Source of the DNA: Streptomyces sp. MBT53
GTDB lineage: Bacteria; Actinomycetota; Actinomycetes; Streptomycetales; Streptomycetaceae
Direction: 5' to 3'
DNA: 64,000 bases
Assembly: GCF_016654115.1 (NCBI RefSeq)
Contig: NZ_JAEQAZ010000009.1
Coordinates: 1 to 64,000, forward strand
Under the pieces are notes generated by a model, which saw only the letters and a list, made by a program, of their open reading frames with translations, was not told the DNA's origin and did no database searches. This document shows positions 1 to 64,000 of the stretch, piece by piece. Every line of letters begins with the position of its first letter. Positions within the stretch are counted from its first letter, which is position 1. The position numbers and the translations under genes were made by a program.

Positions 1-1874
1 GGGTTGCGGTCGAAGAAGCCGTCGGGTTCCAGGCGTAGGCGTGCCTTGGCCACCGGCATCACCGGCCACTCCTCGGGGCGCGGGAAGTGGTGGGAGCCGA
101 CGGTGGCCCACAGCACCAGGTCGGTGCCGTCCAACGACCGGTTCTCCTCCTGCCACTTGTGGACACCGTCGACGCCCGGCTCGGCCTGGTTCGGGTACTC
201 GCCGCCGACGAACCGCCGCTCAGCGTCGTAGGCCGTCGCCCACAACTGCCGCCCCACGAACGGCGCTCGACGGGCGCACACGCTGTCCTCGCGCACCGGC
301 AGCACCGCCGTGTTCTCCAAGTGCACGCGGTACGCGGTCGGTTCACCCATCCGGTTGCGGGACTCGGTGCTCTCCACCCGCCAGTGCAGCGCGCGCGAGG
401 GGTCGGTGCGCCGGGCCCCCTCCGACTCGCTGAGGATCGGCCGCAGCACGGTCCGGGCCGCGTTGCCGTACGGGTCGAGCACCGGGTCCGGCTCGTGCTC
501 GGCGGTGACCTCGACCAGCCGGTTGGGATCGCCGTCCACCGCCATGTCGAGACGGACGCTGAAGAAGTGCTGGTGGTTGGTGACCGCGACGTTCGGCGCG
601 ACCCGGCGCGCGTACGGCGTCGCCTCGTCCTCCTCGACACCGGTCGCGGAGAGGATGCCGGTCATCTTGATCTCCAGCATCACCGAACCGTCCTGGTACA
701 GCGACCAGTAGAAGCCGTAGTCGTAGTTGGCGACGGTCGCGAACGCCGAGATGATCAGCCGGCGCGAACGCCGCACCTCAGTACGGCCCGTGCGGCCGTC
801 GTGGTGCTTCCAGAGGATGCCGTCGTCCTCCTCGTGCACACACACGGCGTTGGGGACGAGCCGGGGCACGCCGTCGCCGCCGAGCACGGCCGCGTCGAAG
901 TACTGGATGACACCGAGGCAATCGCAGCCTAGGGCAAGGGAGTTGGTGAGCGGGCCCGCGCCGTACTCGCCCCAGTCGAAGAAGTTCTTGCGGTACTGGG
1001 TGGAGGCGGTGTCGAAGTAGGGCACGTACATCTCGTTGACGGCCGCACGCCGGATCACCTGGCGAGGACTCTTCCCGGCCGCGGCGAAGGCGAGGTCGTG
1101 CAGCACGAGCCCTTCGCGATGACTGAAGCCGACCCGGACCGACCACCCCTGCCAGTCGATCCGCTGCCCGGTGACGGTGAAACTCGGGCCGTCCGGCTGG
1201 ACGACCTCCAGCGGCTTCAACCCCGGGCGTTCGGCCACAGTCCCGGCCGAGAACACGCCGGACTCCTCCGACAGAGGCACCACGCCGTGGTCCTCGATGT
1301 GCAGGATCTCCATGGTCTCCATGTCGATGATCGGCACGACCCCCTGCACCGGGCGGGCATAGCCGTTGTCGTCCTCGTCGGTGCGATGCCAGACGCTGCC
1401 CCAGGTCAGCCGGCGGCCCGCGTACTCGGGCGGTTCGAAGCCGCCGATCGACTCCGGGTCCACCATCACCAGCGACACGTCGTGGATGCCGCGCAGCGCG
1501 AGCGCCTGACGGAAACGCGGGTCGGCGCGGCAGGCGGCAGCGGCCTGTCGGGCCTCCTCCGAGGAACAGCCCGGGCTGCGGACGTCCAACTCCCGCCAGG
1601 CGGTGGTCTGCGGCTTGTCGCCGAGTTCGAGATCGACCTCGAAAGCGTGGCGGGCGGAGGGCGAGAACACGACCGCGCGGGCCCGCCGGGTGTCCCCGGG
1701 TGCGGCACGGCGGGCGTGGTCCTCGTCGAGCGCCACACCCCAGAACCGCGAGTCGTCGGGGACCCGGGTGTCGGCCCTCAACACTCCTACGGCCGTGGCG
1801 AGTTCGGTGACGGTGAGGGGGTCCAGCGGATGCGGTGCGTCGGCCGGTACGGGTTCGGGGGCGAGAGTGCTCAC
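1..1874 (-). CDS. Copper-containing primary-amine oxidase, 3' end cut by window edge
   Basis: Oxidises a primary amine to an aldehyde with release of ammonia and hydrogen peroxide, using copper and a self-made topaquinone. 624 residues are visible; the C-terminus runs off the left edge, and by family length only a short tail should be missing. Seen: topaquinone precursor Tyr384 in NYDYGF, proton-abstracting Asp300 in FFDWGEYG followed by NSLALGCDCLG, the paired copper ligands in TNHQHFF and a third His in SHHFPRPEEWP. The GTG start overlaps the stop of the gamma-glutamyltransferase by four bases (GTGA) and has GGAAGGAA upstream, making this the third gene of the cyclase-ggt-oxidase operon. 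No signal peptide is visible, so it is probably cytoplasmic. Its aldehyde product could feed the aldehyde dehydrogenase encoded 5 kb away; that link is inference. Confidence 0.93.
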   Translation of the reverse strand, partial: MSTLAPEPVPADAPHPLDPLTVTELATAVGVLRADTRVPDDSRFWGVALDEDHARRAAPGDTRRARAVVFSPSARHAFEVDLELGDKPQTTAWRELDVRSPGCSSEEARQAAAACRADPRFRQALALRGIHDVSLVMVDPESIGGFEPPEYAGRRLTWGSVWHRTDEDDNGYARPVQGVVPIIDMETMEILHIEDHGVVPLSEESGVFSAGTVAERPGLKPLEVVQPDGPSFTVTGQRIDWQGWSVRVGFSHREGLVLHDLAFAAAGKSPRQVIRRAAVNEMYVPYFDTASTQYRKNFFDWGEYGAGPLTNSLALGCDCLGVIQYFDAAVLGGDGVPRLVPNAVCVHEEDDGILWKHHDGRTGRTEVRRSRRLIISAFATVANYDYGFYWSLYQDGSVMLEIKMTGILSATGVEEDEATPYARRVAPNVAVTNHQHFFSVRLDMAVDGDPNRLVEVTAEHEPDPVLDPYGNAARTVLRPILSESEGARRTDPSRALHWRVESTESRNRMGEPTAYRVHLENTAVLPVREDSVCARRAPFVGRQLWATAYDAERRFVGGEYPNQAEPGVDGVHKWQEENRSLDGTDLVLWATVGSHHFPRPEEWPVMPVAKARLRLEPDGFFDRN

Positions 1875-3406
1875 AGGGAACTTCCTTCCAAGGTGGTGCC
1901 ACCGTCGGCGCGGGGATCGGAGGCGCCGTCCAGCCGACCGCCCGCGGACAGTCGTACGGCCTGGGTGTGACCGGCCAGATCGGTACGGCCCGGCGCCACG
2001 ACGACCGGAACCACTGACGGGAACGCGCCCGCCGGCACGGATCCGGGTTCGGCCAGCAGGGTCGGTGTCTCGTGACCGATGTCGCGGGCACCGATCACCC
2101 AGCGCGGACGGTCCAGTACGGCGACCGGATCGGCGGCCGGGTCCATCAGATCGGGCACGGTCTGGGCGAGGATCTGCGGCTGAGCCCGGCCGCCCTGGCA
2201 GCCTGCCGCGAGCAGCAGCTCGGCGGATCGGCCCAGCACGGGACAGAGGGTGTGCGGGGGACGCAGGCCAGGGCCGATGAGGGCCGGATGGCCGGGGAGC
2301 AGGCTGAACGCCGAGCCCCGGTTGTGCAGCACGATCCCCGTCTCCGGGTCACAGATGCCGGAACCGAAGGTCTGGTACACGCTCTGGATCAGCGAGACGG
2401 CCAGCCCGGACGCGTCCACGGCGGTGATCGCGACGGTGTCCCCGGCGGGCCGGAAGGACGGCTCGGGCGGTCGCGCACCGGAGAGCGGAGCCGGACGCAG
2501 AAGTCCGTCCAGGTCGACGGGCGCGGGGCCGAGCGGATCGCCGAGCAGCAAGTCCCGTGCTGCGGAGGCGTCTTGGCAGCGGGCGGCCAGTGCGTTGGTG
2601 CGCTCCGGCTCGGGCAGCTTCGCCACGGAAGCCGCGGTCTCCAGCACGGCCATGAGGCTCGCCCCCTGACTCGGCGGCGGCGCGGTCCACCACTGCGTAC
2701 CGGCCACGTCCAGCGTCAACGGCTCGACGCTCGCCGCCTGATGAGCCGCGAAGTCGTTCGCGGTGAGTGAACTCCCGGCCCGGCGCAGGCCGTTCACCAA
2801 TGCCTCGGCGACCGCGCCCCGGTAGAAGGACGACGGGTCGTCGGCGAGCGTGCGGAGTACGGCGGCCAGTCGGGGCTGGGGGAGCGGGTCGCCTTCGACC
2901 AGGGGTGCGTCCTCGGGGCCGGTCAGCAGCGTGGTGAGCCCGGGGTCCGCGGCGATCTGCGGGACCCGCTCACGGATGGCACGGGCCAGACCCGCCGAAA
3001 CGGTGGCCCCGTCCTCGGCCAGTTCGGCGGCATCCCGCAGCGCGGCGGACAGGGCACCGGGTGTGCCGTAGGCCTCGGCGAGCGATGCCCAGCCGGCCAC
3101 CACGCCGGGCACGGTCACCGTCTGCGGGCCTTGCGCGGGCATCCGCCCGTCGGCCGCGCGCAGAGCATCGACGTCTACGGCCTGTGCGGCGGCCCCCGCT
3201 GAGAGGATCGCGCGCACCGAGCCGCCGGGCGCGTGGACGAGGGCGATCAAGTCGCCGCCCAGGGAACACTGGTGGGGATAGACGACGGTGAGAGCGGCGG
3301 CTGCCGCCAGCGCCGCGTCCACGGCGTTGCCGCCCCGCTCGGCCGCACGCCGGGCGGCTGTCAGCGCCGCCGGGTGCGGGGCGGCGAGGATCAGCTCGGT
3401 TGTCAC
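1871..3406 (-). CDS. ggt: Gamma-glutamyltransferase family protein
   Basis: 511 residues, close to the usual size for bacterial gamma-glutamyltranspeptidases, which cut or transfer gamma-glutamyl groups and mature by self-cleavage before a catalytic Thr. Seen: the N-terminal GGNAVDAALAAA block, SLGGD, PGVVAGW, and Thr324 in PAGDTVAITAVD at the expected self-cleavage point, followed by QTFGSGI and CQGGRAQ where the family has its late diglycine. The first residues run straight into the catalytic fold and no signal peptide is present, unlike classical periplasmic enzymes, so it should act inside the cell. The chosen GTG overlaps the stop of the upstream cyclase-like gene by four bases; a longer in-frame extension upstream would lie inside that gene. 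In this locus it may remove a gamma-glutamyl group from an imported or intermediate amide. A cephalosporin acylase-like role cannot be excluded. Confidence 0.87.
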   Translation of the reverse strand: MTTELILAAPHPAALTAARRAAERGGNAVDAALAAAAALTVVYPHQCSLGGDLIALVHAPGGSVRAILSAGAAAQAVDVDALRAADGRMPAQGPQTVTVPGVVAGWASLAEAYGTPGALSAALRDAAELAEDGATVSAGLARAIRERVPQIAADPGLTTLLTGPEDAPLVEGDPLPQPRLAAVLRTLADDPSSFYRGAVAEALVNGLRRAGSSLTANDFAAHQAASVEPLTLDVAGTQWWTAPPPSQGASLMAVLETAASVAKLPEPERTNALAARCQDASAARDLLLGDPLGPAPVDLDGLLRPAPLSGARPPEPSFRPAGDTVAITAVDASGLAVSLIQSVYQTFGSGICDPETGIVLHNRGSAFSLLPGHPALIGPGLRPPHTLCPVLGRSAELLLAAGCQGGRAQPQILAQTVPDLMDPAADPVAVLDRPRWVIGARDIGHETPTLLAEPGSVPAGAFPSVVPVVVAPGRTDLAGHTQAVRLSAGGRLDGASDPRADGGTTLEGSSL

Positions 3407-4056
3407 GTTTCGTCCCTCGGGCACAGCACGGTTCGGGAGGGAGCGGCCTCGGCGCCCTGCAGAGGCAGGGGGAGCGAGATCATGTCGTAGACCCCGGCCG
3501 GTGTGTGCAGGAGGTCCACCACTTCCAGGATCAACACCTCGGCAGCGCACAGGAGTTGGTGGGTCTCCCAGTGGGTGGTGTAGGCGACCGCCTCGATGCT
3601 CAGGTAGTCGATGCCCGCGGTACGTACGCCGGCCTCGATGAGCCGTTCCGCGCCGTCCGGGGCCAGTCCGACCCACTGCCGGGCCTTCCACGGGCTGCGC
3701 AGTACGCCTTCGGAGTTGCTGGTGCGCAGCAGCACGCGTTCCTCGGTGCCGAGGCCGGCCGCGTCGAGATCGGCGGCGGTGATCTGCTCCTTGACGTGGG
3801 TCAGATCGAGGACGCGGGCGGTGCCGTTGAGGGCGGACAGGTCGAGCCGGTCGACCGTCCTGCCGCCGTCGATGAAGTGGGCCGGAGCGTCGATATGGGT
3901 GCCGGTGTGGGCGCCGATGCGCCAGCGGCTGACATTGGAGGGATCGCCCGCGGTGCGGGACTCGACGATCTCCACCTCGGGGCGGCGGCCCCAGTGCAGC
4001 ATGCCGGGATGGATGGGGACGGACACGTCGATCGCCTTGTCGAAGTCCAGATTCAT
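3403..4056 (-). CDS. Cyclase-family (kynurenine-formamidase-like) metal hydrolase
   Basis: 217 residues, typical for the cyclase/KynB family, metal-dependent hydrolases of amide or ester bonds. The family signature HTGTHIDAPAHF (roughly residues 50-61) carries the metal-binding His and Asp residues, with the opening DVSVPIHPGMLHW and the late residues YLSIEAVAYTTHWETHQLL also typical. ATG start lies 11 bases after AGGAGGG on the reverse strand. First gene of an operon with ggt and the amine oxidase, read away from the divergent GntR regulator; the shared intergenic region carries a TGGATCC-type site. Its substrate is unknown; other members act on N-formylkynurenine or isatin, but the neighbours here do not form a tryptophan pathway. 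Confidence 0.88.
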   Translation of the reverse strand: MNLDFDKAIDVSVPIHPGMLHWGRRPEVEIVESRTAGDPSNVSRWRIGAHTGTHIDAPAHFIDGGRTVDRLDLSALNGTARVLDLTHVKEQITAADLDAAGLGTEERVLLRTSNSEGVLRSPWKARQWVGLAPDGAERLIEAGVRTAGIDYLSIEAVAYTTHWETHQLLCAAEVLILEVVDLLHTPAGVYDMISLPLPLQGAEAAPSRTVLCPRDET

Positions 4057-4068
4057 GCGGCCCTCCTA

Positions 4069-4105
4069 TTGGATGCGGATATCATGGAAGTGGATCCAAA
4101 AGTGT
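4069..4105. promoter_or_regulatory. Putative GntR operator A (divergent cyclase operon / GntR gene)
   Basis: The 137-base gap between the divergent cyclase-like gene and the GntR gene contains TTGGAT at 4069-4074 and ATCCAA at 4094-4099 as inverted arms, and TGGATCCAAAAGTGT at 4091-4105. The last string matches TGGATCTCAAAGTGT in front of the importer gene at 13 of 15 positions. Half-sites of this kind suit FCD-type GntR regulators. That the neighbouring GntR protein binds here is inferred from position. Confidence 0.6.
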
Positions 4106-4193
4106 GTGGCTGTGGACGCCCCGGGCCGCGTGGGAAACTGCTCCACCACCGCGCACCCCCCGACCGCCCCCGAGAAGGGTTTGACCGACTCCC

Positions 4194-4898
4194 ATGACCC
4201 CCCAGACTGACGACGAACCCCTCGTCGACGACATCGCGGCCCGAATCCGCGCGCGGATCATGAACGGCGAGCTGGCGATCGGCAAACCGCTGCGCCAGGC
4301 GGCGCTGGCCACCGAGTTCGGGGTCAGCCGCACACCGGTGCGCGAGGCGCTGCGTCAGCTCCAGAACGGCGGGCTGATCGAGATGCAGCCGAACCGCGGT
4401 GCGGTGGTCCGGGTGCCCGCGCCCTGGGAGGTGCGCCAGGCCTACGAGGTGCGCGCCGAACTGGAGGGCATGGCCGCCCGGCGCGCCGCCTCCCGCATCA
4501 CGGAACGCGGGCTCGCCGCACTGCGCGAGCACAACGCGGTCCTGTGCGAGGCGGTGGCGCGGGCCGCCGGTGAGGGGACGGGGGGCGGTAGTGCCGCGAC
4601 CACGGCGGCGAACGACTGCTTCCACACGGTCATCTGCGAAGCGGCCGACAACCCTTGGCTGACCCGGATGATCGACCGGATCAACGAGAGCTTCCCGCGC
4701 AACGTCTCCTCGCTCGCCCTCGCGGGCGACGAGCGTCATCGGCAGCTGAACATCCGTGAACACGAGGCAGTGATCGAGGCGTTGGCCGCGCATGACGCCG
4801 ACCGCGCGGACGTGCTGATGCGCGAGCACGTCATCAGTTCCGGGGAGCATCTGACGGCCTGGTACGAGCGCCGGTCCCAGACGGTGTTCCACGGCTGA
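4194..4898 (+). CDS. GntR-family transcriptional regulator, FCD subfamily
   Basis: 234 residues. An N-terminal winged helix-turn-helix (about residues 10-70) contains the family pattern PLRQAALATEFGVSRTPVREALRQL, read from the sequence in two parts around ATEFGVSRTPVREALR. It is followed by an all-helical FCD ligand domain with the usual metal/ligand residues in ANDCFHTVICEA, REHEAVIEAL and MREHVISS. Members usually repress catabolic genes until a small acid ligand binds. It sits between two catabolic operons, convergent with the long one (20-base gap) and divergent from the short one, and similar TGGATC palindromes lie at three promoters of the region. It is therefore the best candidate for the local regulator. 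ATG start with no strong Shine-Dalgarno; the ligand is unknown. Confidence 0.93.
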   Translation: MTPQTDDEPLVDDIAARIRARIMNGELAIGKPLRQAALATEFGVSRTPVREALRQLQNGGLIEMQPNRGAVVRVPAPWEVRQAYEVRAELEGMAARRAASRITERGLAALREHNAVLCEAVARAAGEGTGGGSAATTAANDCFHTVICEAADNPWLTRMIDRINESFPRNVSSLALAGDERHRQLNIREHEAVIEALAAHDADRADVLMREHVISSGEHLTAWYERRSQTVFHG

Positions 4899-4918
4899 GC
4901 GGACTGTGCGGCGCCGCC

Positions 4919-7381
4919 TCATGAGGTACCGCCGGGGAACAGGCGGGCCGGGGAGAGGAAGTCCAGGTCCGGACGGGCGATCCCGCACACCAGGTCGGCC
5001 AGTGCCTGGCCGATCGCCGGTCCGAACTTGAACCCGTGGCCCGAGCACGCGGACGCCACCAGCACCTGCGGTACGCCCGGCACCTCGCCGACCAGGAAAC
5101 GCCGGTCGGCGGTCATCGTGTAGAGGCACGTCAGGCTCTCGGTCACCGGCCCGGCGGCGGGCAGCACCTGGGCCACCGCCTCGGCGAGCAGGGCGAGTTC
5201 GGCGTCGGTCGCTCCGGGACGGGCTGCCTGCGGGTCCCAGGTCGGGCCGCTGTCCAGACCCGCCTTGAGACCGCGACCGTCGGTCGCGGGGAACCCGTAC
5301 AGCAGGCCCTGCGGCAGATCGACGGAGAAACTGCCCAGTCCGGAGGGGCCGAGCGGGCCCGCAGGGTCGGCGGCGAAGTAGGCGTTGACGATCCGAGTGA
5401 CCGTCAGGTGCGGTGCGAGGGACGGGACTTGGGCTGCGGTCCAGGGGCCGGTGCACAGCACCAGGCGGCGGGTGCGCAGGACTGCCTCAGCGGTGCGGAC
5501 CACGACCTCGTCGCCGTCCGCCTCCCAGCCTAGGACGGCGGAGTTGTCCTCGACGCGTGCTCCGGACCGTTCGGCCAGGGCCAGTTGGGCGCGGAGGGTC
5601 TCCTGAGCGTCGATGATCCCGGCCCGGGGGTCGTGCACCGCGGTGAATCCGGTGGGCAGTCGCAACCCCGGGAAGATCCGAGCCGCCTCCTTGGCGTCGA
5701 CCTCTCGGCAGCCGGGGCCGCGCAGGGGATCCGGGCGGTCGCTCGGCGCCGCGTACAACCCGCCTGTGATGTCGAGCAGTTGGGCCTTCGAGGAGCCCTC
5801 CAGCTCCGACCATGCCCGGTAGGCGGTGTCGACCAGGGCGTCCCAGTCGGGGTGGGGGTAAGCGCGACGGATCATCCGGGTCGCCCCGTGCGAGGAGCCC
5901 AAGTCATGGCCCAGGCCGTACTGTTCGAGCCCCAGGACATCGAGTCCGCGAGCGGCCAGATGGCGCAGCGTGGCACTGCCATGGACGCCGAGGCCGACCA
6001 CGATCGCGTCGTGGCGGCGGGAGTCGGGGCGTGTGGTGCGTGGGGTGGGCTTGGCGGCCGTCGGCGTAGCGGGCTCGACGCCGGCCTCGGCTTCCACCCC
6101 GGCGTCCCGCCGCCCGGTGGGCGACGCGGCACCCCGCCCGTTCAGGCACACGATCTCCCGAACCGCCTCCACCAGCGCGTCCAGATCGTCCTCGTCGTTG
6201 TAGACGTGGACGGATGCCCGGACCACCTTGGTCAGTCCCCGGTGGTCCATGTCCCAACGGCCGTGTCCCGCCGGTACGGCGATCAAATGGACCCGGCGGT
6301 AGGCCAGTTGACGTTGGATGTCCGAGGCGTCCATCCCGTCGACCACGAAGGTGACGATGGCCCCGCCCGCGGCCGGCGGGTCGGTGACCTGGACGCCCGG
6401 CAGCGCGGAGAGGCGTTCCCGCAGCGAGGCGGCGAGAGCGGCCAGGTGTCGGGCGACGATGTCCACGCCGAGCGCGGCGAGGTCGGTCAGGGCGGCACCG
6501 AGGCCGAGGCGCAGGGCGTGCGCGGCCTCCCAGAGTTCGAAGCGTTTGGCGTCCGGGACCAGTTCCCAGCTGCGCTCGGCGGTCCATACGGCACCTCGGA
6601 CATCGGGTGCCTCGGGGGCGAGCCGGTCCAGAAGGGGACGGCGGACCGCGAGCAGGCCGGTGCCGCGCGGGCCGCGCAGGAACTTCCGGCCGGTGCCGAT
6701 GAGCAGGTCGCAGCCGATGGCACCCATGTCCACCGGCAGTTGGCCGAGGGACTGCGTGGCGTCCAGGAGGAAGGGCACCCCGTGAGCGCCCGCCAACGCG
6801 CCGATGGAGGACGCGGGTTCGACCAGCCCCGAGGACGTCGGGACATGCGCGGCCGTCACCAGAGCCGCGGGCCCGGCCCGCAGCGCCGCCTCCAGGGCCT
6901 CCAAGTCCACGGCTCCATCAGGGCTGTTGGGCAGCAGCTCGACCTGGACACCGTGGTCGCGTTCGACCGACAGCAGGTGCAGCGCGCTGCTGACGTAGCT
7001 GGAGCGGGCCGCCAACACCCGGTCGCCGGGGCGCAGTCGTAGCGCCGACACGGCTCGCTGCCAGCCGGCCGTCGCGCTCTCGACGAGGGCGACCTCCTCC
7101 AGCCGGGCGCCGAGGAGTTCGGCGGTACGCGCGTAGACGGCCTCCAGGGCGGGAGCCGCGTGCTTCGCGGCCTCGTAGCCGCCGGACAGGCTCTCCGCGC
7201 GGAGGTGGTCGATGACCGCCTCGACGGTGCCGTTGGCGAGCAGGGCCGCACCGGCCGCGTTGAAGTGGTGACCGGTGAACGAGCCCGGGGTGCGGGCGCG
7301 TTCGGCCGCGACGTTCAGGGTGCGAGGGGGCGGGGGACTCGGGGGCGAAGCGGCCGTACCGGCCGTGACGGGCGCGCTCAC
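4919..7381 (-). CDS. Fusion of a PLP class-V aminotransferase-like enzyme and a sarcosine-oxidase-type FAD oxidase
   Basis: 820 residues in one uninterrupted frame. Residues about 25-410 form a fold-type I class-V PLP domain (cysteine desulfurase/EgtE/isopenicillin epimerase group): LLDATQSLGQLPVDMG supplies the PLP-binding Asp, and LLIGTGRKFLRGPRGTG holds the Schiff-base Lys233. After a Pro/Ala/Thr-rich linker (about 415-455) comes a DAO-type FAD domain: GLGVHG at 463-468, GLEQYGLGHDLGSSHG and, near the end, ESLTCLYTMT with Cys752 where monomeric sarcosine oxidases attach FAD covalently, then SACSGHGFKF. The two activities should act in sequence on an amine or amino acid, for example oxidation of an N-methyl amine together with PLP chemistry; the substrate is unknown. 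The GTG start overlaps the aldehyde dehydrogenase stop (GTGA). Last gene of the long operon. I know both domains as separate proteins, not this pairing. Confidence 0.88.
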   Translation of the reverse strand: MSAPVTAGTAASPPSPPPPRTLNVAAERARTPGSFTGHHFNAAGAALLANGTVEAVIDHLRAESLSGGYEAAKHAAPALEAVYARTAELLGARLEEVALVESATAGWQRAVSALRLRPGDRVLAARSSYVSSALHLLSVERDHGVQVELLPNSPDGAVDLEALEAALRAGPAALVTAAHVPTSSGLVEPASSIGALAGAHGVPFLLDATQSLGQLPVDMGAIGCDLLIGTGRKFLRGPRGTGLLAVRRPLLDRLAPEAPDVRGAVWTAERSWELVPDAKRFELWEAAHALRLGLGAALTDLAALGVDIVARHLAALAASLRERLSALPGVQVTDPPAAGGAIVTFVVDGMDASDIQRQLAYRRVHLIAVPAGHGRWDMDHRGLTKVVRASVHVYNDEDDLDALVEAVREIVCLNGRGAASPTGRRDAGVEAEAGVEPATPTAAKPTPRTTRPDSRRHDAIVVGLGVHGSATLRHLAARGLDVLGLEQYGLGHDLGSSHGATRMIRRAYPHPDWDALVDTAYRAWSELEGSSKAQLLDITGGLYAAPSDRPDPLRGPGCREVDAKEAARIFPGLRLPTGFTAVHDPRAGIIDAQETLRAQLALAERSGARVEDNSAVLGWEADGDEVVVRTAEAVLRTRRLVLCTGPWTAAQVPSLAPHLTVTRIVNAYFAADPAGPLGPSGLGSFSVDLPQGLLYGFPATDGRGLKAGLDSGPTWDPQAARPGATDAELALLAEAVAQVLPAAGPVTESLTCLYTMTADRRFLVGEVPGVPQVLVASACSGHGFKFGPAIGQALADLVCGIARPDLDFLSPARLFPGGTS

Positions 7382-8835
7382 AGGGCGATCGTCACGCTCT
7401 TGAGCTCGGTGAACCCGTCGACGGCGGCGTCGCCGAGGTCCCTGCCGAGGCCGGACTGCTTCGTCCCGCCGAAGGCCACGGCGGGGTCGAACTCGTTGTA
7501 CGTGTTGACCCACACGGTCCCCGCCTCCAGCGCGGCGGCGGTGCGATGGGCGCGGGCCAGACTGCCGGTCCACACCCCGGCGGCGAGCCCGTACTCGCTG
7601 TCGTTGGCCAGCGCGATCGCCTCCTCCTCGCTGTCGAAGGGCATGATCGTGGCGACCGGCCCGAAGATCTCCTCCCGGGCGATGCGCATGTCGGGGGCGA
7701 CCTCGGTGAACACCGTCGGCGGCACGAACCAGCCCGGGCCGGGCAGCGGTTCGCCGCCCGCGGCCACCAAAGCGCCCTCCGCGCGGCCCAGTTCGACGTA
7801 ACCGGTGACGCGGTCGTACTGCTCCTGCGAGACCAGCGGACCGATGTTGATGCCGCCCGAAAGCCCCGGGCCGATCCGCAGTGCCTCCACGGCCGGCACC
7901 AGCCGGTCCAGGAACTCCTTGACGATGCCGCGCTCCACCAGCAGCCTGCTGCCCGCCGTGCACATCTGCCCGGAGTGCCCGAACACCGCGCGCACGGCGT
8001 TCGGTACGGCCGCGTCGAGATCCGCGTCGGCGAAGACGATGTTGGGTGACTTGCCGCCCAGTTCGAGGGTCAGCCGCTTCAACGACGGCGCCGCCGCGGC
8101 CATGATGCGCCGCCCGACCTCCGTCGACCCGGTGAAGGACACCTTGGCCACACCGGGATGGGCGACCAGTTCCGCGCCCGTACGGCCGTCACCGGTAAGG
8201 ACGTTGACGACGCCCTCGGGCACGCCCGCCTCCAGGCAGAGCGCCGCCAGCCGCAGCGCGGTGAGCGGGGTCTGCTCGGCCGGCTTGACGACGACCGTGC
8301 AACCGGCGGCCAGGGCGGGCGCGAGCTTCCACGCGGCGATCATGAAAGGGAAGTTCCACGGCAGTACTGCGGCCACCACGCCCACCGGTTCACGGACGCT
8401 GTACACGTGCCGGTCGGGGGCGGCCGCGTGCACGGTGCCCTCCAGCCGGGTCGGCGTGCCCGCGAAATGGCGGATAGCCTGGAGTCCCAACTCCACGTCG
8501 CCGCGGGCGCGTTCGATGGCCTTGCCGTTGTCGAGGGTGTCCAGCACCGCCAGTTGCTCGGCATCGCGCTCCACCAGATCGGCGAGACGCAGCAGGACGT
8601 CACGGCGCTGCCGGGGCGGCAGTCCGCGCCAACGGCGGTCCCGGTGCGCCGCGTTGGCGGCCTTGACCGCCGCCGTCACCTCGGCCGGACCTGCCTGGGC
8701 GACCGTGGTGAGCTGCTCCCGTGTGGCCGGGTCGAGCACCGGTATCCGTTCCGTCGCGGTGCCGGTGGTCCACTCGCCGCCGATGAGCATGGGCTCGCAG
8801 TCCGGCAGCCGGGGGATCACGATGCTGGAGTCCAC
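7378..8835 (-). CDS. NAD(P)-dependent aldehyde dehydrogenase
   Basis: 485 residues, standard for the ALDH superfamily that oxidises aldehydes to acids with NAD(P). Seen: the PWNFPFMIAAWKLAPALAAG region, KPAEQTPL, FTGSTEVGRRI of the nucleotide site, the general-base Glu in LELGGKSPN, catalytic Cys292 in SGQMCTAGSR and the late EEIFGPV. The GTG start at 8835 was chosen because AAGGAG lies seven bases upstream; a longer frame exists but would overlap the previous gene. It lies 11 bases after the creatininase gene and overlaps the PLP-FAD fusion by four bases. It probably clears the aldehyde made by the amine oxidase or by the fused oxidase (inference). Closest overall pattern is the betaine/gamma-aminobutyraldehyde type, but specificity cannot be read with certainty. 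Confidence 0.94.
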   Translation of the reverse strand: MDSSIVIPRLPDCEPMLIGGEWTTGTATERIPVLDPATREQLTTVAQAGPAEVTAAVKAANAAHRDRRWRGLPPRQRRDVLLRLADLVERDAEQLAVLDTLDNGKAIERARGDVELGLQAIRHFAGTPTRLEGTVHAAAPDRHVYSVREPVGVVAAVLPWNFPFMIAAWKLAPALAAGCTVVVKPAEQTPLTALRLAALCLEAGVPEGVVNVLTGDGRTGAELVAHPGVAKVSFTGSTEVGRRIMAAAAPSLKRLTLELGGKSPNIVFADADLDAAVPNAVRAVFGHSGQMCTAGSRLLVERGIVKEFLDRLVPAVEALRIGPGLSGGINIGPLVSQEQYDRVTGYVELGRAEGALVAAGGEPLPGPGWFVPPTVFTEVAPDMRIAREEIFGPVATIMPFDSEEEAIALANDSEYGLAAGVWTGSLARAHRTAAALEAGTVWVNTYNEFDPAVAFGGTKQSGLGRDLGDAAVDGFTELKSVTIAL

Positions 8836-8846
8836 GGTGTTCTCCT

Positions 8847-9698
8847 TCACGCCTGGCGTCCGGGACGGTGAGTGGGGTCGGGCCACGGCTCACGGACCGC
8901 CGTGGACACCGCCCGGGCTGTGGTCAGGACGCAGCGGTCGAACTCCGCCTCGCCGTGCTTCGGGTTCGCGTCGGCCACGTCCCGGCCCCAGACCCCGGTC
9001 TCGCTGACCTGGTCCATGCGGTAGTCCCAGAACGAGTCGACGTCGACGTGGGAAGTGGCCCGCTCCATCCGCACCAACTCCGGTGCGAGGTGCAGCATCA
9101 CGGACGTCTCGAAGAAGTTGGCGTGCATCAACGCCCGCCCGTAGGTGACGTGTCCGTCGACTTCGGGCCCCGGGTACATGGTCACGTACCCCAACGCCCG
9201 CACCCGCGCGTCCCGGTGACGGACCCTCAGCTTCTCGGCCGACACGTCGAGCGCGCCGTTGTTCCAGATGTGCCCGTTGAGGAGCACGAACTGTCGTACT
9301 CCAGAGGCGTAGAGGGAGTCGATGACGTCTTCGACGACGGCGATCATCGTCTCCGGCCGCAGTGCCACCGTCCCCGCGAAGTCGCCGTGGGACGCCGACA
9401 CGCCGAAGCTCAGCGGCGGTACGACGGGCACGCCGGTCAGTGCCGAGACGCCGAGGGCGACCGCCTCGCAGATCCGGGTGTCCACGGCGAGTGGAAGATG
9501 CGGGCCGTGCTGTTCGGTGGCGCCCACGGGGATGATGACGGCGTCCTGGGCGGCAGCCGTGGACTCGGCCTCCGGCCAGGTCAGCTCCTCCCACAGCACC
9601 GGCGTCCCGGATCCGCCCAACTGCGCGGCGAGTTCGGGGACATCGAGCCCGGTGGGGACGGTCCGGCCGGACGGACCGGTGACGAAGACGGACGACAT
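8847..9698 (-). CDS. Creatininase-family amidase
   Basis: 283 residues. The creatininase fold is a dinuclear metal amidohydrolase group that opens cyclic amides (creatinine) or trims formyl and peptide groups (deformylase ArfB, mycofactocin MftE). The metal-binding block PVGATEQHGPHLPLAVDT is intact (Glu, His, Asp). The second metal loop reads LLNGHIWNNG where most relatives have NGHGGN, which may alter the substrate pocket. The ATG at 9698 is preferred over one 12 codons earlier because GAGGAGAGGAGA precedes it. It follows the deaminase gene by 67 bases and is followed by the aldehyde dehydrogenase after 11. With a sarcosine-oxidase domain in the same operon, a creatinine-like route is tempting, but no creatinase is present. 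Confidence 0.87.
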   Translation of the reverse strand: MSSVFVTGPSGRTVPTGLDVPELAAQLGGSGTPVLWEELTWPEAESTAAAQDAVIIPVGATEQHGPHLPLAVDTRICEAVALGVSALTGVPVVPPLSFGVSASHGDFAGTVALRPETMIAVVEDVIDSLYASGVRQFVLLNGHIWNNGALDVSAEKLRVRHRDARVRALGYVTMYPGPEVDGHVTYGRALMHANFFETSVMLHLAPELVRMERATSHVDVDSFWDYRMDQVSETGVWGRDVADANPKHGEAEFDRCVLTTARAVSTAVREPWPDPTHRPGRQA

Positions 9699-9765
9699 GG
9701 CTCTCCTCTCCTCGGGACCGATGGCGTTCGTCATCGGCGTGGACTCTTGTCGGGACCGACGGCGC

Positions 9766-10224
9766 TCACCATCGGCGTCGGCTCTTCTCGGGCAGCAGAT
9801 CCAGGGCGCGCAGCGGGACGGGCTTGTCCCCGTCGACCGTGGTGACCCACACGGTGGCGTCCGGGCAGTAGTCGCTGATCAGCTCGCGGCACACCCCGCA
9901 CGGGGCGATGATCCTGAACCAGCCCGCCGGTTTGATCTGCACCGACACCACCGAGGTGATGCTCAACTCCGCCCCGGCGGGCAGGGCGCCCCGGGCGGTA
10001 CCCATGGCCACCCCCTCGGCACAGATCGAACTCCGCCGACAGGAACCCTCCACATGGACCCCGGTGTGCACCCGGCCGTCCGCCGTGCGCAGCGCGGTCG
10101 CGACCTCGTACCGGCCCGACTGCCACACCCGGGCGAGCAAGTGCTGTGCGGTGGCGAGGAGTTCGACGTCGTCCTCGTGCATCGACGGCGGTACGGCCAC
10201 CGGCCGCACGTTCACGGCGCTCAT
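9766..10224 (-). CDS. Cytidine-deaminase-like zinc enzyme
   Basis: 152 residues, the size of bacterial tetrameric cytidine deaminases and blasticidin S deaminases, which hydrolytically remove an amino group from a pyrimidine-like ring. Seen: the first zinc ligand and catalytic Glu in SICAEGVAMG (Cys-Ala-Glu) and the second pair in APCGVCREL, giving three Cys ligands as in Bacillus-type enzymes. The phase before it reads RVHTGVHVEGSC where classical cytidine deaminases have an N-A-A/S-Y segment, so the base- or ribose-binding surface differs. The ATG overlaps the amidohydrolase stop by four bases. In this operon it more likely deaminates a catabolic intermediate with an amidine or cyclic guanidine group than cytidine for salvage, but that is inference. 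Confidence 0.85.
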   Translation of the reverse strand: MSAVNVRPVAVPPSMHEDDVELLATAQHLLARVWQSGRYEVATALRTADGRVHTGVHVEGSCRRSSICAEGVAMGTARGALPAGAELSITSVVSVQIKPAGWFRIIAPCGVCRELISDYCPDATVWVTTVDGDKPVPLRALDLLPEKSRRRW

Positions 10225-10985
10225 ACCGTCAGCCCCAGCAGCCGGGCCATGTTGCCGCCTTCGACCAGCGCCCGGTCCTTCTCGTCCTCGACCGCCTTGG
10301 CGATCTTCATGCGTTCCAGGTCGAAGTCGGAACCGGGCCACTCGCTGCCCATGAGGATCTTCTCCGGCCCGAGCCGCGCGTAGGCGCGCTTGACGTCGCT
10401 CATCAGCGTCGCCGAGGTCTCCAGGTACACGTGCGGCTGCCGCTCGGCCACGATGATGGCCTCCGGCACGTTCCACACGGCCCCCATGTGGGCGATGATC
10501 GTGGGCACTCGGGGGTGGTCCCGGGCGATCTCCTCGATGGCCAGCGGCGCGCAGAACGCGTCGTCGAGAGCGTTGATGAGGACGAGCAGTCCGCGCCGCG
10601 CGCACGCCTCGAAGACCGGGTCCAGGAGGCCGTGGTCGGCGACGTGGTAGCCGTGCAGGCTCGGGTGCAGCTTCAGCCCGACCAGACCCGCGTCGGCCAT
10701 CCGGTCGATCTCGTCGAGCGCGTCGTCGGCCTGCGGCATCACCTGTCCGAAGCCGAAGAACCGGTCCGGGTACGAGGCCACCAGCGAGGCGATGAAGTCG
10801 TTCTCGATGCGCTGCGCGAGCGAGCACACCATCGCCATGTCCACCCCCGCCGCGTCCATCCGGTCGAGAATGCGGCGCGGCTCGAAGGGCTTGTACGGCG
10901 GCGGGGCCTGGCCCTTGCGGGCGCCGGTGAGGTAGTCGGAGCGGCCGCGGACGTCCTGGGTGGTGTTGTACGCGTCGATGATCAA
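10221..10985 (-). CDS. Amidohydrolase-2 family protein lacking the N-terminal HxH
   Basis: 254 residues, a short TIM-barrel protein of the Amidohydro_2 (decarboxylase/lactonase-like) group. Seen: GLKLHPSLHGY, PTIIAHMGAVW, VYLETSATL and the late MGSEWPGSDF, all in family order. The first strand reads MIIDAYNTTQD, so the usual metal-binding His-x-His after the initial Asp is absent; this could shift metal use or make the enzyme metal-independent. The TTG start at 10985 is preceded by AAGGAC and lies 26 bases after the ATPase gene; it overlaps the deaminase gene by four bases. It probably hydrolyses or decarboxylates a ring intermediate in the pathway; no specific function is recognised. Confidence 0.83.
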   Translation of the reverse strand: MIIDAYNTTQDVRGRSDYLTGARKGQAPPPYKPFEPRRILDRMDAAGVDMAMVCSLAQRIENDFIASLVASYPDRFFGFGQVMPQADDALDEIDRMADAGLVGLKLHPSLHGYHVADHGLLDPVFEACARRGLLVLINALDDAFCAPLAIEEIARDHPRVPTIIAHMGAVWNVPEAIIVAERQPHVYLETSATLMSDVKRAYARLGPEKILMGSEWPGSDFDLERMKIAKAVEDEKDRALVEGGNMARLLGLTV

Positions 10986-11011
10986 GGCGGTTCGTCCTTA
11001 CTCGCTACTAG

Positions 11012-11970
<959 letters not shown>

Positions 11971-11974
<4 letters not shown>

Positions 11975-12984
11975 GCGAGGCCTCCCTGGGTACGGGCCGT
12001 GGCACGGGCGGGGGAGGGCAGCACACAGGCGTCGAGATGCCCGTCGTCGCCGTGCCGCTGCCGCAGCACGGGCCGCTCGGCACACGCGTCGTGGACGAAG
12101 GGGCAGCGGGGCGCGAACGCACAGCCGGACGGTCGGTCCACCCCGGTCAGCGGACTGCCCGCGATGGTCGGCAGCCGTCGTACGACAGGACCGTCGATCG
12201 GCGGGACGGAGCCCAACAGCCCCATCGTGTAAGGGTGTTGGGGGTGGAACAGCACTTCCTCGCGCAGGCCCTGTTCCACGATCCGGCCCGCGTACATCAC
12301 CGCCACCCGGTCCGCGACCTCGGCCACGACGCCCAGGTCATGGGTGATCAGCAGGACGGAGGTGCCGTGGTCGCGCTGGACACGTTTGAGGACGGCCAGC
12401 ACCTGGGCCTGGATCGTGACGTCGAGGGCCGTGGTGGGCTCGTCGGCGATCAGTACGGCGGGGTCGTTGGCCAGGCCCATGGCGATCATCACGCGTTGGC
12501 GCATGCCCCCGGAGAGTTGGTGCGGGTAGGCGCGTGCCGTGCGATCGGGACCGGCGATTCCGACTTCACCGAGCAACTCCACTGCCCGGGACGCCGCCTG
12601 ACCTCGCGTCACATTCCGGTGGGCGCGGATCATCTCGGAGACCTGGGAGCCCGCGCGGTGCAGCGGGTTGAGCGCGGCCAGCGCGTCCTGGAAGACGACC
12701 GCGATGTCCTTGCCGCGCACCCCGCGCAACTCCCGCTCCGACGCGGCGACGAGGTCACGGCCCTTGAAGACCGCCTCGCCGCTGATGTGGGTGCGCGGAC
12801 CGCGGTTGAGGCCGACCAGGCTCATCGACAGGGCGGACTTCCCGGACCCCGACTCGCCGACCAGCGCGAGGACTTCGCCCTGGCGGAGGGTGAGGTCCAC
12901 GCCGTCCACAGCGGGCAGTCGGCCCGCCGGTACGTCGAACTGGACGCGCAGGTCCCGGACTTCGAGCACGGGCGCGGACGTCAT
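11971..12984 (-). CDS. Oligopeptide-type ABC importer ATPase (DppD/OppD-like)
   Basis: 337 residues, the partner ATPase. Seen: Walker [24 protein letters not shown], signature LSGGMRQR, Walker [13 protein letters not shown], switch His LLITHDLG and the C-terminal [16 protein letters not shown]. The Walker A ends in Ser-Ala rather than Ser-Thr or Ser-Gln, unusual but within tolerated variation. The ATG overlaps the stop of the alpha/beta hydrolase by four bases, so a metabolic enzyme is inserted between permease and ATPase genes of one transporter. That arrangement argues that the hydrolase acts on the transported compound. Confidence 0.94.
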
Positions 12985-13679
12985 GAGCCGTCGCCCACGG
13001 CCAGGGCCGCCGTGTGGATCAGGTCGGCGACGCGCTCGGGCCAGACGAGGGTCGTGTAGTGGCTGCCCGGTACGTGCTCGACGGTGGCCTTCATGCGGGC
13101 CGCCATGTCGTTCTGGATCTCCGGGCGCAGGGTGCGGTCGTCGTCGGCGACCAGGTACCAACTGGGCAGGGTGCGCCAGGCCGGGGTGCCCGTCGGCTGG
13201 GTGAAGATGAGGTTCTCCGCCTTGCGGCCCTCCGCCTCGACCACGACCCGCTGCTCCGGGGAGAGGTCGGGGCCGATCTCCGCCCAGAACTCCTCGCTCG
13301 TCTCGGACTTCCACTCGCCGTTCGGCCCGCGCCGCATGTACTTGGAGATCTCGGCCTCCTCGTACCGCTCGACGATCCCGTTGACCGTCTCGCCCTCGTC
13401 AGGCCCGAACGCGGCAATGTAGACAAGCCCCTTGACCCGCGGATCGCGGCCCACGTTGCTGATGACCGCGCCGCCGTAGGAGTGCCCGGCCAGCAGCACC
13501 GGGCCCGTCGTCTCCGCCAGCACGGCCGCCGTGTTGGCGACGTCGTCCTCCAGCGAGGTCATCGGGTTGGTGACGGTGAACAGCCGGTGGCCGTGCGCGG
13601 CCAGCAGGGGCTGGACGGCCGACCAGGTCGTCGGCCGTCCGCCGGCGCCGTGGACGAGCACGATGTCCATGCGGGTCAT
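12981..13679 (-). CDS. Alpha/beta hydrolase (esterase/amidase-like)
   Basis: 232 residues, a small alpha/beta hydrolase of the plant-esterase-like group (hydroxynitrile lyase/salicylate esterase type). Seen: HGAGGRPTTW forming the oxyanion region, nucleophile Ser in AGHSYGGAV, acid candidate in VADDDRTLRPE, and the catalytic His in PGSHYTTLVWPE. ATG at 13679 overlaps the permease stop by four bases; a second ATG three codons later is an alternative. No signal peptide, so it acts in the cytoplasm. Inserted between permease and ATPase genes of the importer, it may hydrolyse an ester or amide in the imported molecule; specificity cannot be read. Confidence 0.88.
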   Translation of the reverse strand: MTRMDIVLVHGAGGRPTTWSAVQPLLAAHGHRLFTVTNPMTSLEDDVANTAAVLAETTGPVLLAGHSYGGAVISNVGRDPRVKGLVYIAAFGPDEGETVNGIVERYEEAEISKYMRRGPNGEWKSETSEEFWAEIGPDLSPEQRVVVEAEGRKAENLIFTQPTGTPAWRTLPSWYLVADDDRTLRPEIQNDMAARMKATVEHVPGSHYTTLVWPERVADLIHTAALAVGDGS

Positions 13680-14746
13680 CCTTTCCGTAGCCGCGGATCG
13701 AGGACCGTGTAGAGCACGTCCACCGCGTGGTTGACCAGGGTGAAGAGGAGGGCGATGGCGAGGGCGGCGCCCTGCACGACGGGGTAGTCGCGTTGCAGGA
13801 CGCCCTGCACGAGCAGGCGGCCGACACCGGCGTACGAGAAGACCGTCTCGGTGATCACCGAACCGCCCAGCAGCGAACCGAATTGGAGCCCGAGGACGGT
13901 CACGATGGGGAGCCAGGAGTTGCGCAGCACGTGGTGGCGGATCACCACGCTCTCGCTGAGGCCCTTCATCCGGGCGGTCCGCACGAAGTCGTCGTCGAGG
14001 ACTTCCAGTACCGAGGCGCGCACGATGCGGGTGATGAATCCGGCCATCGACAGCGCCAACGTGACGGCGGGCAGGATCAGATGCTGGATCCAGGGCCACA
14101 CCAGCTCAGGGCGGTTCTGGAGGATCGCGTCCAGGAGAACGAAGTTGGTGGTCGGGTTGTAGTCGAGCGAGCTGGGCAGCCGGCCGAGGACCGGGAGCCA
14201 GCGCAGCCACACGCCGAACACGACGATGCCGAGCACACCGAGCGCGAACCACGGGAGCGAGAAGCTGACCGTGGCGACGGCCCGGGTCGAGTGGTCGATC
14301 CAACTCCCCTTGCGCAGCGCGGCGATGACCCCGGTGACGACACCGAGCAGCACCGCGATCGTCATCGCCGCCAGCGTCAGCTCGATCGTGGCGGGGAGCG
14401 CGTCGCCGAGCAGACCCAGGACGCTGTTGGAGCCGTAGAACGAGGTGCCGAGCCGTAGGTGCACCAAGTCGTTGAGGAAGGTGCCGTATTGGGCGACGAG
14501 GGGTCGGTCGAGGCCGAGGGCCTTGTTGACGCGCGCCTCGTTGGCGGCCAGTTGGTCGGCGGAGAGGTTGTTGCCGCCGGCCGCGAGCGAGGTCGCCGGT
14601 GAGCCGGGCAGCAGGCGCATCGCGAGGAACACCAGGCTGGCCAACGCGAACAGGACGACGGGGATGACCGCGAGGCGTCGTAGGACCAACAGGGTGGGTC
14701 CGGCTGCCCACTTGGGCCTGCGGAGGGGGAGCAGTGCGGTGGTCAC
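13676..14746 (-). CDS. Oligopeptide-type ABC importer permease (DppB/OppB-like)
   Basis: 356 residues, inner-membrane permease with an N-terminal segment (LAVIPVVLFALASLVFLAMRLLPG) typical of the B subunit, the family pattern GLDRPLVAQYGTFLNDLVHLRLGTS read around LGLDRPL, several further membrane spans, and the ATPase-contact EAA loop RTARMKGLSESVVIRHHVLRN. The GTG start at 14746 overlaps the stop of the C-type permease gene by four bases (GTGA). It forms the membrane channel with the neighbouring permease. Confidence 0.93.
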   Translation of the reverse strand: MTTALLPLRRPKWAAGPTLLVLRRLAVIPVVLFALASLVFLAMRLLPGSPATSLAAGGNNLSADQLAANEARVNKALGLDRPLVAQYGTFLNDLVHLRLGTSFYGSNSVLGLLGDALPATIELTLAAMTIAVLLGVVTGVIAALRKGSWIDHSTRAVATVSFSLPWFALGVLGIVVFGVWLRWLPVLGRLPSSLDYNPTTNFVLLDAILQNRPELVWPWIQHLILPAVTLALSMAGFITRIVRASVLEVLDDDFVRTARMKGLSESVVIRHHVLRNSWLPIVTVLGLQFGSLLGGSVITETVFSYAGVGRLLVQGVLQRDYPVVQGAALAIALLFTLVNHAVDVLYTVLDPRLRKG

Positions 14747-15654
14747 GCGGGCCCCTTCACGTCGAGCGCGTCGCGCAGGTCGTCGCCCACGAAGTTGCAC
14801 GCGACGACGAACAGCAGCGTGAACGTCGCGGGCAGGACGACCAGTCGGGGTGCCGTGTAGAGGAACTCCTGGCCCGCCTGGACCATGTAGCCCCAGTCGG
14901 GCTGAGGGGGTTGGATGCCGAGGCCGAGGTAGGACAGGCCGGCGGCGAAGCCCGCCGCGATCGACAGCGTCATCACGACCTGGGCCAGCATCGGTCCGGC
15001 GATGTTCGGGAGGAGCTCGCGGGCCAGGATGCGCGAGGTGCGGGTGCCGCCCAACTTGGCGGCGACGACGTAGTCATGGGCCGCCTCGCGCGCGGTGAGG
15101 GCGCGGGCGAGGCGGGCCAGACCGGGCGCCAGGGACACCCCGATGCCGAAGACCAGGCTGACCGTGCCCGGTCCCGCGGCCGCCACGAGGAGGATGACGA
15201 GCAGGATGGACGGAAACGCGAGGGCGAGGTCGACGATCCGCATCAGGACCTGCTCGACGACACCGCCGGCGTATCCGGCGACGAGTCCGATCCCGGTTCC
15301 AACTACAGCTGCCAGCGCGGTCGCCGCGAACGCCACCAGCAGCAACGGCCTTGCGCCGTGCACCAGTCGGGCCAGTTCGTCGCGGCCCAGGTCGTCCGTG
15401 CCGAACAGATGGCCGGACGAGCCCATGGGCAGCAGCGCCGAGGACGTCTGACGCAGCGGGTCCGCCTGGATCAGCAGCGGTCCTACGACGGCCACCAGAA
15501 CCAGGACGATCAGCACCAGCCAGGACAGCACGGCCGGCCAGGACCGTGCCAGCCGGCGCCGACGCCATACGGCGAGGACGCTCCGCCCGGTGACGGGCGA
15601 CGAAGGGGGCCGTACGGTCGCCACGGGTGGTGGAGCCGTCGTGGTGTCAGACAC
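14743..15654 (-). CDS. Oligopeptide-type ABC importer permease (DppC/OppC-like)
   Basis: 303 residues. Cytosolic N-tail, first membrane span around LSWLVLIVLVLVAVVGPLL, the C-subunit hallmark GTDDLGRDELARLVHGAR, further spans, and the EAA loop DYVVAAKLGGTRTSRILARELLPN, then LSYLGLGIQPPQPDWG, all diagnostic of the C permease. GTG start (GTGTCTGAC) overlaps the last eight bases of the binding-protein gene. Second gene of the operon in transcription order. Confidence 0.93.
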   Translation of the reverse strand: MSDTTTAPPPVATVRPPSSPVTGRSVLAVWRRRRLARSWPAVLSWLVLIVLVLVAVVGPLLIQADPLRQTSSALLPMGSSGHLFGTDDLGRDELARLVHGARPLLLVAFAATALAAVVGTGIGLVAGYAGGVVEQVLMRIVDLALAFPSILLVILLVAAAGPGTVSLVFGIGVSLAPGLARLARALTAREAAHDYVVAAKLGGTRTSRILARELLPNIAGPMLAQVVMTLSIAAGFAAGLSYLGLGIQPPQPDWGYMVQAGQEFLYTAPRLVVLPATFTLLFVVACNFVGDDLRDALDVKGPA

Positions 15655-17302
15655 TGGCCTTCTCCATGTAACACCGGTGGTTGGCGAGTGCCGCGGTGTT
15701 CATGTGCTTCACGTGCGAGCCGCTGACCACCAGGTTGGCGAAGCAGGCCAGCATCGAGAGGACCATGTAGTCCTCGGCCCAACGGCGTTGGATCTTCGTG
15801 TAGGCGGCCGTGCGCTGGGCGCCGAGGGGCAGGTTCTTGGCCGTGTCCAGCTCCGCCTGGAGCGAGGCGGCGTCCTTGAGCGTGTCCATGCCGGTGATGG
15901 TCGCGCCGTAGAGGCCGGTAGGGCTGGCCATGGCGCCGACCATGTCGTTGGCGTCCGGGACGTAGGTGTTGCGCTCCCAGATCATCAGGTCGTGGTAGTC
16001 GTCCTTGCCGTCGAGGAGCCGGGTGAAGTACGTGGCCGGGTCGACGGAGGTCGTGACCACCTTGAAGCCGACGTCGGTGAGGTTCTGGGCGACGATCTGC
16101 GCGGCCTTCGGGTGCCAGGAGTCGCTGGCCGCCATGAGCCGGATCCGCCGGCCACCGGCACCGGCCTCGGCGACGAGCTGCTTCGCCTTCGCCGTGTCCT
16201 GCGTGCTGAGGTCGGCGAGGCTGGTGTCGTAGCCGCTCTGCGCGGGCGGGATGGCATAGCCGCCGGGCAGCGCGCCGACGCCGTAGAAGGCCTGGTCGAG
16301 AATGGACTTGCGGTCTATCGCGAGGTTGATGGCCTGGCGGACCTTGAGCTCGGGGACCCGGCGGGCGTCGATCATCAGGATCGCGTTGGCGTTGTACGGC
16401 GTCTTGTAGACCGTCACCGAGTCGTCCTTGCGCAGCTGCGCGGCGGCCGAGTACGGGGTGAACTGGGTGGCCGAGATGTCGCCGCTGAGCAGCGAACTGA
16501 CGATCGTCGAGGGGTCCTGGACCTGGCGGAGGACCAGGCGGTCGACGGGCGGTCTGCCGAGGCGGAAGTCGTCGAAGGCGGTGAGGGTGATGGACTGGCC
16601 GGAGGTGGCCGCGGAGAAGGCGAACGGGCCGGTGCCGACGAGGTGTTTGCCGATGTCCGCGCCGTATTTCTTCAGTGCGGCCTTGGAGATGATCCGGCCG
16701 CCGATGTCGGACAACTGGCCGAGGGTCGTGCGGTCCGGCTTCTTCAGGACCATCTTCACGGTCAGGTCGTCCGGAGCGGTCAGCGAGGCGACGTTCGCGC
16801 CGAGGTCGGACAGCGGACGGGTGGCGCCCTTGGGCAGTGTCGGGTCCTTCTCGTCGAACTGCCGCCCCAGGCTTGCCAGTACGTCCGCCGAGGTCAGCGT
16901 GGTGCCGTCGTGGAACTTGACGCCCTCGCGCAGCGCGAAGGTGTACGTGAGCTGGTCGTCGGAGATCGTCCAGCTCTTGGCCAGGTCGGGCGTGGGCTCG
17001 TTGGTCTCGAAGGAGATGAAGGTCAGGCCCCGGCAGATGCAGTCGACGGCCATCCAGTCGCCCAACGAGGTGTAGAACGACGGGTCGTTGACCGCGCTCG
17101 TCGCGTCGATGGCGAGGGTCAGCGTGCCGCCCTTGCTGCTCCGCTTCGCGTCGTCGGCCGCCGCGCCGCAGGCACTGAGCAGGGCGGGGAGCCCGAAGCC
17201 GACGCCCACTCCGAGGAGTCCCGCGCCCCGGAGCATGGTGCGGCGCGACGCCGTCGACGGGGTGGAGCCGGGTGAGGACGATCCAGCTGACTGGTCCGGC
17301 AT
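15647..17302 (-). CDS. Oligopeptide-type ABC importer binding lipoprotein (Tat-exported)
   Basis: 551 residues, solute-binding protein of family 5 that captures peptides or similar solutes outside the membrane. The N-terminus has twin arginines (20-21, SRRTMLRG), a hydrophobic stretch and a lipobox ending in Cys45 (LLSAC), so it should be exported folded by Tat and lipidated. Family marks include the FALREGVKFHDGTTLTSADV region seen as KFHDGTTLTS and VRQAINLAIDRKSI. The ATG has AAGGAGG nine bases upstream, and an ATTGGATCCAAT palindrome lies about 55 bases upstream, so the long operon probably starts here. It sets the specificity of import; the ligand is unknown. Confidence 0.93.
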   Translation of the reverse strand: MPDQSAGSSSPGSTPSTASRRTMLRGAGLLGVGVGFGLPALLSACGAAADDAKRSSKGGTLTLAIDATSAVNDPSFYTSLGDWMAVDCICRGLTFISFETNEPTPDLAKSWTISDDQLTYTFALREGVKFHDGTTLTSADVLASLGRQFDEKDPTLPKGATRPLSDLGANVASLTAPDDLTVKMVLKKPDRTTLGQLSDIGGRIISKAALKKYGADIGKHLVGTGPFAFSAATSGQSITLTAFDDFRLGRPPVDRLVLRQVQDPSTIVSSLLSGDISATQFTPYSAAAQLRKDDSVTVYKTPYNANAILMIDARRVPELKVRQAINLAIDRKSILDQAFYGVGALPGGYAIPPAQSGYDTSLADLSTQDTAKAKQLVAEAGAGGRRIRLMAASDSWHPKAAQIVAQNLTDVGFKVVTTSVDPATYFTRLLDGKDDYHDLMIWERNTYVPDANDMVGAMASPTGLYGATITGMDTLKDAASLQAELDTAKNLPLGAQRTAAYTKIQRRWAEDYMVLSMLACFANLVVSGSHVKHMNTAALANHRCYMEKASV

Positions 17303-17334
17303 GTGGGCCTCCTTGGGCACCGATCCTCGGATAA

Positions 17335-17365
17335 TGGATCTCAAAGTGTCAAGATTGGATCCAAT
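17335..17365. promoter_or_regulatory. Putative GntR operator B (importer operon promoter)
   Basis: Upstream of the binding-protein gene, a perfect 12-base palindrome ATTGGATCCAAT (17354-17365) follows TGGATCTCAAAGTGT (17335-17349), which resembles operator A at 13 of 15 positions. The 152-base gap between this gene and the upstream hydrolase holds nothing else clear. Binding by the local FCD GntR protein is inferred. Confidence 0.62.
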
Positions 17366-17454
17366 AACATGTTCACGGGCCACAAAGTCCCTCTCGTGTC
17401 CCGGGTGTAAAAGGCGTGTGAACCGGGCTGTGGGCGTGATCCGGCCAGTACCGG

Positions 17455-18258
17455 CTACGCGCCCGGCGCGCCCCGGCGGCGGATCAACTCCGGCCAGACC
17501 ACGGGGTCATGACCAGGGACGAGTTCGTAGCCGCGTTCGGCGGCGATGCGCTTGAGCCGGCGGATGGGCACCACCGTGCTCTCCGGGTCGACACCGATCG
17601 AGGCGCCGATCGGACGCTCGTGCTCGATGTTCTCGGTGAGATCGGCCGCGTCGAAGGCGAACACGAAACCGCCGCCGTCCGCGAGGTCGACCACGAAACT
17701 CTGGTGCCCGGGGGTGTGCCCGGCGGTCAGTACGGCGGTCACGCCGGGGGCGATCTCCACGTCCCCCTCGGCCTGTCGCCAGTCGATGCGCGGGTCGTCG
17801 AAGTCGACGCGGAAGATCGAGTGGCGCTCGACCTCCGGCTGCCCGGACAGGCCGTAGGCCAGCTCCTCGCGCTGGACGTGCACCGGCACCCGGCCCGCGA
17901 AGTGCTTGAGTCCGCCCGCGTGGTCGGCGTGCAGATGACTGACGGCCACCGCGTGGATCGCGTCCATCGCGATACCGGCCGCGTCGAGGGCCTCCTCCAG
18001 GGGTTCGCCCGGACCCGGCAGGATCGGCCGGTAGTTGGGGGAGCCGTAGAAGCGGCGGCGCAGGGCCGGGTCCCGGATCAGAGCCGTGTTGAAGCCCGTG
18101 TCGAGCAGCAGCCAGCCGCCGTCGCACTCCAGGAGGACCGCCGGGACGGGTTCACGCAGGCGTTCCTCGTAGGGGGCGCCGTGCACGGAGACGGACTTGG
18201 GGAGTTCCTCCCAGCCCAGCAGCAGGGGCACGATCCTTCGTACGCCGTGGCGTGTCAT
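17455..18258 (-). CDS. Metallo-beta-lactamase-fold hydrolase (lactonase-like)
   Basis: 267 residues. Quorum-lactonase-like member of the metallo-beta-lactamase superfamily, dinuclear zinc hydrolases of lactones and related esters. Seen: VSHLHADHAGGL (about residues 106-117) with the HxHxDH metal site, the third-site His in AGHTPGHQSF, the bridging Asp in AFDAADL and the last His in VPGHDP. No signal peptide. It is read toward the importer operon, 152 bases upstream of it, and has its own palindromic TGGATCC site about 90-110 bases before the ATG, so it appears to be a separate unit of the same regulon. It might open a lactone or cyclic intermediate; acyl-homoserine-lactone quenching is the main alternative. 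Confidence 0.9.
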   Translation of the reverse strand: MTRHGVRRIVPLLLGWEELPKSVSVHGAPYEERLREPVPAVLLECDGGWLLLDTGFNTALIRDPALRRRFYGSPNYRPILPGPGEPLEEALDAAGIAMDAIHAVAVSHLHADHAGGLKHFAGRVPVHVQREELAYGLSGQPEVERHSIFRVDFDDPRIDWRQAEGDVEIAPGVTAVLTAGHTPGHQSFVVDLADGGGFVFAFDAADLTENIEHERPIGASIGVDPESTVVPIRRLKRIAAERGYELVPGHDPVVWPELIRRRGAPGA

Positions 18259-18344
18259 GAGGTGCGGGGGTGGAGCGGGAGGTGCATGGGCGATCCGTTC
18301 CGGGAGGGCCAGGAGCTATGTTCGGGGGATCGGGTGCTGGGGTG

Positions 18345-18378
18345 GGGATCCACACTTTAAGTATGTGGATCCCAAAGG
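18345..18378. promoter_or_regulatory. Putative GntR operator C (lactonase-like gene promoter)
   Basis: GGGATCCACA (18345-18354) and TGTGGATCCC (18364-18373) form a perfect 10-base inverted repeat around a nine-base AT-rich spacer (CTTTAAGTA). The right arm continues as TGGATCCCAAAGG, sharing TGGATCYNAAAG with operators A and B. It lies 87-120 bases before the start of the lactonase-like gene and just past the 3' end of the CGNR gene, which faces the same way. Confidence 0.6.
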
Positions 18379-18418
18379 CGGTTGCGGAGAGGTGAACAAG
18401 TTCTCTCCACCGCGCCGG

Positions 18419-18967
18419 TCAGGCCGTCCTGCCGCGCAGGGTCTCCTTCTTGGCGCGGTTTCCACAGGTGCCCATGGAGCACCAACGGCGGTTCCCGGGG
18501 CGCGAGATGTCGAGGAACATTGCGCCGCAGGTCGGGCCCGCGCAGTCGCGGACGCGGGTGAGCGACGGGGAGGTCGCGAGGTCCAGGGCGTCGCGGGCGA
18601 CGAGGGCGAGAGTGGCCCGGACGGGATCCTCGGCCTGCCAGTCGAGCCGCCCTGTCCGGTTCAGGCGCGGCACCGGGACGGGGTGCGCGGCGGCCTCGTT
18701 GACCAGGGTGACCGAGTGGGCGTCGGGCATCCGGCCGGCCCGGGCGGCGGTGATCAGCGTGTGGACGGCCTCGCGCAGATCGCGGGCCCCGGCCGCATCG
18801 GCGGCTCCTCCCGTCCCGCAGGGGCCGCACTGCCGTACCCACGCCGACAGCGCCTCGGCGTCGGGGAGTTCCTCCACCACGTCGGGCGAGCCACGGTGGC
18901 GCAGGGTGCGGATGAAGTCCAGGCAGAGACGCCCGGCGCCCTGGCGGAAGCGCGGAGTCGATGACAC
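18419..18967 (-). CDS. CGNR zinc-finger transcriptional regulator
   Basis: 182 residues, the usual size for CGNR-type (ABATE domain plus zinc finger) regulators. The N-terminal domain begins GRLCLDFIRTLRHRG, and the C-terminal finger reads RDCAGPTCGAMFLD followed by RRWCSMGTCGNRAKK, giving the four Cys ligands and the defining CGNR motif. GTG start at 18967. It is divergent from the MFS transporter with a 98-base gap that contains two AACCGGTT-centred repeats, the normal layout for a repressor and its exporter. Independent in orientation terms from the catabolic locus, although it reads in the same direction as the lactonase gene downstream. Confidence 0.93.
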   Translation of the reverse strand: MSSTPRFRQGAGRLCLDFIRTLRHRGSPDVVEELPDAEALSAWVRQCGPCGTGGAADAAGARDLREAVHTLITAARAGRMPDAHSVTLVNEAAAHPVPVPRLNRTGRLDWQAEDPVRATLALVARDALDLATSPSLTRVRDCAGPTCGAMFLDISRPGNRRWCSMGTCGNRAKKETLRGRTA

Positions 18968-18985
18968 CCGCTCACCCTACTCCAG

Positions 18986-19054
18986 GAACCGGTTTAAGTG
19001 GTGCCAGTTGAGCGGCACGCCTGCTACCGTCACCCGAACCAGTCAAACCGGTTC
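18986..19054. promoter_or_regulatory. Paired AACCGGTT repeats in CGNR/MFS divergent promoter
   Basis: GAACCGGTTT (18986-18995) and AAACCGGTTC (19045-19054) form a perfect inverted pair, each containing the palindrome AACCGGTT, with 49 bases between them. They fill both ends of the divergent promoter region and are the natural operators for the CGNR regulator; direct binding is inferred. Confidence 0.55.
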
Positions 19055-19065
19055 TCGCGTGAGGT

Positions 19066-20283
19066 GTGTCCGTGCCCCGCTGGGTGATCCTCGTCCTGTC
19101 CCTCGCCTGCGGTGTGGGCGTCTCGACCATCTACTTCCCGCAGGCGATCAGCTCGCTCATCGCCGCCGACCTGGGCGTCTCGGCCGCGTCCGCCGCCCTC
19201 GTCGTCACGGCGGCCCAATTCGGTTACGCCGCCGGGATCTTCCTCCTCGTCCCCCTCGGCGACCGGCTCCCGCACCGTCCCCTGATCGTCACCCTGCTGG
19301 TGCTCACCGCCGCCGGACTGCTCGCCGCGAGCGCCGCGCCCTCGCTCCCGCTGCTCATCGCCGCGAGCGCGGTCACCGGGGTGACGACCGTCGTGCCCCA
19401 GATCATCATCCCGATGGCCGCCGGACTCGTCCCCGCGGAACGCCGCGGAGCCGTCACCGGCACCCTCCTCAGCGGCCTGATCGGCGGCATCCTCCTGGCC
19501 CGCACCTTCAGCGGCACCCTCGGCGAACGGTTCGGCTGGCGGGCGCCGTACCTCGTGGCCGCGGTCGTCGTCCTGGTGCTGGCCGCGGTCCTCTCCCGGG
19601 TCGTCCCGCCGACGACACCGTCCACGCAGCACGGCTACCCGGCCCTGATATCCGCCCCGCTGCGACTGCTGCGCACCGAACCGGACCTCCGCCGCTCCTG
19701 CCTCTACCAGGCCATGGTCTTCGGCGGCTTCAGCGCCGCCTGGACCACGCTCACCCTGCTCGTCACCGGACCGACGTACGGCATGGGTGCCCAGGCGGTG
19801 GGCATCCTCGGGCTGGTCGGCGCGGCCAGCATGTTCAGCACCCCGCTCGCCGGGCGGCTGGCCGACCGCCGAGGCCCCGACAGGGTCAGCCTCCTCGCCA
19901 TGCTCGGCACGATCGCCGCGGCGGCGCTCCTCGTGCCGGCCGCCGGGGGCGGCAGGGCCGGACTGCTGGCCCTGGCCGCGGGCATGCTGCTGCTCGACGT
20001 CGCCGTCCAGTCCGGCCAGGTCGCCAACCAGGCCCGCATCTTCGCGCTACGGCCCGAGGCCCGGGCCCGTATCAACACCGCGTACATGACCTGCGCGTTC
20101 CTCGGCGGCAGCGCGGGTTCCTGGCTGGGGGTGCGGACCTACGACCGGTTCGGCTGGCGGGGTGTGACGGGGCTGGTCGCCGCGCTGGCCGTGGTCGCGC
20201 TGGGCCGGCACCTGCACCACGTACGTCGTGCGCGACCGGACCGGTCAGGATTCGAGAAGCGCGAGGCCACGCCTTCCCCCTAG
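19066..20283 (+). CDS. MFS transporter (multidrug/sugar-efflux type)
   Basis: 405 residues with about twelve membrane spans in two halves. Seen: the loop 2-3 motif LVPLGDRLPHRPLI, PAERRGAVTGTLLSGLIGG in the first half and AGRLADRRGPDRV in the second, matching drug:H+ antiporter-1/arabinose-efflux relatives. GTG start at 19066 (a second GTG follows two codons later) with weak GAGG upstream. Divergent from the CGNR regulator and likely under its control; the exported compound is unknown. Uses the proton gradient at the cytoplasmic membrane by family knowledge. Confidence 0.92.
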   Translation: MSVPRWVILVLSLACGVGVSTIYFPQAISSLIAADLGVSAASAALVVTAAQFGYAAGIFLLVPLGDRLPHRPLIVTLLVLTAAGLLAASAAPSLPLLIAASAVTGVTTVVPQIIIPMAAGLVPAERRGAVTGTLLSGLIGGILLARTFSGTLGERFGWRAPYLVAAVVVLVLAAVLSRVVPPTTPSTQHGYPALISAPLRLLRTEPDLRRSCLYQAMVFGGFSAAWTTLTLLVTGPTYGMGAQAVGILGLVGAASMFSTPLAGRLADRRGPDRVSLLAMLGTIAAAALLVPAAGGGRAGLLALAAGMLLLDVAVQSGQVANQARIFALRPEARARINTAYMTCAFLGGSAGSWLGVRTYDRFGWRGVTGLVAALAVVALGRHLHHVRRARPDRSGFEKREATPSP

Positions 20284-20408
20284 CGTGACTGCCAGGCGCG
20301 TCGCCGTGTACCGGAAGCGGACGTACCGCTCGAAGCCTGGTTGGATCGAGCCAGGCGATGACCGCCGATCGACTCTCGGCGGCCTGGCGCAAACGGAGGG
20401 AACGCACG

Positions 20409-22799
<2,391 letters not shown>

Positions 22800-22825
22800 G
22801 CGGGACGAAGAACAGGCGGCGCGGC

Positions 22826-24931
22826 TCACGTCTTCCTGCCGATGTCGTGGGCGCGCGCCACGAAGCGGGCGGTTCCCCCGGTCACCCGGAACAGGAACCC
22901 TCCGCCGTCGTCGCCCGCCTTGAAGTCCTGCGTGGACGCGTCGAAGCTCATGAGGCGGGTGATGCCCTGCCAGGGGCGGCGCAGCAGTTCCGAGCGCAGG
23001 GCGGTGCGGCCGTCGTCGCCGACGGAGGCGAGGCCGTGGGCGGCGAACCGGACGGCGTCGTACGCCTCGGCCGCCCAGGGGCCGGGCGCGTGTCCGTGCC
23101 GGGCGCGGAACGCGGCGGCGAACGCCTTGGTACGGGGGTCGGCGTTCGCGTCGGTGTAGCTCGTGCCGATCCGCCAGTCCTCGCCGACGGCCAGGAAGGG
23201 GGCGTCGAGGACGCGTTCGCCCGCGACCCGGACGCCCCGGTGGCCCGCGTCCCGCAGTGCGCGGGCGCAGGCGGCGGCGCGGTCGGGGCGCACCCCGCCG
23301 AAGAAGACGGCGTCGTGGGGGCGGGCGGCGATGCGGCGGGCGGCCCCGGTGAAGTCCTCGTCCGCGGCGACCTGTTCCACCGGTGTCTCGCCGTCGAGCG
23401 TGCCGACGGTGGTGATACGGACCGTGGCCAGACTCTCCACCTCGGTGGCCAGGTCGTGCACGATCACCGTGCGGGCGGGTTTGACGGCCCGGTTCAGATA
23501 GACGAGGGCCGCGAACGGGCCGACGGTCCGGGTGGCGCGCAGGACGAGCGCGCTGGTGACGTTGACGGTGTCGAGGTCGTCGGTGTCGGCGCGGGTGACC
23601 AGCAGGGTCAGCCGGGCCGTCGTGCAGGGGGCCAGGGCCGCGGGCAGGGTCGTGTTCGGGCCCGCGGCGATCACCACGGACACGTCCGGGTCGGCGGCCA
23701 GCCGGGTGGCCGCGGCGGCGGAGCCCTTCGCGGTGCCGGCGTCGTCCGCGGTGCGCAGGACGAGGTCCAGGGTGCGCCGGGCGTCCTGGTTGTGCTGCTC
23801 GACGGCGAGGAGGGCGCCGCGCTCGTGGTCGGTGAAGAAGGGGTCGTCCGGGCTGCCGAGCAGGGCGACCACATGGCGGGAGCGCCGTACGGAACCGCTG
23901 TTCGCCGACGCGGTGCCCCGGCCCCACCGCCACCACGCGCCCGCCCCGGCCGCCGCGGTGACACCGAGCGCGGCCCCCGCGACGAGCAGGCGCCGCCGGG
24001 CGGGCGAGGGCGGCGCGTCCACGGGGGTGGGCCCGGCGAGCACGGTCGGGTCGGGAACGGGCAGGTCCAGGACGCGGGCGGCACGGGCGGCGACCAGGGC
24101 CGGCAGCCCCTCGGGCAGCCACTCGTCCACGGTGAACTCGCCGAAGACGTCACGGAGTTCACGGGTGCCGGGGCGGCGCTCCGGTTCCTTCGCCAGACAT
24201 CGTCGTACGGTCCGGGCGAGGCTTTCCGGGACGCCGTCCAGGTCCGGCTCCTCCCCGACGGTCCGGTACAGCACGACCGCCGCGCCGCCGGTGCCGAAGG
24301 GCGGGCGGCCGGTGGCCGTACGGGCGAGGACGCAGCCGAGCGAGAAGACGTCGCTGGGCGGACCGACGGTGTGTCCGCGGGCCTGCTCGGGCGAGAGGTA
24401 GCCCGGGGAGCCGACGACGGAGCCGTCCGTGGTGAGCGCGGTCGCGCCGACGGCCCGCGCGATCCCGAAGTCGATCATGCGTGGCCCGTCCGCGGCCAGC
24501 AGCACGTTCGCGGGCTTCACGTCCCGGTGGACCAGCCCGGCCGCGTGCACCCCGTCCAGTGCCTCGGCCAGCACGGCGCCGAGCCCGCGCAACTGCGCCT
24601 CGGGCCACGGGCCGCGCAGCGCGACGGCCTCGGCGAGGGACGGGCCGGGCACATAGGCGGTGGCCAGCCACGGGGAGCGGGCGTCGGCGTCGGCCGCGAC
24701 GACCGGCACGGTCCACCGGCTCGTGAGGCGCGACGCCAACTCGGCCTCGCGGCGGAAACGGGCGCGGAAGCCGGGGTCGTCGGCGTACTCCTCGCGGATC
24801 ACCTTCAGCGCGCACCACGCGCCGTGCGGCGAGCGCGCCAGATAGACGACGCCCATGCCGCCCGCGCCGAGCCGCCCGGCGAGCCGGTGCCCGCCGATCA
24901 GGGACGGATCGGTGGGCAGGAGCCGTTCCAC
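22826..24931 (-). CDS. Ser/Thr protein kinase fused to extracellular solute-binding sensor domain (copy 2)
   Basis: 701 residues. The N-terminal kinase has the glycine loop LGAGGMGVVY, Lys in CALKVIREE, catalytic HRDVKPANVLL (about 134-144), MIDFGIA and SPGYLSPEQA. A single membrane span around residues 311-334 (RRRLLVAGAALGVTAAA) separates it from an outer domain of the type-1 periplasmic-binding fold (about 350-701; starts HVVALLGSPDDPFF). It is probably a one-protein receptor: ligand binding outside, phosphorylation inside. It lies 52 bases after a paralogue of identical architecture, following a lipoprotein gene. The sensor ligand and kinase targets are unknown. Confidence 0.92.
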   Translation of the reverse strand: MERLLPTDPSLIGGHRLAGRLGAGGMGVVYLARSPHGAWCALKVIREEYADDPGFRARFRREAELASRLTSRWTVPVVAADADARSPWLATAYVPGPSLAEAVALRGPWPEAQLRGLGAVLAEALDGVHAAGLVHRDVKPANVLLAADGPRMIDFGIARAVGATALTTDGSVVGSPGYLSPEQARGHTVGPPSDVFSLGCVLARTATGRPPFGTGGAAVVLYRTVGEEPDLDGVPESLARTVRRCLAKEPERRPGTRELRDVFGEFTVDEWLPEGLPALVAARAARVLDLPVPDPTVLAGPTPVDAPPSPARRRLLVAGAALGVTAAAGAGAWWRWGRGTASANSGSVRRSRHVVALLGSPDDPFFTDHERGALLAVEQHNQDARRTLDLVLRTADDAGTAKGSAAAATRLAADPDVSVVIAAGPNTTLPAALAPCTTARLTLLVTRADTDDLDTVNVTSALVLRATRTVGPFAALVYLNRAVKPARTVIVHDLATEVESLATVRITTVGTLDGETPVEQVAADEDFTGAARRIAARPHDAVFFGGVRPDRAAACARALRDAGHRGVRVAGERVLDAPFLAVGEDWRIGTSYTDANADPRTKAFAAAFRARHGHAPGPWAAEAYDAVRFAAHGLASVGDDGRTALRSELLRRPWQGITRLMSFDASTQDFKAGDDGGGFLFRVTGGTARFVARAHDIGRKT

Positions 24932-24983
24932 GTCCGCCGCCTCCGTTTCCCCGTCGTTCCCGTCCGCCGACCCCGGACTTCCG

Positions 24984-27161
24984 TCAGCTCTGGCTCTCCG
25001 CCGCGCGATGCAGGTCGCCGAGCGATCCCAGCTGCCGGAACCGCCCGCCTCGCACCTCGTGGACGAAGGTCTCGTCCGCCCAGCCCGTCGAGCTGTTGTC
25101 GTACTGGTGGAAGTCGCCGAAGGCGTACGTCCGCGCGATGCCCTGGTACTTCACCTTCGCCAGCCGCACGGCGAGATCGGCCCGCACCGGCCGCCGCCGC
25201 GCCCCGGCCGGAACCGTGCGGGCGAACTCGGCGAGCAGCATCCCCACACTGTCGTACGCCTCGGTCGCGTACGGCTCCGGAGTACTGCCGTAGCGCTTGC
25301 GCCAGGCCGCGGTGAAGTCCTTGGCCCGCTTCGTCGTCAGCACGGCGGGGTCCACGGCGTCCGTCACCACGAACCAGCCGTCGCCCGCCGCGCCCGCGAG
25401 ACGCGGGAAGTCCGAGCCGTAAAGCTGGTGCTGCATCCAGCGCGGGCCGGTGAAGCGGGCCGTGGCCAGATCCTGGGCCGTGCGGACGGTGGCGTCCAGG
25501 GCGCCCAGGTACACGAAGGCTCTGACACCGGCCGCGAGCACGTCACGCACCGTCTTCGGGCCGTCGTCCGTGTCCTCCGCGACGACGCGGGGCACGACCT
25601 CGCTCTTGAGGATCGTGCGCCAGTTGTCGACCACCTGAGTGCCCTCGTCCTGCATGGCCGGGCCCCCGGCCCGGTCGATCACGACGCCGGCCCGCACCAC
25701 CTGTCGGGCTATGTAGGCGTGCAGTCCGATCCAGGTGCCGAGCGCGGCGTGGGCGGGGCCGCTCTGGAACGAGGTCTTGGGCGACGTCAGGAAGTAGTCC
25801 TGCGTGCCCGTGGTGCTGGAGACATGGGTCAGTCCCGCCGCGCCGTAGACGGTCGCGGCCCGCTGCATGGGGAGTTCGGCGACCGGTCCCAGTACGGCGA
25901 CGACGTCGCGGTCGGCGGTGAACGTCCGGGCCACCGCCCGCGCGGTGTCCGCGTCGCCCTTGTCGGCGAGGACCTTCACCTTCAGGTCGTAGGAGCGCTT
26001 CGGTGCGGCGTTGTGCTGGGCGACGGCGAGGCGGGCGGCGCGTTCGGAGGCCCGGCTGACGGCGGCCTCGGCCGGACCGGCGGTCGTGTGCACGCCGAGG
26101 ACGTACACGGGACGCGCGGGACTCGCGGCCGGTTTCTCGTCGTCCCCCGACGCCCACACCGCCGCTCCGGTCCCGCCGCCCGCGAGCAGCAGCGCACCAC
26201 CGGCCAGCAGCAGGCGGCGCCTGCCCGGATGCCGGGCGGGGCCGGCCGGATCGTCGAGGACCGTGGGCTCGACGTCCGGGAAGGCGAGGCTCTCGGCGGA
26301 CCGTGCCGCGACCATCCGGGCGACGGGGTCGGGGAGCCAGCCGCCGGAGTCGTCCGCAGCGTCGTCGGAGAGCAGGCCCCGAATGTCGTCGGCCGTGGGC
26401 CGCGCGGCCGGGTCCTTGGCCAGACAGCGCTCCACCAAGGGCCGCAACTCGCCCTCCACACCGGCGAGTTCGGGCTCATCGTGGACCGTGCGGTACATCA
26501 GGGCGTCCGGCGTCCCGGTGCCGAAGGGCGGAACACCGGTCGAGGCGTACGCCAGCACGCAGCCCAGCGCGAACACGTCGCTGGCAGCGGTGGCGGGCTG
26601 CCCCTCGGCCTGCTCCGGGGCGAGGAAACCGGGGGTACCGACCACGAGCCCGGACGCGGTCAGCGCCGTGTCGTCGGCGGCGCGCGCGATCCCGAAGTCG
26701 ATCAGGCGCGGTCCGTCCAGGGCGAGCAGGACGTTGCCCGGTTTGACGTCCCGGTGCACGAGCCCGGCCGTGTGCACGGCGTCCAGCGCCCCGGCCAGCA
26801 GCCCGCCCAGGACACGGACCGCCCGCGACGGCAGCGGGCCGTGCGCGGCGACCGCCTCGGCGATGGAAGGGCCGGGGACGAAAGCGGTGGCCAGCCACGG
26901 CTCGCGTGTCTCGGCGTCCGCGTCCAGGACGGGGACCACCCAGGGGCTGTCGACCCGCCGCGCCAGATCCACCTCCCGCGCGAACCGGGCCCGGAAGTCC
27001 TCGTCACCGGCGCCCTCGCCCCGGATCACCTTGACCGCGGCGAGCGCTCCGGCGTCGGTGCGCCCGAGGTAGACGACGCCCATGCCGCCCGCGCCGAGCC
27101 GCCGCAGCAGCCGGAAGCCCGCGATGCGGGACGGGTCGGAGGACCGCAGCGGTTCGCTCAC
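24984..27161 (-). CDS. Ser/Thr protein kinase fused to extracellular solute-binding sensor domain (copy 1)
   Basis: 725 residues, same layout as the next gene. Kinase marks: LGAGGMGVVY, AAVKVIRGE, HRDVKPGNVLL (about 135-145), LIDFGIA, GTPGFLAPEQA. Membrane span near residues 310-333 (RRRLLLAGGALLLAGGG), then an amino-acid/branched-chain-binding-protein-like outer domain with DRDVVAVLGPVAELP, SSTTGTQDYFLTSP and YATEAYDSVGMLLAE. The GTG start overlaps the lipoprotein stop by four bases, so the three genes form one unit. It and its neighbour look like a recent tandem pair by shared order of parts, although their outer domains differ clearly, suggesting different ligands. Confidence 0.93.
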   Translation of the reverse strand: MSEPLRSSDPSRIAGFRLLRRLGAGGMGVVYLGRTDAGALAAVKVIRGEGAGDEDFRARFAREVDLARRVDSPWVVPVLDADAETREPWLATAFVPGPSIAEAVAAHGPLPSRAVRVLGGLLAGALDAVHTAGLVHRDVKPGNVLLALDGPRLIDFGIARAADDTALTASGLVVGTPGFLAPEQAEGQPATAASDVFALGCVLAYASTGVPPFGTGTPDALMYRTVHDEPELAGVEGELRPLVERCLAKDPAARPTADDIRGLLSDDAADDSGGWLPDPVARMVAARSAESLAFPDVEPTVLDDPAGPARHPGRRRLLLAGGALLLAGGGTGAAVWASGDDEKPAASPARPVYVLGVHTTAGPAEAAVSRASERAARLAVAQHNAAPKRSYDLKVKVLADKGDADTARAVARTFTADRDVVAVLGPVAELPMQRAATVYGAAGLTHVSSTTGTQDYFLTSPKTSFQSGPAHAALGTWIGLHAYIARQVVRAGVVIDRAGGPAMQDEGTQVVDNWRTILKSEVVPRVVAEDTDDGPKTVRDVLAAGVRAFVYLGALDATVRTAQDLATARFTGPRWMQHQLYGSDFPRLAGAAGDGWFVVTDAVDPAVLTTKRAKDFTAAWRKRYGSTPEPYATEAYDSVGMLLAEFARTVPAGARRRPVRADLAVRLAKVKYQGIARTYAFGDFHQYDNSSTGWADETFVHEVRGGRFRQLGSLGDLHRAAESQS

Positions 27162-28009
27162 TGTCCCGCCCCCTTCGTCCCGGTGGGTCCGGGGGAGGCG
27201 CTCGCGTCGCCCGCCCTGCCCCGGCTGTCGATGCTCGCCGCGACGAAGGTCATTCCCTTGCCCATGTCGGTGGTGACGGTGGAGTCCTCGGTCTCGGTCC
27301 GGCCCGCGCCGTGCCGCGCGGTCGCGGCCACGGTGACCGGCCCCATCCGGAACTTGTACCAGTCGAAGGGATGCGCCTTGCCGCCGCCGGCGACCCAGGT
27401 GCCGGTCTCCGTCAGGTCGTCGTCGGAGATCACGGTCCGCCCGTCGGCGAAGGCGTCGGCCCGCGAGAACAGGCCGAGCACCCGGTCCGTGGCGTTCAGT
27501 TGCTGCCCGGGGCAGCGCAGTGCCTCCTCCAGCGACCCGGCCATGTCGCGCCGCGCCGACACGACGTCCTGGTGCACGGTGACGGTCAACGACACGTACA
27601 CCGGCCCCTTGCCGCCCTTCGCGGGCAGCTCGTACGCCCGGGTGAGGCTGGCCAGTACGGTGCCGGGCAGCGTCTCGCGCCGCCACAGGCAGTCCGCGCC
27701 GAGTACGGCCCACTCGGCCGGATCGCTCTCGAAGGGATCGCGTTCGCGGTACCCGGTGCCGAAGTAGTCGGGGCGCACGGTGAGTTCACGAACGAACTTC
27801 ACCGCCTCGGCCCGCGTCCTCGGCGCCCGGCCCTCGGCGAGCGTGTAGGGCTCGTTCACGGGCGATGCCGAGTCCGAGACCGAAGGCGACGCGTCGGCAC
27901 TCTTCTTCGGCGTCCCCTCCGCCTTGGGCTCGTCGCCCGACCCGCCGCTGCACCCCGCCAGCAGCAGTACACCCGCCGCCGTACCTAAGAGTGGTCTCCA
28001 CCCGGCCAT
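27158..28009 (-). CDS. Secreted lipoprotein of unknown function
   Basis: 283 residues. A signal peptide ends in the lipobox LLLAGC with Cys20, followed by a Ser/Asp/Pro-rich flexible stretch and a globular domain with no motif I recognise. It contains segments such as RPDYFGTGYRERDPF and a late DWYKFRMGPVTVAAT. It is the first gene of an operon with the two sensor kinases (four-base overlap with the first), so it may help ligand capture or report envelope state to them. ATG at 28009; no strong Shine-Dalgarno. Function is not recognised. Confidence 0.82.
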   Translation of the reverse strand: MAGWRPLLGTAAGVLLLAGCSGGSGDEPKAEGTPKKSADASPSVSDSASPVNEPYTLAEGRAPRTRAEAVKFVRELTVRPDYFGTGYRERDPFESDPAEWAVLGADCLWRRETLPGTVLASLTRAYELPAKGGKGPVYVSLTVTVHQDVVSARRDMAGSLEEALRCPGQQLNATDRVLGLFSRADAFADGRTVISDDDLTETGTWVAGGGKAHPFDWYKFRMGPVTVAATARHGAGRTETEDSTVTTDMGKGMTFVAASIDSRGRAGDASASPGPTGTKGAGQ

Positions 28010-28173
28010 GCATCACTCCCCACCCCTATGCCCGCACCCTTGGCACGAGTGTGGCGCATGTCAACGCTCTCGGTCTCCAACTACCCTTGCAAACATGAGT
28101 AGTTAGGGGTTCTGACGACGGCGTGGGGCGTTCCGGTTGCAGCCGGTGCGTGCGCGGTCTCCGGCCACCGGTG

Positions 28174-28785
28174 TCAGCGAAGTGCGGCCACCGCCGTGCC
28201 GTACAGGACCTCTTCGGCGCGGTCCCACGACCAGCCGTTCTCGACCACGAGCGTGCGCCAGCCGGTGGGGCCGAACCAGTACCAGAGAAGGTCGCCGGTC
28301 TCCTTCGCCGAGTGCGACGGCGGGGGAGTGAGGCTGTGCAGATGGCGGGCGGCGGTACGGAGGGCGTCCCGGTACGCGGCCGTCGCGCGCTCCCACAGCT
28401 CCTCGCCGTTCTCGTGGACGGGCAGCGCCTTGCGGATCGCCTCGTGCACGGCGAACTGTCCCTCGTTGCCCAGACGCGTGCCGTGGGCCAGGGCCTTGAG
28501 GACCGCCTCCGGGCTCCGCAGTTCGAGCAGTTCCTGCATGGCCTGGTCGTAGCCGGAGGCCAGCACGCCCCGGTCGACGATGTGATCGAGGATGTCGCCC
28601 TTGCTGCCGACGCTCGCGAAGACCGTCTTCGAGGCGACACCGGCCGCCGAGGCGATGTCGGCGACGGTGACCCGGCCGTAGCCGCGCTCGGCGAACAGCT
28701 CCGTGGCGTGTCCGAGGATCAGCTCGCGCGTCCGCGCGGCGGCCTGTTCGCGCAGCGGGGAGACGTAACGGCGCTTGGGAGGCAT
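28174..28785 (-). CDS. TetR-family transcriptional regulator
   Basis: 203 residues. The N-terminal DNA-binding domain runs ILGHATELFAERGYGRVTVADIASAAGVASKTVFASVGSKGDILDHIV in part, with the recognition helix in GVASKTVFASVGSK. The C-terminal ligand domain is helical and not assignable. ATG start. It is divergent from the SnoaL-like gene with a 102-base gap that holds AT-richer sequence (GAATTCAAT and CTCAATTG), where its operator probably lies. It likely represses the divergent gene and itself. Confidence 0.92.
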   Translation of the reverse strand: MPPKRRYVSPLREQAAARTRELILGHATELFAERGYGRVTVADIASAAGVASKTVFASVGSKGDILDHIVDRGVLASGYDQAMQELLELRSPEAVLKALAHGTRLGNEGQFAVHEAIRKALPVHENGEELWERATAAYRDALRTAARHLHSLTPPPSHSAKETGDLLWYWFGPTGWRTLVVENGWSWDRAEEVLYGTAVAALR

Positions 28786-28887
28786 GGCGCGATCCTACGG
28801 TGAAGAATTCAATAGGCGTCCTGTAACCTCAATTGCTGTCGGACGGCAGCACCCCTCGAAACGCACCCCCGCGAAAGGGATCACGCA

Positions 28888-29469
28888 ATGGGCATGGACG
28901 CCACGGAACTGGCCCACGGGCTCTTCCGCATCCTCGAAACCGGCGACCCGGCACTGGCCGCCGAGGTCGTCCACGAGGACTTCCGCAACCGCGAGGCAGC
29001 CGTGTCGCCCGCGGCCTGCGCGCTCCCCGGGCCCGCGGGCGTGCTCGCCTCCAGCGCCTGGATGCGCTCCGCCTTCACCGACCTGGCCTTCCCCGTCCTC
29101 GGGATCGCCCACAACGACGAGCAGGTCTGGCTACGGCTGCGCATGCGGGGCCGCCACACAGGACCCTTCGTCCGCTTCCGTGACGGCGCCCTCGACCAGG
29201 CGATACCGCCGACCGGGCGGGACATCGACTTCGAGCAGATCCATGTGCTCGACCTCCGTGACGGCAAGGTGGTCGGACACGAGGCGGTGCGCGACGACGT
29301 GACCATGCTCGGCCAGCTCGGCGTCTTCCCGCCGCACCCCGGCACGGCCCTGAGCATGCTCACCTGGCGGATGACGGGCCGAGCCGCGCGCGCCGCCGCC
29401 GACGTGACGAAGAAGGCGGCGGAGGCGGCCGGGGCCGTGCGGGAGGGCCAGGGACGACAGAGTGGCTGA
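28888..29469 (+). CDS. SnoaL-like/ester-cyclase-type NTF2-fold protein
   Basis: 193 residues. The order of parts, ATELAHGLFRILETGD, VHEDFRNREA, RMRGRHTGPFVRF, IDFEQIHVLDLRDGKVVGHEAVRDD, matches SnoaL-like polyketide-cyclase/steroid-isomerase NTF2-fold proteins. A C-terminal tail of about 40 residues rich in Ala and Lys goes beyond the fold. ATG preceded by GAAAGGGATCACGC. Divergent from TetR. Members range from cyclases to simple binding proteins; no catalytic assignment is possible here. Confidence 0.82.
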   Translation: MGMDATELAHGLFRILETGDPALAAEVVHEDFRNREAAVSPAACALPGPAGVLASSAWMRSAFTDLAFPVLGIAHNDEQVWLRLRMRGRHTGPFVRFRDGALDQAIPPTGRDIDFEQIHVLDLRDGKVVGHEAVRDDVTMLGQLGVFPPHPGTALSMLTWRMTGRAARAAADVTKKAAEAAGAVREGQGRQSG

Positions 29470-29616
29470 ATCGTTCGCCCTCACGCATGAACTGCCGCCC
29501 GGGCGAGAGGCCGTACCTCCCACATATGAGGAAACTGGTCGTGGCGCCCCGGGCGACCGGCGGCGGACCATGATCGGACAGCACTCTCCGGCATCCCCAC
29601 AGGCAGGACGGTTCAC

Positions 29617-30657
29617 ATGATCGACAGGCGAGCCCTCGGCAGGACCATCGGAGCCGGGACCGCGGCCGCGTCCCTGGCGGGATGGCTCAGCTCGTCACCC
29701 GCGTCCGCCGCTCCCGCCGGACCGGAGGCGTCAACTCCCGCGCGGACGACGGCCCTTACGTCCTTCGAGTCGCTGAAGCAGATCAGGGCGGGCGAGTTGA
29801 CCATCGGCTACGCCGAAGTCGGCCCGGCCAAGGGCCCGGTGGTCGTCCTGCTGCACGGATGGCCGTACGACATCCACAGCTACGTCGACGTCGCGCCACT
29901 GCTGGCCGCCGAGGGCTACCGGGTGATCGTGCCCTACCTGCGCGGCTACGGCACCACCACGTTCCGGTCGTCGAAGACCTTCCGCAACGGCCAGCAGGCC
30001 GTGGTCGCCCTCGACATCATCGCCCTGCTGGACGCCCTGCGGATCGAGAAGGCGCTGCTCGGCGGCTTCGACTGGGGAGCGCGGACCGCCGACATCATCG
30101 CCGCCCTGTGGCCCCAGCGGTGCAAGGCCCTGGTCTCGGTGACCGGCTACCTCATCACCAACCGGGAGAAGAACAAGCAACCGCTGCCTCCCGCCGCCGA
30201 GTTGGCGTGGTGGTACCAGTACTACTTCGCCACCGAGCGCGGTGAGCTGGGCCTGGCCCAGTACGGGCACGACTTCGCCAAGCTGATCTGGCGCAACGTC
30301 TCCCCGACCTGGCACTTCGACGACGCCACCTTCGACCGCACCGCGAAGGCCTTCGAGAACCCGGACTACGTGAGCATCGTGATCCACAACTACCGCTGGC
30401 GGCTCGGCCTCGTCGCGGGGGACCCCCGCTACGACGGCATCGAGGCGAAGCTCGCCGCGGGCCCGCCCATCGCCGTCCCCACGATCACTCTCGACGGCGA
30501 GCTGGACCCCTTCACCCCGGCGGGCGACGGAAGTGCCTACCGCGCGAAGTTCACCGGCCCCTACGACCACCGTGCCCTCGACGGCATCGGGCACAACGTG
30601 CCGCAGGAGGCGCCGGAGGCGTTCGCCCGCGCGGTTCTGGACGCCGATCGTCTCTGA
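29617..30657 (+). CDS. Tat-exported alpha/beta hydrolase, epoxide-hydrolase-like
   Basis: 346 residues. Twin-arginine signal (MIDRRALG, residues 4-5) and a hydrophobic stretch with SPASAAPAG cleavage region indicate export. The hydrolase fold has HGWPYD at the oxyanion position, nucleophile Asp152 in GGFDWGARTA (an Asp, as in epoxide hydrolases and haloalkane dehalogenases rather than esterases), acid Asp in DGELDPF and His in IGHNVPQEAP. ATG with AGGACGG upstream. A strong stem-loop follows its stop, so it is probably monocistronic. The substrate is unknown; an epoxide or halide outside the cell would fit. Confidence 0.9.
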   Translation: MIDRRALGRTIGAGTAAASLAGWLSSSPASAAPAGPEASTPARTTALTSFESLKQIRAGELTIGYAEVGPAKGPVVVLLHGWPYDIHSYVDVAPLLAAEGYRVIVPYLRGYGTTTFRSSKTFRNGQQAVVALDIIALLDALRIEKALLGGFDWGARTADIIAALWPQRCKALVSVTGYLITNREKNKQPLPPAAELAWWYQYYFATERGELGLAQYGHDFAKLIWRNVSPTWHFDDATFDRTAKAFENPDYVSIVIHNYRWRLGLVAGDPRYDGIEAKLAAGPPIAVPTITLDGELDPFTPAGDGSAYRAKFTGPYDHRALDGIGHNVPQEAPEAFARAVLDADRL

Positions 30658-30662
30658 TACGA

Positions 30663-30685
30663 GCGCCGGGCGGACTCCCCGGCGC
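30663..30685 (+). terminator. Stem-loop terminator after hydrolase gene
   Basis: GCGCCGGG (30663-30670) and CCCGGCGC (30678-30685) pair perfectly around a seven-base loop, six bases after the stop codon. There is no U-tract, which is common for actinomycete terminators. Confidence 0.6.
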
Positions 30686-30750
30686 GGATCGGGGCCGTAG
30701 CGGCGATTCTGGAGGGGTCGGCAGTTCGTCCGAGAACGGAGGCGCAGCTC

Positions 30751-32779
<2,029 letters not shown>

Positions 32780-32800
32780 CGCGCCAGCGTTCCGCATGGC

Positions 32801-33448
32801 TCAGGGGATCAGCTGCTGGCCGCCGTCGATGTCGTAAGTCGCCCCGGTGAGTGCCGTGTTGGTCATCAGGTGCAGGGCGAGCGCGGCCACGTCCGACGGC
32901 CCCACGACCCGGCGGATCGGCAGCGTGGCGCGCAACTCCTCGCGGCGACGCTCCAGTTCGTCGCCGAGCAGGCGGGCCGACAGCGGGGTGTCGACGAACC
33001 CGGCGGCGATCGCGTTGACCCGGACGGGGGCGATCTCGACGGCCGCGTTGGCGGTGATGGAGGGCAGGGCCGCCGCCGCGACGGCCGCGATGCTCAGACC
33101 CACGCCCGGGCGGCGGGCGTACGTGCCGGTGATGTACGTCAGTGAGCCGCCGGGACGGACACGCGACGCGCACTCCTTCGCGATGCGCAGCGATCCCAGC
33201 AGGTGCTCGTCGAGCACGCCCCGCGCCAGGTCGAAGTCCATGTCGACGAGCGGCGAGTAGATCGGTCCGCCCCCGGCGACGAGGACGTGGTCGACCGGAG
33301 CCGCCAGCTCCGCGAAGAACCGGTGCACTCCCTCGGCATCCCCCAGGTCGAGCCTCGCGGCCGTCGCACCGAGTTCGTCGCGGGCCGCGTCGAGCCGCCC
33401 TCGGTCCCGGCCGGTGACGACGACGGTACTTGCCGAGAGTTCGTTCAC
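32801..33448 (-). CDS. Short-chain dehydrogenase with degenerate/short N-terminus
   Basis: 215 residues from the GTG shown. The visible part begins at the second strand (STVVVTGRDRGRLDAA) and continues with VLVAGGG, SLTYITGTYARRP and the C-terminal RVNAIAAGFVDTPL and DIDGGQQLIP of an SDR. The cofactor-binding TGxxxGIG loop is missing from this frame start. The open frame continues upstream; a TTG at 33505 would add TTALEGDRARGPATEAAV, where EGDRARG sits in place of the glycine loop. The active-site Tyr region reads YARRPGVGLSIAAVAAA, also atypical, so catalysis is uncertain. Convergent with the flavoprotein (21-base gap) and divergent from the next SDR. Confidence 0.8.
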   Translation of the reverse strand: MNELSASTVVVTGRDRGRLDAARDELGATAARLDLGDAEGVHRFFAELAAPVDHVLVAGGGPIYSPLVDMDFDLARGVLDEHLLGSLRIAKECASRVRPGGSLTYITGTYARRPGVGLSIAAVAAAALPSITANAAVEIAPVRVNAIAAGFVDTPLSARLLGDELERRREELRATLPIRRVVGPSDVAALALHLMTNTALTGATYDIDGGQQLIP

Positions 33449-33596
33449 TGCTGCCTCCGTCGCCGGACCCCGAGCGCGGTCGCCTTCAAGGGCGGTCGTC
33501 CCCCAAGGGTCCCGCTGCCGGTTCCGTACGGCACGTCCGCGCCGAGAGGGACCAGGAATTTCCGCACGTCACCACCAGGAAGGCCGGAGGGCCACC

Positions 33597-34307
33597 ATGA
33601 ACACTCCCGCCAGGAAGGTCGCCGTCATCACCGGCGCCTCGCAGGGCATCGGCGCGGGACTCGTCGAGGCGTACCGGAAGCTCGGCCATCGCGTCGTCGC
33701 GACCTCGCGCGGCATCCCGCCCTCGGCGGACCCGGACGTCCTCACGGTCCAGGGCGACATCACCGATCCAGCCACGGCCGAGCGTGTCACCACCGCCGCG
33801 ATCGAACGGTTCGGCCGGATCGACACCCTCGTCAACAACGCGGGCCTCTACCTCGCCAAGCCGTTCACCGACTACTCCGAGGAGGAGTACGAGAAGGTCG
33901 TCGGCGTCAACCTGACCGGCTTCTTCCACATCACCCAGCTCGCCGTCCGGCAGATGCTTCGTCAGGGCACCGGACACATCGTCCAGATCAGCACCAGCCT
34001 CGCCGACCACGCCAACTCCGCGATCCCCTCGGTGCTGGCCTCGCTGACCAAGGGCGGGCTGCAGTCCGCCACCAAGGCGCTGGCCATCGAGTACGCCTCC
34101 CGCGGCATCCGCAGCAACGCCGTCGCGCTGGGCGTCATCCGAACTCCCATGCAGCCGGAGGCATCCGCGAGTCTCGCCGCACTGCACCCGCTCGGACGGA
34201 TGGGAGAGGTCGCCGATGTCGTCGACGCGATCGTCTTCCTGGAGAACGCGTCCTTCGTCACAGGAGAGGTGCTCCACGTCGACGGCGGCCAGAGTGCCGG
34301 ACGGTGA
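33597..34307 (+). CDS. Short-chain dehydrogenase/reductase without catalytic Tyr
   Basis: 236 residues. Cofactor loop VITGASQGIG, GDIT, NNAGLY and the C-terminal DGGQ are classical SDR. The catalytic block reads QISTSLADHANSAIPSVLASLTKGG: the Lys is present (SLTKGG) but the residue four before it is Ala, not Tyr. So it either uses another residue or is not a dehydrogenase. ATG with GGAGGGCC upstream. Divergent from the neighbouring degenerate SDR with a 148-base gap between the annotated starts. No regulator is adjacent. Confidence 0.88.
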   Translation: MNTPARKVAVITGASQGIGAGLVEAYRKLGHRVVATSRGIPPSADPDVLTVQGDITDPATAERVTTAAIERFGRIDTLVNNAGLYLAKPFTDYSEEEYEKVVGVNLTGFFHITQLAVRQMLRQGTGHIVQISTSLADHANSAIPSVLASLTKGGLQSATKALAIEYASRGIRSNAVALGVIRTPMQPEASASLAALHPLGRMGEVADVVDAIVFLENASFVTGEVLHVDGGQSAGR

Positions 34308-34729
34308 ACTCGCCACGTTGGTGGGCTTTATGGGCAGTAGTGGCGATGTATCGATTCGGCTAACACCTATCCAGGTTGTGCAGGAAATGTGTGAACGCCG
34401 TGATTGAATCATGCACAACTCGGCCTGGTGGCTTGAACTCGACCGTTCGGTTCCCCGTGTCCTGTCTCCGTTCGCAGGATGTCCGCGCGCTCGTGCACGT
34501 CCGCCCGGCCGAGCCGGTACGAACGTGCGGCAGGGGCGGGAGTGGTCGATCCGCGCGCGCCCCTGCCGTGGCGCACCCTGTGTCCCCGCGCGTCTCCCGA
34601 CCGGAGGCTCGCGCCCGGCGCGGCCCGGCGGTCTCCGTGGCCCGTCGGACGGGAGCGTGCGCACGTCACCGTGCCGGCCCACCGCTCCTGCGGCGTGGCC
34701 TGCCGTCACGTACGTGAAGGGAACCCTCG
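34308..34729 (+). other. Intergenic leader before MHYT gene, with long-loop inverted repeat
   Basis: This 422-base stretch has no convincing gene. At 34376-34382 TTGTGCA pairs with TGCACAA at 34412-34418; flanking CCAGG (34371-34375) and CCTGG (34424-34428) could extend the stem with an internal loop. The section from about 34430 on is very GC-rich with only short shadow frames. It may be a promoter region plus a long 5' leader for the MHYT gene; no riboswitch class is recognised. Confidence 0.35.
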
Positions 34730-35572
34730 ATGACCGCCACCGTCTCCGACTTCTACTACGGCGCAGTGACACCTGTCGCCGCCTACCTGATGGCGTGCCT
34801 GGGCGCGGCCCTCGGGCTGCGCTGCACCACCCGCTCGCTGCGCCGCCCGCAGCACAGAGCCCGGTGGCTGGCCCTGGGCGCCGTGTCCATCGGCTGCGGT
34901 ATATGGACCATGCACTTCATCGCGATGATCGGCTTCAGCGTCCAGAGCGCGCTGGTCAACTACGACACGACGAAGACGCTCCTGAGCCTCCTCGTGGCGA
35001 TCGTGGTGGTCGCCATAGGCGTGTTCCTCGTCGGCTACCGGGGTGGCTCACCGCTGAACCTCGCTGTCGCGGGTGTGGTCACCGGGCTCGGTGTGGCGGC
35101 GATGCACTACCTCGGGATGGCTGCCATCCAGACGAACGGCACCCTTCACTACAGCCCCGTGACCGTGGTGCTGTCCGTAGTGATCGCCGTGGGGGCGGCC
35201 ACTGCGGCACTGTGGGCAGCGGTCTCCATCCACGCGCTGTGGGCGAGCCTCGGCGCGAGCCTGGTCATGGGTGTGGCCGTGACCGGCATGCACTACACCG
35301 GGATGGCCGCTGTCTCCGTGCACCTCACCCACCAGGCCGAATCCGCGCAGTCCTCGGCCGACCTGGTCGCGTTCCTCCTGGTCATGCTCGCCGGCCCGCT
35401 CGTCGTCCTGCTGATCGCCGCCGTGATCGTCATGTTCGACCCCGACATGATGCTCGGCGACGACGAGGCGGCGATGCAGGCACCCGCGCCCGCGCCGCTG
35501 TTCGGCGGTGACTCCGTGTTCCCCGCGCCGCAGCAGGCTCAGCAGTCGCAGCAGACGCGCACCTCCTGGTGA
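34730..35572 (+). CDS. MHYT-domain integral membrane sensor protein
   Basis: 280 residues with about seven membrane spans. Three MHYT-type repeats are visible: WTMHFIAMIGF, AAMHYLGMAAIQ and TGMHYTGMAAVS, whose Met and His are proposed to bind copper near the outer face, possibly sensing oxygen, CO or NO. Unlike many relatives there is no GGDEF, EAL or kinase output domain; the protein ends in a Pro/Gln-rich cytoplasmic tail (FPAPQQAQQSQQ). ATG preceded by GAAGGGAA. It stands alone and ends at a strong bidirectional terminator, so it must signal through a partner or serve another role. Confidence 0.92.
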   Translation: MTATVSDFYYGAVTPVAAYLMACLGAALGLRCTTRSLRRPQHRARWLALGAVSIGCGIWTMHFIAMIGFSVQSALVNYDTTKTLLSLLVAIVVVAIGVFLVGYRGGSPLNLAVAGVVTGLGVAAMHYLGMAAIQTNGTLHYSPVTVVLSVVIAVGAATAALWAAVSIHALWASLGASLVMGVAVTGMHYTGMAAVSVHLTHQAESAQSSADLVAFLLVMLAGPLVVLLIAAVIVMFDPDMMLGDDEAAMQAPAPAPLFGGDSVFPAPQQAQQSQQTRTSW

Positions 35573-35599
35573 CCTGACCTCGGCACCCCGAACTCACAC

Positions 35600-35627
35600 G
35601 GCCGTCCGGGTCGGATCCCGGGCGGCC
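35600..35627. terminator. Bidirectional stem-loop terminator
   Basis: GGCCGTCCGGG (35600-35610) pairs with CCCGGGCGGCC (35617-35627), one G-U/A-C wobble, with a six-base loop. It lies midway in the 63-base gap between the convergent MHYT and dehydrogenase genes and can serve both. Confidence 0.7.
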
Positions 35628-35635
35628 ACACGCGT

Positions 35636-36559
35636 TCACATGCCGTGCTGCGCAGGGGGAGTACGGGCGCCGGACGCTGCCGCACCCTCGGTCCTCGCCT
35701 CCAGCGCGCGCAGTACGGCCACCATGTCCTCGCCGCCGTGACCCCGTGCCACCGTCTCCTCGTAGAGGGCGTGGCAGACGTCGAGGAGCGGGGAGGCCAG
35801 CCCGGTCTTGCGGGCGGCCTCCGCGATCAGGCGATTGTTCTTCAGTACGTCGGTGGCCGCGGCCTGCACGGCGAAGTCGCGGGTCACCAGCTTGGGCGCC
35901 TTCACCCGGGAGACCGCACTGGCCATCGGCCCCGCGTCCAGCACCTCCCGCAGCAGGCGCTGGTCGAGCCCGTGCCGGTCGGCGAAGTGGAACGCCTCGG
36001 CGAGCCCGGTGACCAGCGTGATCAGGAACAGGTTCACCGAGAACTTCATCAGCAGGGCGCCCGGAACGGCACCGCAGGCGAACGTCTCCTGGCACACCGG
36101 CGCGAGCAGCGGTCGTACGGCCGCCACGGCATCTGCGTCCCCGGCCAGCATGCCGACCAACTGCCCCTGTTCCGCCGGGACTCGAGAGCCGGAGACCGGG
36201 GCCTCGACGTATCTCCCGCCCGCGCTGCGGATGTTGTCCTGGAGACTCCCCGAGTACTCGGCCGAGGTCGTGCCCATGTGGACGACGGTGTGTCCGGCGA
36301 CCCGCGCGGCGAAGTCCGGGGTGCCGCGGCCCAGTACGGCGTCGACGGCAGTCTCGTCGGCCAGCATCAGGAACACGACGTCGTCGGCCCGCTCGAAGAC
36401 CTCGGCGGGGCCCGCCGCGACCTCGGCCCCGGCGGCACGCAGGGGTTCCGACCGGCCGGGCGTGCGGTTCCACACCACGAGGGGTGTTCCGGCGCGGGCG
36501 AGGTTGAGCGCCATGGGCTGCCCCATGACCCCGAGGCCGACGAAACCCACGTACGTCAC
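35636..36559 (-). CDS. Beta-hydroxyacid dehydrogenase (3-hydroxyisobutyrate dehydrogenase family)
   Basis: 307 residues. NAD(P) motif [21 protein letters not shown] in part (GLGVMG), the substrate loop [16 protein letters not shown], the active-site Lys in [10 protein letters not shown] and [13 protein letters not shown] are the standard order for this family, which oxidises short beta-hydroxy acids or reduces semialdehydes and imines. The middle contains Ser-Gly-Ser-Arg where typical members have SGG, suggesting a glyoxylate-reductase/imine-reductase-like subgroup. ATG start. Divergent from a TetR regulator across a 143-base gap with two matching operators, so it is probably repressed by that regulator. 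Confidence 0.9.
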
Positions 36560-36615
36560 GATGCACCGCCGTTTCCGTCTCCCGGCGAGGCCGGACCGTC
36601 ACCATCGCCGTTGTT

Positions 36616-36658
36616 TATGACGGCTGTCATAGTAGTTCACTCTATGACGGCGGTCATA
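36616..36658. promoter_or_regulatory. Two TetR operators in divergent promoter
   Basis: TATGACGGCTGTCATA (36616-36631) and TATGACGGCGGTCATA (36643-36658) are near-perfect 16-base palindromes, 27 bases apart start to start, differing at one position. They lie between the dehydrogenase and the TetR gene and are typical paired TetR operators. Confidence 0.75.
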
Positions 36659-36702
36659 GAGTGGAGTGCGGAGAGCCCGTGCGACGGTGACGGAGGTCGG
36701 AG

Positions 36703-37308
36703 ATGGCGGCGGCGGAGGCGTCCCGGTACGGGGCGCGCGAGCGGATGGTCTTCAGTGCGGCGCAGCTCATCCGGCGCGACGGAGTCGCCGCCACCGGGAT
36801 GCGCGAGGTCGCCGTCCACGCGCACGCGCCGCGTGGCTCGCTGCAGCACTACTTCCCGGGCGGCAAGGAGCAGTTGGTCAATGAGGCCGTCGGCTGGGGA
36901 GGGCGGTACGCGGGCAAGCGCGTCGACCGTTTTCTCGCCGCGCTGTCCGAGCCGACGCCGAGCGGGCTGTTCGGCGAGATGGTCCGCCAGTGGACCGACG
37001 AATACACGGCCGTCGGCTTCGCGGGCGGCTGTCCGGTGGCCGCCGCCACGGTGGACCGCGCGGAGACCAGTGCTGCCACGCGTGAAGCCGCTTCCGCGGC
37101 CTTCGCCACCTGGAGCGGTTCGGTCGCCCGCGCCCTCGCCGGGATGGGGGTGCCGGAGGAGCGGGCCGGTGCGCTGGCCACCCTCATGATCAGTGCCCTG
37201 GAGGGGGCGATTCTCCTGGCCCGCGCCGAGCGGGACGTCCGTGCTCTGACGGCCGTGGCCCGGGAACTCGGCCCTCTCCTCGACGCCGCTGTGCGCGAGG
37301 ACGGCTGA
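36703..37308 (+). CDS. TetR-family regulator (LmrA/YxaF-type C-domain)
   Basis: 201 residues. DNA-binding domain with MVFSAAQLIRRDGVAATGMREVAVHAHAPRGSLQHYFPGGKEQL in part; the recognition region HAPRGSLQHYFPGGKEQL is typical of the LmrA/QacR-like subgroup. The helical C-domain has GGCPVAAATVD, also seen in that subgroup. ATG with CGGAGGTCGGAG upstream. Two TATGACGGCNGTCATA palindromes lie 45-87 bases before the start, shared with the divergent dehydrogenase, so autoregulation plus repression of that gene is likely. Ligand unknown. Confidence 0.93.
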   Translation: MAAAEASRYGARERMVFSAAQLIRRDGVAATGMREVAVHAHAPRGSLQHYFPGGKEQLVNEAVGWGGRYAGKRVDRFLAALSEPTPSGLFGEMVRQWTDEYTAVGFAGGCPVAAATVDRAETSAATREAASAAFATWSGSVARALAGMGVPEERAGALATLMISALEGAILLARAERDVRALTAVARELGPLLDAAVREDG

Positions 37309-37383
37309 TCCCGAGACCCGGGGGCATCGTTCGTACCGCCAGTAACAGGCCATCCTGTCCGACACGTCGGACGTATGGCACCC

Positions 37384-37403
37384 TCACTGTTACGATTCAG
37401 TGA
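37384..37403. promoter_or_regulatory. LacI-type operator 1 (in front of lacI-family gene)
   Basis: TCACTGTTACGATTCAGTGA: six-base perfect arms TCACTG/CAGTGA around TTACGATT, with the central CG usual for LacI-family sites. It lies 63 bases before the LacI-family start and matches operator 2 at 15 of 20 positions. Binding is inferred. Confidence 0.68.
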
Positions 37404-37465
37404 CGCACGCCACCCCGGGCGGGCGCACGGCATCGGCATGTCCGAGATGTTCCCAGGAGGCTCCC

Positions 37466-38461
37466 ATGGCGAGCAGGACCGGCCGCGTGACGGCGACCGA
37501 CGTCGCCAAGGAAGCGGGAGTCTCGCAGACCACGGTCAGCTATGTGCTGAACGACGTCCCGCACCAGAAGATCTCCGAGCAGACCCGGCGCAAGGTTCTC
37601 GACGCGGTTGCGAAGCTGGGCTACAAACCGTCGGCCGCGGCCCGCGCCCTCCGCCTGGGCCGCAGCGACCTGGTCCTGATGTTCCTCCCGGACGTCCCCG
37701 TCGGCGGCACGATCACGGCCCTCGTCGAACTGCTCGGCGACGAGCTGGAGCGGCACGGCCTGAACCTCGTCACCCGACGCGAGCACCACTCCCCGCTCAA
37801 GTCGCTCTGGCAGGAACTCATGCCGGTGGCCGTGATGACGGCGTTCGAGGTCTCCGCCGAGGACGTGGCCGGTATGCGGGCGGCCGGCATCCACGTGGTC
37901 AGCGCAGGGATGGGCCCCGACGCCGCCCCGGGCGTGCTGACCATCCCCCAGACCCTCATCGGCGCGATGCAGGTGGACCGGCTGGCCGACACGGGGCATG
38001 TCCGCGTCGGCTACGCCGCTCCGGGGGATCCCCGGCTCCGCGACTTCCTGGCCCTGCGGCTCGAAGGCGCCCGAACCGCCTGCGCGGAGCGCGGACTTGA
38101 GCCGCCCGTGCTGCTGGACGTGCCCCTCGACATCGCGGCCGCCGCCGCCGCGGCCGAGCAGTGGCACTCGGCCGTCCCCGCCGTCACGGGAGTGTGCGCC
38201 TACAACGACGAGACGGCGTTCGCCCTCCTCGCGGGCATGCGCAGGGTGGGCCTGACCGCCCCCGGCGACCTGGCCGTGATCGGCGTCGACAACGACAAAC
38301 TGGCGCCCTTCGCGATGCCGCCGCTGACGACGATCGACAACAACCTCGACGTCGTCGTGGGCCGTCTGGCCCGGATGATCGTCAGCGGCGTGACCGGCCG
38401 TGCGCTGCCGTCGTCGCCCCAGGTGACCCCGCTGAGCCTGGTCGTGCGCGAGTCGGCCTGA
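37466..38461 (+). CDS. LacI-family transcriptional regulator
   Basis: 331 residues. N-terminal helix-turn-helix TATDVAKEAGVSQTTVSYVLN and hinge helix KPSAAARALRLGRS, then a periplasmic-binding-like sugar-sensing domain (VTGVCAYNDETAFALL, LAVIGVDNDKLAPFAMPPLTTI). The ATG at 37466 is chosen because AGGAGG lies seven bases upstream and it fits the normal LacI beginning. Directly upstream of a sugar-importer and glycosidase operon in the same direction; palindromes before both units are related, so it should repress the operon and itself until an oligosaccharide or derived sugar binds. Confidence 0.94.
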   Translation: MASRTGRVTATDVAKEAGVSQTTVSYVLNDVPHQKISEQTRRKVLDAVAKLGYKPSAAARALRLGRSDLVLMFLPDVPVGGTITALVELLGDELERHGLNLVTRREHHSPLKSLWQELMPVAVMTAFEVSAEDVAGMRAAGIHVVSAGMGPDAAPGVLTIPQTLIGAMQVDRLADTGHVRVGYAAPGDPRLRDFLALRLEGARTACAERGLEPPVLLDVPLDIAAAAAAAEQWHSAVPAVTGVCAYNDETAFALLAGMRRVGLTAPGDLAVIGVDNDKLAPFAMPPLTTIDNNLDVVVGRLARMIVSGVTGRALPSSPQVTPLSLVVRESA

Positions 38462-38496
38462 CGGCCGTAGGTCCAACCTGACAACAGCCGTTCCGG

Positions 38497-38556
38497 CTCC
38501 GGGCGCGCGGTGACGCGACGCCCCGGCTTCGGGTGTGCGCTGACGCGACGCCCCGG
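38497..38556 (+). repeat. Two tandem 30-base repeats in lacI-importer gap
   Basis: Units 38497-38526 and 38527-38556 are head to tail, identical at 26 of 30 positions, sharing an exact 16-base core TGACGCGACGCCCCGG. They start 36 bases after the LacI-family stop. CCGGG/CCCCGG portions could fold, so a terminator function or a regulatory repeat are both possible. The whole 368-base gap also carries operator 2 and a further CAGTGACGCAC at 38579-38589, an 11-base match to the right half of operator 1 with its flank; I see no gene in it. Confidence 0.55.
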
Positions 38557-38635
38557 TTAATTCCGGCTTTCCGGAAAACAGTGACGCACGGGTCTTGTGG
38601 CCCGCCGAGGGCTGGGCTTACGTTACGCATACGTT

Positions 38636-38655
38636 TCACTTGTACGTATCAGTGG
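38636..38655. promoter_or_regulatory. LacI-type operator 2 (sugar-importer operon)
   Basis: TCACTTGTACGTATCAGTGG matches operator 1 at 15 of 20 positions and keeps the central ACG and right arm CAGTG. It lies 175 bases before the binding-protein start. TACGTTACGCATACGT just upstream is AT-richer and could be the core promoter. Confidence 0.6.
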
Positions 38656-38829
38656 CTGGTTCTCACCCACCGAAAACGGTGGCGAACACACCCCCTTCGG
38701 CCAGGGACGGCTGACCGCCAAGAACGGTCGAAGCCGCGTCAGGACCTGGTTCTCCCCTTACCTCCGAGGCTCTTGAGGGCGGCTCGACGCCTGATGCCGC
38801 CCGGTCATCCACTCACCAGCGGAGTACCC

Positions 38830-40359
38830 ATGCGAAGAATCGCGCTGACGGCCGTATCCGCGGCCCTGATGTTGTCCGCGGCCGCGTGCGGCTCGGGTTC
38901 AGGTTCCGGTTCCGGCAAAGCGGCCACCGGCGGCACCCTGACCCTGGCCCCGCTCGTCGCGGCGCAGCCGTGGGACCTGGCCGACGCCGGACTCGGCAAC
39001 AACGCGCAGTACTACCAGCCCGTATACGACTCGCTGTTCCGGCTGTCCCCGACGGCCGAGGTCGAACCCAACCTGGCGACCAAGTGGTCCTACGACGCGG
39101 CCCGCACGGTACTCACGCTGACCCTGCGCAGCGGCGTCAAGTTCACCGACGGCACCCCCCTGGACGCGACGGCGGTCAAGACCAACCTGCTGCACACCAA
39201 GGGCGGCACCAGCGAGGCGGCCGGCCAGCTGGCCAGCATCAGCGGTGTCGACGTCGTCAGCGCCACCGAGGTGAAGATCAGGCTCTCGGCACCCGATCCC
39301 TCGCTGGTCCCGAACCTCGGCAACGTGGCCGGCATGATCGCCAGCCCCAAGGCCATCGCCGCGGGCACGATCAAGAACACCCCGGTGGGTTCCGGCCCGT
39401 ACACCCTGGACAACTCGGCCACCACGGCGGGCAGTACCTACACCTTCGTCCGCAACCAGGGGTACTGGAACAAGGCCGCCTTCCCCTTCGACAAGATCGT
39501 CCTCAAGCCGCTCACCGACCCGACCGCCGTGCTCAACGCGTTGCGTTCCGGTCAGGTCAACGGCGCGCTGCTGGCCAGCGCCAAGAGCATCGCCCCGGCG
39601 AAGAGCAGCGGACTGACCGTCACCAAGTTCACCTCCGGTGACGTCGAGGGTGTCTACATCTGGGACCGCGCCGGAAAGATCGTCAAGGCGCTCGGTGACG
39701 TCCGGGTCCGCCAGGCGCTCAACTACGCCTTCGACCGCGACACGATCGTCAAGACGGCGAAGCAGGGTCTCGGCAAGGCGACCACCCAGATCTTCAACCC
39801 CGCCGGTTCGGCCTTCGACAGCTCCCTGAACTCCAAGTACACCTACGACCCGGCCAAGGCCAAGCAGCTGCTCGCCGAGGCGGGCTACCCGCACGGCTTC
39901 TCGGTCACCGTCCCGGACGTGTCTTCGGTCTTCCCGGACCAACAGGCCGCCATGGTCCAGCAGTTGGAGGACATCGGGATCAAGGTCAAGGTCGACAAGA
40001 TCCCCGTCACCCAGTTCATCAGCGCCCTCCTCGCCGGCAAGTACCCGCTGTCGTACATGACGCTGGCCTCCTTCCGCCCCTGGGACACCATCCAGATCGA
40101 GGTCGGCAAGAGCGCGCTGTGGAACCCGCTGCACACCGACGACCCCAAGGTCACCGACCTCATCACCAAGGCCCGCTCGGCGACCGGCGCCGCCCAGGAG
40201 GCCCTGTTCAAGCAGCTCAACACCTACCTCGTCGACCAGGCGTGGAACGCGCCCTGGGACTCCGTGGAGGCCGTCTACGCGACGACCAAGGGCGTCACCT
40301 TCACACCGCAGACGTTCGCCGCGGTGCCCCCGATCTACAACTTCAAGCCCGCCGGCTGA
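38830..40359 (+). CDS. ABC importer binding lipoprotein (family 5), sugar locus
   Basis: 509 residues. A signal peptide ends in the lipobox SAAAC with Cys20, then a Gly/Ser linker and a family-5 solute-binding fold: SGVKFTDGTPLDATAVKTNL, GPYTL and VRQALNYAFDRDTIVK. ATG with GGAG five bases before it. Family 5 is best known for peptides, but related proteins bind cello- and other oligosaccharides; the glycosidases in the same operon favour a sugar ligand here. A stable stem-loop follows directly, which often raises the amount of binding protein relative to the membrane parts. Confidence 0.92.
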   Translation: MRRIALTAVSAALMLSAAACGSGSGSGSGKAATGGTLTLAPLVAAQPWDLADAGLGNNAQYYQPVYDSLFRLSPTAEVEPNLATKWSYDAARTVLTLTLRSGVKFTDGTPLDATAVKTNLLHTKGGTSEAAGQLASISGVDVVSATEVKIRLSAPDPSLVPNLGNVAGMIASPKAIAAGTIKNTPVGSGPYTLDNSATTAGSTYTFVRNQGYWNKAAFPFDKIVLKPLTDPTAVLNALRSGQVNGALLASAKSIAPAKSSGLTVTKFTSGDVEGVYIWDRAGKIVKALGDVRVRQALNYAFDRDTIVKTAKQGLGKATTQIFNPAGSAFDSSLNSKYTYDPAKAKQLLAEAGYPHGFSVTVPDVSSVFPDQQAAMVQQLEDIGIKVKVDKIPVTQFISALLAGKYPLSYMTLASFRPWDTIQIEVGKSALWNPLHTDDPKVTDLITKARSATGAAQEALFKQLNTYLVDQAWNAPWDSVEAVYATTKGVTFTPQTFAAVPPIYNFKPAG

Positions 40360-40366
40360 CCAGGAC

Positions 40367-40402
40367 GGCGGACCGGGCGGGCACCGATCCCGCCCGGCCG
40401 CC
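40367..40402 (+). terminator. Strong intercistronic stem-loop after binding-protein gene
   Basis: GGCGG (40367-40371) and CCGGGCGGG (40373-40381) pair with CCCGCCCGG (40389-40397) and CCGCC (40398-40402), one bulged A, seven-base loop. It starts eight bases after the stop and ends 30 bases before the permease start. It is probably an attenuating or mRNA-stabilising element rather than a full stop, because the permease and ATPase genes follow in the same direction. Confidence 0.65.
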
Positions 40403-40432
40403 GACGCTCGACAACGGCCGAGGAAAGGCAAG

Positions 40433-41386
40433 GTGGAGAGACTGATGGTTGTTTTCTTGGTCCGGCGCATCGCCGCCGGGCTGGTCCTGGTCCTGGTGAT
40501 CGCGACCACGACCTTCGCGCTGATGGGCCTCACCGGCTCCGATCCGGTGCGCCAGATCGTGGGACAGACCGCCACCCAGCAGCAGGTGACCGCGAAGTCC
40601 GCCGAACTCGGGCTCGACCAGCCCTTCGTGGTCCGCTACGGCCACTGGCTCGCCGACGCGGTGCACGGCAACCTCGGCAGCTCGTGGTTCAGCGGTGAGT
40701 CCGTGACGACCTCGCTGGAGAACAAGCTGCCGGTCACGCTGTCGATCGTGCTGGCGGCCCTGCTGCTGTCGGCGGTCCTGAGCACCGTCCTGGGAGTGGC
40801 CGCCGCGGTCCGCCGCGGAGCGCTGGACCAGGTGGTGCAGCTGCTCGCGGTCCTCGGCTTCGCCGTGCCCAGCTTCCTGGTCGCCCTGGTGTTCGCCGTG
40901 GTGATCGGAGTCGACCTCGGCTGGCTGCCCGCGACCGGCTACGTCCCGTTCGCCGACTCGGCGAGCGGCTGGCTGAAGTCGATCACCCTCCCCGCGCTGT
41001 CGCTCTCCGTCGGAGCGATCGCCGCCACCGCCCAACAGGTGCGCGGCTCCATGGTCGACGTCCTGCGCGCGGACTACGTACGGACCCTCCGCAGCCGTGG
41101 CATCAGCGAGCGCAGCCTGCTGTTCCGGCACGCGCTGCGCAACGCGGCCCCGGCCGCGCTGACCGTGCTGGCCCTGCAGTTCATCGGCCTGGTCGGCGGC
41201 GCTGTGGTCGTCGAGAAGGTCTTCGGCCTCAACGGCATCGGCAGCGAGGCGACGAGCGCCGGATCCCAGGGCGACACCCCGGTGGTCATGGGCGTCGTCG
41301 TGGTCATGGTCGCCCTCGTCGTGGTGGTCAACATCCTGATGGACCTCGCGTACGGCTGGCTCAACCCGAAGGTGCGTGTCGGATGA
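40433..41386 (+). CDS. ABC importer permease (DppB/OppB-like), sugar locus
   Basis: 317 residues. N-terminal span (VRRIAAGLVLVLVIATTTFALMGL in part), LGLDQPFVVRYGHWLADAVHGNLGSS region of B subunits, and EAA loop YVRTLRSRGISERSLLFRHALRN in part, then VVVEKVFGLNGIG. GTG start with AGGAAAGG upstream; an ATG four codons later is an equal alternative. The stop overlaps the permease-ATPase gene by four bases. It forms the channel with the permease half of that fusion. Confidence 0.92.
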   Translation: MERLMVVFLVRRIAAGLVLVLVIATTTFALMGLTGSDPVRQIVGQTATQQQVTAKSAELGLDQPFVVRYGHWLADAVHGNLGSSWFSGESVTTSLENKLPVTLSIVLAALLLSAVLSTVLGVAAAVRRGALDQVVQLLAVLGFAVPSFLVALVFAVVIGVDLGWLPATGYVPFADSASGWLKSITLPALSLSVGAIAATAQQVRGSMVDVLRADYVRTLRSRGISERSLLFRHALRNAAPAALTVLALQFIGLVGGAVVVEKVFGLNGIGSEATSAGSQGDTPVVMGVVVVMVALVVVVNILMDLAYGWLNPKVRVG

Positions 41387-43221
41387 CGCTGCCTCAGTCC
41401 GAAGAAACAGCGATCGCCCCGGCCGTCGCCGCACACGGAAGGGCGGGCCTCCTGCGCCGGCTCCTGCGCAGCCCGGTGGCCGTGACCTGCCTGGTCCTGC
41501 TCGCCGTCATCTCCCTGGCCAGCCTGTTCGCACCGCTCCTGACCAGCCAGGACCCGGCGCACACCTCGCTCACCGAGAGCCTGGCCCCCATGAGCGGCAA
41601 GCACCCCCTCGGCGGTGACGGCGTCGGCCGTGACGTCCTGGCCCGGCTGCTCTACGGCGGACGCACCAGCCTGCTGGGCGCTCTGCTCGCGGTGGTCGTC
41701 GCCCTGGTGATCGGCGTTCCCGCCGGTCTGGTGGCCGGCTACTACCGCAAGTGGTTCGACGCGGTGAGCAGTTGGCTGGCGAACCTGCTGATGGCCGTAC
41801 CGGCGATCATCGTGCTGCTGGTCGTGATGTCCTCGGTGGGACAGAACACGTACATCGCCATGGCCGTCTTCGGTGTGCTGATGTCACCCGGCGTCTTCCG
41901 GCTGATCCGCGCCTCGGTGATCTCCGTGCGCGAGGAGCTGTACGTGGACGCCGCCCGGGTCTCCGGCCTGGCCGACCGTCGGATCATCCGCCGGCACATC
42001 CTGCCCGTCGTCCAGGCGCCGACCATCATCCAGGCCGCCCAGATGCTCGGCCTTGGCATCGTCATCCAGTCCGGTCTCGAGTTCCTCGGCCTGGGCTCGG
42101 CGAGCCAGGCGAGCTGGGGCTCCATGCTCAACGACGCCTTCGCCAACATCTACAACAAGCCGGAGCTGATGGTCTGGCCCGGAGCGGCGCTCGCGGTGAC
42201 CGTCGCCGCGTTCGGCCTGCTGGGCAACGCCCTGCGGGACGCGCTGGACGGGACCGCGACGCGTGCGCGGAAGCCGCGCGGTGCGAGGCCCCGCAAGCCG
42301 GTGGTGGTGAAGCACTCCGAACCGCCCGAGGCGACGGACGCGCTGCTCGCCCTCGAAGGACTGACCGTCTCCTATCCGACGGCCGAGGGGGAGAAGACTG
42401 TCGTCGAGGGCGTCTCGCTCACGGTGCGAAGGGGCGAAGTCCTCGGCCTGGTGGGGGAGTCGGGCTCGGGCAAGAGCCAGACCGCCTTCGCCGTGCTGGG
42501 GCTCCTGCCCCCGGAGGCGAGCGTCTCCACCCGTCAACTGGTCTTCGACGGCAAGGAGTTGGGAAACCTCGGCCGCGCCGAGATGAACCGCTACCGGGGC
42601 CGCCGCATCGCCTACGTCCCGCAGGAGCCGATGTCCAACCTCGACCCCTCCTTCCGTATCGGCGCCCAACTGGTCGAACCGGTGCGCAGACACCTGAAGT
42701 TGTCGGCCGCCGAGGCGAAGGCGAAGACCCTCGCCCTGCTGGAACGTGTCGGGATCGCCGACCCCGAGCGGGTCTTCAACAGCTATCCCCACCAGATCTC
42801 CGGCGGTATGGCGCAGCGCGTCCTCATCGCCGGCGCGGTCTCCTGCGAACCGGACCTGCTGATCGCCGACGAGCCGACCACGGCACTGGACGTGACCGTG
42901 CAGGCCGAGGTGCTCGACCTGATCCGGTCCCTTCAACGCGAGCGGAACATGGGCGTGATCCTGGTGACCCACGACTTCGGTGTGGTGGCCGACATCTGCG
43001 ACCGCGTGACGGTGATGCAGACCGGCACCGTCGTGGAGTCCGCCCCCGTACGGGAGTTGTTCGCCGGAGCCCGCCACCCGTACACGCGGATGCTCCTGGC
43101 CTCCACGCTGGAGGACGCGGAGCCGCGCTCCCCGCTCAGCCGCATCGTGCCGTCGAGCGTCGCGGGCGGCACGGATCCCGCAGTGATCACGAACTCCGTA
43201 CATCAGGAGGGTCCGGCATGA
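41383..43221 (+). CDS. Fused ABC permease and ATPase (DppC-DppD fusion)
   Basis: 612 residues. Residues about 1-295 are a C-type permease: first span [41 protein letters not shown] loop [37 protein letters not shown] basic/Pro linker ([16 protein letters not shown]) leads to an ATPase: Walker [22 protein letters not shown], signature ISGGMAQR, Walker [13 protein letters not shown], switch VTHDFG. The fusion hard-wires one ATPase to its permease. Overlaps by four bases at both ends (ATGA) with the flanking transporter genes. The reading frame is open throughout with no sign of a recent frameshift. Confidence 0.93.
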
Positions 43222-44147
43222 CCGCGACCATGAACGGGACACCGAGCAGGCAACTCCCGGCCGACGAACCCCTGTTGGCAGTCGACGACTTGGTCGTGGA
43301 GTACCCGTCGAAGGGATGGCGCAAGCCGCCGTTCCGCGTGCTCAAGGGAGTGTCGATCACCATCGGCGCGGGCGAGACCCTCGGACTGGTCGGCGAGTCG
43401 GGCTCCGGCAAGACCACCCTGGGCCGGGCCGTCCTCGGCCTTGCCCCCGTCACCTCCGGCACCGTCCACTACGCCGGCAAGGTCATCTCGGGCCTGGGCC
43501 CGAAGGAACGCCGGGCACTGAGCAGCGACATCCAGGTGGTGTTCCAGGACCCCTACACCTCCCTCAACCCGGCCATGACCGTCGACGACATCCTCAGCGA
43601 GCCGCTCCGCGTCGCGGGCACCCCTCGCGCCGAGGCCGAGAAGCGGGTGCGGGACCTGCTCGACCAGGTCCGGCTGCCCGCCGACGCGGGGGAGCGGCTG
43701 CCCCGGGAGTTCTCCGGCGGCCAGCGCCAACGCATCGCCATCGCACGGGCGTTGTCACGGGACCCGCGGGTCATCGTCTGCGACGAGCCGGTCAGCGCAC
43801 TGGACCTGTCGACCCAGGCCCGGGTTCTCGACCTGTTTGTCGAGATCCAGGAACGCACCGGCGTCGCCTATCTCTTCGTGACCCACGACCTGTCCGTGGT
43901 CCGGCACATCAGCCACCGGGTCGCCGTCATGCGCGGCGGCGAGATCGTCGAGACCGGCGACGCGGCGACCGTCACGACCACACCCGAACACCCCTACACC
44001 CAGCGCCTGTTGCTCGCCGCGCCGGTGCCGGACCCGGCACGCCAGGCGGAGCGCCGGGCCGAACGGCAGCGCCTGGCGGCGGCCTTGGCGGCCGGCGCCT
44101 CCACGAGCACCCCCGCTATCGCCTCGACGTCGGGAGACCGAGCATGA
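43218..44147 (+). CDS. ABC importer ATPase (DppF/OppF-like), sugar locus
   Basis: 309 residues. Walker A GESGSGKTT, VVFQDPYTSLNPAMT, signature FSGGQRQR, Walker B VIVCDEPVSALD, switch VTHDLS. The C-terminus lacks the Cys-containing oligo_HPN block found in the other locus and ends in an Ala/Ser/Thr-rich tail. ATG overlaps the previous stop (ATGA), with CAGGAGG upstream. It should pair with the ATPase half of the fusion protein to form the motor. Confidence 0.92.
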   Translation: MTATMNGTPSRQLPADEPLLAVDDLVVEYPSKGWRKPPFRVLKGVSITIGAGETLGLVGESGSGKTTLGRAVLGLAPVTSGTVHYAGKVISGLGPKERRALSSDIQVVFQDPYTSLNPAMTVDDILSEPLRVAGTPRAEAEKRVRDLLDQVRLPADAGERLPREFSGGQRQRIAIARALSRDPRVIVCDEPVSALDLSTQARVLDLFVEIQERTGVAYLFVTHDLSVVRHISHRVAVMRGGEIVETGDAATVTTTPEHPYTQRLLLAAPVPDPARQAERRAERQRLAAALAAGASTSTPAIASTSGDRA

Positions 44148-45631
44148 CCCTGCCCAACCCCATCGTCCCCGGCTTCCATCCGGACCCCAGCGTCACCCGC
44201 GTCGGCGACGACTACTACCTCGCCTGTTCCAGCTTCGAGTACCTCCCCGGCATACCGCTGTTCCACAGCCGCGACCTGGAGCACTGGGAGCCGATCGGCC
44301 ATGTGGTCACCCGGCCGGGGCAGTTGGCGGTCGAGAAGGTCCCCACGCTCGGCGGTGCCTGGGCGCCCACCATCCGTTTCCACGACGGCCGTTTCTGGCT
44401 GGTCGTCACCGACGCGATGGGACGCGGCAGTCTCATCTTCACCGCCGACCGTGCCGAGGGCCCCTGGTCCGACGGCGTCGTCATGCAGGGAGCGCCCGGC
44501 ATCGACCCGGACCTCGCCTGGGACGCCGACGGCACCTGCTACGTCACGTACTCGGGGCTCCAGCTCGACGGCGACCGCGCCGGTGAGCACCTGGGCGTCC
44601 AGCAGGTCCGGATGGACCTCGAAACCGGCCAAGCCCTCGAAGAACCACGGGCGTTGTGGTCCGGCACGGGCCTGATGTTCCCCGAGGCGCCGCACCTCTA
44701 CGAGATCGACGGCACCTGGTACCTCCTGATCGCCGAGGGCGGCACCGAGCGCGGGCACTCCGTGAGCATCGCCCGCGGCCCCCGTCCCGACGGCCCCTTC
44801 GAGGGCTGCCCGGCCAATCCCGTGCTCAGCGCCCGCAGCACCGCCCGCAAGGTCCAGAACACCGGCCACGCCGACCTCGTACGCACTCCCGACGACGGCT
44901 GGGCCCTGATCCTGCTGGGGATGCGACCCGGCGGTCTGACCAGGGCCTTCTCGCCCATGGGCCGGGAGACGTTCGGCACCACGCTGGAATGGGTCGACGG
45001 CTGGCCCGTGGTCCAGCCGGTCGAACTGACCCCGTCCACCGGACCGGTTGAGCAGTCCGACACCTTCAGCGGTGCCCAACTCGGCCTGGAATGGCTCTCG
45101 ATACGCACACCGGCCGCCGACTGGTCCTCGCTCACCGAGCGCCCGGGCCATCTCGTCATCCACGCCGACGGCTCCACCATGGACGACCCCCGGCCACGGT
45201 TCGTCGGCCGCCGCCAGCAGCACGAGTCGGCCGCCTTCACGGTCCGCGTGGACAGCGGCGAGGGCACCGGCGGACTGAGCCTGCGTATCGACGAACTCCA
45301 CCACTACGACATCGAGGTGGGCGCCGGCCTCACCCGTGCCCGCGCCCGGGTGGGCGGACTCTCCCAGACCTGGGAGCAGCCGATTCCCCCGGGACCGGTG
45401 ACCGTACGCATCGAGACCGAACCCGTCACCGGCATGGGCCTCGACGCCCTCGGCCCCGACGTGGTCCACCTGTCCGTCGACTCCGGCACCGGACCGGTCG
45501 AACTCGCGGCCCTCGACGGCCGCTACGTCTCCGCCGAGACCGCCGCGTCCTTCACGGGCCGAGTCGTCGGCATGTACGCCACCGAAGGCACGGTCGCCTT
45601 CGCGCAGTTCAGCTACCGGGGCGAGGACTGA
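44144..45631 (+). CDS. Glycoside hydrolase family 43 (beta-xylosidase-like)
   Basis: 495 residues. Five-bladed propeller domain with base Asp14 in GFHPDPSVTRVGDDYYL, pKa-tuning Asp in GIDPDLAWD and acid Glu in MFPEAPHLYEIDG, followed from about residue 315 by a beta-sandwich domain (DTFSGAQLGLEWLSIRTP) typical of GH43 beta-xylosidases. No signal peptide, so it acts in the cytoplasm on imported oligosaccharides. ATG overlaps the ATPase stop. Xylosidase or arabinofuranosidase activity are both seen in such proteins; the C-terminal domain favours beta-1,4-xylosidase. Confidence 0.92.
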   Translation: MTLPNPIVPGFHPDPSVTRVGDDYYLACSSFEYLPGIPLFHSRDLEHWEPIGHVVTRPGQLAVEKVPTLGGAWAPTIRFHDGRFWLVVTDAMGRGSLIFTADRAEGPWSDGVVMQGAPGIDPDLAWDADGTCYVTYSGLQLDGDRAGEHLGVQQVRMDLETGQALEEPRALWSGTGLMFPEAPHLYEIDGTWYLLIAEGGTERGHSVSIARGPRPDGPFEGCPANPVLSARSTARKVQNTGHADLVRTPDDGWALILLGMRPGGLTRAFSPMGRETFGTTLEWVDGWPVVQPVELTPSTGPVEQSDTFSGAQLGLEWLSIRTPAADWSSLTERPGHLVIHADGSTMDDPRPRFVGRRQQHESAAFTVRVDSGEGTGGLSLRIDELHHYDIEVGAGLTRARARVGGLSQTWEQPIPPGPVTVRIETEPVTGMGLDALGPDVVHLSVDSGTGPVELAALDGRYVSAETAASFTGRVVGMYATEGTVAFAQFSYRGED

Positions 45632-45648
45632 CACCTTCGTCCCGTCCA

Positions 45649-45666
45649 GAACCGGCCGACCGGTTC
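45649..45666 (+). terminator. Small stem-loop between GH43 and GH42 genes
   Basis: GAACCGG (45649-45655) pairs with CCGGTTC (45660-45666) around CCGA, in the only sizeable gap (59 bases) among the glycosidase genes. It is too short to be a sure terminator; it may modulate processing or coupling. Confidence 0.35.
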
Positions 45667-45690
45667 CTGACAGAAAGCCACCAGCACCGT

Positions 45691-47853
45691 ATGGGCACCT
45701 CCTCCACACCCATGCTCTTCGGAGCCGCGTACTACACCGAGTACCAGCCGTACGAGAGACTCGCGCAGGACCTCGACCTGATGGCCGAGGCCGGGTTCAA
45801 CGTCATCCGGGTCGGCGAGTCGGTCTGGTCGACCTGGGAACCCCGCGAGGGACAGTTCGAGTTGGACTGGCTGCAGCCCGTGCTCGACGCCGCCCACGAC
45901 CGGCGTATCAAGGCGATCGTGGGCACCCCGACGTACGCCGTCCCGCCCTGGCTGCGCCGCAAGTACCCCGAAACGGCGGCCCGTTCACGCACCGGGGAAC
46001 CCATCCCGTACGGCATGCGGCAGGACGCGGACTACTCGCACCCCGCCTTCCGGCACCTCGCCGAACGGCTCGTCCGCAAGGTCGTGGGCCGCTACGCCGA
46101 CCACCCCGCCGTCATCGGCTGGCAGGTCGACAACGAGCCCGGACTCCGCCTCTTCCACAACGACTCGGTGTTCCAGGGTTTCCTCGACCACCTCCGCGAC
46201 CGCTACGGCGACGTCGAGACCCTCAACCGCCGCTGGGGACTCACCTATTGGTCCCACCGCCTGACGGACTGGGCGGACCTGTGGACCCCCGACGGCAACA
46301 CCACCCCGTCGTACGACCTCGCCTGGCGCCGCTACCAGGCCCGGCTGACGCAGGAGTACATCACCTGGCACGCCGAACTGGTCCGCGGCCTCGTCCCCGA
46401 GCACCACTTCATCACCACCTGCGTCGCCCTCGGCCAACAGGGCCTTGACATCTCCGCCATCGGCCGGCCCCTCGACATCGCCGGGGCCAACATCTACTAC
46501 GCCACGCAGGACGGCCTGGCCCTGCCGGGCCCCGACGAGCCCACCGGCGCGCTGTACCCGTTCTTCGTCCCCTGGTCGGGGCCCGCCTGGCTCTCCCTCC
46601 AGAACGACCTCGCCCGAGGCATCCGCCAGGAACCCTTCCTCGTCATGGAGACCAACGCCACCTCCATCGGCGGTTCCGCCGACAACTTCCCCCTCTACCG
46701 GGGCCAGGCCCGCCAGGCCGTGTGGAACATGGTCGCGCGCGGCGCCCGAATGATCGAGTACTGGCACTGGCACTCCCTGCACTACGGCGCCGAGACCTAC
46801 TGGGGCGGCATCCTCGGCCACAGCCTGGAACCCGGCCGGACGTACCAGGAACTCTCCGTCATCGCAGGGGAGTTGGAGCAGGCGGGCCCGACGATCGAGG
46901 GCCTGCGCCCCACCAGCGACGTGGCGATGCTGCTCTCCGCCGACAGCCGCTGGGCCATGGAGTTCATGGCACCGCTCCGGGGCGGCGCCCCCTCTTGGTT
47001 CGGCGACCCGCAGTCCTACGACCGGATCGTCGCCGCCTACTACCGGGGGCTGTTCGACGCCGGACTCTCCGTCGACATCGTTGCCCCGGAACAACTCCCC
47101 TCCAGCCCACAGGAGTTGGTGGACCGCTGGCCGGTGCTCGTCGTCCCGGCGCTGTACATCGCCGATGACACGACCCTCGATCTGCTGCGCCGGTACGCCG
47201 AAGCCGGCGGCCATCTCGTCCTCACTCCCCGCACCGGCTACGCCGACGAGGAGGCCGTCGCCCGGCACACGGTCATGCCCGGAGTGCTGCGCCCCGCCGC
47301 GGGCGCGCACTACCAGGAGTTCACCAATGTGCTGACCCCGGTCACGATCACCAAGGGCGAGGGCACGCCGAACGGCCCCGCCCTGCACGGGCAGGCCACC
47401 GCGTGGGCCGACGGGCTGATCCCGGACGGCGCGACCGTCCTCGCCGGGTACGACCATCCGCACCTGGGCGAGTTCGCCGCCGTCACCACCCACGAACACG
47501 GCGCCGGCCGGGTGACGTACGTCGGCACCGTCCCGGACCGCGAACTCTCGCACAGCCTCGCCGACTGGATCGCCGCGACCTCGCTCCCACCCGACGCCTG
47601 GCGTGCGGCCCGGCCGGCCTCCGTCACCTGCACCTCGGCCACCACCGCCGACGGCGCGACCCTGCGCTTCATCCACAACTGGGCCTGGGAGCCGGTCGAT
47701 TACCGCCTCCCGGAAGACGTCCGCGACCTGCTCACCGGCGAACCCCTCGCCGCCGGAACCGCCCTCGGGCTCGGCCCCTGGGACGTCCGGATTCTCGTCG
47801 AGAGCGCGAGCGACACCCCCACCCGTCACACTTCACCGAGGAGGACGCCGTGA
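45691..47853 (+). CDS. Glycoside hydrolase family 42 beta-galactosidase
   Basis: 720 residues, near the family norm. TIM barrel with FGAAYYTEYQP, acid/base Glu149 in WQVDNEPG and nucleophile Glu320 in LVMETNATS, then a trimerisation-like domain (about 400-620) and a C-terminal beta domain. HWHSLHYGAETYWGGILGH region is typical of the active-site edge. No signal peptide. ATG at 45691 with only AGAAAG at some distance. Would remove terminal galactose (or arabinopyranose) residues from imported oligosaccharides. Confidence 0.93.
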   Translation: MGTSSTPMLFGAAYYTEYQPYERLAQDLDLMAEAGFNVIRVGESVWSTWEPREGQFELDWLQPVLDAAHDRRIKAIVGTPTYAVPPWLRRKYPETAARSRTGEPIPYGMRQDADYSHPAFRHLAERLVRKVVGRYADHPAVIGWQVDNEPGLRLFHNDSVFQGFLDHLRDRYGDVETLNRRWGLTYWSHRLTDWADLWTPDGNTTPSYDLAWRRYQARLTQEYITWHAELVRGLVPEHHFITTCVALGQQGLDISAIGRPLDIAGANIYYATQDGLALPGPDEPTGALYPFFVPWSGPAWLSLQNDLARGIRQEPFLVMETNATSIGGSADNFPLYRGQARQAVWNMVARGARMIEYWHWHSLHYGAETYWGGILGHSLEPGRTYQELSVIAGELEQAGPTIEGLRPTSDVAMLLSADSRWAMEFMAPLRGGAPSWFGDPQSYDRIVAAYYRGLFDAGLSVDIVAPEQLPSSPQELVDRWPVLVVPALYIADDTTLDLLRRYAEAGGHLVLTPRTGYADEEAVARHTVMPGVLRPAAGAHYQEFTNVLTPVTITKGEGTPNGPALHGQATAWADGLIPDGATVLAGYDHPHLGEFAAVTTHEHGAGRVTYVGTVPDRELSHSLADWIAATSLPPDAWRAARPASVTCTSATTADGATLRFIHNWAWEPVDYRLPEDVRDLLTGEPLAAGTALGLGPWDVRILVESASDTPTRHTSPRRTP

Positions 47854-50396
47854 CCCGGCAGCCCACCCCCACCGACGCCCCGCCCACGGCCGACGAGGCC
47901 GAGCTCGCCAGGCGCCTCGGCGCGCTCACCCTGGAGCAGAAGGTGCGGCTGCTGACCGGCGCGGACTTCTGGTCCCTCCACCCCGAACCCGCCGTAGGAC
48001 TGCGGAGGTTGGTCGTCTCGGACGGCCCCGCCGGAGTCCGCGGCGAACTGTGGGACGAACGCAGCCCCTCCGTCAACGTGCCTTCACCCACCGCTCTCGC
48101 CGCCACCTGGGACGAGCAACTGGTCGAGGAACTCGGTGGGTTGCTCGCCCACGAGGCACGCGCGAAGGGCGTGGACGTCCTCCTCGCCCCCACCGTGAAC
48201 CTGCACCGAACCCCTTACGGCGGACGGCACTTCGAGTGCTTCAGCGAGGACCCGCTGCTCACCTCCCGCATCGGCGTCGCCTATGTGAAGGGCGTGCAGG
48301 GCGGCGGCGTGGCGGCCACCGTCAAGCACTTCGTCGGCAACGACTCCGAGACCCAGCGGATGACGCTGGACGCCCGCATCGGCGAACGCGCCCTGCGGGA
48401 GCTGTACTTGACGCCCTTCGAGGCGATCGTCGCTGAGGGTCGCGTATGGGCGGTCATGGCCGCCTACAACGGGGTCAACGGACACCCGATGACCGAGAGC
48501 CCGCTGCTGCGTCAAGTCCTGCACGACGACTGGCACTTCGACGGTCTTGTGATGTCGGACTGGTTCGCCGCCCGCACCACCGAGCAGACCGCGCGCGCCG
48601 CGCTCGACCTGGTGATGCCCGGCCCGATCGGCCCGTGGGGCGACGCGCTGGTGGCCGCCGTACGCAAGGGCAAGGTCGACGAGACGCTCGTGGACGACAA
48701 GGTGCTGCGGCTGCTGCGCCTCGCAGCCCGGGTCGGCGCGCTGGACGGCATACCCGCCGACACCCGGCCGCCGGAGCAGGACACGGCATCGGTGGCGGCC
48801 CGGCTGCGCGAGACCGCCGCCGCCGGATTCGTGCTGGCCCGCAACGAGAACGCCGTACTGCCCCTGAACCGCGCGGTGTTGAAGAAGGTCGCCGTCCTCG
48901 GCCACAACGCCGCCGTCGCCCGGACCCTCGGCGGCGGCAGCGCCACCGTCTTCCCGCCGTACACCGTCTCCCCGCTCGACGGCATCCGCGCCGCCCTCGG
49001 CGACGGCGTCGAGGTCACCCACGGAATCGGCGTCACCCCGGGGACCCGCACACCCGTGGCGCCGCTGTCCCACCTCCGCCTCCCCGACGGCACCGGAGAG
49101 GGCACCGAGGTCCGCTTCCTCGCCGCGGACGGAACCCTCCTCGGCTCCGAACTCCGTGCCGGAGCCGCCTACACCTGGATGGGTTCCTACGGCCCCGGAG
49201 TACCCGTCGACCAGGTCGCCCGGGTGGAGGTGCGCACCGTCGTCCGCGCGACCGAGGCCGGCCGCTACGCGATCGGCGGCTCGGGCATCGGCCGCTTCCG
49301 GATGGCCGTCGCGGGGGCCGAGGCCTTCGACGTACGGCTCCAACTCCCGCCGGGCGCCGACCTGGTGGAGGGGCTGATGACCCCGCCCCAGCAGCTGCAC
49401 ACCGTGGAGCTGGCGGAGGGCGAGGAGACCGAGATCCTCCTCACCCACGACATCGACATCGACGCCGACACCGAGGCCGCCTCCGGCTCCACGGGCGAGG
49501 CCATCGGTGGCGCGGTCACCATGTTCCAGCTCAATCTGCAGCCCCCGCACGGCAGCGACGACGAGGAGATCGAGCGGGCCGTCGCACTCGCCCGCGATGC
49601 CGAGGTCGCCGTCGTCGTGGTCGGCACCACCGAGGAGGTTGAGAGCGAGGGCTTCGACCGCACGACCCTCGCCCTCCCCGGTCGGCAGGACGAACTCGTC
49701 CGCCGCGTCACCGAGGCCAACCCGCGCACCGTCGTGGTGGTCAACTCCGGGGCGCCGGTGCTGCTTCCGTGGGCCGACGACGTGGCGGCCGTGCTGCTCG
49801 CCTGGTTCCCCGGCCAGGAGTTCGGCAACGCGCTCGCCGACGTCCTGCTCGGCGAGGCGGAACCGGGCGGCCGGCTCCCGACGGTCTGGCCCGCCTCCGA
49901 GCATGGACTGCCCACCACTGATCCGTCCGACGGCGTCCTCATCTACGACGAGGGACTGTTCATCGGCCACCGGGGCGCCGGCCGTCCCGAATGGCAGCCG
50001 CCCCGCTACGACTTCGGCCACGGACTCGGCTACACCACCTGGGAGTACGTCTCGCTCGACGCCCCCGGTGAGGTGGAGCCCGGCGCCGACTTCACGGCGG
50101 AGGTGCGCATCCGCAACACCGGCGCGCGGCACGGCAAGGAGGTCGTGCAGATCTACGTCGGCCGCCCCGGAAGCGAGGTCGAACGTCCGGTCCGCTGGCT
50201 GGCCGGGTTCGCCGTGGTCGAGGCCGCGCCGGGCGAGGAGACCGTCGCGACGGTGACGGTGGACGCGCGGGCCCTGCGGCACTGGGACACCGGGACAGGC
50301 AGTTGGACGGTCGAGCCGGGCACCTTCCGCCTGGAAGCGGGACCATCCTCCACGCGCCTGCCCCTCACCACCGACATCACCGTCGACCCGTCATGA
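47850..50396 (+). CDS. Glycoside hydrolase family 3 beta-glucosidase-like with PA14-like insertion
   Basis: 848 residues. GH3 barrel with [43 protein letters not shown] and nucleophile Asp237 in GLVMSDWFA; then the alpha/beta sandwich interrupted by a PA14-like segment (about 385-510, [17 protein letters not shown]), and a fibronectin-III-like end ([19 protein letters not shown] in part). The GTG start follows GAGGAGG and overlaps the GH42 stop (GTGA). No signal peptide. Expected activity is exo-beta-glucosidase or beta-xylosidase on imported oligosaccharides; the insertion shapes specificity. Confidence 0.93.
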
Positions 50397-51967
50397 GCCG
50401 TGCACGACCGGAAGCGGACCCGGTGACCGCCCCGTGGCGGGGGACCGAGATCACCCTCACCGGGGTCCGCGACCACGCCAACCCCTACACGGACGTCGAC
50501 GTATGGGCCGACTTCACCCACGAGTCCGGGACGGTCCTGCGCCGCCCGGCCTTCTGGGACGGCGGCCGGACCTGGAGGATCCGGTTCGCCTCCCCGGAGC
50601 CGGCCGGCCGCTGGACCTGGCGCAGCGACAGCAACTGCCTCACGGACGAAGGACTCTCCGGGCGGACCGGAACCCTCGACGTCCGCCCTGCCCCGGACGA
50701 CGCCAACTCCTTCCACCGGCACGGCTTCTGGCGGATGTCACCCGGCGGACGCAGCCTGGTGCACGCCGACGGAACGCCCGCCTTGCTGGTGGCCGACACC
50801 GCCTGGGCCCTGCCCTGGCGGGCCACGGAAGAACAGGTGACGCAGTACGCAACTGACCGCCGGGCCAAGGGATTCAACGCGGCCCTGCTGATGAGCGTCC
50901 AGCCCGACATGGACGCGCGCGGCCCCCGCGACCGTACGGCCGACGAGGGGTTCGACGTCGGCTTCGAGGATCTGCCCACCGGGCACGTCAACGTCCTGAA
51001 CCCCGAGTACTTCCAGTACCTCGACCGGCTCACCGGCATCCTCCGCGACCACGGGATCGTGCCCGTCCTCCAGCCGCTCTTCCACGGCTTCGGCTGGAAG
51101 GGCCAGCGGGTGGCGGGCCCGGTGGTCCCACCGCAGGAGTACGCCCGCTACTGCCGCTATCTCGTCGCCCGCTACGGCGCCGCCCCCACCGTCTACCTGG
51201 TCGGCGCCGACGGCGAGGGCGGCGAACCGCAGATCGCGGCGGGCGGCGCGGAGATCGGCCGCTGGGACGGCTACGGCCAGCCCTGCGGCATCCACTACCG
51301 GCCGCACTCCGCCAACCGCGCCCACCAGAACGAGACTTGGCTGCACTTCCAGTGGTGCCAGACCGGCCACATGGGCGGACACGTCCAGGAGCGGGTCGCC
51401 GACATGTGGCGCAACACCCCGCCCAAAGCGGTCGCGAACGGCGAGCCGACGTACGAGAACACCGGCCGCCCAGGGCGTGCAGCGGGCTGGTGGCAGGGGC
51501 ACGAGGCCTGGAGCAACCTCTGCGCCGGCGGCACGATGGGCGTCGTGTACGGCGCGGCGAGCCTGTGGCAGTGGCGATTGCACGCCGACGAACCAGGCCA
51601 CGAGACGTACTTCCTCGCCGAGGACGCGGGCTGGCGCGAGGCACTCGACTTCGAGGGCTCGCACCACGTCGGCCGCATCTCCCACATCCTCGACGGCCTC
51701 CCGCTCACGGACATGCGCCCGGACTGGCACTCCACCCTGGCACCCCGGGGCCTGTCCGTCCCCGGCGAGCTGTACGTCTGCTACGCGGAGGAGGGCGGCC
51801 CGCTGATGATCACCGACCCGGAGAACGTCCCGCTTCCCTACCGCGTCGTAGATCCGCGTACCGGCGCCACCGTACGGGAGGGCGTACGCGCCACGGCCGG
51901 GGATCCCGTGCCCGACGAGGGAGGGGCACCGAGGGTGTACATCTGCCATGCCCCGAGGGGGAGTTGA
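50393..51967 (+). CDS. DUF5060/DUF4038 (apiosidase-like, GH140-type) putative glycoside hydrolase
   Basis: 524 residues. An N-terminal beta domain ([24 protein letters not shown]5060-like) precedes a TIM-barrel of the DUF4038 type ([53 protein letters not shown]). DUF4038 includes GH140 apiosidase, which releases apiose from pectic side chains, but many members are untested. ATG overlaps the GH3 stop (ATGA), closing the operon. No signal peptide. Candidate acidic catalytic residues are in DGEGG and NGEPTYE; assignment is by analogy. A 98-base gap follows before the next gene with no clear terminator. Confidence 0.85.
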
Positions 51968-52065
51968 TCCATGGGGAGAGGCTGCTGTGCGGCCCGTGTG
52001 TCAAGCATTTCGACCTCGTTCACAACGTACGGCAGCCGTCCCCTCGCCGCCCTACGATCGCGCGC

Positions 52066-53010
52066 ATGCTGATGCGTCGGACATTTCGGTTGATCATCGT
52101 GCTCGCCATGGCCCTGGCCGGAGCGATCGGAGGTGGTGTGGGAACGGCACAGGCCGAAGGCGGCCGGTCCTCGTACGATCGGCAGCTGCTGTTCTACAAC
52201 CACTCCTACGGCGTCTTCGACCGGGAGACCGCCGACGCCATCGAACACTCCGACTACCTGCGGGACTTCGCCAACTTCCAGGTCCGCACCACGACAGGCA
52301 CCGGCGGACAGACCTGGACCGGCCGCTACCTGATGGGCCGCGAGACCTACCTGGAACTGTTCGGCGTCGGTGACGTCGCCGGCCAGGACGGCACTCTCGG
52401 CTCCGCCGGGCTGGGCCTGTCGACCGAGCGCGCGGGCGACCTGGCGACGGTCACCGCGCGGCTGAAGGACGAAGGGGTCGCCGACCCGATCGAGTTCCTC
52501 CAGACCCGGGACTTCGGTGACGGTGTCCCCGTGCCGTGGTTCGACGCCATCCTCACCACCACCGAGTACGACGCCTTCGACGCGTGGGGGATGGAGTACC
52601 GGCCGGAGTACTTCGCCGACCCCCGCGGCAACACCGAACCGCCGCGCTATCCCGGTGACGTGGGCCGGGAGCGCTACCTCTCCGACGACTACCGCACCCA
52701 CCTCATGCGTGACGTGACCTCCGTCCGCATCGCGGTCACCGAGGGCGATCTCGCCGACACCGTGCCGCTTCTGCGGGCCGGCGGGTTCACCGTCCGGACC
52801 GTGGCGGGCGGTGGCGTCGTCGCGAAGGGCGGCGGCACCACGATCCGCCTCGACGTCGTACCGCGCGCGAACGCGGGCATGCAGCAGGTCGACATGTCGC
52901 TCAACAGGCCCGTGAAGGACCGGCAGGTGGAGCGGATCGGCAATTCGACCCTGACCGTCGGCCCCGGCAGCCGGGCCGTGTGGACGTTCGCCCACAACGG
53001 CACTCAATAG
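52066..53010 (+). CDS. Secreted DUF5829-like protein of unknown function
   Basis: 314 residues. A signal peptide (RRTFRLIIVLAMALAGAIGG region) with a likely cut after AQA near residue 30, then LLFYNHSYGVFDRETADAIEHSDYLRDFANFQVRTTTGTGG in part and WTGRYLMGRETYLELFG, a pattern I associate with DUF5829 secreted proteins of actinomycetes. YNHSYGVFDRETADAI with NxxY and the RYLMGRETY segment are the most marked features. Two ATGs two codons apart (52066, 52072) are possible starts. No catalytic motif is recognised. The neighbours give no functional hint. Confidence 0.8.
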   Translation: MLMRRTFRLIIVLAMALAGAIGGGVGTAQAEGGRSSYDRQLLFYNHSYGVFDRETADAIEHSDYLRDFANFQVRTTTGTGGQTWTGRYLMGRETYLELFGVGDVAGQDGTLGSAGLGLSTERAGDLATVTARLKDEGVADPIEFLQTRDFGDGVPVPWFDAILTTTEYDAFDAWGMEYRPEYFADPRGNTEPPRYPGDVGRERYLSDDYRTHLMRDVTSVRIAVTEGDLADTVPLLRAGGFTVRTVAGGGVVAKGGGTTIRLDVVPRANAGMQQVDMSLNRPVKDRQVERIGNSTLTVGPGSRAVWTFAHNGTQ

Positions 53011-53053
53011 GGGCCCGGACGGGGCCCGGCCCGTGCCGTGTGATGCTGACGGC

Positions 53054-53554
53054 ATGACTGCTGAGGACCAGATCTCCGTCGTCCGCCGGCCGGCCGGAGA
53101 TCTCTCCGCCGAGGACGGCACGGCCGCGCTGCTGACGGCCTACCACCTGCGCACGGAGGCCGAGAAGGGCCGTGCCGTCGCCGATGCGGACGGCCTGCCG
53201 GACCGCTACCGCGCGGAGATCTCGGACCCGCGGACCGCCTTCGCCGACGACGTGGTGCTGCTGGCGCTGAGCGGGAGCACCCCGGTGGGCTGTCTGGTGG
53301 TGACAGCCCCCGCCGACGGACGGTCGGAGATCAAGAGGCTCTGGACGGACCCGGCATTCCGGGGCCGGGGCATCGCGTCGGCCCTGCTCCGTGCCGCACT
53401 CGCACATGCTGCCGAAAGCGACGCGGGCACCGTGCGGCTGTCGGTGTGGAAATGGCGGACCAGTGCCATCGCCCTGTACGAACGGTTCGGCTTCACGGTC
53501 ACCGAGTCCTGGGACGATCGCGATCAACTGGTGTGCATGGAGCGCGCCGTGTGA
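53054..53554 (+). CDS. GNAT-family N-acetyltransferase
   Basis: 166 residues. The acetyl-CoA-binding motif A reads IKRLWTDPAFRGRGIASALLRAALAHA, with the R/Q-x-x-G-x-G/A loop RGRGIA, and motif B VWKWRTSAIALYERFGFT. These are classical GNAT features; the acceptor is unknown. ATG preceded by a weak GACGG. Its last 56 bases overlap the 3' end of the convergent exporter gene. Confidence 0.88.
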   Translation: MTAEDQISVVRRPAGDLSAEDGTAALLTAYHLRTEAEKGRAVADADGLPDRYRAEISDPRTAFADDVVLLALSGSTPVGCLVVTAPADGRSEIKRLWTDPAFRGRGIASALLRAALAHAAESDAGTVRLSVWKWRTSAIALYERFGFTVTESWDDRDQLVCMERAV

Positions 53555-55406
53555 GTGCTCCCCGCCCACAACTCGGCTTCCACGACGTCCCGTTCGGCCC
53601 CGCCTGCGTGGCCTCGGGTGTCTCGGCGGGGGCGGGCGGCAGACCGGCCGGAGCCGGTTCGGGGCAGGGTTCGGACTGGTGGCCGCCGCGCAGGGCCGAG
53701 GCGATCGCGGAGACCAGGGCCATGCCCGCCGCCACGCCGAAGACGATGGTCAGGCCGTGGTGGAACGGGCCGGAGACCAGCCGGGGGAAGAAGGAGTGGC
53801 CCGTCAGGACCGCACGCTGGGCCGCCGAGAGCTGGTCGAGGACACCGTTGGACGCGAGCAGATGCTGAATGGGGTTGTTGCCGAGGAACGTGGCGAACAG
53901 CGTGCTCACCGGCGGCAGCGACGCGGCCTGCTCGGCGGCACCGGCCGGAACGCCGTGTGCCTGGAGTCCCGTGCTCAGCGTGCCGGGCAGCGAGGACGCG
54001 AGCCCGGAGACCATCAGGGAGAAGAACACGCCGATGGACAGGGCGGTGCCCGAGTTCTGGAAGGTGGAGCGCATGCCCGAGGCGACACCCCGGTACTCGC
54101 TCGGCACGCTGCCCATGATGGAGGACGTGTTGGGCGCGGAGAACATGCCCTGCCCCAGCCCGTTGAGCAGCAGCAGCGCCGCGAACATCCCGTAGTCGAA
54201 GTCGATGGGCAACGCGAGCAGACCGACGAAGGAGAGTGCCACGACGACCAGACCGACCGTCGAGAACATCCGGGCGCCGAACCGGTCCGACAGATACCCG
54301 GACACGGGCCCGGCGACGAGGAACCCGACCGTGAGCGGCAGCATGAAGATGCCCGCCCACAGCGGGGTGTCCTCGTAGTCGTAGCCGTGCAAAGGCAGCC
54401 AGATGCCCTGGAGCCAGATGATCAGCATGAACTGCAGCCCGCCGCGCGCGATCGCCGTCAGCAGCGCGGCCAGGTTGCCCGCCGCGAAGGCACGCACCTT
54501 GAACAGGGCCAGGTTGAACATCGGTTCGGCGATGTGTGTCTCGATGTAGCAGAAGACCAGGAGCAGTACGACGCCGCCGATCAGACCGCTGAGGACCCAC
54601 GGGTTCCCCCAGCCGGTGGCGCTGCCGCCGTAGGGCTGGATGCCGTAGGTGATGCCCGCGAGGAGGATTCCGGCGCCGGTCGCGAAGGTGAGGTTGCCGA
54701 GCCAGTCGATGCGGCCGGGGCGGCCCGCCGAGGTCTCGCGCAGGCTCAGGTACGACCAGATCGTGCCGGTGATGCTGATCGGGACGCTCACCCAGAACAC
54801 CGCGCGCCAGTCGACGACGGCCAGCAGACCGCCGGCGAGCAGGCCGAGGAACTGTCCGGCGAGGGCGGTGATCTGGTTGACGCCGAGCGCCATTCCGCGC
54901 TGTCGGGCGGGGAACGCGTCGGTGAGGATGGCGGCCGAGTTGGCGGTGAGCATCGAGCCGCCGAAGGCCTGCACGATGCGCCACAGGATCAGCCACATCG
55001 CGCCCGCCCCCGCGCGGAACGGGTCCAGGGACAGCGCGACGGACGCGCACGCGAAGATCAGGAAGCCGATGTTGTAGATCTTCACCCGGCCGAACATGTC
55101 ACCGAGCCGGCCGAGCACGACGACCAGCACCGCCGAGACCAGCAGATAGCCCAGGATCATCCACAGCAGATAGCCGATGTTGCCCGGCGCGAGCGGATCG
55201 AGGCCGATGCCCCGGAAGATCGCGGGCAGCGAGATGATCACGATGGAGGCGTCCATCGTGGCGATGAGCACCCCGAGCGTGGTGTTCGACAGCGCGATCC
55301 ATTTGTAGTTGGGCCCCGGGGGAGTGTCCTTACGACGCCCGGAGCGCACGGCGCTCGACAAGGACGGCCGAGCACCGTCGCCGGGTATGTGCCCTGTCCC
55401 GCTCAC
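53499..55406 (-). CDS. MFS transporter, DHA2 (14-span) drug exporter
   Basis: 635 residues. About fourteen spans: first-span region ALSNTTLGVLIATMDASIVIISLPAI in part, loop motif GRLGDMFGRVKIYNIG, motif C-like GVNQITALAGQFLGLLAGGLL region, VDWRAVFWVSVPISI and SGYLSDRFGARM. The C-terminal 80 residues are a Pro/Ala-rich cytoplasmic tail, and the end of this tail overlaps the convergent acetyltransferase gene by 56 bases, suggesting recent extension of one or both genes. The GTG start overlaps the MarR stop by four bases, so the exporter is co-transcribed with its regulator. Substrate likely a drug-like hydrophobic compound. Confidence 0.92.
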   Translation of the reverse strand: MSGTGHIPGDGARPSLSSAVRSGRRKDTPPGPNYKWIALSNTTLGVLIATMDASIVIISLPAIFRGIGLDPLAPGNIGYLLWMILGYLLVSAVLVVVLGRLGDMFGRVKIYNIGFLIFACASVALSLDPFRAGAGAMWLILWRIVQAFGGSMLTANSAAILTDAFPARQRGMALGVNQITALAGQFLGLLAGGLLAVVDWRAVFWVSVPISITGTIWSYLSLRETSAGRPGRIDWLGNLTFATGAGILLAGITYGIQPYGGSATGWGNPWVLSGLIGGVVLLLVFCYIETHIAEPMFNLALFKVRAFAAGNLAALLTAIARGGLQFMLIIWLQGIWLPLHGYDYEDTPLWAGIFMLPLTVGFLVAGPVSGYLSDRFGARMFSTVGLVVVALSFVGLLALPIDFDYGMFAALLLLNGLGQGMFSAPNTSSIMGSVPSEYRGVASGMRSTFQNSGTALSIGVFFSLMVSGLASSLPGTLSTGLQAHGVPAGAAEQAASLPPVSTLFATFLGNNPIQHLLASNGVLDQLSAAQRAVLTGHSFFPRLVSGPFHHGLTIVFGVAAGMALVSAIASALRGGHQSEPCPEPAPAGLPPAPAETPEATQAGPNGTSWKPSCGRGALTRRAPCTPVDRDRPRTR

Positions 55407-55852
55407 AGTCGCTCCGCCAGTCGGTCGAGGAGGGGCAGGGCCGACGCGAGGGTCGCGCGCTCCTCCGCGGTGAACTCGTCGAGGACGGCCCCGAGCCGGT
55501 GCACCGACGCGGAGCGCCGCTCCGCCAGCACGGCGTGTCCCTCGTCCGTGATCTCCAGAATGCTGCGCCGCCCGTCCGCCGGATCGGGGCTACGGCGGAC
55601 CAGCCCGCGCTGTTCCAGCAGCGCGAGCGTGCTCGCCATGGCCTGGGGGCGGACCCGCTCCGCCTCGGCGAGGGACGTCGGCGACTCGGCGCCGTCACGG
55701 GCGAGCCGGGCCAGGACCGAGACTCCGGAGAGCGACACATCACCCACGGCGTGCGCCTGGCGCAGTCGCCGCGTCACCCGCCCCACCGCGAGCCGCAGCT
55801 CGGACGCGAGCCGGGCGGTGTCGTTCGTGTCGTGCGGACTGTCCACCTTCAT
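55403..55852 (-). CDS. MarR-family transcriptional regulator
   Basis: 149 residues. Winged helix with SLAEAERVRPQAMASTLALLEQRGLVRRSPDPADGRRSILEITDEG in part; the wing DPADGRRS is the family hallmark. ATG at 55852 chosen; an in-frame extension upstream would run through the inverted repeat TACTAACA/TGTTAGTA. First gene of a two-gene unit with the DHA2 exporter and divergent from a PfkB kinase. Likely represses the exporter until a phenolic or drug-like ligand binds. Confidence 0.93.
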   Translation of the reverse strand: MKVDSPHDTNDTARLASELRLAVGRVTRRLRQAHAVGDVSLSGVSVLARLARDGAESPTSLAEAERVRPQAMASTLALLEQRGLVRRSPDPADGRRSILEITDEGHAVLAERRSASVHRLGAVLDEFTAEERATLASALPLLDRLAERL

Positions 55853-55855
55853 GGG

Positions 55856-55903
55856 TACTAACACTAGATTTATCAGCCTGGACTGCTCAACCAATTGTTA
55901 GTA
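55856..55903. promoter_or_regulatory. Inverted repeat in MarR/PfkB divergent promoter
   Basis: TACTAACA (55856-55863) and TGTTAGTA (55896-55903) form a perfect eight-base inverted pair spaced by 32 bases; CAATTG lies next to the second arm. The AT-rich 72-base gap likely holds both promoters, and the repeats are candidate MarR half-sites. Confidence 0.5.
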
Positions 55904-55924
55904 AATCGAGCGAGGAGGTCACCG

Positions 55925-56812
55925 GTGGAGAGAGGACGCCCCGCAGGACTGTTCGTCGGGCTGTGCACCCTGGACGTCATCCAACTCGTGGACCACGCCC
56001 CGGGCCCCAACGAGAAACTCACCGCCCGGGACCAGGTGGTCGCCGCGGGCGGCCCGGCGGCGAACGCGGCCGTGACGTTCGCCCACCTCGGCGGTACGGC
56101 CACGCTGCTGACGGCGATCGGCCGCCACCCGCTGGGAGCCGGGGCGGCCGCCGACCTGAACACGCTGGGCGTGACCGTGCGCGACCTGACGGCCGACTCG
56201 CCCCGACCGCCCGCCGTCTCCACCGTGCTCGTGACCGCGGCCACAGGGGAACGCGCCGTCGCCTCGACCAACGCGACGGCACACCGGCTCGCCCCGCCCG
56301 ACGACCTCGACGCGCTGGTGGCGGCCTGCGACCTCGTAGAGTTCGACGGCCATCACATGGAACTCGCCGTCGCCGCGGCCCGTTCGGCGCGTGCCGTCGG
56401 CCGCAAAACCCTTCTCGACGGCGGCAGTTGGAAGCCCGGCACGGAGGAGCTGCTGCCGCTGCTCGACATCGCCGTCTGCTCGGCCGACTTCCATCCGCCC
56501 GGCACCCGCACACCGACGGACACGCTGCGCTTCCTGCGGGAGCACGGGGTCGGCCGGTCGGCGGTCAGCAGGGGAGCCGAGCCCATCCTGTGGGCGGGCC
56601 CCGACGGCGAGGGCACGGTCGAGGTGCCCAAGGTCCGGGTCGCGGACACCCTGGGCGCGGGCGACGTGCTGCACGGGGCCCTCGCCCATCACCTCGCACT
56701 CCAGGACCGCCTGACCTCGGAGGGCTTAGCCGACGCGCTGCGCACGGCGGCCGTCGTGGCCTCACGGGCGACCGGCTCGTTCGGGACGCGCGCATGGATG
56801 CGCGAGGGGTGA
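55925..56812 (+). CDS. PfkB-family carbohydrate kinase
   Basis: 295 residues. N-terminal GLFVGLCTLDVIQLVD and the glycine pair AAGGPAANAAVTFAHLGG of the ribokinase fold, and the C-terminal anion-hole motif VADTLGAGDVLHGALAHH with catalytic Asp in GAGD. Phosphorylates a sugar, nucleoside or related alcohol with ATP. The GTG start follows GAGGAGG. Divergent from MarR. The L in DVLHGA instead of the usual F is a minor change. Substrate unknown; fructose-like or ribose-like sugars are possible. Confidence 0.9.
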   Translation: MERGRPAGLFVGLCTLDVIQLVDHAPGPNEKLTARDQVVAAGGPAANAAVTFAHLGGTATLLTAIGRHPLGAGAAADLNTLGVTVRDLTADSPRPPAVSTVLVTAATGERAVASTNATAHRLAPPDDLDALVAACDLVEFDGHHMELAVAAARSARAVGRKTLLDGGSWKPGTEELLPLLDIAVCSADFHPPGTRTPTDTLRFLREHGVGRSAVSRGAEPILWAGPDGEGTVEVPKVRVADTLGAGDVLHGALAHHLALQDRLTSEGLADALRTAAVVASRATGSFGTRAWMREG

Positions 56813-56891
56813 CCCGGCCGACGCGCCAGGGCCTGAGAAGATCATCAGGAACGTACGCGTCACCGGGCCGTACGAACCAGGGGTGGGAAAC

Positions 56892-57086
56892 ATGATCATT
56901 GTGCTGCTGCTCGGCATCCTCGTGCTCGTCGTCGGCGGGTGCGCCTGTGTGGTGTGGGCCGAGCGCGGCGGGCCCCGTTGGGCGCGTGTCGTGGCGACCG
57001 TGACGCTCACCGCGAGCGAACTGCTGCGCAGCTCCGACAAGAAGCGCCGACGGGGCCTGAACCCGAGCAGCCAGGACGACGACTAG
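56892..57086 (+). CDS. Small single-span membrane protein
   Basis: 64 residues. One N-terminal membrane span (IIVLLLGILVLVVGGCACVV) followed by a basic stretch (SSDKKRRRGLN) and an acidic end. ATG at 56892, nine bases after GTGGG; a GTG at 56883 is an alternative. No family recognised. It follows the PfkB gene by 79 bases and is followed by a stem-loop, consistent with a real small gene. Confidence 0.6.
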   Translation: MIIVLLLGILVLVVGGCACVVWAERGGPRWARVVATVTLTASELLRSSDKKRRRGLNPSSQDDD

Positions 57087-57095
57087 CAGGACGGG

Positions 57096-57140
57096 CCGTC
57101 GCGGCACGTGCCGAACCGGTCGGGGAACGCGCCGCGACGG
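57096..57140 (+). terminator. Stem-loop after the small membrane protein gene
   Basis: CCGTCGCGGC (57096-57105) pairs perfectly with GCCGCGACGG (57131-57140) across 25 bases that are themselves able to fold (ACCGGT). It begins ten bases after the stop codon and ends 78 bases before the next start. Confidence 0.55.
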
Positions 57141-57218
57141 AACCCGGTTCCGAACCCCCAACGTGCCTAGACTGAGCCGTCGTTGATCGTTTCACCCGGA
57201 CGGTCTCAGGAGGACCAC

Positions 57219-58685
57219 ATGCCTCGCACCCCGACCCGACGCACCGCTCTGCGCGGCCTGGCCGTCGCCTCGGCCGCGGTCATCGGCTTCGACCCCTTCA
57301 CCCGGAGCTGGGCGGTGACCGACTCCGGCCGACCGCTCAGCGGCATCCCGCACCTGGACGGGACGCTCCACACCGACGACGCCTCGCTCACCGCCGACGC
57401 AGACGACTTCGGGCACATCGTGCACCGCAGACCGGCCGCGGTGCTCCGCCCCGGCTCCGTGCGGGACATCGTCGCGATGGTGCGGTTCTGCAATCTGCAT
57501 GGCCTTCGCGTGGCGCCGCGCGGGCAGGGCCACGGCACGAACGGACAGGCACAGGTCGAGGGCGGTCTCATCATCGAGACCGAGCCGCTCTCCACCATCG
57601 GGCCTGTACGGACGGGCAGTTCACGCGTCACCGTCGGGGCGGGCGCGAAGTGGAGCGACGTCGCCAAGGCCACCCTCGCCCACGGTCTGACCCCGCCCGT
57701 CTTCACCGACTACCTCGAACTCTCCGTCGGCGGCACCCTGTCCGTCGGCGGCCTGGGCGGCCAGACCCACCGGCACGGCGCACAGGTCGACAACGTCCTG
57801 GAGCTCGAAGTCGTCACCGGCGCGGGCGAGTTGCTCCGCTGTTCCCCCACCCGGCACCCCGGCCTGTTCCACGCCGTGCTCGCCGGACTCGGGCAGTGCG
57901 CCGTGATCGTCGGCGCCACCCTGCGCCTGGTGCGTGCCCCGGAGACCGTACGGCACTACCTCCTGCCCTACGCCGACCTGGAGACCTTCCTCGACGACCA
58001 GCGACTCCTCGCCACCGAGGGCCGTTTCGCCTACGTCGAGGGCCAGGTGAGCGCGGACACCGCCGGTGCCTTCAACCAGTTCACCATCGAGGCCGTCGCC
58101 TACGGACCGCCGGTGGGGGACACCCCGGACGACACCACGCTCCTGAAGGGGCTGCGCCACACCGCGTCCGGCGTCCAGATCACCGACCTCGGCTACTACG
58201 ACTTCCTCGACCGGCTCGCCCCCTCCGTCGCCGCCCTGAAGGCAGCGGGCCTGTGGGCCTACGCCCACCCCTGGCTCAACCTGCTGCTCCCCGGCCGCAG
58301 GGCCGCCGACCTCGCCACCACCCTCCTCGACGCGCTCACCCCTGCCGACCTGGGACCGGGCGTCGTACTCCTCTACCCGCTGCTGCGCGACCGCCTCCAC
58401 ACCCCGCTGCTGCGGACGCCCGACGACCCGGTGCCGTACCTCTTCGCCGTCCTGCGCACCACCCCGCCCGAGGACACGGCCACGGTGCAGCGGCTGCTGA
58501 ACGCCAACCGGTCCGCCTACGACACCGTCGGCGCGGCCGGCGGGACGCAGTACCCGGTCGGCTCGATCCCCTTCCGACACGCCGACTGGAAACAGCATTT
58601 CGGCCCGGTCTGGGACCGGTTCGCCGAGGCCAGGAGGACGTACGACCCGAAGGGGATCCTGGTACCGGGGCAGGGCATCTTCTGA
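57219..58685 (+). CDS. Tat-exported FAD-binding oxidoreductase (cytokinin-dehydrogenase-like)
   Basis: 488 residues. Twin-arginine signal (TRRTALRGLAVASAAV, Arg7-8), then a VAO-type FAD domain with RPGSVRDIVAMVRFCNLHG, APRGQGHGTNGQ (the His is a candidate covalent FAD link), GVGAGAKWSD-like VTVGAGAKWSDV and SVGGTLSVGGLGGQTHRHGAQVDNV. The C-terminal half resembles the cytokinin-binding domain (HPWLNLLLPG near residue 350, end YDPKGILVPGQGIF). ATG with AGGAGG seven bases upstream. Likely an extracytoplasmic oxidase; substrate uncertain. Convergent with the LuxR-type regulator, 14-base gap. Confidence 0.9.
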   Translation: MPRTPTRRTALRGLAVASAAVIGFDPFTRSWAVTDSGRPLSGIPHLDGTLHTDDASLTADADDFGHIVHRRPAAVLRPGSVRDIVAMVRFCNLHGLRVAPRGQGHGTNGQAQVEGGLIIETEPLSTIGPVRTGSSRVTVGAGAKWSDVAKATLAHGLTPPVFTDYLELSVGGTLSVGGLGGQTHRHGAQVDNVLELEVVTGAGELLRCSPTRHPGLFHAVLAGLGQCAVIVGATLRLVRAPETVRHYLLPYADLETFLDDQRLLATEGRFAYVEGQVSADTAGAFNQFTIEAVAYGPPVGDTPDDTTLLKGLRHTASGVQITDLGYYDFLDRLAPSVAALKAAGLWAYAHPWLNLLLPGRRAADLATTLLDALTPADLGPGVVLLYPLLRDRLHTPLLRTPDDPVPYLFAVLRTTPPEDTATVQRLLNANRSAYDTVGAAGGTQYPVGSIPFRHADWKQHFGPVWDRFAEARRTYDPKGILVPGQGIF

Positions 58686-58699
58686 TCGCCGCTGCCGCT

Positions 58700-61483
58700 C
58701 TAGTCGGGCGGCAGCTCCGCCAGCGCGTCGCGCAGTGCGGCGCGGGAGGCCACGCCCAGCTTCGGGAACAGCTGGCGCAGATGGGCGGCGACGGTGCGCG
58801 GGGAGAGGAAGAGGCGTTCGGCGATCTGTTTGTTGGTGAGGCCGGCCGCCGCGAGGAGGGCGATCTCCCGTTGCTGCGGTGTCAGTGACGCCGGGCCGGT
58901 GACGCCGGCGGGGCTGACGGACAGGCCGGTCGCCCGCAGTTCGTTGCCCGCCCGGGCCGTCCAGGGGCGGGCGCCGAGCCGCTCGAAGGTCTCGACGGCG
59001 TCGGCGAGTTGGGTGCGCGCCTCCGTCGTGGATTTCTCACGGCGGAGGCGTTCGCCGTAGGCGAGGCGGACCCGGGCCAGTTCGAAGGGCCAGCGGTCGG
59101 TGCCGGGTACGGCGAGGGCCTCCTCGAACAGGTCGATCGCGTCGTGGTCGACGGCGGCGATGGCAGCCGACGCCTTCACCAGCAGGGCGAGCCGCGGTGA
59201 GATCGCGGCGATGCCGGCCTCGCGTGCCGCCGTCGCGTGGGCCGTCGCCTCCGCCGCCCGTCCGGTTCGGACCGCCGACTCGACGAGATCCATCACGACG
59301 AGCAGGGCGGGCGGAACGTGCGAGGCGAGTTCCCCCGCGCGGCTGATGGCGCACGCATGCCGGTAGGCGTCCTCGAACCGGCCCCGGCCGAGCGCGGCGA
59401 GCGCCCGCGCGTGCGAGGCGCACGACAGATAGGAACCCACACCGCGCGGCGTCGCCCACAGGGTCATCTCGTCGGTGAGGGCGCGGGTGGCGTCCTCGTC
59501 GCCGCGGGCGGCGGCCACCAGCGCGCGCTGGTAGAGGAACTCCGTCGACAGGAGCTGGTAGTTGTGGGCTTCCCCCAGGTCCCGGCCCTGCGTGGCCTGC
59601 GCCTCCAGCTCGTCCCACTCGCCGGCCGCGAAATGGTCCCTGCCCAGGTACACCAGCCCCTGGATCTCCACGGTGAGCGAGCTGTTGTCCCGCCCGTCGC
59701 GGAGCACCCGCCGCAGCGCCGTACGGCACGCCGGGAGCCGGTCCACGTACAGGGAGGTCATGGCGATCCGGATGACCCGGACCGGGTCGGCCTCCCGGTC
59801 GAGCGAGGCGATCGCCTCGTCGAGCTTCCCGAGCGTGGCCGACCCCGTCCGCGCCGGGTCGGCCATGGTGTTGACGGTCAGGGCCAGTTGGTCCGGGACC
59901 TCCGGTTTCAGGAGGCCGAGCGCGCGGTGCAGCGGCTTCCACAGTTCCGCGCGCTGACTGCTCTGGCACAGCCAGGCCAGGGTGTACAGCGCGTCGATCA
60001 TCGTCGGGTCGGTGGCGTCGTACGGCTGGTGCTGCATGTCGATCGCGCCGACGAGCAGCCGGTGCGCGGTGTCCAGGTCGCCCTCGCCGCTGAGGAGGAT
60101 GTGGTGTGCCGCCGCGACGGCGGCGACCAGCGGGCCCGCCCGTCCGCCGTCGGCCCGCCGGGCCTCCTCCAGCAGCCGGGGCACATCACGCAGGTCACCG
60201 GTCAGATCCGCGCCGAGATAGGCGGCCTCGGCGATCCGGCGACTGCGCTCGTAGCCGCGCGGGCTCAGCTCGGCGGCGCGCAGCAGCGCGGCGATGGCAC
60301 CGCCCGCGTCGCCCCGCCGTACGGTGTCGCGCGCCACCGTCTCCAGCAGACTCGCGACGTCCTCGGTGGGCTCGACGCTGGCATGCGCGAGATGCCAGGC
60401 GCGTCGCTCGGGGCGGTCCGCGCCGAACTCCGCCAGGGCGCGGTGCACTTCGCGGCGCTGCTCGCTGGTGGAGAGTTCCACGACGGCGGAGCGGGTCAGG
60501 GGATGGCGGAACGCCAGCCGTCCGGTGGCCGCGTCCACATAGACGAGGCCCGCGCGCTCCGCCTCCGCCAGATCCTCGATGCCGGCCCGCCCGGCGGCGG
60601 CCGAGGTGAGGGCCCGCAGATCGCCGGTGCCGTCCAGGACCGCGGACAGAAGGAGGAGGCGGGTCGCGGCGGGCAGTGTCTCGACCCGGGACGCGAACAG
60701 GGCCTGGAGCCGGCGGCTCAGCGGCAGCAGGTCGGGCACATCGGCTCCGGAGCGCTGGGCACCGCTGAGCGCGACGGGCAGTTCGAGCAGGGCCAGCGGG
60801 TTGCCCTGTGCCTCCGCCAGCAGACGGTCCCGCACCCGCGGTGCCAGCGAGGGGGAACGGGCCTGGATCAGCGCGGCCGCCGCCGTCGTGTCGAGCGGCT
60901 GTACGTGGTGGTGGGGCACCCCGCCGCGTTCGAAGAACGTGCCCTCGCCCGACCGGTAGGCGCCGAGGAAGCCGACCCGGCTGCCGCCAAGCCGGCGCGC
61001 GACGAAGCCCAGCACCACCGCGCTGGCCCGGTCCAGCCACGGAAGATCGTCGACGATCACCAGCAACGGCCGTTCCACGGCGGCCTGGACGAGCAGCGTC
61101 AGTGCCGCGTTCGACACCAGCAACTGATCGGACGGTGCGCCCTGATCCAGCCCCAGCGCCACGTTCAGGGCGGTGCGGTACTGCTCGGGCAGCCGGTCGA
61201 GCCCGGCCAGCAGCGGCTGAAGAACCTGGTGGAGACCCGCGAAACTGATCGTGCTCTCGAACTCCACACCGGCGGCGCGCACCACCCGCGCGCCCGTGCC
61301 GACAGCCTGCCCGGCCGCCGCGTCCAGCAGCACCGTCTTGCCGACCCCGGCGTCCCCGGACAGCAGCAGCGCCCCGCCCGAGACCAGGGCCTCCTCGACG
61401 AACCCCCGGACCAGTCCGAGATCGTGACCGCGCCCGACCAGCGGCTCGGCCGTACCCGCGGGCGAAGACCCGTCCCCGTCCAT
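58700..61483 (-). CDS. Large ATP-binding LuxR-family (LAL) transcriptional regulator
   Basis: 927 residues. N-terminal AAA-type ATPase with Walker A SGDAGVGKTVLL and Walker B LLVIVDDLPWLD, a long helical TPR-like middle, and a C-terminal LuxR helix-turn-helix (LTPQQREIALLAAAGLTNKQIAERLFLSPRTVAAHL in part; FPKLGVASRAAL). Such regulators often activate secondary metabolism or sugar genes. ATG at 61483 chosen because GGGAGAAGG precedes it; a GTG six codons upstream is possible. The final gene of a leftward series after the SDR and acyl-CoA-dehydrogenase-like genes; a 46-base gap separates it from the SDR. Confidence 0.93.
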   Translation of the reverse strand: MDGDGSSPAGTAEPLVGRGHDLGLVRGFVEEALVSGGALLLSGDAGVGKTVLLDAAAGQAVGTGARVVRAAGVEFESTISFAGLHQVLQPLLAGLDRLPEQYRTALNVALGLDQGAPSDQLLVSNAALTLLVQAAVERPLLVIVDDLPWLDRASAVVLGFVARRLGGSRVGFLGAYRSGEGTFFERGGVPHHHVQPLDTTAAAALIQARSPSLAPRVRDRLLAEAQGNPLALLELPVALSGAQRSGADVPDLLPLSRRLQALFASRVETLPAATRLLLLSAVLDGTGDLRALTSAAAGRAGIEDLAEAERAGLVYVDAATGRLAFRHPLTRSAVVELSTSEQRREVHRALAEFGADRPERRAWHLAHASVEPTEDVASLLETVARDTVRRGDAGGAIAALLRAAELSPRGYERSRRIAEAAYLGADLTGDLRDVPRLLEEARRADGGRAGPLVAAVAAAHHILLSGEGDLDTAHRLLVGAIDMQHQPYDATDPTMIDALYTLAWLCQSSQRAELWKPLHRALGLLKPEVPDQLALTVNTMADPARTGSATLGKLDEAIASLDREADPVRVIRIAMTSLYVDRLPACRTALRRVLRDGRDNSSLTVEIQGLVYLGRDHFAAGEWDELEAQATQGRDLGEAHNYQLLSTEFLYQRALVAAARGDEDATRALTDEMTLWATPRGVGSYLSCASHARALAALGRGRFEDAYRHACAISRAGELASHVPPALLVVMDLVESAVRTGRAAEATAHATAAREAGIAAISPRLALLVKASAAIAAVDHDAIDLFEEALAVPGTDRWPFELARVRLAYGERLRREKSTTEARTQLADAVETFERLGARPWTARAGNELRATGLSVSPAGVTGPASLTPQQREIALLAAAGLTNKQIAERLFLSPRTVAAHLRQLFPKLGVASRAALRDALAELPPD

Positions 61484-61529
61484 GCCCTTCTCCCTTTCCA
61501 CCTCGGAACTTTATGCCCGGCTACCACCG

Positions 61530-62363
61530 TCAGCGCATGAACGAGCCACCGTTGACGTCGAATGTGGCACCGGTGATGTAGCCGGAGTTGTCCCCCGCCA
61601 GATGGCCCACCAGCGCGGCCACCTCCTCGGGCCGCCCGAACCTGCCGACGGGAATCCGGTCGGCCGCCCGCCGCAGCGCCTCGGCGGGCAGCTCGTCCAT
61701 GACCGGTGTCCGTACGGCGGCGGGAGCGACGGCGTTGACGGTGACACCGTGGGGCGCGAGCTCCTGGGCGAAGATCTTGGTCAGCACCAGCACACCCGCC
61801 TTCGCCGCGGCGTAGTGCGGCCCGGCGACCAGCCCGCCCTGCTGCCCGGCCAGCGAAGCGAGGTTGACGACCCGGCCCCAACCGCGCTCCCGCATCGGCG
61901 GAGCGCACAGCCGGGTGAGGACGAGGACGCTGCGCAGGTTCGTGGACATGAGGGCGTCCCACTCGTCGAGTTCGACGTCCCACACCGAACCGGGCGCCGT
62001 CCGCGCCGCGTTGTTGACCAGCACATCGGGGCTGTGCCACGCCGAGGACACCGCGCGCACCGCGTCCTCTGTCTCCCGGGGGTCCCCGACATCCGCACGC
62101 ACCGCCATGGCCGTGTCCCCGTCGGGGTCCAGTGCCTTGGCCAGGTCCCGCGCGCCGGTGTCGTCCCGGTCCAGCAGCGCCACCCGCAGACCGCGTCGGT
62201 GCAGTTCGGTCGCGATGGCGGCGCCGATGCCCCGGGCGGCACCGGTGACCAGGGCCACCCGGGGTTCGGCTGTCGGTGGGATCGGGTCTGTCGAGGGGCG
62301 GGGTGCGGCCACCGGTCCGGTCTCCTTGATCTGCTGGGCGTGGGGACGGGGTTCAGACGACAT
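61530..62363 (-). CDS. Short-chain dehydrogenase/reductase (FabG-like)
   Basis: 277 residues. After a Pro-rich N-tail of about 33 residues the fold begins VALVTGAARGIGAA, with RADVGD, NNAA, catalytic NLASLAG Ser, HYAAAKAG with Tyr and Lys, and DVNGG near the end: a complete classical SDR using NAD(P). ATG start overlaps the end of the acyl-CoA-dehydrogenase-like gene by 11 bases, so the two are one operon. Substrate unknown; the partner flavoprotein suggests oxidation of a secondary metabolite or aromatic compound. Confidence 0.93.
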   Translation of the reverse strand: MSSEPRPHAQQIKETGPVAAPRPSTDPIPPTAEPRVALVTGAARGIGAAIATELHRRGLRVALLDRDDTGARDLAKALDPDGDTAMAVRADVGDPRETEDAVRAVSSAWHSPDVLVNNAARTAPGSVWDVELDEWDALMSTNLRSVLVLTRLCAPPMRERGWGRVVNLASLAGQQGGLVAGPHYAAAKAGVLVLTKIFAQELAPHGVTVNAVAPAAVRTPVMDELPAEALRRAADRIPVGRFGRPEEVAALVGHLAGDNSGYITGATFDVNGGSFMR

Positions 62364-63555
62364 CGGTGTGGGGGAGGGAGCGGCCGAGCAGGACGCGGCC
62401 GTAGAGCTCGCGGCTGGTCTCGACGCTCAGTGCCGCGTGCCGGGAGGCCGTCCCGATGTCGCGCCAGGCGCGCTGAAGCGGCGATTCGTCGGAGAAGCTG
62501 CTCGCGCCGGCCGTGTCGAGCAGGATGCCGACTGCTTCGCGGGCACAGCGCATCGCGTGGCTGCCGTCCATGCGCAGCCGTGCCCGGGTCTCCAGGTCGG
62601 GGCGCCGTCCGGCGCGCGCGGCCTCGTCGATCTCGTCTGCGGCGCGCCGCAGGTGCAGCGTGGCCGTGTCGATCAGGGTGGCGGCCTGGGCGACGTTCAA
62701 CTGGTGCGGGGCGGCCTCGGCCGTCAGAGCGTGCAGGGGTGACACGGACCGCTTTCCTCCCGCGAGATCCCGGACCACGCGTTCGAGCGCGCCGCGGGCG
62801 ATGCCGACGCCGGTTCCGACCAGCGGCAGGTTGATGGACATGGGGAAGACGACCCGGGCCTCGCCCGGATGCCGCCGGATGCCGATGCCCTCGGCGATCT
62901 CGGCGAAGGACACGAACTGCTCGTCCGGAACGAAGAGTTGACTCGCCACGGCCGTGCGACTTCCGGTGCCTCGCATCCCGGCCATGTGCCATGTGTCCGC
63001 CACGGTGAGTGCGGAGGCGGGCACGAGGGCGAGCCCGCGTTCCGGCCCGCCGCGGTCCTCGCGGACGATGCCGAGCAGCACCCAGGACGCGTGGTCGATG
63101 CCGGAGATCCACGGCCACCGACCGTCGAGTTCCAGGCCGCCGGGTACCGCCGTGACCGAGCCGGACGGGTTGGCGGCGCCGCAGAGCACGGCGTCGGCGT
63201 CGGACTTCCAGATCGCGGTGCGCACCTCGTCGGGCAGTTGTGAGGCGAACAACGCCGCGCCGTACACGATGCCGACGAGCCAGGAGCTCGACGCGCAACC
63301 GGCGGCCAGCTCGGCGCACACGTCGACGGCGGTGCGCACACCGGCGCCATGGCCGCCGTAGCGGCGCGGTGTTCCCATGGTGAAGAGCCCGGCCTCACGG
63401 AGTGCCTCCGCGCTCGGCCCGGCCAATGTGCGCTCTCGCTCGGTCCGTTCGGCGTGGGCCGCGACGACCGGCGTCAAGTCCCGTGCCAACCGGACGAGTT
63501 GCGCCTCGGTGACGCTGCCCTGCGGTAAGAGGTCCCGGCTGTTCGGGTCTGTCAT
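62353..63555 (-). CDS. Acyl-CoA-dehydrogenase-fold flavoprotein (HsaA-like monooxygenase)
   Basis: 400 residues. Acyl-CoA dehydrogenase-type three-domain fold with LREAGLFTMGTPRRYGGHGAG, GCASSSWLVGI, GGLELDGRWPWISGIDHASW, MAGMRGTGSRTA and a helical C-domain ending in SRELYGRVLLGRSLPHTDVV. This ordering, with no catalytic Glu motif, fits the flavin-dependent hydroxylase/HsaA-DszC group, which uses reduced flavin and O2, rather than a true fatty-acid dehydrogenase. ATG start. Divergent from the FAD monooxygenase at the right edge and overlapping the SDR by 11 bases. Confidence 0.88.
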   Translation of the reverse strand: MTDPNSRDLLPQGSVTEAQLVRLARDLTPVVAAHAERTERERTLAGPSAEALREAGLFTMGTPRRYGGHGAGVRTAVDVCAELAAGCASSSWLVGIVYGAALFASQLPDEVRTAIWKSDADAVLCGAANPSGSVTAVPGGLELDGRWPWISGIDHASWVLLGIVREDRGGPERGLALVPASALTVADTWHMAGMRGTGSRTAVASQLFVPDEQFVSFAEIAEGIGIRRHPGEARVVFPMSINLPLVGTGVGIARGALERVVRDLAGGKRSVSPLHALTAEAAPHQLNVAQAATLIDTATLHLRRAADEIDEAARAGRRPDLETRARLRMDGSHAMRCAREAVGILLDTAGASSFSDESPLQRAWRDIGTASRHAALSVETSRELYGRVLLGRSLPHTDVV

Positions 63556-63762
63556 CGGGGGTTCCTCTCTCGGGTCCGATCCACCACGGGCGGTGCTGTT
63601 CCTGGCGGGATCACGCCGTCGCGCAACGCCGTCAGCTTACCTGGAGATGATCCCTCCGGATATGGTGGCGGGAAGGGGACGGGTCGTCCCCGGCCCGGGC
63701 TGGCTCCCCGAACTGCCAAGAGTCCAGGGTGAGTTGGCAGGGCGGAACGCAAGGGAGAACAT

Positions 63763-64000
63763 GTGAAGATCGTCGTGGTGGGTGGCGGAGTCGCCGGCCT
63801 TGTCGCCGCTCTGAGTCTGCGTGCCGCGGGAATGACACCGGTGGTGTGCGAGTCCGCGCGCGAACTACGGGCACTCGGCGTCGGCATCAACCTGCTTCCC
63901 CACGCGGTGCGCGAACTCACCGAACTCGGCCTCGGCGACGCGCTGGACGCCATCGCGCTGCCGCCGGAGCGACTGGTCTACTGCGATCGCCGGGGGCACC
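63763..64000 (+). CDS. FAD-dependent monooxygenase, N-terminal part (runs off edge)
   Basis: The first 79 residues are visible. KIVVVGGGVAGLVAALSLRAAGMTPVVCE is the dinucleotide-binding motif of class-A flavin monooxygenases, followed by GVGINLLPHAVRELTELGLGDALDA, typical of aromatic hydroxylases (salicylate hydroxylase-like). The GTG start has AAGGGAG at the right spacing. The divergent gap of 207 bases to the acyl-CoA-dehydrogenase-like gene holds both promoters; GGAGATGATCCCTCC (63644-63658) in it is a small inverted repeat. The rest of the gene lies beyond the right edge. Confidence 0.88.
   Translation, partial: MKIVVVGGGVAGLVAALSLRAAGMTPVVCESARELRALGVGINLLPHAVRELTELGLGDALDAIALPPERLVYCDRRGH

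Follow-up and report, generated by a model that had tools for sequence, protein, structure and literature searches.

Why should a class-V PLP enzyme and a sarcosine-oxidase-type flavoenzyme be made as one protein? The question is raised by a gene of Streptomyces sp. MBT53 that lies in the first 64,000 nucleotides of contig NZ_JAEQAZ010000009.1, a stretch referred to below as the window and forming the start of contig C543 of the 11.3-Mb genome. A preliminary description of this DNA had read the gene as two complete domains joined by a proline-rich linker, and had taken the fusion as a sign of consecutive reactions on one compound. We therefore consider whether the fusion is genuine, what its halves are likely to do and whether they belong to one pathway.

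A conserved fusion of two domains

The gene consists of an 820-codon open frame and its stop, uninterrupted on the minus strand (Table 1), in which Pfam recognises an Aminotran_5 domain (residues 54–403, E 7.8e-47) and a DAO domain (residues 458–797, E 1.2e-46); the two domain types thus do share one frame, as had been proposed. The active-site positions given in the preliminary description also hold, K233 aligning with the PLP lysine of EgtE and C752 with the cysteine of the CMYT motif of monomeric sarcosine oxidase (MSOX). As to the linker, it does join the domains in frame, but it is rich in Ala, Thr and Pro rather than simply in proline. Its GC3 value of 0.89, versus 0.88 and 0.87 in the domains, indicates that codon composition runs on through it, whereas its openness by itself is little proof, a stop-free run of 45 codons having a probability of about 0.70 by chance. 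The GTG start of the fusion overlaps the stop codon of the upstream aldehyde dehydrogenase gene (GTGA), a junction that is also kept in two relatives (L028 and L030).

To collect relatives, named genomes were scanned with two peptide patterns, both located in the PLP half, so that the scan reached neither FAD-only nor more distant PLP relatives. It returned 44 loci, three of which were set aside: L091 and L092, which are PLP only and 23–24% identical, and L093, a fragment lying at a contig end in the L065 genome. The 41 close actinobacterial loci comprise 29 fused genes, nine pairs of adjacent genes, one locus cut by a contig end and two broken loci, namely L088, where the PLP part is in two frames and where no FAD part was found, and L090, with two frames for the PLP part. 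Since both domains share a frame in 29 of the 41 related loci, the fusion is real. The nine two-gene relatives might suggest that a frame error has joined two genes here, but given the 29 fused records and the continuous composition of the linker we regard the chance of such an error as negligible: the fusion is confirmed as genuine and conserved. As to whether such a protein has already been characterised, no description of the PLP–FAD fusion or of its operon was found among the open-licence papers and abstract openings listed by the PMC searches made.

Table 1. Genes and domains of the locus; positions refer to the window, and fractions to the 37 full-length loci unless stated otherwise
Feature	Position	Strand	Basis and occurrence
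Copper (primary) amine oxidase, cut by contig start	3–1784	−	Gene call; family via relative L029; 36/37
Gamma-glutamyltranspeptidase-family hydrolase (GGT)	1871–3406	−	Pfam; 22/37
Cyclase/arylformamidase-like hydrolase	3403–4056	−	Pfam Cyclase; below TIGR03035 cut-off; 17/37
GntR/FCD regulator	4194–4898	+	Pfam; 36/37
PLP–FAD fusion, 820 aa, GTG start	4919–7381	−	Open frame; Pfam Aminotran_5 and DAO; 29/41 relatives fused
Sarcosine-oxidase-type FAD domain, residues about 456–815; putative covalent-flavin C752 at 5126–5128	4937–6016	−	Pfam, alignments
Linker, Ala/Thr/Pro-rich, variable, predicted disordered, residues about 411–455	6017–6151	−	
Class-V PLP domain, EgtE-like, residues about 21–412; Schiff-base K233 at 6683–6685	6146–7321	−	Pfam, alignments
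Aldehyde dehydrogenase, GTGA overlap with fusion	7378–8850	−	Pfam Aldedh; best NCBIfam StyD, below cut-off; 36/37
Creatininase-family amidohydrolase	8847–9734	−	Pfam; below creatininase cut-off; 16/37
Cytidine-deaminase-like protein	9766–10224	−	Below cut-offs; 15/37
Amidohydro_2-family hydrolase	10221–10985	−	Pfam; 26/37
Two ATPases of a peptide-type ABC importer (11012–11974 and 11971–12984)	11012–12984	−	Gene calls, conserved in relatives; named by sequence reading
Alpha/beta hydrolase	12981–13679	−	Pfam Abhydrolase_6; 25/37
Importer permeases (13676–14746 and 14743–15531)	13676–15531	−	First named by reading; second BPD_transp_1
SBP_bac_5 binding protein	15647–17236	−	Pfam

Catalytic residues of the two halves

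The AlphaFold2 model of the protein has a mean pLDDT of 89.0, with residues 1–16 and 420–453 below 50; because its pTM is low (0.57), the model does not fix the position of one domain relative to the other. Foldseek matched each half to its own family, with target-normalised TM-scores of 0.88–0.90 between the PLP half and EgtE, which is among its top matches, and of 0.88 between the FAD half and entry 7exs (Thermomicrobium roseum sarcosine oxidase).

The class-V assignment of the PLP half stands and can be narrowed to the EgtE-like lyase type. EgtE ranks ahead of SufS, the runner-up, both among the PLP models of NCBIfam and in the PDB, where the nearest solved sequence is the EgtE entry 8irk (108 bits). 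The EgtE model TIGR04343 gives 175.9 bits, under its 400-bit cut-off, and is matched at 1e-40 by all 27 PLP-bearing rows among those scanned by profile (alignment A2, made up of the window protein plus 32 proteins from a list of 45). EgtE residues Tyr48, Asp180, Gln183, Arg202, Lys203 and Arg348 have all been studied by mutation, according to the excerpts of the EgtE paper (PMC10805701). Mapped through a HMMER alignment, they correspond to Y69, D207, Q210, R232, K233 and R388 of the window protein, each invariant wherever a row covers the site (39 of 39 rows for K233). Entries 8irk, 8iry and 8is0 are taken to be the Mycobacterium smegmatis EgtE of that paper, on account of the Y106F of a title and of the matching numbering. 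Y129 is invariant as well, HMMER placing the PLP-stacking Tyr106 of EgtE one residue off, and the position of EgtE Arg337 is occupied by R in 23 and by Q in 16 of the 39 rows. The PLP half thus has the fold and most catalytic residues in common with EgtE (8irk, 8iry, 8is0), but it is 29–30% identical to it, far below the EgtE cut-off, fused to a flavoenzyme and located away from egt genes. Judging from the residues, it may work like EgtE, yet it is not filed as EgtE because its score lies well under the cut-off. We infer that it catalyses a β-elimination, the substrate being a free α-amino acid.

The nearest relatives of the FAD half are the T. roseum sarcosine oxidase (7exs; 40% identity), MSOX and MTOX. 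The fold, the GxGxxG FAD site, the flavin Cys and the equivalents of Arg49, Arg52, Lys265 and Lys348 are all present. We take the latter to be the carboxylate-binding Arg and Lys and the O2-activating Lys of MSOX, and the CMYT cysteine to be its flavin-bound Cys315, a numbering that fits the printed alignment. Since C752, R502, R505, K706, Y754 and K785 are invariant in all 39 rows, a substrate bearing an α-carboxylate is expected. The FAD is probably bound covalently, with C752 as the putative site. At the MSOX His269 site, 36 of the 39 rows have Asp and three have Glu, so that N-methyl amino acids would be one substrate option for the FAD half and not the sole one. Among the profiles, soxA_mon (TIGR01377) gives 179.3 bits, under its cut-off of 479.65, and the N-methyl-L-tryptophan oxidase model NF008425 gives 278.9 bits for the window protein, over its cut-off of 257; the latter is matched at 1e-40, an E-value and not the model cut-off, by 26 of 26 FAD-bearing rows scanned. 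This match supplies a family name rather than an established substrate. Altogether, the fold, the flavin Cys and the Arg and Lys residues are common to the FAD half and the monomeric sarcosine oxidase family (MSOX, 7exs, MTOX 2uzz), from which the fusion differs by the Asp/Glu at MSOX His269 and by the added PLP domain. Residues expected to bind an α-carboxylate are kept in both halves. Note that the importance of MSOX His269 also figures in the title of PDB entry 1l9c.

Fused and split pairs and the operon around them

Fused genes are carried by Streptomyces (the nearest named carriers of the window protein), Amycolatopsis, Nocardia, Acrocarpospora, Actinoplanes and close genera, Nonomuraea and one further actinobacterium, and split genes by Microbacterium, Herbiconiux, Kineosporia, Pseudonocardia and two Actinoplanes-type strains. 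The split genes, as called, overlap by 1–28 nt in seven of the nine split loci (in L083 and L087, the gene caller set the start of the second gene further down), and two additional split operons, L116 and L117, show a 4-nt overlap each. The existence of nine split loci means that fusion is not essential, and the 12–160 residues that separate the aligned domain ends in fused proteins argue against a fixed channel. After exclusion of L069, L088 and L090 from trees and residue counts, the PLP-half and FAD-half trees agree in outline and each requires two changes between the fused and split states; across 200 bootstrap trees, the 5%–95% range was again 2. When the tree was rooted with 13 PLP-only rows, L065 being excluded as well, support for the deciding branch was weak (88/83), and the tree is compatible both with one fusion followed by two separations and with two fusions and one separation. 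The split pair of L082 and L086 sits inside a group of fused relatives, which makes a later separation its most likely origin.

The full protein is present in 4 of 61 genomes (own included), all of the same genus, where this makes 4 of 37. In a phylum sample of 396 genomes, for which two candidates per genome were scored, 15 genomes match at E 1e-80 or better, with a full-length match in the window's own genome only. As no more than this one genome of an even phylum sample carries the full protein, the fusion looks rare. The counts for the 61 genomes and for the named genomes overlap, L056, L062 and L072 being seemingly the same records as G011, G014 and G032. Relatives of the PLP half at 36–48% identity stand without an FAD neighbour in the stretches examined (for 6 of the 14 PLP-only matches of the phylum sample, no FAD-half match was found in neighbouring stretches), so that this PLP group can act alone; no common pathway was seen among the neighbours of single-domain PLP relatives, and in L103 the gene caller missed the PLP gene itself. 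FAD-half relatives of 31–40% identity likewise match without a PLP half. With single-domain relatives on both sides, the pairing of PLP and FAD is a property of the operon and not of either family.

That operon has a constant core. Among the 37 full-length loci, with presence scored by identity thresholds set per gene, the PLP half is found in 37, the FAD half in 36, the copper amine oxidase, the aldehyde dehydrogenase and the GntR regulator in 36 each, and a γ-glutamyl-amine ligase and a Rieske oxygenase in 35 each; the same core surrounds fused and split pairs alike. Around it, hydrolases and importers change, being present in 15–27 of the 37 loci versus 35–37 for the core (27 for the peptide importer), and a ferredoxin reductase is found in 17. 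Altogether, the operon looks catabolic. The Rieske oxygenase and the ligase share the cluster in relatives, joined by the reductase in part of them. In the genome studied here, all three are found at one end of contig C51, only 73 bases separating the Rieske gene from that end. An assembly gap therefore probably interrupts the operon, although the two contigs showed no exact end overlap in a simple comparison made in one orientation. The amine oxidase of L029 (L029:3288–5234), 90% identical to that of the window, is a Cu_amine_oxid protein whose nearest PDB entry is phenylethylamine oxidase, and the nearest PDB chain of the Rieske oxygenase is named putative phthalate 4,5-dioxygenase.

The ligase was examined in its L029 version, which shares 91% identity with the C51 copy. 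Its best match is NpaA1 (402.5 bits, the next PDB match scoring 181.6), so that among solved proteins it stands closest to an established glutamyl organic amide synthetase (GoaS) and not to a glutamine synthetase. In the printed alignment, NpaA1 Phe75, Phe86 and Trp235 become Lys, Phe and Phe, and because the aryl pocket of NpaA1 is kept only in part, an arylamine substrate is unsure. AtdA1, which is aryl-active too, likewise differs at the bottleneck aromatics of NpaA1, according to the excerpts of a paper (PMC11335346) in which γ-glutamylation pathways act on aromatic amines (NpaA1/AtdA1), isopropylamine and putrescine. As far as these excerpts go, the operon resembles such pathways in combining a γ-glutamyl-amine ligase with oxidising enzymes and, in part of the loci, a GGT-family hydrolase, but differs from them by the Rieske oxygenase, the copper amine oxidase, the PLP–FAD pair and the partly kept NpaA1 pocket. 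Relatives of the ligase occur in 6 of 197 genomes: three with the operon (own, G537 and G600), two with other neighbours and one at a contig end. The ligase motif was matched in 21 loci by a pattern that had been written from that very motif.

Other amine routes were considered. For histamine, which would involve a copper amine oxidase and an aldehyde dehydrogenase, no clear match was seen to the hin genes named in the excerpts of a review on bacterial histamine (PMC8231116), names only having been compared, and the route is unproven. Creatinine catabolism, by a creatininase and a sarcosine oxidase, was set aside: the creatininase-like gene is present in 16 of 37 loci, scores below cut-off and is not part of the core. 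A search on an ephedrine or N-methylphenethylamine route returned no relevant literature.

A possible two-step enzyme and competing readings

That both halves serve one pathway, as implied by the preliminary description, is well supported, since they occur as adjacent, mostly overlapping genes in the nine split loci and since both forms are embedded in the same core operon. That they catalyse consecutive reactions on one compound is plausible; the preliminary description was thus correct about the sequence but only half correct about what it means. A PLP enzyme needs a primary amine, and an enzyme of the sarcosine oxidase type makes one from a secondary amine carrying an α-carboxylate. On chemical grounds, if both act on the same nitrogen, the FAD half should come first and the PLP half second.

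We give an even chance to the idea that the fusion is a bifunctional enzyme of a catabolic operon, whose FAD half oxidises an N-substituted amino acid and whose PLP half β-eliminates the product. It draws support from the conservation of the fusion and of the operon and from the intact cofactor- and carboxylate-binding residues; the reaction order, the β-elimination, the benefit of proximity and the substrate are what we infer. Several observations count against it: the EgtE score far under the cut-off, the desulfurase-type chains that head the VIA-align list, the deviations at EgtE Tyr106 and Arg337 and at MSOX His269, the varying distance between the domains, the split loci, the relatives of either half that occur singly and the partly kept NpaA1 pocket of the ligase. 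The FAD half, probably with a covalent FAD, would oxidise the secondary amine of an N-substituted or cyclic α-amino acid, and the imine would hydrolyse into a primary α-amino acid and an aldehyde, with production of H2O2. The PLP half would then form an external aldimine with the primary amino acid and remove its β-substituent by an EgtE-type β-elimination, so that pyruvate and ammonia are formed and the substituent is set free. Amines and aldehydes arising in this way could be handled by the copper amine oxidase, by the γ-glutamyl-amine ligase together with the Rieske oxygenase, and by the aldehyde dehydrogenase. More tentatively, and with odds that we put below even, the fusion might lie at the heart of an actinobacterial pathway not yet described, where the FAD half removes the N-substituent of a β-substituted amino acid that the PLP half then splits, feeding a γ-glutamylation/Rieske/copper-amine-oxidase route, and where interchangeable hydrolases and importers adapt the pathway to natural N-alkyl amino-acid conjugates. 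All the parts belong to known families: this is a conserved pathway and not a new kind of system.

The reading of the PLP half as a lyase has to be weighed against other class-V activities. The class-V fold supports a wide range of reactions. According to the excerpts of PMC11794154, for example, the lincosamide enzymes CcbF and LmbF differ in reaction despite their common fold. Aminotransferase models also match the PLP half, if more weakly than EgtE does. Within the same operon, the PLP half could thus be an aminotransferase or have another non-lyase activity (racemase, or CcbF-like decarboxylation-coupled deamination), which we consider rather unlikely given the invariance of the EgtE-type residues, the GGY tyrosine included. 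This tyrosine is the only one of them to speak for EgtE specifically, for the Asp, Gln, Lys and Arg of the set are common in class V. Far less probable is a cysteine desulfurase fused to an oxidase: the 50 structural matches listed by VIA-align are chains of the cysteine-desulfurase (SufS) type (Z 46–49) and cover residues 19–423, that is, the PLP half only, but the catalytic Cys361 of SufS aligns with R375 or falls in the adjoining gap, no Cys occurs at positions 370–394 in any of the 39 rows, and the SufS model gives 141.7 bits against a cut-off of 475.1. This alternative we hold to be scarcely credible.

A role in ergothioneine metabolism, the PLP half replacing EgtE in ergothioneine synthesis or the operon using ergothioneine-type thiol conjugates, is improbable, if a little less so than the desulfurase. 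The genome has an egtD over cut-off, next to which lie genes read as resembling egtA, egtB and egtC; this 14-kb stretch contains no PLP gene, and the fusion is the best EgtE match of the genome, where none exceeds the cut-off; however, only 4 of the 37 same-genus genomes (own included) have the fusion, and the operon looks catabolic. A more serious competitor, which overlaps with the non-lyase reading and which we consider possible though short of an even chance, is that each half has a compound of its own within one shared pathway and that the fusion serves only to fix stoichiometry or co-expression. It agrees with the 12–160 residues between the domains, with the split state of 9 of the 41 loci and with the trees, which call for no fewer than two switches between the fused and the split state. 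Against it, all 38 uncut and unbroken loci hold both halves (the loci having been found by PLP-half patterns), and the trees of the halves agree in outline.

Because the same pair occurs both fused and split, nature itself provides a comparison that can reveal the benefit of fusion. A constant operon core, surrounded by hydrolases and importers that vary, delimits a pathway that growth screens could uncover, and its substrate would show which compound serves soil actinobacteria as food. A function might also be gained for a class-V PLP group annotated only as 'aminotransferase class V-fold', the annotation borne as well by the two plasmid records found, both of which are PLP-only.

The egt genes and the best-scoring EgtE match in the genome

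In the Streptomyces sp. MBT53 genome, contig C356 (L126, 2034-6341) holds an egtD gene that scores above its cut-off, accompanied by egtA-, egtB- and egtC-like genes, so named from reading of the sequence; a PLP gene is absent from the stretch. None of the proteins of the genome scored above the EgtE cut-off, the highest score, below the cut-off, being that of the PLP-FAD fusion.

An operon probably shared between two contigs

The operon of this genome is probably separated into two parts by an assembly gap, the parts lying at contig ends.

Parts of the MBT53 operon at contig ends
Feature	Location	Position on contig
Amine oxidase	window 3-1784	truncated at start of contig C543
Rieske oxygenase, ligase and reductase	L115 5805-9560	end of contig C51

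Fusion and operon variants in relatives

The largest gap seen between aligned domain ends, 160 residues, is that of the fusion at L067 (10001-12808). Two loci carry broken versions: the PLP part is spread over two frames both at L088 (Pseudonocardia sp. CNS-139), where the FAD part was not found, and at L090, where the FAD part is open. These reflect either decay or draft errors.

Upstream of the operon at L028 (4011-5395) lie an amidohydrolase-like gene and a gene for a cysteine-dioxygenase-family protein (Pfam CDO_I match), neither of which was seen within the window. In other versions of the operon (L066, L081, L116 and L117), the window-type hydrolases are replaced; the substitutes across these four loci, named like the amidohydrolase-like gene of L028 by inspection of the sequence, are hydrolases of a phosphotriesterase-like type, a GMC-type oxidoreductase, an isochorismatase-like protein, a small cupin or an importer of the polyamine type.
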